Assembly (NCBI GenBank): GCA_030833185.1
Contig: JAURHQ010000016.1
Span: forward strand, 1 to 33,700
Length of the DNA stretch: 33,700 nt
Origin: Gammaproteobacteria bacterium
GTDB taxonomy: Bacteria; Pseudomonadota; Gammaproteobacteria; Ga0077536
Direction of reading: 5' to 3'
The position numbers and the translations under genes are program-made. The notes beneath the pieces are model-generated. The model was not told the origin of the DNA. It ran no database searches and saw only the letters and a list, made by a program, of their open reading frames with translations. Positions 1 to 33,700 of this stretch are shown piece by piece. Within the stretch, counting starts at the first letter, position 1. Each line of letters opens with the position of its first letter.

Positions 1-939
1 AGCGACCATCGCCTCACCCTTGCTGTCCCAGTACAGCGCCGGGGCGGCGCCCAGATCCAAGTCGAGCCCGTCGTTCGACTCCATCTGGTGCCACCACTTG
101 AGCGCGCCAGTGCGCGCGTCCAGCACCACCAGACTGTTGGTGAACAGGTTTTCGCCGGGCCGATGGCTGGGCACAAAATCCGGTGCCGGGTTGCCGACCG
201 GCACGAAGACTTCACCCGACGCCATATCGAGCGTGTAGGTGGTCCAGCTGCCGCCGCCGCCATAGCGCGCGCTGCCGACATTTTTCCAGGTCTCGGCGCC
301 CACTTCCTTGCCGCGCGGGATGGTGTAGAAACGCCAGAGTTCGCGGCCGTCGTTTTGGTCAAAGGCCATCACGCGCCCGCGGATGCCCCAGTCGCCGCCG
401 GCCGTGCCGAGGATGATCGTGCCCTGCCAGGCGGCGGGCACAGCGCTGAAGAACTCACCTTGCACCGAATCGCCCGCCTGATGCTGCCACAGGGTTTTAC
501 CGGTCGCGGCGTCAATCGCCAGCAGGCGCGCGTCCGGCGTGCCGCGGAAGACTTTCCCGTTGGCATACGCCACGCCGCGGTTGACCTGAAAGACTTCGGC
601 CTCTCTCGGCTGATAGTGATGACGCCAGCGCACCGCACAGGTCCGGGCATCGACCGCCAGGGTGTCGTGCGCGTTGGTGAAGTAGAGCGTACCGTCCAGC
701 GCCACCAGACCGGCCTGAAAGGTACCGGCATCGTCCACCTGCAAACGACACACCTCTTTCAGCTGGTCGACGTTGGTGGTGTTGATCTGGTCGAGCTCGG
801 CGTAGCGCTGACCGTTGACGGTGTTGTTATAGGCCGGCCAGTCGGCGTCTGGTAGGCCGGCCGCCGCTGCCCCATTGAACGCCGATGTGCCGATCAGGCT
901 GCCGAGGAGGCAGCCGCGCAATGCCCAGAGACCTGACAT
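1..939 (-). CDS. PQQ-dependent (quinoprotein) dehydrogenase, N-terminal part
   Basis: Partial gene: 313 codons run from the ATG at 939 to the window edge and the C-terminus is missing. An N-terminal hydrophobic stretch with an Ala-rich end (around residues 10-27) looks like a signal peptide, so the enzyme is probably periplasmic. Beta-propeller blade motifs of the PQQ family recur: ATGKTLWQH, DGRELWRF and TGALKWWHQ, plus a Gly-rich GGGGSW segment and VGNPAPDF typical of alcohol dehydrogenase quinoproteins. Such enzymes oxidise alcohols or aldehydes and pass electrons to cytochrome c or ubiquinone. I see no adjacent Cys-Cys pair in the visible part. No cytochrome or pqq genes are in view. Substrate cannot be assigned; family assignment is firm. 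Confidence 0.85.
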   Translation of the reverse strand, partial: MSGLWALRGCLLGSLIGTSAFNGAAAAGLPDADWPAYNNTVNGQRYAELDQINTTNVDQLKEVCRLQVDDAGTFQAGLVALDGTLYFTNAHDTLAVDARTCAVRWRHHYQPREAEVFQVNRGVAYANGKVFRGTPDARLLAIDAATGKTLWQHQAGDSVQGEFFSAVPAAWQGTIILGTAGGDWGIRGRVMAFDQNDGRELWRFYTIPRGKEVGAETWKNVGSARYGGGGSWTTYTLDMASGEVFVPVGNPAPDFVPSHRPGENLFTNSLVVLDARTGALKWWHQMESNDGLDLDLGAAPALYWDSKGEAMVA

Positions 940-1045
940 AAGAAACCCTTTCAGTCGTGCCGCCGCCGGCGGAGGTGATAGTGGCGCGACCCTAGCACAA
1001 GCCGCCGTCCGCTGGGCTGGGCGGGCTTGAGCGGCGTGCGATGGC

Positions 1046-1051
1046 TACAAT
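1046..1051 (+). promoter_or_regulatory. putative -10 box (TACAAT)
   Basis: TACAAT lies 26 nt before the ATG at 1078 and supports that start over the upstream in-frame TTG at 1027, which would place the -10 box inside the coding region. No good -35 hexamer is visible at normal spacing, so the call rests on the -10 alone. Confidence 0.35.
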
Positions 1052-1077
1052 CCAGTTCCCTAATCGAGAACCCCGCC

Positions 1078-1683
1078 ATGCCCGTCACCGCCCTGTTCCC
1101 TACCCGGCTTTATCTCGCCAAGCTGGCGCCGAAGACGGCGACGCCGCTGAACGCGCAGTTGCTTAAAGAATGTGCGCAGTTGCGTCAGGACGATGCCGCC
1201 GGCCAGCAGTGGTCGAAGCACAATTATCCCGGCGGCTTCACCTCCTACGGCTCGGCGCACCGGATGCATCTGTTCTCGCCAACTTTTGCCGACCTGCAGC
1301 GCAAGCTCGACCGTCACGTGCGTGCATTTGCCCGAGCGCTCGACTTTGATCTGACCGACCGCCAGCTCGAGATGACCGACTGCTGGGTCAACATCATGCC
1401 CTTCCAGACCGCGCACTCGCTGCATCTGCATCCGCTGTCGACAATCAGCGGCACCTACTATGTGAAAACGCCCAAGGGCTGTCCGGGACTAAAATTTGAA
1501 GATCCGCGGCTCGACCGCTTTATGGCCGCGCCGCCACGCCGCGCACCCGAGGCCGGCTGGGAAACCGTGCCGGCGGAAGCCGGCAAGCTGGTGCTGTTTG
1601 AAAGCTGGCTAAGGCACGAAGTACCGCCCAACCGCGTACGCGGCGAGCGGGTGAGCATAAGTTTCAACTACAACTGGTTTTAA
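1078..1683 (+). CDS. putative 2OG-Fe(II) oxygenase family protein (TIGR02466-like)
   Basis: 201 aa. The sequence resembles the TIGR02466 family of putative 2-oxoglutarate/Fe(II) oxygenases. Likely metal ligands are in the His-rich HSLHLHP segment (H113, H116, H118) and H180 in SWLRHEVPPN. R191 in the following ERVSISFN strand is a candidate 2-oxoglutarate-binding residue. This is the usual order for a double-stranded beta-helix dioxygenase. The ATG at 1078 is chosen because a TACAAT box lies just upstream and the family normally starts near the LFPTRLY segment. The substrate is unknown. It stands alone, divergent from the PQQ dehydrogenase and convergent with nhaR. Confidence 0.7.
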   Translation: MPVTALFPTRLYLAKLAPKTATPLNAQLLKECAQLRQDDAAGQQWSKHNYPGGFTSYGSAHRMHLFSPTFADLQRKLDRHVRAFARALDFDLTDRQLEMTDCWVNIMPFQTAHSLHLHPLSTISGTYYVKTPKGCPGLKFEDPRLDRFMAAPPRRAPEAGWETVPAEAGKLVLFESWLRHEVPPNRVRGERVSISFNYNWF

Positions 1684-1687
1684 GCCC

Positions 1688-2617
1688 CTAACCGCGACGG
1701 CGGCGCGTTTTGACCGGTGCCGTGAGCAACTGCTGGCTGGCGACTTCGCTGATGGCGAGGACGGCCGGATGTCGCAGACGCCGCTCGGTCGAAATGGCAT
1801 AGAACTGCTCGCTGATTTCCGGCAGGCGGCCCACCGCGCGCACCGCGTATTGCTTGCAGATGTAGGCCGAGAGCGCGGTTGGCGCGGTAAACAGCCCGAC
1901 GCCGCGCTGGCCGAAGGCGTTCAACAGGGCGCTGTCGTCGAATTCGCCCACAATTTGCGGCCGCAGATGGTTCACATCAAGCCACTGCTCCAGCTGCGGC
2001 CTGACCGCCACGCCGCGTCCCGGCAGCAGCAGCGGGGCGTCGTTCAGCATGCCTGGAAAACTGCCTTTCAAACTCCGCAGCAAGCCCGGCGCGCCAAACA
2101 CCGACAGATCGCTGGTGCCCAACAGGTGGCTGAACGCTCGCACTTTCAAATCCGACGGCAGTGGGCGGTCGGCGATCACCAGATCAAGCCGGTGCACGGC
2201 GAGATCGGCGAGCAACGAGACCAATGAACCTTCGCGACAAACCAGGCGCACCGCCTCTGCAAGCTTCAAGGCCGGTTCCAGCACTTCCGAGGTGAACGAC
2301 TTCGGCACCGAGTCGGCCACGCCCACGCGAAAAGGCAGCGGCGCTCGTTTGTCCTGCTGCCGCACCAGCGTCAGCAGGTCTTCTTCCAGCGCAAAAATTT
2401 CTGCCGCGTAGTCGGCGACGCGCCGGCCTATGTCGGTGACTTCCAAGCCGCGGCCATGGCGCCGCAAGAGCCGCGTGCCCAGCGACTGTTCGAGTTCTGC
2501 CAGTTGGCTGCTGATGGACTGGGAGGTGACGTGCAGCTGTTCGCTGGCCCGCGCGATGCTGCCGGTGCGGGCGACGGTCCAGAAATAACGCAAATGCTTG
2601 AGGTTCAGGCTGGCCAT
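1688..2617 (-). CDS. nhaR: LysR-family transcriptional regulator, NhaR-like
   Basis: 309 aa from the ATG at 2617; an upstream in-frame start at 2728 would add 37 residues not seen in LysR proteins and would run into the divergent gene. The N-terminus (NLKHLRYFWTVARTGSIARA) is a LysR winged helix-turn-helix. The effector part carries NhaR-like signatures: VGVADSVPKS, GEFDDSALLNAFG and RHPAVLAI. In E. coli NhaR activates the Na+/H+ antiporter gene nhaA in response to sodium; no antiporter is nearby here, so the target may differ. It is divergent from the HPF-family gene across a 112-bp gap, which could serve both. No strong Shine-Dalgarno precedes the start. Confidence 0.85.
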   Translation of the reverse strand: MASLNLKHLRYFWTVARTGSIARASEQLHVTSQSISSQLAELEQSLGTRLLRRHGRGLEVTDIGRRVADYAAEIFALEEDLLTLVRQQDKRAPLPFRVGVADSVPKSFTSEVLEPALKLAEAVRLVCREGSLVSLLADLAVHRLDLVIADRPLPSDLKVRAFSHLLGTSDLSVFGAPGLLRSLKGSFPGMLNDAPLLLPGRGVAVRPQLEQWLDVNHLRPQIVGEFDDSALLNAFGQRGVGLFTAPTALSAYICKQYAVRAVGRLPEISEQFYAISTERRLRHPAVLAISEVASQQLLTAPVKTRRRRG

Positions 2618-2729
2618 TTTTGTATCAGTAAAAAACTGAGTGTTGAGTAAAAAGATTCGACTGGTTCGATCAATCTCTGACGCCAAGAATGGGCGCGTCA
2701 ACACACAGAAACAAGCGGAGTAGCCCAAG

Positions 2730-3071
2730 ATGAAAATTGATATTCAGACCCGAGGCTTCACCCTGACCGATGCGCTGCGCACGCAAACCGAACGCCGTCT
2801 GCGTTTTGCTTTCGGTGGCCTTGGCGCCCGCGTTGGTCGCGTCGGCGTGCGGCTGACCGATGAGAATGGTCCGCGCGGTGGCGTCGACAAACGCTGCGCG
2901 CTGCGCATCAGCTTGCCGGGTCAGCAGGCCATCGTCATCGAACAGCAGGAATCCAACCTGTATGTGGCGATCGACGCCGCCGCCGAACGGGCCGGGCGCG
3001 CGGTCTCTCGGCAGGTGGGGCGCCAGCAGGCCCTGCGGCGTGATGCCCCGTGGCAGGACCTCAGTCAGTAA
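2730..3071 (+). CDS. HPF/RaiA-family ribosome-associated protein
   Basis: 113 aa. The start (MKIDIQTRGFTLTDALR) and the basic first helix match the hibernation-promoting factor / RaiA (sigma-54 modulation) fold, followed by a segment ending ESNLYVAIDAAAERAGRAV, which corresponds to the second helix of the family. These proteins bind the 30S subunit and stabilise idle ribosomes under stress. The protein is the short type without the C-terminal dimerisation domain of long HPF, but the loop between strands is longer and more basic than in E. coli HPF. GGAG at 2717-2720 sits 9 nt before the ATG. It lies upstream of htpX, with nhaR divergent, a plausible stress grouping. Confidence 0.8.
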   Translation: MKIDIQTRGFTLTDALRTQTERRLRFAFGGLGARVGRVGVRLTDENGPRGGVDKRCALRISLPGQQAIVIEQQESNLYVAIDAAAERAGRAVSRQVGRQQALRRDAPWQDLSQ

Positions 3072-3115
3072 GACGGGAAGACAGTTCCCTGAATGAGTCA
3101 AACCAGGAGTAGACA

Positions 3116-3994
3116 ATGAAACGGATCGTAATTTTTCTGGTGACCAACCTTGCGGTCATGGTGACCTTGTCGGTGGTGGCCTCGATGCTAGGCCTGCACC
3201 AGTTTGTGGGCGCGCAGGGCCTTAACCCGGTCGGCCTGCTGGCTTTCGCTGCCTTGTTCGGGTTTGGAGGTTCGCTGATCTCGCTGCTGATCTCGAAGTG
3301 GTCGGCCAAGATGGCTACCGGTGCGCAGGTCATCGAGTCACCGGCCAGCGCGACGGAGGCCTGGCTGCTCCAAACCGTGGCCCGGCAGGCTGAGGCTGCC
3401 GGTATCGGGCGGCCGGAGGTCGCGATTTATCAGTCGGACGACATCAATGCCTTCGCGACCGGCTGGAATCGCAACAATGCCCTGGTCGCGGTGTCGACCG
3501 GGCTGCTGCAGCAGATGTCGCAAGACGAAGCAGAAGCCGTGCTGGGTCACGAGGTGGCGCATATCGCCAACGGCGACATGGTGACGCTGGCGTTGATTCA
3601 GGGCGTGCTGAATACCTTCGTGATTGTGATTGCCCGCGCGGTCGGTTGGTTTGTCGACCGGGTCGTGCTGAAGCAGGAGGGCGGCCCGGGGGTGGGCTAC
3701 TACGTCACCTTTTTCGTGCTCGAAATTGCGCTGGGCATTCTGGCCTCCTGCGTGGTGGCCTGGTTCTCCCGCCAGCGCGAGTTCCGGGCCGATCGCGGCG
3801 GCGCCACACTGAGCAGTCGCACGAAAATGGTGGCAGCTTTGGCCCGCCTGCAGCAGGCACATCAGCCCTCGCAGCTACCGGAGCGTCTGGCGGCGTTCGG
3901 TCTGTCGGGCGGTGGTAAAGGCGGCTGGATGCGGTGGTTCGCCACCCACCCGCCGCTGGAAGACCGCATCGAGGCGCTGCGTCGCGCCGCTTAA
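3116..3994 (+). CDS. htpX: membrane zinc protease HtpX
   Basis: 292 aa. Two N-terminal membrane segments (about residues 4-25 and 38-58), the zinc motif H145-E-V-A-H149, two further membrane segments (about 160-180 and 195-218), and the third zinc ligand E222 in REFRADRGG. Order and length match HtpX, the inner-membrane metalloprotease that degrades misfolded membrane proteins alongside FtsH, with the active site facing the cytoplasm. AGGAG about 8 nt upstream supports the start. It follows the HPF gene by 44 nt and may be co-transcribed. Two strong hairpins lie just downstream. Confidence 0.97.
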
Positions 3995-4003
3995 GTCCCG
4001 CGC

Positions 4004-4034
4004 GCTGCCGGCCACCATCCTGGTGGCCGGCAGC
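4004..4034 (+). terminator. hairpin downstream of htpX
   Basis: Perfect 13-bp inverted repeat (gctgccggccacc and its complement) with a 5-nt loop, starting 9 nt after the htpX stop. There is no T-run after it, so it is either a poor intrinsic terminator or an mRNA-stabilising hairpin. Confidence 0.55.
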
Positions 4035-4057
4035 GCCGGGTCTCCAGTCCACACATC

Positions 4058-4080
4058 GGAGGCTCAGCCTCTGAGCCTCC
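4058..4080 (+). repeat. second hairpin between htpX and tadA
   Basis: Perfect 10-bp inverted repeat (ggaggctcag and its complement) with a 3-nt loop, 23 nt after the first hairpin and again without a T-run. The two stem sequences are unrelated. Confidence 0.5.
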
Positions 4081-4150
4081 CAGCCCGCAGGCTAGACCTG
4101 ATCTAGCAGCCCGGGCAGTCAATTTGGATTCCCCCGCAGGCGCTCGTTAG

Positions 4151-5169
<1,019 letters not shown>

Positions 5170-5284
5170 GGCCTTTTTCAAAGCACTGCACGCCACGGCC
5201 ACCGCTGAACTGGCCGATGCGTCTGTGCAATAATCCGCGCGCGTCCTCGCCGCACCACCTTCATCCAATCCACAGGAGAATTCC

Positions 5285-6325
5285 ATGGACGACAATCGCA
5301 AAAAAGCGCTGGGCGCGGCGCTGGCTCAAATCGAAAAGCAGTTTGGTAGCGGCTCCATCATGCGCATGGGCGGCGCTAACGCCGTGCGCGACATCGACGT
5401 CGTATCCACCGGTTCGCTCAGCGTCGATCTGGCGCTAGGCGTGGGCGGCCTGCCGCGCGGGCGCATCGTCGAAATTTTTGGCCCGGAATCTTCCGGCAAA
5501 ACCACGCTTGCGCTGCAAGTAGTGGCCCAGATGCAGAAAAAAGGCGGAACCGCGGCGTTTGTCGACGCCGAACACGCGCTCGATCCGCAGTACGCCGCCA
5601 AGCTCGGCGTGAAAATCGAAGACCTGCTGGTCTCCCAGCCCGACACCGGCGAACAGGCGCTGGAAATCACCGACATGCTGGTGCGCTCCGGGGCGGTCGA
5701 CGTGATCATCGTCGACTCCGTCGCCGCGCTGACGCCAAAGGCGGAAATTGAAGGCGAAATGGGCGACAGCCACATGGGCCTGCACGCGCGCCTCATGTCG
5801 CAGGCCCTGCGCAAACTGACCGGCAACATCAAGCGTGCAAACACGCTGGTGGTGTTCATCAACCAGATCCGCATGAAGATTGGCGTGATGTTCGGCAGCC
5901 CGGAGACCACCACCGGCGGCAACGCGCTGAAGTTCTATGCGTCTGTGCGCATGGATATTCGCCGCATCGGCTCGTTGAAGCGGGGCGATGAAATCATCGG
6001 CAACGAAACCCGGGTCAAGATCGTCAAGAACAAGGTGGCGCCGCCGTTCAAGGAAGCCGTGTTCGACATCATCTACAACGAGGGCGTGTCCCGCGAAAGC
6101 GAAATCGTCGAAATGGGCGTCGCGCAGGGCTTTATGGAGAAATCCGGCGCCTGGTACTCCTACAAGGGCGACCGGCTGGGGCAGGGTAAGGAAAACGTCC
6201 GCATGTACCTCAAAGAACACCCGGCAATTGCGAACGAAATTGAAGCCTCGATCCGCGCGGCAGCGATGCCGGCGGTCGCACCGGTGCCGGAGGCTGATGA
6301 CGACGAGTTGGAGCCTGACCTCTGA
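5285..6325 (+). CDS. recA: recombinase RecA
   Basis: 346 aa, normal length. The Walker A loop is G66-P-E-S-S-G-K-T73; the Walker B region is [12 protein letters not shown]; loop L2 lies in the [19 protein letters not shown] region. The C-terminus ends in an acidic tail ([11 protein letters not shown]). RecA catalyses strand exchange and stimulates LexA cleavage. AGGAG lies about 7 nt upstream. The ATG is 115 nt after pncC. A CAATAAT stretch at about 5227-5233 could be a -10, but I found no convincing LexA box of the CTGT-N8-ACAG type in the leader. Confidence 0.99.
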
Positions 6326-6777
6326 GCGACGACCCCGCAGCCGGCGCCAGACGACAGGCGCTGGCTGCGCTGGCCAGACGCGAGCACTCGCGCGTTGAAC
6401 TCAAGCGCAAGCTGGCGCAACGTGGGCACGAGCAAGAGGCGGTAGAGGATGTGCTGGACCAGTTGACCGACCAGCACTACCTCAGCGACGAGCGATTTGT
6501 GGAAATGTTTGTGCGCGCCAAGGCCGAGCGCGGGCAGGGGCCGGTGCGCATTGGGCACGAACTGCGGGATAAAGGCGTGGACGCGGCGTTGATCGAAGCA
6601 GCACTTGATGCTGACGCCGCGCATTGGACCGCCAGCGCGCGTGCGGTACTGGCCCGCAAGTTTCCCGCCGCTGCCGCTGATTTCCCGGAACGCGCCAAGC
6701 GCATGCGGTTTCTTGAATACCGCGGCTTCACGCGCAAACAGATAGCCGCCGCCCTGAAGGGCGGCGACGACGAATGA
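6322..6777 (+). CDS. recX: regulatory protein RecX, apparent CTG start
   Basis: 151 aa if translation begins at CTG 6322. The reading frame is open from the in-frame stop TGA at 6316-6318; between there and GTG 6451 it contains no ATG, GTG or TTG, yet the translated residues before 6451 ([20 protein letters not shown]) are the conserved RecX N-terminal helix. GGAG at 6310-6313 sits 8 nt before CTG 6322, and this CTG overlaps the recA stop (CTGA), so coupling to recA is likely. Starting at GTG 6451 would remove the first of RecX's three-helix repeats. RecX inhibits RecA filament extension. Length from CTG is near the usual 150-166 aa. Confidence 0.85.
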
Positions 6778-6803
6778 CCCAACGCCCAGAGTAGTTTCAA
6801 GCC

Positions 6804-9425
6804 ATGAAGAGCGCCGATATCCGTCAGGGATTTCTCGATTATTTCGCCGAGCAGGGCCACGAAATCGTCGCCAGCAGCCCGCTGGTGCCGGGAAACGACC
6901 CCTCCCTGTTGTTCACCAACGCCGGCATGGTGCAGTTCAAGGACGTCTTTCTGGGGCTGGAAGACCGCGCCGTGCGCCGCGCGACCAGCAGCCAGCGCTG
7001 CGTCCGGGCCGGCGGCAAGCACAACGATCTGGACAACGTCGGCTACACCGCTCGCCATCACACCTTCTTCGAAATGCTGGGCAACTTCAGTTTCGGAGAT
7101 TACTTCAAGCGCGAAGCCATCGAATTTGCCTGGGGGCTGCTGACCCAGCGCTTTGGACTGCCGGCCAGCAAGCTGTGGGTCACGGTCTACGAGACCGATG
7201 ACGAGGCCGCCGAGATTTGGCAAAAGCACATCGGCGTCGACCCCGCCCGCATCACCCGCTGCGGCGACAAGGACAACTTCTGGATGATGGGTGACACCGG
7301 CCCCTGCGGCCCGTGCACCGAGATTTTCTTCGACCACGGGCCGGGCATTCCGGGCGGCCCGCCGGGTTCGCCGGATGCCGACGGCGACCGCTTCATCGAG
7401 ATCTGGAATCTGGTGTTCATGCAGTTCGAGCGCTCCGCCAAGGGCGAACTGAAGCGCATCCCGAAGCCCTCGGTCGACACCGGCATGGGGCTGGAGCGGG
7501 TCGCTGCCGTGCTGCAGGGCGTACACGACAACTACGACATCGACCTCTTCAAGAACCTTATCAACGCCATCCGCAATCTCGCCCCGGCGGATGTCGGCGA
7601 GTCCGCGTCCTTACGCGTGATTGCGGACCACATTCGCGCCTGTTCGTTTCTGGTGATGGACGGCGTGGTGCCCAGCAATGAAGGGCGCGGCTACGTCTTG
7701 CGCCGGATCATGCGGCGCGCGCTCCGGCACGGGAACAAGCTGGGCTTCCGGGACCCCTTCTTCCACAAGCTGGTCGCGCCGCTGGACCGCGAAATGGGGC
7801 AGGCTTTCCCGCAGTTGCACGAGCGGGCGGGACGCATCGCCGAGGTGTTGAAGCAGGAAGAGGAGCGCTTTGCAGAAACGCTCGATCAGGGCCTCAAGAT
7901 TTTCGAGACCGCCGTGGCCGGGCTCAGCGGTAAGGTCATTCCGGGTGAGGTTGCGTTCAAGCTGAACGACACCTACGGTTTTCCGGTCGACCTCACCGCC
8001 GATATTGCCCGCGAGCGCGGGCTGTCGATCGACATGACGGCCTATGAAGCGGCGATGAACGCCCAGCGTGAACAGTCGCGCGCGGCCAGCCACTTCGCGA
8101 ACGTCGACACCTCGCACGCCATTGCGGGTGAGTCGCTGAGCGCGATCGGCAACAGCCAGTCCTTCAGTGGCTACGAGCGAGAGCACGACCGGGCGCGGGT
8201 TGCCGCGCTGTTTCACGAAGGGCAGCCGGTGAGTGTCATCGAAGCCGGTACGCAGGCCGTGGTGGTGCTGGAAAGCACGCCGTTCTACGCCGAGTCCGGC
8301 GGCCAGGTGGGCGACCGGGGCCGGCTTAGCGCCGAGGGCCTGCAGTTCAACGTCAGCGATACCCGCAAGCAGGGTGGCCTCCACCTGCACATTGGCCAGC
8401 TCAGCCAGGGGCGGCTGCAAGTCGGCGATCAGGTGAGCGCCGAAGTCGACGATGCCCGCCGCGCCGCCACCCGTCGCAATCACTCAGCCACGCATTTGCT
8501 CCACGCGGCCCTGCGCAACACGCTGGGTGAGCATGTGGAGCAGAAGGGCTCTCTGGTCGAGCCCGACCGCCTGCGCTTCGACTTTGCGCACACGCAGGCG
8601 GTGACGCCAGAGCAGCTGCTGGAGATCGAGCGGCTGGTCAACGCAGAAATCCGCGCCAACCATGCGGTGGAAACCCGCCTTATGAGCTACCGGCAAGCCC
8701 TGGACGCCGGCGCCATGGCGCTGTTCGGCGAAAGATACGGCGACGAAGTGCGCGTCCTCAGCATGGGCGAGTTCTCGGTCGAACTTTGCGGTGGTACCCA
8801 TGTCTCCCGCGCTGGGGACATTGGCCTGTTTCGCATCATTGCTGAAAGCGGCATTGCCGCTGGCGTGCGGCGCATCGAAGCGGTGAGCGGCGCCGGCGCA
8901 CTCGAATTTACCTTGCGCAACGAACAGACATTGCGAAAAATCGCGGCCGGCGTGAAAGCCGCCAATGCTGAGGACGCGCTGGGTAAAGTCGGCCAGTTAG
9001 CGGAGCGGGTTCGGGCGCAAGACAAGGAAATCCAGACCCTGAAGTCCAAGCTCGCCGGTGGCTCCAGCAAGGACCTCGCCGACGGCGCGGTTGCGATGGG
9101 GCCGGCAAAGCTGCTGGTGCAGACGCTGGAAGGGGCCGACGCGGCCACCTTGCGTGAGGCCATGGACCGGCTCAAGGACAAACTGCAAAGCGCGGTCATC
9201 GTGCTGGCAGCGATTGAAGAAGACAAAATCCGGCTGGTCGCGGGCGTCACCAGCAACCTCACGGCTCAGGTCAATGCGGGTCAATTGGCCAATTTCGTGG
9301 CCACGCAGGTGGGCGGCAAAGGTGGTGGACGACCCGACCTTGCGCAGGCCGGTGGCAGCGACGTAAACGCCCTGCCGGCAGCGCTTGAATCGGTTAAGGC
9401 TTGGGTAGCCGAACGTCTCGGCTAA
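6804..9425 (+). CDS. alaS: alanyl-tRNA synthetase
   Basis: 873 aa, normal length. Class II catalytic core at the N-terminus ([24 protein letters not shown]). The editing domain has zinc ligands H560-x3-H564 and C662-GGT-H666, which hydrolyse mischarged Ser- or Gly-tRNA-Ala. The C-Ala domain ends with [11 protein letters not shown], typical of the family. It charges tRNA-Ala in the cytoplasm. It follows recX by 26 nt and precedes lysC by 27 nt, the standard gammaproteobacterial order. Confidence 0.99.
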
Positions 9426-9452
9426 GCCGGTAAGCGAGTGATAGAGAGTGTT

Positions 9453-10673
9453 ATGAGTCTCATAGTACAGAAATACGGCGGAACCTCCGTCGGTTCGGTG
9501 GAACGCATTCAGGCGGTTGCCGAGCGCGTCGCGCGCGAACATGCGGCTGGCCATCAGTTGGTGGTGGTGGTTTCAGCCATGTCGGGTGAAACCGATCGCC
9601 TGCTGGGGTTGGCCAAGGCGATTCAAAACCCGCCATCGCCGCGTGAGCTGGACAGCGTGCTGTCGACCGGCGAACAGGTCACGATCGGTCTGCTGGCCAT
9701 GGCGCTGGAAGCGCGCGGCGTACCGGCGCGTTCCTACACCGGAGCCCAGGTCCGCATCCTTACCGACTCGGCCTTCAACAAGGCCCGTATCGAAGCAATC
9801 GACGCCGCGCCCATTGCGAGCGATCTCGCCGCCGGCAAGGTGGTGGTGGTCGCGGGGTTTCAGGGCGTCGACAAGGACGGCAACATCACGACGCTGGGCC
9901 GCGGCGGTTCAGACACCACGGGCGTCGCCTTGGCCGCCGCCCTCAAGGCCGACGAATGCCAGATTTACACCGATGTGGATGGTGTTTATACCACCGACCC
10001 CCGCATTGTGCCCGAAGCTCGCCGTCTCGATCGCATCACTTACGAGGAGATGCTGGAAATGGCCAGCCTTGGTGCCAAGGTATTGCAGATCCGGTCTGTT
10101 GAATTTGCGAGCAAGTATCAGGTCACGCTGCGTGTGCTCTCGTCCTTCAAGGACGGTGCCGGCACCTTGATCACGACTGAGGAGAACATCATGGAAGCCG
10201 CATTGATCTCGGGCGTCACGCTTAACCGTGATGAAGCCAAACTGACCGTGTTGGGCGTACCCGACAGACCGGGCATTGCGAGCGCCATTTTAGGCCCGGT
10301 GGCCGACGCCAATATCGAAGTCGACATGATCGTGCAAAACGTGGCCGCCGACGGCTCGGCCGACTTCACCTTTACGGTTCACCGCAACGATTTCGACCGC
10401 GCATTCGCGATTCTGGAAACCAGCGCGGCAACGCTGAAGGCGCGTCAGGTCACGGGCGATCGGAAAATTGTGAAAGTGTCGTTGGTGGGCGTGGGCATGC
10501 GCTCGCACGCCGGGATTGCCAGCCGGGCATTCCGCGTGCTGGCCGATGAGGGCATTAACATCAAGATGATTTCTACCTCCGAGATCAAGATTTCCGTGGT
10601 CGTTGATGACAAATATGGCGAGCTCGCCGTGCGCGCCTTGCACGCTGAGTTTGGGCTGGCAGGCGAGGCTTAA
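9453..10673 (+). CDS. lysC: aspartate kinase
   Basis: 406 aa. It phosphorylates L-aspartate, the first step to Lys, Met, Thr and diaminopimelate. The kinase domain has KYGGTSVGS near the N-terminus, the TLGRGGSDTT loop and the VYTTDPR segment; two ACT domains form the C-terminal third (around VLGVPDRPGIASAI and VSLVGVGMRSHAGIA), where lysine and/or threonine feedback acts. The length is that of the monofunctional class whose smaller beta subunit comes from an internal start. The ATG at 9453 is preferred to the GTG at 9438 because MSLIVQKYGG is the family start. Confidence 0.97.
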   Translation: MSLIVQKYGGTSVGSVERIQAVAERVAREHAAGHQLVVVVSAMSGETDRLLGLAKAIQNPPSPRELDSVLSTGEQVTIGLLAMALEARGVPARSYTGAQVRILTDSAFNKARIEAIDAAPIASDLAAGKVVVVAGFQGVDKDGNITTLGRGGSDTTGVALAAALKADECQIYTDVDGVYTTDPRIVPEARRLDRITYEEMLEMASLGAKVLQIRSVEFASKYQVTLRVLSSFKDGAGTLITTEENIMEAALISGVTLNRDEAKLTVLGVPDRPGIASAILGPVADANIEVDMIVQNVAADGSADFTFTVHRNDFDRAFAILETSAATLKARQVTGDRKIVKVSLVGVGMRSHAGIASRAFRVLADEGINIKMISTSEIKISVVVDDKYGELAVRALHAEFGLAGEA

Positions 10674-10966
10674 AATTAGGCCGAAAAATAAGGCCAAATT
10701 CCGTCTGTGTCAGATAGAATGACCCCCACATGGAGTAGAAGGCCTTAGTTGTCCAAGCGAAAACGGGCGGCAGGACGACTAGACCACCCGTTCATTGAAT
10801 GTTGCGTCGGGGCCAGGCAAGGAGCAGGCAGTAACAGGCGGCGCAGAAGGCACCGCTGCAGAATCAATGAGGCGACGCAAGCGGCCGACCCGCTCGCTTC
10901 ACTAAGCTGCACGCGTATGAAAACAGGAGCCGCGAGAGGCTCTCACAGCAGGTTTGGAGAACAGGT
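10674..10966 (+). promoter_or_regulatory. csrA leader region with GGA motifs and a hairpin
   Basis: 293-bp gap with no credible gene. It contains a candidate -10 box (TAGAAT, 10715-10720). Close to csrA there is a short hairpin (gagcc 10927-10931 with ggctc 10938-10942) whose 5' side carries AGGA, and GGAG at 10956-10959 serves as Shine-Dalgarno. CsrA binds GGA motifs in hairpins or at ribosome-binding sites, so autoregulation is plausible; that is inference from known CsrA sites. Confidence 0.4.
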
Positions 10967-11161
10967 ATGCTCATTCTCACCAGACGAGTCGGCGAGTCGC
11001 TGATGATTGGCGACGAAGTTAACGTCACGGTACTCGGCATCAAAGGCAATCAGGTTCGAATCGGGGTGAATGCGCCCAAAGACGTTGCCGTTCACCGTGA
11101 AGAAATCTATCAGCGCATTCAGCAGGAACAACCGGGAACGGCCGTAGGTGAGGACGAATAA
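10967..11161 (+). CDS. csrA: carbon storage regulator CsrA
   Basis: 64 aa. It starts [16 protein letters not shown] and contains the RNA-binding strand with [19 protein letters not shown], matching CsrA/RsmA throughout (including Leu4 and Arg44). The dimer binds GGA motifs in mRNA leaders and controls translation of carbon storage, motility and biofilm genes; glycogen genes are classic targets and glgB lies about 20 kb downstream. The SD GGAG is 7 nt upstream. The tRNA-Ser(GCT) that follows is also next to csrA in E. coli. Confidence 0.98.
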
Positions 11162-11221
11162 GTCCTCATCTGCGTAAGGTCGCTTTACGCTGGCAGGCTG
11201 CCTCGGTATCCTGCCGGCCAC

Positions 11222-11314
11222 GGAGAGATGGCCGAGTGGCTGAAGGCGCTCCCCTGCTAAGGGAGTATAGGGTCAAAAGCTCTATCGAGGGTTCGAATCC
11301 CTCTCTCTCCGCCA
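11222..11314 (+). tRNA. tRNA-Ser (anticodon GCT)
   Basis: 93 nt with encoded CCA. The acceptor stem pairs ggagaga (11222-11228) with tctctcc (11304-11310); G at 11311 is the serine-type discriminator base and CCA is 11312-11314. The anticodon GCT is at 11256-11258. A long variable arm follows, and the T-loop is the standard ggttcgaatcc. It reads AGC/AGT serine codons. Confidence 0.98.
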
Positions 11315-11360
11315 ATAAAAACGCCCGCTAACAGCGGGCTTTTTTATTGGCGGAGAGAGA
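11302..11360 (+). terminator. terminator within a 28-bp-arm hairpin spanning the tRNA-Ser 3' end
   Basis: The core is a standard intrinsic terminator: gcccgct (11323-11329), loop aac, agcgggc (11333-11339), then six T (11340-11345). The symmetry continues outward: 11302-11329 and 11333-11360 are inverted repeats with one mismatch in 28, so the right arm contains the complement of the tRNA acceptor 3' strand, GCCA and flank. Confidence 0.85.
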
Positions 11361-11455
11361 TGCCGTGATGAGCACCCTTCGTTCGACAAACTCGCAGCGC
11401 GAGTTTGGACGCCGCAGGCGCCCCGCAGGGGTGAGCGTTCGCCCAAGCGAACGTG

Positions 11456-11516
11456 AATCTATCCCTCTCTCGCCCGACGCCCGCTATCAGCGGGCTTTTT
11501 TATTGGCGGAGAGAGA
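11456..11516 (+). repeat. partial duplicate of the tRNA-Ser 3' end and its terminator
   Basis: The stretch 11489-11516 is identical over 28 nt to 11333-11360. The stretch before it is a decayed version of the tRNA 3' end and the left terminator arm, with loop atc in place of aac. The terminator core with its T-run is intact, so this copy could still terminate transcription. It looks like a scar of duplication or element integration at the tRNA 3' end. Confidence 0.8.
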
Positions 11517-11666
11517 CTTCGTCGTACGGGTGGGTCGCTCGACAAGTCGGTTCCCTCTACCTTGCAGGCACGGCGCAAGCGCCGGGCCTGCTGCCGAGAC
11601 GATTGACCACTTTGGCAGAGGATTCTGGGTGCCAACCCCAGCGTCAAGCGAGGTCGCGCATCGCCC

Positions 11667-11739
11667 GTGGGAGCGGCAACGCCGCGACGCCGTCGGCAAG
11701 TCCACAACAATCTGGCTCGGGGCAGAAAGCCCCTCGCAC
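11667..11739. repeat. inverted pair of REP-like palindromes (REPIN-like)
   Basis: Left unit 11667-11688: head GTGGGA, then stem gcggc-aac-gccgc. Right unit 11717-11739, on the opposite strand: head GTGCGA, then stem ggggc with gcccc. Two REP units facing each other about 28 nt apart match the REPIN arrangement known from Pseudomonas and Xanthomonadaceae. No REP-associated transposase gene is in the window. Confidence 0.6.
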
Positions 11740-11887
11740 GAATGCTGTGCTACGCCGATCTGCTCTCGTGTAGGCGAGGCCGTGCCGGCCGCGATTAGGT
11801 CTGGCCTCGCACCGCCGGCCTCCTGCACCAGCCGGGCCGGCCAATCCCGGGCTTGTGTCCAAGCATCGCCAGCATCCCGACCGGGCC

Positions 11888-11893
11888 TATACT
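11888..11893 (+). promoter_or_regulatory. putative -10 box (TATACT)
   Basis: TATACT lies 41 nt before the GTG start of the dioxygenase beta gene. A clear -35 is not visible at normal spacing. It argues for the GTG at 11934 rather than a start further upstream. Confidence 0.45.
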
Positions 11894-11933
11894 CCGCGCT
11901 GGCGTTCTGCCGTCTGATGCAAGGGGTCTCGCC

Positions 11934-12422
11934 GTGAATTTGTTGAGCTTGAGTGCGCCTGAGCGCCGGTTGCTGGTCGAAGAATTACTCGCCCGCTACG
12001 TGCGCTGTCTGGATGACGACCAGCTTGAAGCATGGCCGGCGTTTTTTACGGCCCAATGCCGGTACATCGTGCGTTCGCAGGAAAACGCCTCGCGTGGCCT
12101 GTCGACGGCGGCCATGTACTGCGATTCCCGCGCAATGCTGGCGGATCGTATCGTCGCGCTACGCCATGCGAACATCTTTGAAACCCACCGCTATCGCCAC
12201 TTCGTAAGCGCCCTGTTGCTCGATGAACTCAGTGCCGACGCGCTGACAGCCACCAGCAACTACGTGGTGCTGCGTACGCGAACCAACGGCGTGACCGAAA
12301 TTTTCAGCGCCGGCAGCTACCGCGACCGCATCGTGGTGGAGGACGGCGAGTTGCGCTTCGCCGAAAAACTGGTGATTTTCGACACTGACCGAATCGATAC
12401 CCTGCTGGTGACACCGCTATGA
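11934..12422 (+). CDS. aromatic ring-hydroxylating dioxygenase, beta (small) subunit
   Basis: 162 aa from GTG 11934, placed downstream of TATACT and with AAGGGG upstream. The fold is that of the NTF2-like small subunit: an N-terminal helical part (RLLVEELLARYVRCLDDDQLEAW), then RYIVRSQENASRG and the strand-rich C-terminal half (VTEIFSAGSYRDRIVVEDGELRFAEKLVIFDTDRIDTLL). Beta subunits support the alpha3beta3 oxygenase and usually do not bind metal. Its stop overlaps the alpha-subunit ATG by 4 nt (ATGA). The beta-before-alpha order is the reverse of most clusters. Confidence 0.88.
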   Translation: MNLLSLSAPERRLLVEELLARYVRCLDDDQLEAWPAFFTAQCRYIVRSQENASRGLSTAAMYCDSRAMLADRIVALRHANIFETHRYRHFVSALLLDELSADALTATSNYVVLRTRTNGVTEIFSAGSYRDRIVVEDGELRFAEKLVIFDTDRIDTLLVTPL

Positions 12423-13672
12423 ACAGTTCCCCGCTACTGCAATGGCCCGTGCAAGGCGACGGCTGCCGCGTGCCCTACGGCGTGTTCACGGACCGCGACT
12501 GGTATGCGCGCGAGCAGGCCACCATTTTTCGCGGCCCCACCTGGAGCTTTGTGGCACTGGAGGCCGAAGTCGCGCGGCCGGGTGACTACAAGTCGACATT
12601 CCTGGGCGACACGCCGGTTATCGTGACGCGGGACAACGACGGCCAAATCAATGTCCTGCAAAATCGCTGCGCGCACCGCGGTGCGCTGGTATGCCGCGAG
12701 CGTCGGGGCAACGCCCGCCGGTTGGAATGCGTGTATCACCAGTGGAATTACGACCTGAAGGGTCGACTGCGTGGCGTGCCTTTCCGGACCGGGATAGACG
12801 GCAAGGGCGGCATGCCCGACGGCTTCAATCTGGACGCCCATGGTCTGGTGAAGCTGCGCGTGGCCCGTCTGCACGGACTGGTGTTTGCCAGTTTTTCCAA
12901 TGACGTGGCGCCCTTGGAAGACTATCTGGGGCCCATGGTGGTGGCGGCCATTGCGCGACTTTTTAATCGAGACATTGTGGTGACTGGCGATCAGCGTCAG
13001 TTCATCCATGGCAACTGGAAGCTGTACGCCGAGAACACGCGCGACCCCTATCACGCCAGCCTGCTGCACCTCTTTCACAACACCTTTGGCCTGTACCGCT
13101 CCTCGCAGACGGGCGCCTGCAAGATGGACGCTGGGCACCGCCATACGCTGTTGTACGCGATGGCAGGCACCAGCACGGCCGAAGCCGACAAAGCGGCCTA
13201 TCAGGACAGCCGTAGTTTGAACACGGCCTTCAAGCTGGCGGACCCCTCGGTGCTGGCCGGGCGGCGCGAATTTGACGACGGCATTACGTTGGTAATCCTG
13301 TCTGTGTTCCCCAACCTCGTGGTTCAGCAGATCGCCAACACGCTCGCCGTGCGCCAAATTGTGCCGTATTCGGTTGATTCGTTTGAACTCGTCTGGACGC
13401 ATTTCGGGTACGCCGATGACGACGAGGCGATGCGCGAGATTCGCTTGAAGCAGACCAACCTGATCGGCCCCGCCGGCTACGTGGCCATGGAGGACGGCGA
13501 AGCGGTGGAAATCGTCCAGAAGGCGATTGCCCGCGACGAAGACGCACACTCCTGGATTGCGATGGGCGGCGGCCGGGCGGAAGACGCCGAACATCTGGTC
13601 ACCGAGTCGGCGATCGTCGGTTTCTGGGAAAACTACCGCCGCCTGATGGGCATCAGCGTCGCGGCGGTGTGA
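12419..13672 (+). CDS. aromatic ring-hydroxylating dioxygenase, alpha (Rieske) subunit
   Basis: 417 aa. The Rieske [2Fe-2S] ligands are C84-A-H86 and C104-V-Y-H107. The mononuclear iron site has H212 and H217 in RDPYHASLLH and D359 in GPAGYVAMEDGE; D209 is the bridging Asp between the two centres. Overall layout, including the FELVWTHFGYADDDEAM segment, resembles the salicylate 5-hydroxylase / anthranilate dioxygenase group (NagG, AndAc). Such enzymes insert O2 into aromatic acids using electrons from a ferredoxin and reductase; neither gene is nearby. The substrate cannot be assigned with certainty. Confidence 0.92.
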   Translation: MNSSPLLQWPVQGDGCRVPYGVFTDRDWYAREQATIFRGPTWSFVALEAEVARPGDYKSTFLGDTPVIVTRDNDGQINVLQNRCAHRGALVCRERRGNARRLECVYHQWNYDLKGRLRGVPFRTGIDGKGGMPDGFNLDAHGLVKLRVARLHGLVFASFSNDVAPLEDYLGPMVVAAIARLFNRDIVVTGDQRQFIHGNWKLYAENTRDPYHASLLHLFHNTFGLYRSSQTGACKMDAGHRHTLLYAMAGTSTAEADKAAYQDSRSLNTAFKLADPSVLAGRREFDDGITLVILSVFPNLVVQQIANTLAVRQIVPYSVDSFELVWTHFGYADDDEAMREIRLKQTNLIGPAGYVAMEDGEAVEIVQKAIARDEDAHSWIAMGGGRAEDAEHLVTESAIVGFWENYRRLMGISVAAV

Positions 13673-13696
13673 GGCTGGCTGACAAGCGCGACTCGT

Positions 13697-14221
13697 TTAA
13701 TCGCCTTTCCGGCGGAAAAAGATGCTGATCTCGGCCACCTGCACGCCCAGTTTGCTCATGCGGGTTCGATTCGCCAGCGTCTGTTCGTCGATAAGATACA
13801 TCCAGTCGTCCATGTCGACGTGCCAGATCTTGCCGTCCACCGGCAAGGCCAGCACATAGCGCCACTGCAGGGCGTTGCCGGCGGCCACGCCGGCGGCAGT
13901 GCCAACGACGTCACCCGCAGTGCCCGTGTAGCGGTCCCCGCGCTTGGTGATCTCCCAGCGCCGGTGCTCTTTTTTGCCGTCGGACCAGTCGAAATTTTCT
14001 TCCAGCACCCCGGTCGCGCCCTGCCAGCGCGCATCAATGTGGACGGTAAACCGGCGCAACACCTTGCCGCTGCGGTCCTGCACCATGCCCCAGCCGGTGA
14101 TTTCGCCGTTGAAATAACGCTGTAAATCGAGCGGTGGCTGCTGGTCCCGATAATCCTGAATCGAGACCTGCGAACAAGCCGAAAGCAACAGCCCAACCAG
14201 GGCTAGCAATGTTTTCTTCAT
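13697..14221 (-). CDS. DUF3833-family outer-membrane lipoprotein
   Basis: 174 aa. The signal peptide ends in the lipobox LLSAC with C16; Ser at +2 predicts sorting to the outer membrane. The body (QRYFNGEITGWGMVQDRSGKV; FDWSDGKKEHRRW; WHVDMDDWMYLIDEQTLANR) matches the DUF3833 family. Function is unknown. In many gammaproteobacteria DUF3833 genes sit with DUF1365, cyclopropane synthase and MFS genes; here only the MFS gene is present, 13 nt upstream, so the two probably form an operon. Confidence 0.82.
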   Translation of the reverse strand: MKKTLLALVGLLLSACSQVSIQDYRDQQPPLDLQRYFNGEITGWGMVQDRSGKVLRRFTVHIDARWQGATGVLEENFDWSDGKKEHRRWEITKRGDRYTGTAGDVVGTAAGVAAGNALQWRYVLALPVDGKIWHVDMDDWMYLIDEQTLANRTRMSKLGVQVAEISIFFRRKGD

Positions 14222-14234
14222 GCGCGATACGCCT

Positions 14235-15560
14235 TCAATTTGCCGACCGGTGTCGGTCGGGAGTGTGTAAGAGGCCAGACCAGACCAGTGCCAGTGCGCT
14301 CATCAGTTTCAGCGCACAGGGCACCAGCGCGTAGACCACAGACAGGGCCAGCAGGCCCTGCGCGTCATCGCTACCCGGCGTGTAGCCGAGCAGCGCAAGC
14401 AGCGGCAGGCCGAGGCCCGCCGCGAGCGCCAGATTGGCTTTGCTCAGCAAATGCCACAGACCAAAGTAGGCGCCCTCGGCGCGCGCCAGCCCGGCTTTTT
14501 CATCGTCGTCGATGGCGTCGGCCAGCAGCGCCGGCGGCAGCGCCAGGTCGGCGCCCAGCGCCAGACCGGACAGCGCGCAGATGATGAAAAACGCCTGCAC
14601 GTCGCCGGGCGTCAAGCCGTAGGCCCAGACGAAGGCCGCGATCGACAGCCCCATTCCCAGCAGCCAGGCGCCGGCTTTGCCGTAGCGCCGTGCGGCGATC
14701 AGCCACAAGGGCATGCCTGCCGCGCCGGCCGCGAAGTACACCACCAGGAACGCGCCGCCCAGCTCCGGCCTGCCGATGACGTCTTCGACGAAAAACAACA
14801 CGACCGTGGCCGGAATCGAGGCCGCAATGCCGCTTAGCGCAAACACCAGCGCCAGCCGTCGGAACTGCGCGTTACGCAAGGGCATGAACATGGACCGCCA
14901 CGCCTGCCCGCCAGGCGGCGCCAGCGGCGCAGGAGACTGCGGCGGCGGTGTCCAGCGCAGACTGATGCCACCCATCAGCACCAGCAGTCCGGCGAACAGC
15001 ACGGCGAAGCGCGCATACGCCGCCTGAGGTCCGAGCGCCGTGGCCCACCACTCGGGCAAGGCGGCGGCGACGAAGACGCCGAGCAGCGCCAGCCCTTCTC
15101 GCCAGGCGGTGACGCGCGTTCGTTCAATCCGATCGCTGGCTAACTCGGCGCCCAAGGCCTGATAGCTCACGCTGACCGTGCTGAAACCGAGGTAGGTCAC
15201 GAGCAGCGCGCCGACCAGCCATCCCGCCAGCGCCGGGGGCGACAGCGCGGGGGGCATCAACAAGCCGCACATGCCAAGGGCAAGCAGTGGAATGCCGGCG
15301 GCGATCCAGCGCCCTCGACTGCCACCGCGCTGGCGGGTGCGGTCGCTGAGATAGCCCAACACCGGGTCCTGCAGGGCATCAAGGCTGCGGGCGAGGAGCA
15401 GAATCAAGCCCACCAGACCCAACTCCAGTCCCAGGGTCTTGGTATAGAAGTTTGGCACCAGCACGTAGATCGGCAGCGCCGCCATGGCCAGCGGTACGCC
15501 CAGCGCGGCATAGGCCAGCAGGTCGGTGGTCTTGAGCGGTGGCGACAGTGGGGAGGTCAT
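14235..15560 (-). CDS. GPH-type MFS transporter
   Basis: 441 aa from ATG 15560; a TTG at 15590 would add 10 residues. About 12 hydrophobic segments are visible. The motif LLLARSLDALQDPVLGYLSD after TM2 is characteristic of the glycoside-pentoside-hexuronide:cation symporter branch, and FSTVSVSYQALGAELA in the middle supports it. It is an inner-membrane secondary transporter. The substrate is unknown: homologues beside DUF3833 genes are not known sugar carriers. First gene of a probable two-gene unit with the DUF3833 lipoprotein. Confidence 0.85.
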   Translation of the reverse strand: MTSPLSPPLKTTDLLAYAALGVPLAMAALPIYVLVPNFYTKTLGLELGLVGLILLLARSLDALQDPVLGYLSDRTRQRGGSRGRWIAAGIPLLALGMCGLLMPPALSPPALAGWLVGALLVTYLGFSTVSVSYQALGAELASDRIERTRVTAWREGLALLGVFVAAALPEWWATALGPQAAYARFAVLFAGLLVLMGGISLRWTPPPQSPAPLAPPGGQAWRSMFMPLRNAQFRRLALVFALSGIAASIPATVVLFFVEDVIGRPELGGAFLVVYFAAGAAGMPLWLIAARRYGKAGAWLLGMGLSIAAFVWAYGLTPGDVQAFFIICALSGLALGADLALPPALLADAIDDDEKAGLARAEGAYFGLWHLLSKANLALAAGLGLPLLALLGYTPGSDDAQGLLALSVVYALVPCALKLMSALALVWSGLLHTPDRHRSAN

Positions 15561-15671
15561 GGGCGCGCCTGCAAAGGATTTATCGTTCAATGGAAGATAC
15601 GGTGGCCGACACCCGCGCGGCGCACCCGTCTCGCCGCCATCATGCGACTCTTTCTGCCACAGGTGGGTTCC

Positions 15672-16457
15672 ATGATGCGCAAGGTTCTGGGCTGGACGGT
15701 GTTCGCGGTGATGTTAGGCGGGGCGACCCCAGCCCTGGCCGATGAGGCGCTGGACCGCATCAAGGCCCGGGGTCGGCTGGTGGTGGTGGTGAAGAACGAA
15801 GGCGAGCAGCGGCAGGCGGCGCACAAGGACCCGGCCCATTTCGCCAAACGCAATTTTGAAATCGCCATCGCGCGCGAGATCGCCCAACAGGTGCTGGGCT
15901 CGACCGACGCGTTGGAACTCAAACTTCTCCGCAAGCGCGATCGTCTACCGGCGGTGGCCAGCGGCGAGGCGGATCTGGGCCTGTCGATGTTTGCCGTTAC
16001 GCCGACATCGGCGGCGCTGGTCGATTTTTCCAAACCCTATGCCGAGCACAGTCTGGCGGCGATGACGGTGGGCGAGGCGCCCGCCACGCTGGAGGCCTTG
16101 AACGGGCGGCGAATTGGTCTCATCGCGCGCAACGATGCCGGGCGACTGGGCCCACCGGCCGGTCTCAAAGTGGCCGAATGGCGGGCCTTTGAGCGCTTAG
16201 AAGCCGCGGCCGCTGCGTTGCAGGCGGGCGAGATCGATGCCCAGCTGAGCGAACGGCAAAACATTCTCGCCTTCATCGCCGACGGTCACGCCGAACTGCA
16301 CTGCTCGCCAACGCTGGAACGCGTGCCGGTGGCTGTTGCCTTGCCGAAAGCGAGCCCGGACCTTCAGGCTGCGGTCGACGGGGTCATCGATCGCCTGCAG
16401 CGCGACGGCAAGCTCGCCCGTCTGGCCGCGGACAGCGGCCTCAGTGCGGGCGACTAG
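15672..16457 (+). CDS. periplasmic amino-acid-type solute-binding protein
   Basis: 261 aa from ATG 15672 (a second ATG follows directly); AGGTGG is 5 nt upstream. The signal peptide runs to about residue 24 (GGATPALA before DEALD). The body has the family-3 solute-binding layout: IKARGRLVVVVKNEG, NFEIAIAREIAQQVLG, LPAVASGEADLGLSMFAVTPTSAALVDFSKPY, and an LAALDAG-like AAALQAGEIDAQLSE. Usually these proteins feed an ABC importer of polar amino acids; no permease or ATPase gene is nearby. Its stop overlaps the convergent gene's stop in a shared CTAG. Confidence 0.85.
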   Translation: MMRKVLGWTVFAVMLGGATPALADEALDRIKARGRLVVVVKNEGEQRQAAHKDPAHFAKRNFEIAIAREIAQQVLGSTDALELKLLRKRDRLPAVASGEADLGLSMFAVTPTSAALVDFSKPYAEHSLAAMTVGEAPATLEALNGRRIGLIARNDAGRLGPPAGLKVAEWRAFERLEAAAAALQAGEIDAQLSERQNILAFIADGHAELHCSPTLERVPVAVALPKASPDLQAAVDGVIDRLQRDGKLARLAADSGLSAGD

Positions 16458-17848
16458 CGCAAATACACCGCCTCGAAGCGGGCGGCCTGCCGGCCGCCTT
16501 CGTCAAACAGGTGGAGATACTGCCCCTCGACCGACCAGGTGCTGGTGGCTTTGAGCGCCTTAAGCAGGGCCGCCTCCTGATCCATGCCGTTGATACAGGC
16601 CATGCGGGTCGCCACCGTGCCGCGGAAAGCCAGCTTGCCGCCTTTCAGCGCATAGCGTCCCGCCAGCCGATTGCAGCCGCCGAAGCCCGTCAGTTCATTG
16701 GGCGCTTTGAGAATCAGATGCGCTTGGCCTTGGTCGTCACCGACCCGCACGCCCTTACCGTCGAGTCGGGTGAGTTTCCAGTAGGTGTTCTCCAGCGGCG
16801 GGGGCGTGCCGCCCAGCACGCAGCTTTCAGCCGGCCACAGGCCGTCGTATTCACGAATCACGAGCAGGGAGTCTGGTTTGCCGTCGGTCGGAAGTTCAGC
16901 TTCCATCGTCGCCAGCGAGGCGTGTCCGGCGGGTAACTTCAGGCGCTGGTAAGCGGCGTGCAGGGCGCGTTGCTCGCTGCTGTCGGTCAGCTGCCAGCGC
17001 TGGCCGCTTAAACACTCCGTGAAGCTCGCGCCGCGCTCGTCTTCTGCGTACATGCCGCGCACCAGACCGCGGAACACGAAGGGCTTATAGGCCGGCTGGC
17101 GGCGCAGTTCACGGTCGTCCCGTGACTCCCGCAGCTGGCCGACGATATCCAGCTTCAACAGCCCGTCTTCGTTGCTAATGCCCAGCATCATGGGCGCTTC
17201 GCTGGCGCCGACCAGCCGCAGCGCGCGGCGTTCTTCGTCCACTTCCCAACGGCCCAGCTGGTCCAGCCCCGGCGTGTCGTTACCGCCCAGCCAGGTCTGG
17301 CGCAGATACCACACGCGATTAGGCAGCAAATTAAGGTGATGACGGATCCCCTCGCAGGCCGCGCAGGACAGCACGCCCTCAAAACTTGCCGGCAGGTCCT
17401 CCATCGCCGCGGTCGCCGAATTCACCACCGAACTCGGCATATGCAGCAGTAATTTGAGCTCTTCCTCGTCTTCTTCGGTCAGCACCGGCACGAGGGTGTC
17501 GGTGGTGAAGAGCAGTTGCTCGCCCTCCATTATCCGGGCGCGCAGCGCGTAACGCCGGGACGGATCGACCTGCTGATCGTCGTAGCGCAGGCTGAAGGCG
17601 ATAGGGGGTTGGCCGGGCGACTCAAGCGCCAGCTTCGCGATGGTTTTCGCCGGCGCATCGGCCAGCGAGACATCTTCCAGCGTGACCTCCAGCCGCGCGC
17701 CGGGCGTCAGCGCAATGCGTTCCCGATAGGCCACCGTGCCGCGGATTTCGCCGGCCTCGGCCGTGGGTCCCGTCAGCCACAGGACGAACAGGCCGCACAG
17801 CAGGGTGGGCAACAGCAGGGGGCGGCTGCGGGCGAGACTCAGGGTCAT
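16454..17848 (-). CDS. periplasmic YbaY-like / NlpE-like / META-domain fusion protein
   Basis: 464 aa from ATG 17848 (GGAG upstream); the longer frame to 18043 would overlap the divergent gene and bury the signal peptide. Layout: signal peptide to about residue 32 (TAEA end, no lipobox); YbaY/YscW-like beta domain at about 33-122; NlpE-like domain at about 155-260 with a CXXC at C162-A-A-C165 in EGVLSCAACEGI; a linking region with SGQRWQL; and a C-terminal META (HslJ-like) domain from about 353 (ENTYWKLTRLDGK, NELTGFGGCNRLAGRY). NlpE senses envelope and surface stress; META proteins link to heat or antibiotic resistance. The combined role is inferred to be envelope homeostasis. Confidence 0.75.
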   Translation of the reverse strand: MTLSLARSRPLLLPTLLCGLFVLWLTGPTAEAGEIRGTVAYRERIALTPGARLEVTLEDVSLADAPAKTIAKLALESPGQPPIAFSLRYDDQQVDPSRRYALRARIMEGEQLLFTTDTLVPVLTEEDEEELKLLLHMPSSVVNSATAAMEDLPASFEGVLSCAACEGIRHHLNLLPNRVWYLRQTWLGGNDTPGLDQLGRWEVDEERRALRLVGASEAPMMLGISNEDGLLKLDIVGQLRESRDDRELRRQPAYKPFVFRGLVRGMYAEDERGASFTECLSGQRWQLTDSSEQRALHAAYQRLKLPAGHASLATMEAELPTDGKPDSLLVIREYDGLWPAESCVLGGTPPPLENTYWKLTRLDGKGVRVGDDQGQAHLILKAPNELTGFGGCNRLAGRYALKGGKLAFRGTVATRMACINGMDQEAALLKALKATSTWSVEGQYLHLFDEGGRQAARFEAVYLR

Positions 17849-18020
17849 TCCGATACTCCGGCTTGCAAGGGGACTGGGCGCGTGACCGGCAAGGCCGACC
17901 CACCGCACCGGCACCGTACGGGTTTTGACCACGCGCCGACAAGCCGGTGTGCGCTTTGACAGTCGCAAGGCCGGCTCTGCATAGTTCGCTTCCCTTCCGG
18001 CGCCGCTGCATCCATCGCTC

Positions 18021-19568
18021 ATGTCACGCCTCACCGATTTCATTCGCTACGACGACGCCCAACAGCACTGCAACACCGCCGCCCTGTGGGCGCTGTTCGA
18101 CGGGGACCGCGCGCAGTTCAACATCACCCACGAATGCATTGACCGCCACGTTGACGGCGAGCGGGTGGCGGTGATCGTGGCCCACGCCGACGGGCATGAC
18201 GAGGTGCTGACCTACGCCAGGCTTTCGCGCGATGCGGCGCGGTTCGCCCATTTCCTCGAGGCGCAGGGCATCGCGGCCGGCGACCGGGTGGCGGTGATGC
18301 TGGAACCGTCCTATGCCTTCTACGTCAGCATTTTCGGCGCTATCAAGCGCGGTGCGATCGCGGTACCGCTGTTCACCCTGTTTGGCCCGGATGGCCTGCG
18401 TTTGCGGGTGGCAGATTGTCAGCCCCGGATGCTGGTGACCAATCTCGCCAAGGCCGGGATCGTCGAGCCGCATGACGGGCTCAAGCTGGTCGTGGCGGAT
18501 GAGGCTTTTGAGGCCTTGCTAGCGGATTTCCCGACGCACTACACCAACCAGACGCGCGCCGACGATTTGGCGATGTATCAGTACACCTCGGGCACCACGC
18601 GCGAGTTGCCGGAGGCCGTGCATCACACGCAGCGCGCCATCGTTACGCTGATGCTGGCAGCGCTATACGGCACGGGTCTGCGGCCGGGCGATCGATATTT
18701 CTGCCCTTCGTCACCTGCCTGGGGCCACGGCCTGTGGCACGGCACGCTGGCGCCGTTGGCGCTGGGGCTGACCATCGGCGCGTATGCCGGCAAATTTGAC
18801 GCCGAGCGCCTGCTGCGCGCGCTGTCCGAGCATGGCTTCACCAATATCGCGGCCGCCGCGACCCACTACCGGATGATTCGCAATGCAGGGGTCGCTTCGC
18901 GCTATCCGCTCAAGTTGCAGAAGCTCTCGTTCACCGGCGAACCGCTGGATAGCGAAACGGCAGAGTTTCTGCAGCAGCAGTTCGGCATCGAGCCCTGCAG
19001 CATGTACGGCACGACCGAGATCGGGGTGGTGCTGGTGAGCTATCCCGGCGCGCCCGATTTCCCGGTCAAGCGCGGCTCACTGGGCAAGTCGGTGCCGGGG
19101 GTGAAGGTTGAAGTGCAGGATGCGGCTGGCCAGCCCTGTGCGCCGGGCGTGACGGGGGAAATGAAAGTCTGGCGCCGCGACGGCTGGGTGCCGACCCGCG
19201 ACCTCGGACGCATCGATGAAGACGGTTACTTTTGGCACGGCGGGCGTGCCGACGACGTCATCATCTCGGCCGGCTGGACGATGAGCGCGGTCGAAATTGA
19301 GGACAGCATCATGCAGCACCCGCAGGTGCTGGAGGCGGCGGTCATCGCGGTGCCCGACGCGCTGCGCGGGCAGGTGGCGAAAGCGTTTGTGGTGGCGCGC
19401 GGCGCCGGCTCAGCGGCGCTGGCGGAAGACATTCAGACGCTGGTGCGCAATCGACTGGCGCAGCACGAATATCCGCGGCAACTGGTCTTTGTTGCCGACC
19501 TGCCCAAAACGCCGGCGGGCAAAATCAATCGCAAGGTACTGCGCGAGCGCGAAGCGGCGGGCGCCTAG
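18021..19568 (+). CDS. AMP-forming acyl-CoA synthetase
   Basis: 515 aa. ANL-superfamily enzyme that activates a carboxylic acid via acyl-AMP to a CoA thioester. Motifs: YTSGTT at residues 188-193 followed by RELPEAVHHTQRAI; CSMYGTTEIG; RDLGRIDEDGYFWHGGRADD; and the conserved lysine K501 in PAGKINRKVL. The sequence resembles the benzoate-CoA ligase / medium-chain acyl-CoA synthetase branch more than long-chain FadD. The substrate cannot be fixed; the aromatic dioxygenase 4 kb upstream makes an aromatic or medium-chain acid plausible. It is divergent from the YbaY/NlpE/META gene. Confidence 0.9.
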   Translation: MSRLTDFIRYDDAQQHCNTAALWALFDGDRAQFNITHECIDRHVDGERVAVIVAHADGHDEVLTYARLSRDAARFAHFLEAQGIAAGDRVAVMLEPSYAFYVSIFGAIKRGAIAVPLFTLFGPDGLRLRVADCQPRMLVTNLAKAGIVEPHDGLKLVVADEAFEALLADFPTHYTNQTRADDLAMYQYTSGTTRELPEAVHHTQRAIVTLMLAALYGTGLRPGDRYFCPSSPAWGHGLWHGTLAPLALGLTIGAYAGKFDAERLLRALSEHGFTNIAAAATHYRMIRNAGVASRYPLKLQKLSFTGEPLDSETAEFLQQQFGIEPCSMYGTTEIGVVLVSYPGAPDFPVKRGSLGKSVPGVKVEVQDAAGQPCAPGVTGEMKVWRRDGWVPTRDLGRIDEDGYFWHGGRADDVIISAGWTMSAVEIEDSIMQHPQVLEAAVIAVPDALRGQVAKAFVVARGAGSAALAEDIQTLVRNRLAQHEYPRQLVFVADLPKTPAGKINRKVLREREAAGA

Positions 19569-19580
19569 GTCAGCGGCGGC

Positions 19581-20006
19581 TCAGGCGGCGGGCGGCTTGC
19601 GCGGCGCGTATACCACCAAGGTGCCGGCCAGCTTGTCGTGCAATGCCTGATGGCGCGGATCGAACACCAGCCACAGATAGCCCAGCCCCAAACTGAGCAG
19701 ACTAAGGATGCAGGCGAGCCCGCGTACGAGCGCGCGGCCGGCGCCGAGCGGCTCGCGCGTCTGCGCATCGACCACCCGTATCCCCAGCAGTAGCTTGCCC
19801 GGCGTGCCGCCGCGGCTTTTCCACATCATCGCGACCGCCAGCAAAACCAGCAGATGGAGCGCCGTTTGCCAATGACCCGGGTGACCGCCGGTAATTTGCA
19901 GCAGCGGCCCGTAGAGAAACGCAAAGGCCAGAAAGACGTCGAACAGCACGGCGGTAATCCGGATGCCGAAGGGCGCGGTGGGTAGTTCGGCGAGGGCGAC
20001 TGACAT
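19581..20006 (-). CDS. RDD-family membrane protein
   Basis: 141 aa from ATG 20006 with AGGAG upstream; longer forms have no membrane-protein character. The RDD signature is modified but recognisable: FGIRITAVLFDVFLA in the first membrane segment, then KSRGGTPGKLLLGIRVVDAQT, and a last segment ending HDKLAGTLVVY. Three hydrophobic segments. The function of the family is mostly unknown; some members act in ion or polar-compound transport. It converges on the acyl-CoA synthetase gene with a 12-nt gap. Confidence 0.85.
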   Translation of the reverse strand: MSVALAELPTAPFGIRITAVLFDVFLAFAFLYGPLLQITGGHPGHWQTALHLLVLLAVAMMWKSRGGTPGKLLLGIRVVDAQTREPLGAGRALVRGLACILSLLSLGLGYLWLVFDPRHQALHDKLAGTLVVYAPRKPPAA

Positions 20007-20148
20007 GACAACAACTCCTGCAGGGCGGGGCGGCGGGCGCGTATGGTTCACGTGAGATTGGGCCGCCGTCAACGACGAGGGCGTCAGGGGTGAATCCCGC
20101 CGCGCTTGCGGGCAGAATCCGCGCTTATCGAAACGCGCGGAGCGACGC

Positions 20149-21273
20149 ATGCAAGGCCTGATCGAATTTCTGCCCACCATCCGTCGCATCCATCACGGCC
20201 ACGGTGTGCTCGCCCAGGCCTTGCGCAGCGAACTCGCCGCCCTGCAGGTGCAAAAACCGCTGGTGCTGCTGGCCCGCGCGCTGCGTGGGACCGAAGTTGA
20301 AGCCATCCTGCACGATGCCGTGGGCGAGGCGCTGATCCACAGCGAATCCTTCGAGGAAGTGCCGCCGACCGCCGTGCTGGGCGCCGCCGCCGTGGCGCGT
20401 CGGGAAGCGGTTGATTCGGTCATCGCGGTGGGTGGCGGCAGCGCTATCGATACCGCCAAGGGCCTGCGCTTTGCGCTGGCTGCCGGGCTTGAAGACCCAG
20501 CCGCGCTGCTCCCCGCGATGGCGGGGGTCAGCCCTACCGCTGGCTGGCTGCCGCTGATTGCGGTACCCAGCACGCTCTCCGGGGCGGAGTACACCCGCAG
20601 TTTCAGCGTCAACGACCGCGCGTCGCGCATCAAGCGCTCGCACATGGGCAGCGGCGTGTCGGCCGCGGCGATTGTCTACGACCCGCTCGTGACGATGGCG
20701 ACGCCCGAGGCCTTGTGGCTGGGCACCGGCTTCGTGGCGCTGGACCATGCGCTGGAAGTCTACGTGGCCAGTGCCGCGCATCCGGTCGCAGATGCCCTGA
20801 AGTCCGAGGCTGCTGCGATGCTGTTTGACCGGCTGTCGGTCTCGCGCCAGCCGGACGCTGCCGCCGCGCGGCTCGATTGTTTTCTCGCGGCCTGGATGGC
20901 CGACCACTCGCCGCTGCGCACCCGTTCTACCGGCAGCAGCGGCACGCCCTGGAGCCATGTGCTGGCCTATGAACTGGCCGCAATCGCGGGCATTTCCTAC
21001 ACCGTGACGGCCAGCCTTACGCTGGCCAATTCGCTGCGCCTGCTGGCCGAGAATCGCCTTTGTGCCCAGCGTCAGGCCGCGCTCGCGGCGCGACTTGGTT
21101 TGCAGGAAAGCCTGCCCGATGCGGTCGACCGCTATGCCACCGAACTCGGGATGCCAATCACGCCGGCGCAGGCCGGACTGAGTGAGAGCGTGCTTGAGGA
21201 AGTGGCGCAGGCGACCGCAGCACGCGCCGCGCTGAGCGTGGAACGCTGCCGCCGCGTGCTGGGCGCCGCCTGA
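20149..21273 (+). CDS. iron-containing alcohol dehydrogenase homologue with altered metal site
   Basis: 374 aa. The N-terminal nucleotide-binding domain has GGGSAIDTAKG, and VPSTLSGAEYTRSF is typical of the maleylacetate reductase-like branch of group III alcohol dehydrogenases. In the C-terminal domain D199-H200 (ALDHALE) and H270 (WSHVLAYE) are present, but positions usually held by His in the following GHQLG and PHG motifs are Y274 and Y284. One expected metal ligand is therefore missing. It may use a different metal geometry or be metal-independent, as some maleylacetate reductase relatives are. Substrate unknown. Convergent with corA, 3 nt apart. Confidence 0.8.
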   Translation: MQGLIEFLPTIRRIHHGHGVLAQALRSELAALQVQKPLVLLARALRGTEVEAILHDAVGEALIHSESFEEVPPTAVLGAAAVARREAVDSVIAVGGGSAIDTAKGLRFALAAGLEDPAALLPAMAGVSPTAGWLPLIAVPSTLSGAEYTRSFSVNDRASRIKRSHMGSGVSAAAIVYDPLVTMATPEALWLGTGFVALDHALEVYVASAAHPVADALKSEAAAMLFDRLSVSRQPDAAAARLDCFLAAWMADHSPLRTRSTGSSGTPWSHVLAYELAAIAGISYTVTASLTLANSLRLLAENRLCAQRQAALAARLGLQESLPDAVDRYATELGMPITPAQAGLSESVLEEVAQATAARAALSVERCRRVLGAA

Positions 21274-21276
21274 GGC

Positions 21277-22248
21277 CTACAACCAGCCTTTCCGCCGAAA
21301 GTACCAGAACGGCGCGGCGACCGAGAGCAGCATCAGGCCGATCGCAAAGGGGTAGCCGAGCTGCCAGTCGAGTTCGGGCATGAACTTGAAGTTCATGCCG
21401 TAGAGGCTGGCGATCAAGGTGGGCGGCAGCAGCGCGACCGAGGCCACCGAGAACAGCTTGATGATCTTGTTCTGGTTGATGTTGATGAAACCGACGGTGG
21501 CATCCATCAGGAAGTTCAGCTTGTCGAACAGAAAGCCGGTGTGACTGTCGAGCGAGTCGATGTCACGCAAAATCTGGCGCGCGGTTTCGAACTGTTCGCT
21601 GGCCAGCAGCTTGCTGCGCAGGAGCGCGGAAATGGCGCGGCGGGTGTCCATCAGATTGCGCCGGACCTGACCGTTCAGGTCTTCTTCGCGGGCGATATCG
21701 GCCAGCACCTTGGCGGCGATTTCGTCATCCAGATTGGAGCCCAGCACCTGTTCGCTCAGCGCGTTCAGGCGCTGGTACACGCCTTCCAGCGCATCCGCCG
21801 AATATTCGACGTTGGCCGCATAGAGCTCCAGCAAGACGTCTTTCCCGTCCTCTACGAAGCCGGGCTGGCTGCGCGCGCGCAGCCGGAGCAGGCGAAACGA
21901 GGCGAAGTCTTCCGAGTGCACGCTGAACAGCACGTCGCCCTTGAGCACGAAGGACACGCGCACGTTTTCGCCGCCTTCATCGCCAAGCAAGAAGAAGTCA
22001 GAGTGAATGTGCAGTTCGCCGGTTTCCTCCACATAGAAGCGCGCGCTGGCTTCGATATCGGCGGCTTCCTCGTCTTCTTCCTCGTCCTGCGGCAGCTTGA
22101 AGCCAAAGGTTTCACGCGCCCAGGCACGCTCGGCGGTGGTTGCCTCGAAGAAGTCCATCCACACGCTGGAGGCGGCACGAAGTTCCTCCAGGGACTCGTG
22201 ATGCCACTGGCGGAGCCGGCCTGCTTCGAGGTAGTAGGCGTTGATCAT
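21277..22248 (-). CDS. corA: CorA-family magnesium/divalent cation channel
   Basis: 323 aa. Large acidic cytoplasmic N-terminal domain, a long helix (about residues 190-260), then two C-terminal membrane segments separated by the signature Y283-G-M-N-F287. The tail is basic (FRRKGWL). CorA pentamers import Mg2+ and Co2+ across the inner membrane. An acidic insertion (DEEEDEEAADIEAS) lies around residues 55-68. The start MINAYYL is typical. The SMP-30 gene is 25 nt downstream of the corA start on the same strand, so the two may be co-transcribed. Confidence 0.93.
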   Translation of the reverse strand: MINAYYLEAGRLRQWHHESLEELRAASSVWMDFFEATTAERAWARETFGFKLPQDEEEDEEAADIEASARFYVEETGELHIHSDFFLLGDEGGENVRVSFVLKGDVLFSVHSEDFASFRLLRLRARSQPGFVEDGKDVLLELYAANVEYSADALEGVYQRLNALSEQVLGSNLDDEIAAKVLADIAREEDLNGQVRRNLMDTRRAISALLRSKLLASEQFETARQILRDIDSLDSHTGFLFDKLNFLMDATVGFININQNKIIKLFSVASVALLPPTLIASLYGMNFKFMPELDWQLGYPFAIGLMLLSVAAPFWYFRRKGWL

Positions 22249-22273
22249 GCGGCGAAGCTCCGACGGCTACAGC

Positions 22274-23125
22274 TTACGGCGAACCTGCGGCCGGGGAGGA
22301 CACGCGCACGGTTTCGATCGCGCCGGCGGCTTTCTGCTGATGCAGATCTTCGATGGTGCCCGCGTAAGTCGACAGGAACAGCGTGCGGCCATCATCGCCG
22401 CCCAGCTGGCAGGCGACTGCCGCTTTGCCGGGGACGGTGATGAGATCGGTCACCGTGCCGCCTTCGGTCACGCGCACAAACTCGCTGGTCATGAACGAGG
22501 CCACCCAGATGCCGCCGGCCTGGTCGAGACAGATGCCGTCGGGCGTGCGTTCGCCCATCGCGGCCCACACGCGGCGGTTGGACAGGTCCCCGGCCGCATC
22601 GATATCGAAAGCGGTCAGCACATTGCCGAAGGTCTCGGCGACCACCAGCGTTTTGCCGCCGTCGGTGATCACAGCACCGTTCGGGAAGTTGAGACCGGTG
22701 GCCACGACGCGGGCGCTGCCGTCCGGGTCGACACGCACGAGGTCGGCCAGCTTGGCAGGTTCGCCGCTCAGCAGGTTGTAACCGAAATTACCGACGTAGC
22801 TGCGACCTTTGGCGTCGGCCACCATGTCGTTGCAGTCGCCGGTGGCGAAGGCGGACAGATCGGCATGCGTCACCAACTTGCCGTTGACCCGCTTCAGCAG
22901 TTGGCGGTTGGCCATCGACACCACCAACAGGGTGCCGTCGGGCAGAAAGCCGAGGCCGGACGGGCGCTCGGGCAAATCAAACAGCACTTCGCGCTGGCCA
23001 TCGGTGCTGACGGCGTAGGCTTTGAAGCCCCACATATCGGAAATCCACAGCCGGCCCTGATGCCAGCGCGGACCCTCCAGAAACACGAAGCCATCGGCGA
23101 GCAGGGTAGGGGTGTGCGTGTTCAT
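22274..23125 (-). CDS. SMP-30/gluconolactonase-family protein
   Basis: 283 aa, six-bladed propeller family. Metal-ligand positions are visible: E17 in FLEGPRW, Asn in LNFPNGAV, Asp in TPDGICLD. These enzymes hydrolyse lactones of sugar acids or other esters, using a divalent metal. GGAGAG upstream supports the start. No signal peptide, so cytoplasmic. It precedes corA on the same strand with 25 nt between them. The natural substrate is not predictable from the sequence. Confidence 0.88.
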   Translation of the reverse strand: MNTHTPTLLADGFVFLEGPRWHQGRLWISDMWGFKAYAVSTDGQREVLFDLPERPSGLGFLPDGTLLVVSMANRQLLKRVNGKLVTHADLSAFATGDCNDMVADAKGRSYVGNFGYNLLSGEPAKLADLVRVDPDGSARVVATGLNFPNGAVITDGGKTLVVAETFGNVLTAFDIDAAGDLSNRRVWAAMGERTPDGICLDQAGGIWVASFMTSEFVRVTEGGTVTDLITVPGKAAVACQLGGDDGRTLFLSTYAGTIEDLHQQKAAGAIETVRVSSPAAGSP

Positions 23126-23239
23126 GCGTCTCTCCTTCGAGTCGTGGCGGACGGTGGCGGATTGCCTCGCAGCTGCTCGTGCGCCGGGCCTTGCAAGCCG
23201 GCTTGAGGCCGCGGCTAGTCTAGCCGATCGTGTGCGCGA

Positions 23240-23620
23240 TCAGTCTTTACGAAACAGCGCATCAAGCGCCGAGCGGGCAGCAGAACTGTCGTCCGGCGAG
23301 CCTTTGCCGGCGCCGCTGTCGAGGCCAAACAGCGCTTCCAGACCCCGTGCCGCTTCGCCGCGCGCGGCGTCCGGGGCGACGTAGGCATCGGGGCGCGGTT
23401 TCAGATAGCCGCAGAAGTTGGCGCGCGCCTTGTTGACCACCCGTTCGGCCACAGGTTCGCGGCATTCATTGGCCACGCGGGGATCAAAAAACTCGCACAG
23501 CCGACACACATGCAGGTCGGCGCCGCATTGCCCGCAGGCCGCCGCCCGGGCCAGCGGCAGGGGCTCGTCGTCCAGTGCCTGTCCGCAGCGCCAGCAGCGC
23601 AGGTTGTCGATTTTGTGCAT
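23240..23620 (-). CDS. conserved cysteine-rich (zinc-ribbon-like) protein of unknown function
   Basis: 126 aa from ATG 23620 (MHKIDNLRCWRCG). Cysteines come in pairs: C9/C12, C29/C32, C39/C42, then C53 and C70, with H37 in ADLHVC; this would bind one or two zinc ions. The segment ECREPVAERVVNKARANFCGY is, from memory, conserved in gammaproteobacterial hypothetical proteins. The C-terminal third is low in complexity and rich in Ala and Ser. It lies 19 nt downstream of dadA on the same strand and is probably co-transcribed. Function unknown. Confidence 0.75.
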   Translation of the reverse strand: MHKIDNLRCWRCGQALDDEPLPLARAAACGQCGADLHVCRLCEFFDPRVANECREPVAERVVNKARANFCGYLKPRPDAYVAPDAARGEAARGLEALFGLDSGAGKGSPDDSSAARSALDALFRKD

Positions 23621-23639
23621 GGGGCGCGCGTCCGACCGT

Positions 23640-24902
23640 TTAGCCAAACCGGGCCAGTTGATAGGGCGCCGGATTGAGCGCCGGCGACCGGCGCGCGATT
23701 TGGTCGGCCACCAGCTGGCCGGCGCCGGCGGCCAAGGTCCAACCCAGCTGGCCGTGGCCGGTATTGAGGTAGAGATTGTGCAGCGGCGTGGGACCCATCA
23801 GGGGAACGCCGTCGGCGCTCATGGGACGCAAACCACACCAGCGGACCGCCGCCTCGCGATCGAGATGCGGCGCAAAATCCGGATAGAGCTGGGTAACGAG
23901 CGAAAACAGGTTGTTGATGCGGCCCGGCGTCAGCGTGAGGTCGAAGCCTGTGAACTCGGCCGTACCGGCCACCCGCAGCCGATCGCCCAGCGGGCAGACC
24001 GCCGCGTGCAGGGAGTCGTCGATCACGGGCAGGCTGGGGCGTCCCGCCCAGCCATGCGCGAAGAGCGTCAGTGAATAGCCTTTCACCGGGCGCAGCGGCA
24101 GTTTCAAGCCAATGCCGGCCGCCAGCGGCGCGGACCACGGACCGGCCGCCAGCACGTAAGCGTCCGCCGTTTGCAGCCCTCTGGAACCCAGCACGCCTTC
24201 GATCCGGTCGCCACTGCGGAGCAGGCGGTCGATCTTCACGCCGTATTCGATGCGCACCCCGCGGGCGACACAGGCCCGCGCCAACAGGGCACAGAAGGCT
24301 TGCGCATCGCCGGCCTCATCGTCCGGGAAGTAGAGGCCGCCGGCGAGCAGGCTTTCGATGCGGCCGAGCGCCGGTTCGAGTTCTACCGCCCGCTGGCCGT
24401 TCACCGCCTCGAAGCGCACGCCCCATTCGCTCAATTGGCGGCACATCGTGGCCGCGCCGGCGACGGCTTCGGGGGAACGGAAGAGCTTCAGCGTGCCGCG
24501 CGCGCTGTAGTCGTAATCGCTGCCGACGGCCGCGCGGAGTTCGCGCATACAGGCCAGCGAGTAGGCCGCCAGGCGGGCGTTTTGTTCAAAATTGTGGAGA
24601 TAACGGTCGGGGCGCGAATGCCGCACAAACTGCATGCCCCACCCTAGCAGCGACGGCAGCGCCTTGTAGCGCACCAGCAGCGCCGCATCTTCTTTGCCCA
24701 GCATTTTCAGCGCGTGCCAGAACACGCCGGGCTCGTTCCAGGGATTGGCCTGACTGGCGTGCAGCATGCCGCCGTTGGCAAAACTGGTGGCGCGCCCGGG
24801 GCCGATCTCCTGTTCCAGCAAGCTTACGCTCAGCCCATGGCGGCGCAGGCTGAAGGCCGTCGTGAGGCCCAGCAGGCCCCCACCAATCACCACCACATGC
24901 AT
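23640..24902 (-). CDS. dadA: D-amino acid dehydrogenase-like FAD oxidoreductase (DadA type)
   Basis: 420 aa, full length for DadA. The N-terminal dinucleotide-binding motif VVVIGGGLLGLTTAF is followed by TSFANGGMLHASQANPWNEPG, a DadA hallmark. The C-terminal part has RPMSADGVPLMGPT and NTGHGQLGWTLAAGAGQLVADQI. DadA oxidatively deaminates D-amino acids (classically D-alanine) at the inner-membrane face, giving electrons to the respiratory chain. Its first 113 codons are present again, diverged, at 27304-27642. It is the left partner of the original divergent dadA/glk pair. Confidence 0.9.
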   Translation of the reverse strand: MHVVVIGGGLLGLTTAFSLRRHGLSVSLLEQEIGPGRATSFANGGMLHASQANPWNEPGVFWHALKMLGKEDAALLVRYKALPSLLGWGMQFVRHSRPDRYLHNFEQNARLAAYSLACMRELRAAVGSDYDYSARGTLKLFRSPEAVAGAATMCRQLSEWGVRFEAVNGQRAVELEPALGRIESLLAGGLYFPDDEAGDAQAFCALLARACVARGVRIEYGVKIDRLLRSGDRIEGVLGSRGLQTADAYVLAAGPWSAPLAAGIGLKLPLRPVKGYSLTLFAHGWAGRPSLPVIDDSLHAAVCPLGDRLRVAGTAEFTGFDLTLTPGRINNLFSLVTQLYPDFAPHLDREAAVRWCGLRPMSADGVPLMGPTPLHNLYLNTGHGQLGWTLAAGAGQLVADQIARRSPALNPAPYQLARFG

Positions 24903-25058
24903 TGGGCTTCATCCGCGAAAAACAGGCCCTATCTTAGCCGTCGGCAAGGCCTGCCGGCGACCGTGATGACGGCCACGGGATGACGCTGCGTGCGCCGCCA
25001 CGCACAAAGCCGACGAGTGCGCGCAGCGAGGAACGGGGAATGAAAATCGGCGGCGATG
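24564..25058. repeat. left copy of the dadA-glk junction direct repeat (495 bp)
   Basis: Colinear with 27304-27801 apart from one 3-nt indel upstream of dadA. It covers the first 113 codons of dadA, the whole intergenic region and the first six codons of glk. By eye the dadA part differs at roughly one base in six, whereas the intergenic part differs at only about ten positions in 155. Confidence 0.9.
25040..25058 (+). pseudogene. 5' stub of glk
   Basis: ATG plus codons for KIGGD, identical to the start of intact glk at 27783, with the same upstream region and ribosome-binding site. Homology stops at 25058/25059; the frame then reads through unrelated sequence. The expression signals may therefore still drive a junk open frame. 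Confidence 0.8.
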
Positions 25059-25361
25059 CAGTTGGTCGCGCCGCTGATAGGCTAATGCCCCACCAGACCG
25101 GAGGTGCCTGGCGCGCAAGCGAAAATCAGGCGAAGGACGGAGGGGTGCTGGGTGAAGCGAAAACTGCGAGCGGCCGGCGAGCGGCCCATGGACGTCGTGG
25201 GCTACGCCGGTCTGTTGGCCGCGCGCGTTGAGCGCACGCGCTTCGAATTGCTGGGGCGGTTGCTGGGCTACGCCGTCCCCTCCACCTTCGTCGCGGTCCC
25301 ACTGACGGGACTGCTGCTCAGCGCCACCGGCACGATGGCACGTTTCGCCGTCTGGGCCGTC
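25059..25361. other. left part of the insert, no recognised gene
   Basis: Unrelated to dadA or glk. One frame is open on the plus strand (from about 25144 through 25368 and beyond) and would encode a short hydrophobic stretch (GYAVPSTFVAVPLTGLLLS). I recognise no family, and the frame runs on antisense through the IS91-like remnant, so I do not call it a gene. Confidence 0.4.
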
Positions 25362-25626
25362 TCAAGGATAGGAAGGAAAAAGCCCCTCCCATACCGAGAC
25401 CAGCTCTGCCGTGCGCAGCACCAGCGCCTTGCGCCCGGCCTGCGGTCCCACCGCGATGCGCTACGTCACCGCGCTGCAGCAGTCCCATCTGCTCCAGCGC
25501 CCGACCGACCCGCTCGGCGATCTGTTGCACCATGTGTTAGAACGCCTCGCGCTCCGGCGCCCTCACCCGCCTGAAACGCAGCCCGCCGTCGGGGCGCGGC
25601 GCGTACACGCTGTCCAGGCAGAGCAT
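25362..25626 (-). pseudogene. IS91-family (Y2) transposase fragment
   Basis: Minus-strand fragments in two frames recall the middle of IS91-type transposases: LDSVYAPRPDGGLRFRRVRAPE, then an in-frame TAA, then HMVQQIAERVGRALEQMGLLQR, and, after a frame change, RIAVGPQAGRKALVLRT. The stop and the shift show it is dead. No catalytic tyrosines are included. IS91 elements move by rolling-circle replication and can carry neighbouring DNA. Confidence 0.6.
25369..25411. repeat. 43-nt direct repeat, left copy
   Basis: Matches 26964-27006 at 38 of 43 positions, same orientation. On the minus strand it contains a GGGAGGGG head followed by an imperfect hairpin, similar to REP palindromes, and it overlaps the end of the IS91-like fragment. 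Confidence 0.75.
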
Positions 25627-25689
25627 GCGACGCCCTCTGTCGGTCCGGATAGCGTCGATCCGGACGGTGCGACGTTCTGATGCCGGATT

Positions 25690-26129
25690 TCCGCGCCCAT
25701 GTCGCTCGTGGCGAAAGCCTGATGCCCGTCGGCCAACTCCGTTTCACGCGGGCCGAGCCGCGAGCGATAGCCCTGCGCCGAGCGCGCCACCTTCATCAGC
25801 GTGCAAGCCCGCCGCTGCGACACGCCCTTGCCTACCGCATACGTCACCTGCTTCCGGCTAGCCGGCACGCTCACCATTTTTTCGGCGATTTCCTTCATCT
25901 CGATCTCGAGGTCGCGCTCGGCCACGAGTTTCTTCAGGCGCGCGTTCTCCTGCTCGAGCTGCTTCAGCCGCCGAAAATATTCGGGCTGGAACGTCCCGAA
26001 CCGCGTCTTCCACGTGTACACCGTCTGGCCGCTGACCTTGTGCCGCTTCGCGACCGCCGGAACCCTGTCACGATCAGCTTCCCGGATGACCGCGACCATC
26101 TGCTCTTCGGTGAACCTCGACTTGCGCAT
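25690..26129 (-). pseudogene. IS3-family transposase remnant (OrfA plus start of OrfB)
   Basis: From ATG 26129 (AGGGAG upstream) the first 85 or so residues are a complete IS3-type OrfA: helix-turn-helix MRKSRFTEEQMVAVIREADR, then VSGQTVYTWKTRFG, and the leucine-zipper QLEQENARLKKLVAERDLEIE. OrfB-like sequence (MVSVPASRKQV, SQRRACTLMKVARSAQGYRS) continues in the same frame where a frameshift would normally separate the two, so a small deletion fused them. Homology fades near 25735; the whole DDE catalytic domain is missing. Not active. Confidence 0.85.
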
Positions 26130-26203
26130 GCTCCCTCTCTTTCCGGGGGCCAGCCTCTCACGTAATCGGTGGTCGGAAGTACCGGGAGCAGGTCAGGGGG
26201 TCA
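26130..26203 (-). mobile_element. probable left end of the IS3-type element
   Basis: Read on the minus strand, sequence from 26203 begins TGACCCCCTGACC and leads into OrfA 74 nt later, the usual distance and the TG start expected for IS3 ends. The matching right end is gone. The TGA at 26203-26201 also serves as the stop codon of the neighbouring hydrolase gene. Confidence 0.45.
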
Positions 26204-26929
26204 GGCCAGCTGCAATAGTTTTTCTGTCAATTCCGCAGGCATGTCCACCATAATGTTGTGTCCACATGGCATTTTGCTCAATGTCCACCCGGGCGCACCT
26301 TCGACCTGTTTTGCAAAATAACGAAACGGGCTGGGATCCCAATTGTCGGCAAGAATATAGTGACGGTTCTGCAAGCTATTGACTGACCCTGAGAGCAATG
26401 CGGGGCATTCAAAGGTCGCCAGAGCTTGCGGACGTGCGCGCCGATCAACCCATGCGCGCTTTTCTTCAACGACGTTAAACAACTCAGCCGGTATCGGCTT
26501 CATCAAGCCGCATCCATTCTCAGCGGCAGAATCTCTGAAGCTTCCAATAAAGAATGCGGCTGTCTCAGGAGCTAGTGCTTTGTGCAACAAGCTAATCAGC
26601 GAATCCCCGTTTCCAGGCACGTATGCGTCGATATACACCAAATGGCGAATGCGATGAGTTAGCCGGTCTGCGACGCCCGTGGCAACCATGCCGCCATAGC
26701 TGTGACAGACAAGAATGATCTCTTCGATCTCCTCTGCTTCGATACAGCCGCACACATCACGAATATGAGTTTCGAGCGTGATGTTTTCGCCAGATTGATG
26801 CTGCCTTTCTCCAAGGCCTGAATGAGTGGGTGTATAAACTGTATGACCTGCAGCGCGTAAAGCATCGGCTACGGCTCTGTAGCACCATCCGCCGTACCAG
26901 GCCCCGTGAACAAGTACATAATTAGCCAT
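26201..26929 (-). CDS. alpha/beta-fold hydrolase (EstC / plant methylesterase-like)
   Basis: 242 aa. N-terminal oxyanion motif VLVHGAWYGGWCYRAV, nucleophile elbow CHSYGG, and the catalytic His in MPCGHNIMVDMP: a complete Ser/Asp/His-type hydrolase related to the EstC / salicylate-methylesterase group. It probably hydrolyses small esters; the substrate is unknown. It is clearly more AT-rich than its neighbours and lies inside the insert between the 43-nt direct repeats, next to transposase remnants, so it is probably horizontally acquired cargo. Its stop falls at the inferred IS3 end, so the original C-terminus may have been slightly longer. Confidence 0.88.
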   Translation of the reverse strand: MANYVLVHGAWYGGWCYRAVADALRAAGHTVYTPTHSGLGERQHQSGENITLETHIRDVCGCIEAEEIEEIILVCHSYGGMVATGVADRLTHRIRHLVYIDAYVPGNGDSLISLLHKALAPETAAFFIGSFRDSAAENGCGLMKPIPAELFNVVEEKRAWVDRRARPQALATFECPALLSGSVNSLQNRHYILADNWDPSPFRYFAKQVEGAPGWTLSKMPCGHNIMVDMPAELTEKLLQLA

Positions 26930-27303
26930 ACGTATTCTCCAAAACTACGCAAAAATAAGAGGGTAGGAAGGATAAATCCCCTCCCAAGCCGAGACCAGAT
27001 CTGCCGGTCCCTGCCTTAGGGCCTCGGACGGGAATCTGACCCCACATTTGCCCCGCCTGTCTTCATTCGGGGAATCTGCAGCGCCCTTCGCAGCCCGAAC
27101 GTTTCCCCGGAACCCTGCGCGCAGCGCGGCTCCCTGCAGATCCGTGATCGCAGCCTCCCTGCCCCTGATTCACCCGCCTTCCCAGGTGCCGCTCACGCGC
27201 GCACCGGCGGCCCTGTCGACGGGGGCGAGTGAGCCCGTGCTTGCCTCCGCCTTCCCTCTCACATGAGCCCGGCTCCGCTCGATCAGCCCCGGCTCCTCGA
27301 TTA
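26930..27303. other. right part of the insert, no gene seen
   Basis: 374 bp with no credible coding frame. It contains the right copy of the 43-nt repeat and, on the minus strand, a GGGGTCAGATTCCCGTC string (about 27026-27042) that recalls ends of small mobile elements; this is from memory only. The dadA fragment begins at 27304. Confidence 0.4.
26964..27006. repeat. 43-nt direct repeat, right copy
   Basis: Partner of 25369-25411 (38/43 identical). It lies just upstream of the hydrolase start, so the pair brackets the transposase remnants and the hydrolase. Confidence 0.75.
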
Positions 27304-27642
27304 GCCGGCGAGGCGCGTGTTCTTTTCAACGTTCTGTCGATAACGGTCGGGGCGGGAGTTGCGGACGAAGCGCATGCCCCAGCCGAGCAGCGAGGGCAGG
27401 GCGCCGAACCGCACCAGCAGCGCGGCGTCTTCGCGCCCGAGCATTTTCAGCGCGTGCCAGAACACGCCGGGTTCATCCCAGGGATTGGCCTGACTGGCGT
27501 GCAGCATGCCGCCTCTGGCGAAACTGGTGGCACGGCCGGATGCGCTGAGCTGTTCGAGCAAGGTGACCGTCAGCCCGTGACGGCTCAGGCTCAAGGGTGT
27601 CGTCAGGCCCAGCAGGCCCCCGCCAATCACCACCACATGCAT
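27304..27642 (-). pseudogene. truncated second dadA allele (first 113 codons)
   Basis: Encodes 113 residues about 80% identical to the start of intact dadA (for example TSFARGGMLHASQANPWDEP against TSFANGGMLHASQANPWNEP), ends after NTRLAG, and meets a TAA at once at the junction. The frame is still open with no internal stop, so truncation is recent or the segment arrived already diverged. It keeps the FAD-binding motif but lacks substrate and C-terminal FAD domains and cannot be functional. Confidence 0.9.
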
Positions 27643-27801
27643 TGGGCTTCATCCGCCGCGACAAACAGGCCCTGTCTTAGCCATCGGCAAGGCCTGCCGG
27701 CGACTGTGATGCCGGCCACGGGATGACGCTGCGTGCGCCGCCAAGCACAATGCCGATGAGCGCGCGCAGCGAGGAGCGGGGAATGAAAATCGGCGGCGAT
27801 G
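27304..27801. repeat. right copy of the dadA-glk junction direct repeat (498 bp)
   Basis: Counterpart of 24564-25058. Here the glk side is intact and the dadA side is truncated. Confidence 0.9.
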
Positions 27802-28733
27802 TGGGCGGCACCAAGACCCTGCTGGAGGCGCGCGCCGGTGCGTTCACCCTGCTTAAACAGCGCTATCAGAACGACGAGTTTGCCGATTTCGATGCGCTAC
27901 TCGCCGAGTTTCTCTCGACGCTGCGGCAACGCCATCGCGCGCCCGTCACGGCGACCTGTCTCGCCGTGGCAGGACCGATTGCGGCCCAGGCCGCCCGCCT
28001 GACCAATCGCCCGGCATGGCTGCTGGAGGCCGCCGGTCTGAGCGCGCGCCACGGGTTGGGGCCAACCATGTTGGTGAATGATTTTGTCGCCGCGGCCGCC
28101 GGCCTCGGCGGACTCGACGCAGCCGAGACGCGGCTGCTGCAGACGGGCCATGGCGATGCGGGCGGGCCGGTGCTCGCGCTGGGGCCGGGGACCGGACTCG
28201 GCGTTGCCATGGTTGAAGGGGAGCATGTCGTGGCCAGCGAAGGCGGGCATATCGGCTTCGCCCCGTTTGATGCGGAATCTACCGCGCTATGGCAGCTGCT
28301 CGGCGCGCCGGGCCGGCGCGTCACCACCGAGCAGGTGGTGAGCGGCACGGGGCTCGCCGCCTGCTATCGTTTGACCACGGCGATGTCGACCCTGCCGATC
28401 GAACCCGCTGAGGTTGTTGCCCGCGCCACCGGCGGCGAGCCTGCCGCGACGGACGCGGTGCGTCTGTTCGCGCGCTGCTTTGGCGCGGTGGCAGGGGATC
28501 TGGCGCTGGTGTTTCTGGCGCGTGGTGGGGTGTATCTGGCCGGCGGCATCACGCCGCGCCTGCCGCCCGAGCTATTTGATGAGCCCTTTCTTGCCGCATT
28601 TGGCGCCAAGGCCGAACACGCCGCGCTGGTGGCGGGGATGCCGGTGCTGGCCGTGATGAGCGAGGAACTGGGGCTGCGCGGTGCAGTTCATCTCGCCATG
28701 CAGAGCGGTCGTGAGGAGAAGACCCATGTATGA
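27783..28733 (+). CDS. glk: glucokinase
   Basis: 316 aa from ATG 27783, preceded by GAGGAGCGGGG; the longer frame from 27723 has no family character. It phosphorylates glucose with ATP. Motifs: phosphate loop IGGDVGGTKT, catalytic D100 in LVNDF, LGPGTGLGVAMV, and the substrate and zinc-region motif ASEGGHIGFAPF. Length matches the E. coli Glk (ROK-distinct) group. Its 3' end overlaps the next gene's start. It is the right partner of the original divergent dadA/glk arrangement, and its upstream region is duplicated at 24903-25039. Confidence 0.95.
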   Translation: MKIGGDVGGTKTLLEARAGAFTLLKQRYQNDEFADFDALLAEFLSTLRQRHRAPVTATCLAVAGPIAAQAARLTNRPAWLLEAAGLSARHGLGPTMLVNDFVAAAAGLGGLDAAETRLLQTGHGDAGGPVLALGPGTGLGVAMVEGEHVVASEGGHIGFAPFDAESTALWQLLGAPGRRVTTEQVVSGTGLAACYRLTTAMSTLPIEPAEVVARATGGEPAATDAVRLFARCFGAVAGDLALVFLARGGVYLAGGITPRLPPELFDEPFLAAFGAKAEHAALVAGMPVLAVMSEELGLRGAVHLAMQSGREEKTHV

Positions 28734-29076
28734 GGCGAGACATCATCGCCCCCTGACGGTCCGCGGTTTCCTGCGGCGCATGCTCAGCCACAGCCTGGCG
28801 GCGCTGGGTTTGCTTATTGTTTCACTCGGCGCCGGCGTCGCGGGCTACATGTACTACGAGCATCTGTCGGCAGTGGATGCCTTTCTGAATGCCGCGATGC
28901 TGTTGGGCGGCATGGGACCGGTCAATCCACCCGCCAGCGCCGCTGGCAAGGTGTTTGCCGGCTGCTATGCGCTGTATGCCGGGCTGGTGTTTATCGTCAC
29001 CGCGGCGATCATGCTGACACCGGTCCTGCATCGCATTCTGCATCGCTTTCACTGGTCGTCCGACGACAATGCCTGA
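28726..29076 (+). CDS. small two-helix membrane protein, pore-loop-like segment
   Basis: 116 aa from ATG 28726, overlapping the glk stop by 8 nt, with GAGGAG upstream, so translation is coupled to glk. Two hydrophobic helices (about residues 22-44 and 78-102) flank a stretch with FLNAAMLLGGMGPVNPP, placed where 2-TM potassium channels carry a pore loop and filter, though no TVGYG motif is present. The C-terminus is basic and His-rich (LHRILHRFHW). I recall similar unannotated proteins. Function unknown; channel-like is only a suggestion. Confidence 0.75.
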   Translation: MYEARHHRPLTVRGFLRRMLSHSLAALGLLIVSLGAGVAGYMYYEHLSAVDAFLNAAMLLGGMGPVNPPASAAGKVFAGCYALYAGLVFIVTAAIMLTPVLHRILHRFHWSSDDNA

Positions 29077-29141
29077 GCGACACACGCCGGTCACGCTGCC
29101 GATTCAATCTGCGCCAGCCACGACCTTGCCGGAGTAGTGCC

Positions 29142-30695
29142 ATGCCCCCTTCAAGCCTGATTGACCGCCGCCGCTTTCTCCGTAGGCTGCTTGCGCTCCC
29201 CCTGCTGGCCGCTACGTCGCCGGTGTGGAGCAAGCCGCGCTATGCGAGCAATCCCTTTACGCTGGGCGTTGCGTCGGGCTATCCGCTGGCCGATGGCGTG
29301 GCGCTATGGACGCGCCTCGCGCCGCAACCGCTGGCGCCCGACGGCGGCCTGCCGCCTGCGGTGTTGCCGCTGCGCTGGGAGGTGGCGGAAGACGAGCAGT
29401 TCAAACGGATTGCCGCGCACGGCGAGGCTTATGCCGAGCCGGCATTCGGCCATTCGGTGCACGTGGAAGTAAGGGGGCTTGAAGCGGCGCGGCCGTACTT
29501 CTATCGGTTTCATAGCGGCGCGGCGACCAGCGCCATCGGGCGGACCGCGACCGCGCCGAAGGTAGGCGACCCGGTGCAGCAGCTGCGCTTTGCGTTTGCG
29601 TCCTGCCAGCAGTACGAGCAGGGCTATTACGGCGCCTATCGCCACATGGCGGCGAGCGCGCCCGATCTCATCATTCACCTTGGCGATTACATCTACGAAA
29701 GCGCCTGGGGCGAGCACCGCGTGCGCTATCACGAAGGTCCGGAGCCGGTGGCTTTAACGGACTACCGCGCCCGCTACGCGCGCTATCGCTCGGACCCCGA
29801 TTTGCAGGCGGCGCACGCGGCCTGTCCGTGGCTGATGGTGTGGGACGACCACGAAGTGGAGAACGACTACGCCGATGCGCAATCCGAAAACCTCGACCAA
29901 CCCGAGTGGTTTCTGGCGCGACGCGCGGCGGCCTATCAGGCCTGGTACGAACACATGCCGGTGCGGCGCACGATGCTGCCGTTCGGGCCGCATCTGCAGC
30001 TCTACACGCGGCTCGCCTACGGTCAGCTGGTGAACTTCAATTTGCTCGACGACCGCCAGTACCGAAGCCCGCAGCCCTGCCCGCGACCGGGCCGCGGCGG
30101 CGCGGCGGTCATCGAGAACTGCGCCGCGCGCGAAGACCCCGCCGCCACCCTGCTGGGGGCGCGGCAGGAAGCCTGGCTTGCAGCCGGTCTGGCGCAAAGC
30201 AAGGCGCGCTGGAACGTGTTGGCCCAGCAAACCCTGATGGCGCAGTCCGACGGCAAAGTGGGGGAGGGTCAGCGGTTTTACTCCGACGGCTGGGACGGCT
30301 ATCCCGCCGCGCGGGCGCGCTTGTTCGATCAGATCGCAGGCAGCAAGGTCGCGAACCCGGTGGTCATTGGCGGCGACGTCCACGCCTTCTGGGTGGCGGA
30401 TCTGAAACGCGATTTCAATCGCCCGGACTCGCCCACCATTGCCTCAGAGTTTGTCGGCAGCTCGATTACCTCGCGTCCGCCGCCGGAGTCGATTCTGGAA
30501 GCCGCCAAGACGGAAGGCCCACATATCAAGCTCGCCACCGGCAAATATCGCGGCTATGTCGCGATGACGCTGACGCCCGATTTACTGACGGCAGAACTTC
30601 GCGCCGTCGACGACCACCGCGACCCGGCCACCGGCATCCGCACGCTTTCGACCTGGGTGGTGGAAGACGGCAAGCCCGGGCCGGTGGCGGGCTAG
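29142..30695 (+). CDS. phoD: PhoD-family alkaline phosphatase
   Basis: 517 aa. A twin-arginine signal (DRRRFLRRLLALPLLAATSP) marks export in folded form. The PhoD-like N-terminal domain (FTLGVASGYPLADGVALWTRL) precedes the metallophosphatase core: FASCQQYEQGYYGAYRHMA, HLGDYIYE, WDDHEVENDYA, LLDDRQYR and GGDVHAFW, which hold the Fe3+/Ca2+ ligands. It hydrolyses phosphomonoesters and phosphodiesters in the periplasm or outside. No Pho box was identified. Convergent with glgB with 9 nt between stops. Confidence 0.95.
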   Translation: MPPSSLIDRRRFLRRLLALPLLAATSPVWSKPRYASNPFTLGVASGYPLADGVALWTRLAPQPLAPDGGLPPAVLPLRWEVAEDEQFKRIAAHGEAYAEPAFGHSVHVEVRGLEAARPYFYRFHSGAATSAIGRTATAPKVGDPVQQLRFAFASCQQYEQGYYGAYRHMAASAPDLIIHLGDYIYESAWGEHRVRYHEGPEPVALTDYRARYARYRSDPDLQAAHAACPWLMVWDDHEVENDYADAQSENLDQPEWFLARRAAAYQAWYEHMPVRRTMLPFGPHLQLYTRLAYGQLVNFNLLDDRQYRSPQPCPRPGRGGAAVIENCAAREDPAATLLGARQEAWLAAGLAQSKARWNVLAQQTLMAQSDGKVGEGQRFYSDGWDGYPAARARLFDQIAGSKVANPVVIGGDVHAFWVADLKRDFNRPDSPTIASEFVGSSITSRPPPESILEAAKTEGPHIKLATGKYRGYVAMTLTPDLLTAELRAVDDHRDPATGIRTLSTWVVEDGKPGPVAG

Positions 30696-30704
30696 GGGGC
30701 GCGC

Positions 30705-32861
30705 TTACCCCGCCTGCGCCAGCACCACCGCCGCCAGCGGCGGCAGGTCGATCAGCACCCGCGCGGGCTGGCCATGCAGTGGCTGGGCGATTGCGTCGGC
30801 CGCGGGCACGCCCACATCGCTGCCGCCATAGTGGCGAGAGTCGCTGTTCAGCAGGACTTCCCAGCGGCCGGCGGCGGGCACGCCCACGCTGAAGGCCGGG
30901 CGAGGGATAGGGGTGAAATTGAAGACCACCACCACGCAGGCGCCGTTGCGGGCGCGGCGCAGAAAGGACAGCGTGGATTGCGCGGCGTCGTTGCAGTCCA
31001 GCCACTGGAAGCCACCGGGTTCGTGGTCAAGTTCGTGCAGCGCCGCGCAGTTGCGGTAGCGCAGATTCAAGTCGCGCTGGAGGGCGCGGATGCCGGCGTG
31101 TTCTGGCCGCTGCGCTTCGGCCCAGTCGAGTTCGCGCGCCTCCGACCATTCGCGGGTCTGGCCGAACTCGTTGCCCATGAAGCCAAGCTTTTTGCCCGGC
31201 GAAGTCAGCTGCCAGACCAGTAGCAGCCGGAGATTGGCAAAGCGCTGCCAGGAGTCGCCGGGCATCTTGCCCAGCAGGCTGCCTTTGCCGTGCACCACTT
31301 CGTCGTGCGAGAGCGGCAGCATGAAACACTCGCTGTAGGCGTACATCTGGCCGAAGGTCAGCAGCGCGTGGTGATAGCGGCGATGAACGGGATCAAGCTG
31401 CAAATAGCGCAGGCTGTCGTTCATCCAGCCCATGTTCCATTTGAGCGAGAAGCCCAGCCCGCCCTCCGCAATCGGATGGGTCACGCGTGGCCAGGCGGTG
31501 GATTCTTCGGCGATGGTCAGCGCGCCCGGGAAGCGGGTGGCCACCATCTCGTTCAGCGCGCGCAGGAAGTCGATGGCCTCCAGATTTTCGCGACCGCCGT
31601 GGATGTTGGGCGTCCACTCGCCGGGCTTGCGCGAGTAGTCGAGGTAGAGCATGGACGCCACCGCATCCACTCTGAGGCCGTCGAAATGAAAAGCCGACAG
31701 CCAATAGTTGGCGCTGGACAAGAGGAAGCTCACCACTTCGCGCCGCCCGTAGTTGAAGCTGCTGGTGCCCCAGTCGGGATGGCGCTGCAGGCGCGGGTCG
31801 GCGTGTTCGTAGAGCGGCGAGCCGTCGAAATGCGCGAGCGCGCCATCGTCCGCCGGAAAATGACCGGGCACCCAGTCCAGTAACACGCCGATCCCGGCCT
31901 GATGGCAGGCGTCGATCAGCGCGCGCAGTCCGTCGGCCGCGCCCTGTCGCGCGCTGGGCGCGAAAAAGCCGGTGCTTTGATAGCCCCAGGATTCGTCCAG
32001 TGGATGCTCGGTGATGGGCAGGAGCTCGATGTGCGTATAACCCTGTTCGCACACATAGGGCAGCAGGCGGGCGGCGAGTTCGGTCCAGCTGTAGAAGCGC
32101 CCGTCCGGGTGACGCAGCCAGGAGCCGGCGTGCAGTTCGTACACGTTCATCGGCGCCTGACGCCAGTTGCGGGTCGCGCGCGCCGTCATCCAGCCCGCGT
32201 CCTGCCACGCAAATGCGCTGTCGGCGGTGATGAGCGAGGCCGTGTCGGGACGCAGTTCGCTGGCGCGCGCGTAAGGGTCGGCGCGCAGCAGCACCTGACC
32301 GCTGTGGCGCGCGCGCAGTTCAAACTTGTAACGCTGTCCGGGCGCAAGGGCGGGGATGAACAGCTCCCAGACGCCCGAGACGCCCAGACTTTGCAGCAGA
32401 TGATGCCGCCCGTCCCAGCCATTCCAGTCGCCCACCACGCTGACCCGCTCGGCCGCCGGCGCCCACACCCGGAAGCGCACGCCGCCGACGCCGCCGCGGC
32501 TCTCGGGCTGCGCGCCGAGCAGGCGGTGGCTTTCGTAGAGCCTGCCTTCGGCAAAGAGATACAGGTCGTCCTGACTGGCGGTGGGCGGGAAGGCGTACGC
32601 ATCGAAACACTCGCGACCATCCACCCGCAGCCGCCAAGCCTTGCTTGGCGCGCGCCGCCGGCGGAGTTCAAACAGTCCGGCGGGATGCACACAGCGCATG
32701 GCCTGCGCGCCACGGGCGCTCAGCAGTTCGACCGCTTGCGCGCCCGGTTGCCATGCGCGAATCACCCATTGCGCACCGGCCGGGTGCACGCCGAGCAGCC
32801 CGAAGGGGTCGTAATCGCGCGTTTCCAGCAGACGGGTGATGTGATCAGCTTGGGCAGACAT
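30705..32861 (-). CDS. glgB: 1,4-alpha-glucan branching enzyme
   Basis: 718 aa from ATG 32861. N-terminal GlgB domains (DYDPFGLLGVHP; VGGVRFRVWAPAAERVSVVGDWNGWDGR) are followed by a GH13 barrel: ELHAGSW, GYTHIELLPITEHP, nucleophile D399 in FDGLRVDAVASMLYLDYSR, acid/base Glu in TIAEESTAW, and LSHDEVVHGKGSLLGKMPGD. Length matches the full GlgB with the N1 domain. It makes alpha-1,6 branches in glycogen. It is divergent from a GH57 gene; other glg genes are not in view. Glycogen genes are classic CsrA targets. Confidence 0.97.
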   Translation of the reverse strand: MSAQADHITRLLETRDYDPFGLLGVHPAGAQWVIRAWQPGAQAVELLSARGAQAMRCVHPAGLFELRRRRAPSKAWRLRVDGRECFDAYAFPPTASQDDLYLFAEGRLYESHRLLGAQPESRGGVGGVRFRVWAPAAERVSVVGDWNGWDGRHHLLQSLGVSGVWELFIPALAPGQRYKFELRARHSGQVLLRADPYARASELRPDTASLITADSAFAWQDAGWMTARATRNWRQAPMNVYELHAGSWLRHPDGRFYSWTELAARLLPYVCEQGYTHIELLPITEHPLDESWGYQSTGFFAPSARQGAADGLRALIDACHQAGIGVLLDWVPGHFPADDGALAHFDGSPLYEHADPRLQRHPDWGTSSFNYGRREVVSFLLSSANYWLSAFHFDGLRVDAVASMLYLDYSRKPGEWTPNIHGGRENLEAIDFLRALNEMVATRFPGALTIAEESTAWPRVTHPIAEGGLGFSLKWNMGWMNDSLRYLQLDPVHRRYHHALLTFGQMYAYSECFMLPLSHDEVVHGKGSLLGKMPGDSWQRFANLRLLLVWQLTSPGKKLGFMGNEFGQTREWSEARELDWAEAQRPEHAGIRALQRDLNLRYRNCAALHELDHEPGGFQWLDCNDAAQSTLSFLRRARNGACVVVVFNFTPIPRPAFSVGVPAAGRWEVLLNSDSRHYGGSDVGVPAADAIAQPLHGQPARVLIDLPPLAAVVLAQAG

Positions 32862-32939
32862 CTTGCTTCGTATGATACCGGTCGCAACGGCTAACACGCC
32901 GGTCGGGCGCAACTTACCGGCTTATGGAGGCAACAGGCG

Positions 32940-33700
32940 ATGGCGGATTCCCTCGATCTGGTTTTTCTCTGGCACATGCACCAGCCGGACTATCGCGCGC
33001 CGGAAGACGGCGATTACGTATTGCCCTGGGCGTATCTGCACGCCATCAAGGACTACACCGACATGGCCGCGCATCTCGAGCGCCATCCGGCGGTCCGCGC
33101 GGTGGTCAACTTCGTGCCGGTGTTGCTGGACCAGCTCGAAGACTACGCGCAGCAGATTCAGCACGGCCCGCTGCGCGATCCGCTGTTGCGTTTGCTGGTT
33201 CACGAGCACATCGAGCAGCTCACGCTGGAGGACAAACGCGCCGCCATTGCCAGCTGCTTTCGCGCCAATCACTCGCGCACCATCGAGCCTTTTCCCCCGT
33301 ATCGCCGCCTGCACGCGCTGCAGGAAATCGCGACCGCCGAAGGCGACAGCGCGCTGGCCTGGCTGTCCGGCGACTACTTTGCTGATCTGGTGACCTGGTA
33401 TCACCTCGCGTGGACCGGCGAGACCGAGCGCCGGCGCAATCCCTTGCTCGCCTCGCTGATGAGCAAAGGCGAGGGCTACACCCTGAGCGAACGTCGCGCG
33501 CTGCTGGCGGCGATCGGCGCGATGATTGCGGGCCTGGTGCCGCGCTATCGGGCGCTGGCTGAACGCGGACAGATTGAACTCTCCTGTTCGCCGGAAGCGC
33601 ACCCCATCGCGCCGTTGCTGCTGTCATTCGGGAGCGTCCGCGAAGCGATGCCCGAAGCGCCGCTGCCGGCGGCGCCCTGCTATCCCGGCGGACGACAACG
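32940..33700 (+). CDS. glycoside hydrolase family 57 enzyme, N-terminal part
   Basis: Partial: 253 complete codons from ATG 32940 to the window edge. GGAGG at 32926-32930 supports the start. The first conserved GH57 region, LVFLWHMHQPDYR, is at residues 7-19 and the second, SCSPEAHPIAPLL, near 219-231. GH57 enzymes are alpha-amylases, 4-alpha-glucanotransferases or branching enzymes acting on alpha-glucans; the catalytic Glu and Asp lie beyond the edge. Divergent placement from glgB suggests a role in glycogen turnover. No signal peptide, so cytoplasmic. Confidence 0.92.
   Translation, partial: MADSLDLVFLWHMHQPDYRAPEDGDYVLPWAYLHAIKDYTDMAAHLERHPAVRAVVNFVPVLLDQLEDYAQQIQHGPLRDPLLRLLVHEHIEQLTLEDKRAAIASCFRANHSRTIEPFPPYRRLHALQEIATAEGDSALAWLSGDYFADLVTWYHLAWTGETERRRNPLLASLMSKGEGYTLSERRALLAAIGAMIAGLVPRYRALAERGQIELSCSPEAHPIAPLLLSFGSVREAMPEAPLPAAPCYPGGRQ

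Follow-up and report, generated by a model that had tools for sequence, protein, structure and literature searches.

Known Systems and the dadA/glk Locus

Interspecies allelic replacement gives rise to mosaic genes, and the ordinary route to a replacement tract of this kind is RecA-dependent exchange between the homologous flanks of linear DNA. In Bacillus subtilis transformation falls logarithmically to a divergence of 15%, with a second phase beyond this value (PMC6382021). In the T6SS orphan-immunity arrays of Vibrio cholerae an imported module is located beside the remnants of displaced or duplicated genes, and homology-facilitated insertion leaving gene remnants has been proposed for these arrays (PMC5361080). 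Campbell integration places two partial copies in direct orientation around unrelated DNA, and in E. coli incoming DNA can circularise after conjugation and integrate by a single crossover (PMC3240628).

The locus described here is in a window of 33,700 nucleotides, the whole stretch of DNA that was analysed, which forms contig C77 of a draft genome in 743 contigs. The nearest genome is the sister G008 (MAG HTM.54; contig JALRCR010000084.1). The locus shares with interspecies allelic replacement a divergent tract, sharp edges in conserved coding sequence and a 97%-identical backbone, but here non-homologous cargo as well as a partial duplication come with the tract, and the divergence of 19-25% between donor and recipient genes lies where B. 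subtilis transformation is strongly reduced (PMC6382021). As in the V. cholerae arrays (PMC5361080), an imported module is found next to gene remnants; however, the tract appears homologous at either outer edge, an illegitimate junction is seen at the insert ends only, and no functional array of orphan genes has been formed. The two partial direct copies around unrelated DNA are those of Campbell integration, from which the locus differs in its mosaic copies, its foreign downstream gene, its second outer breakpoint and an insert in which no replicon or integrase was found. The IS91/ISCR rolling-circle elements, put forward in the original prediction as carriers of adjacent DNA, have a transposase signature that was not found in the insert, where only an IS3-family remnant was recognized. 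The locus is a recombination scar of an already known type, and probably arose when DNA of another, unsampled species of the genus was imported by homologous recombination.

Repeat Anatomy of the Locus

The arrangement of genes and repeats around the split is as follows.

23640-24902, minus strand, dadA, full-length D-amino acid dehydrogenase of 420 amino acids (NF001933, above cut-off)
24564-25058, no strand, left repeat of 495 nt, comprising dadA codons 1-112, the spacer and six glk codons; mosaic
25040-25057, plus strand, glk stub of six codons (MKIGGD), read from the sequence
25059-27303, no strand, 2.2-kb insert flanked by the left and right repeats
27301-27642, minus strand, dadA 5' stub, an ORF of 113 codons of apparent donor type, 81% amino acid identity to the left dadA
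27304-27801, no strand, right repeat of 498 nt, comprising apparent donor dadA codons 1-112, the spacer and the glk start
27783-28733, plus strand, glk, full-length glucokinase of apparent donor type (PF02685, full length)
28726-29076, plus strand, small ORF after glk of apparent donor type, 76.7% nucleotide identity to G008, no Pfam match
29142-30695, plus strand, phoD-like phosphatase, ORF intact across the right breakpoint (PF09423, E 3e-113)

The original prediction described two direct repeats of 495 and 498 bp that are colinear except for a 3-nt indel, the left one joining the full dadA to a six-codon glk stub and the right one joining a 113-codon dadA stub to the full glk. Pairwise alignment bears out both the repeats and this assignment of their ends, with an identity of ~85% overall and the single 3-nt indel placed immediately upstream of dadA. 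One end of each repeat is truncated, and the length and similarity of the pair far exceed chance. The identity is distributed unevenly, being ~79% in the dadA part and ~94% in the spacer and glk start, with differences at 10 of the 173 spacer sites (5.8%) and a longest exact match of 36 nt. A single circle recombining with a single native locus does not yield repeats that resemble each other more in their noncoding than in their coding part. Of the 64 differences between the dadA stub and the left dadA, 41 fall at third codon positions, indicating that most of this divergence built up while dadA was functional. The longest ORF for glk begins at 27723, 20 codons too early, and homology favors the ATG at 27783.

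Eight further genomes of the genus were compared. In seven of them (G008, G003, G001, G002, G004, G005 and G006) dadA and glk form an uninterrupted, divergent pair without the insert, and in G007 no glk was found beside dadA. The comparison with relatives suggested in the original prediction thus comes out in favor of an interruption by foreign DNA, and the adjacency of the two genes in the relatives makes the split a derived feature of the window genome. Two of the genus relatives, L070 and L073, carry the record title "Klebsiella pneumoniae" but fall within this uncultured gammaproteobacterial genus, and these labels are probably wrong.

Two Breakpoints Relative to the Sister Genome

The identity to G008 is 96.8% over 14711-24970 (~97% up to 24882, the last ~80 nt of the match being poor) and is again ~97% over 29225-31025, where the G008 contig ends. 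Between these segments the identity is 81% for the dadA stub, 55% for the spacer, 75% for glk and 77% for the next ORF. The boundaries are located as follows.

24883-24893, no strand, left breakpoint interval, bounded by the last site at which the left copy equals G008 (24882) and the first site at which the left copy consistently equals the right copy (24893)
about 29214-29225, no strand, right breakpoint interval, inside the phoD-like gene at its signal-peptide end, with 97% identity to G008 resuming rightward

The left breakpoint falls in the opening codons of dadA, a stretch that is nearly identical in the left, right and G008 sequences. It is defined in a three-way alignment of these sequences by diagnostic sites, meaning sites at which the left copy agrees with one only of the right copy and G008. 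Up to 24892 these sites split 59:3 for G008 over the right copy, and beyond it the split is 4:52, now favoring the right copy (p ~8e-25). The left repeat thus reads as a mosaic of a G008-like dadA half and a spacer/glk half resembling the right repeat, and this composition accounts for the coding parts being 79% and the noncoding parts 94% alike. With 97.6% amino acid identity to its G008 counterpart, the full-length dadA appears to be native apart from its first few codons.

The two switches in identity (97%, then 55-81%, then 97%) are sharp, lie 4.3 kb apart and are of the kind that delimits a replacement tract. Because both flanks are ~97% G008-like and the DNA between the breakpoints is not, the intervening 4.3 kb is foreign, and the right-hand glk, the next ORF and the spacer are judged from their sequences not to be native. 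The draft genome contains one glk only, the native allele having been displaced and not kept; a search of the draft for a second copy found none, leaving 27783-28733 as the sole glk. In ~30 kb of other DNA from the same genome the identity to G008 is mostly 94-100% with short dips only, so that the 4.3-kb tract is exceptional within this sample. The dips include L119, where the identity falls to 84-88% at ~801-1200 and 5601-6000, possibly marking minor mosaic patches or fast-evolving genes.

The 2.2-kb Insert

The elements recognized within the insert are listed below.

25365-25411, no strand, 47-nt direct repeat, copy 1, 87% identical to copy 2
25563-26129, minus strand, truncated IS3-family transposase, OrfA and the beginning of OrfB (NF033516, PF01527)
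26201-26929, minus strand, alpha/beta hydrolase gene, intact ORF (PF12697, E 4e-22)
26960-27006, no strand, 47-nt direct repeat, copy 2, 87% identical to copy 1

The transposase remnant matches PF01527 above the cut-off (E 7e-12) and NF033516 over residues 1-129 of 369 (E 9e-14; 51.5 bits, with the cut-off at 160), and this partial match with a score below the cut-off is consistent with a truncated transposase. The ORF stops about one-third into the NF033516 model and does not amount to an intact, DDE-bearing element, and no paired inverted repeats are reported within the insert. The original prediction had instead seen an IS91-type remnant here, an identification that is not upheld, as a Pfam search for an IS91/Y2 (HUH) transposase in ten reading frames of the insert and its two larger proteins gave no match and the remnant is an IS3-family OrfA.

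The hydrolase gene has a GC content of 51-54% compared with 65-70% for the surrounding region. Its nearest relatives are encoded on Rhodococcus plasmids (67% amino acid identity) and in G328, a distant gammaproteobacterium (63%), and none was found on viral contigs. A plasmid search with the insert returned matches for the IS3 and hydrolase parts only, with both insert ends unmatched. The insert ORFs yield the IS3 remnant and the hydrolase and no plasmid or replication function, replicon or integrase. No further copy of the insert is present in its own genome, and searches of the genus and family gave no whole copy and only IS3-like stretches with a few very short pieces. The region of the locus has no Rfam matches, and no tRNA attachment site is located at the locus, the only tRNA of the window being 13 kb distant. 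The 47-nt direct repeats bracket the IS3 remnant and the hydrolase gene, and their 27-nt core is absent elsewhere in the window; they may be the mark of an older insertion or belong to a donor repeat family.

Donor, Direction, and Timing of Exchange

In the dadA tree the left copy pairs with G008 (0.936) at a distance of about 0.04, and the dadA stub is the sister to that pair. The window glk is the long-branched sister of the G008 glk, and both the stub and the window glk are placed inside the genus, nearer to G008 than to G003 or G001, which points to an unsampled congener as the donor lineage. No genus member exceeds 76% overall identity to the 4.3-kb tract, and glk reaches at best 74% amino acid identity in a scan of named GTDB genomes, the same value as between the window and G008 proteins. 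The donor is apparently such an unsampled congener with genes 19-25% diverged.

Neither the window glk nor the G008 glk is closer to G003 (68.2 and 68.8%), and glk alone therefore gives no direction of transfer between recipient and donor. The window carries a G008-like dadA in addition to a donor-type stub that is contiguous with the donor-type spacer, glk and ORF. With this extra stub, the smallest number of events is needed if the window genome was the recipient, and we infer that the import was directed into it. The neutral divergence between the window species and G008 is 6.8% at fourfold sites and 4.6% in noncoding DNA. The 5.8% difference between the two spacers is close to these values, and the spacers thus parted long ago. 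They may have done so within the donor prior to the import, between two donor strains, or soon after the window species and G008 had diverged.

Origin of the Split Locus

Both breakpoints, the donor character of all counterparts between them and the ancestral uninterrupted order are observed. In the proposed mechanism a donor tract of ~4.3 kb would have taken the place of the spacer, glk and next ORF that the recipient possessed, with the exchanges located in conserved coding sequence at the first dadA codons (24882-24893) and at the signal-peptide end of phoD (~29214-29225). The tract would have delivered a working donor glk together with cargo held between two donor-type spacers, namely the 2.2-kb insert and the donor dadA 5' stub, whereas the recipient dadA would have been retained and is now joined to the donor spacer. 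Uptake would have occurred by RecA-dependent exchange of linear DNA, and homology-facilitated illegitimate recombination could have made the insert ends. One import of an already split tract requires the fewest events in the window genome. That the split was present in the donor is the most likely option, with about an even chance of being correct, and the split could otherwise have arisen in the window genome through a further import or through one crossover joining donor-type sequences, so that a Campbell step may have taken part.

The strongest competing explanation, although clearly the less probable one, involves two events in which a donor-type replacement of glk and its flanks was followed by a second molecule of the donor lineage that added the insert and dadA stub, entering through the single crossover of a circle or through homology-facilitated illegitimate recombination. 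The six-codon glk stub would then be a remnant of the first import. The 5.8% spacer difference is as expected of two donor strains, the anatomy fits a Campbell product, and precedents are available in the mechanism proposed for the T6SS remnant arrays (PMC5361080) and in the integration of circles after conjugation (PMC3240628). Against this, two imports from one unsampled lineage at one place are required, and the insert yielded no plasmid or replication function. Exchange at the divergence separating donor and recipient is rare and dependent on local identity. It is conceivable, if rather doubtful, that import was serial, the first replacement from the donor lineage providing the local near-identity that aided a second molecule carrying the hydrolase insert at the same site; if this were true, a species barrier of ~20% divergence would have been crossed stepwise.

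An assembly chimera, joining reads of two congeners from one metagenome, is improbable. The draft is in 743 contigs with 2.81% contamination, and the longest exact match between left and right, of 36 nt, would suffice only at the smallest assembler k-mer sizes, such shared runs being short for the usual final k values. A chimera would demand that the one backbone had been wrongly joined at two separate points, with the reading frame kept each time, and in the bin no second glk was found, nor any copy of the tract or of its flanks from a second species. It is less probable still that G008 imported a foreign spacer-glk-ORF segment and that the window glk is native with the insert and dadA stub received separately. 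The distances to G003 leave glk unpolarised, as this explanation allows, but independent breakpoints at the dadA start would be required in two lineages, as well as a second source with a dadA 79% but a spacer 94% identical to the native ones.

The mechanism favored in the original prediction, a circle carrying a dadA-glk fragment that entered a native and otherwise unchanged locus by a single crossover, stands as a description of form, as the anatomy is formally that of a Campbell product. The direct partial repeats are each truncated on one side, and relatives have the two genes side by side. As the whole history it is not supported, in view of the non-native glk, ORF and spacer, the mosaic left repeat, the phoD breakpoint and the missing IS91 clue. 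The outer halves of the repeats do not run into native flanks on both sides, the right half continuing into the donor-type glk and next ORF with G008-like DNA resuming only in phoD, and the insert ORFs show no sign of a circular replicon or of excision or replication functions. A single crossover of this kind does not predict a second breakpoint in phoD, spacer halves 94% alike beside coding halves at 79%, or a right-hand glk and next ORF unlike those of G008 between flanks that resemble it. It is contradicted unless G008 swapped its glk at nearly the same two breakpoints, and is highly improbable. A simple tandem duplication, which the original prediction had already considered inadequate, is ruled out by a left dadA that is G008-like and a right stub that is not.

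The locus is thus likely an ordinary scar of horizontal exchange and not a plasmid-like circle dropped into a native locus. Under the preferred import from a congener, the odd repeat-insert-repeat structure would be what is left of a gene exchange that bridged ~20-25% divergence in an uncultured genus, replaced a core sugar kinase and brought in an extra hydrolase gene. Partial repeats of this kind are better compared with a sister genome on both flanks before they are read as the integration of a circle.

Other Features of the Window

Away from the locus, the region at ~11222-11800 contains a tRNA-Ser (gct) followed by short repeats. An 80-nt unit that begins at ~11660 is present in many copies across the same genome and G008.
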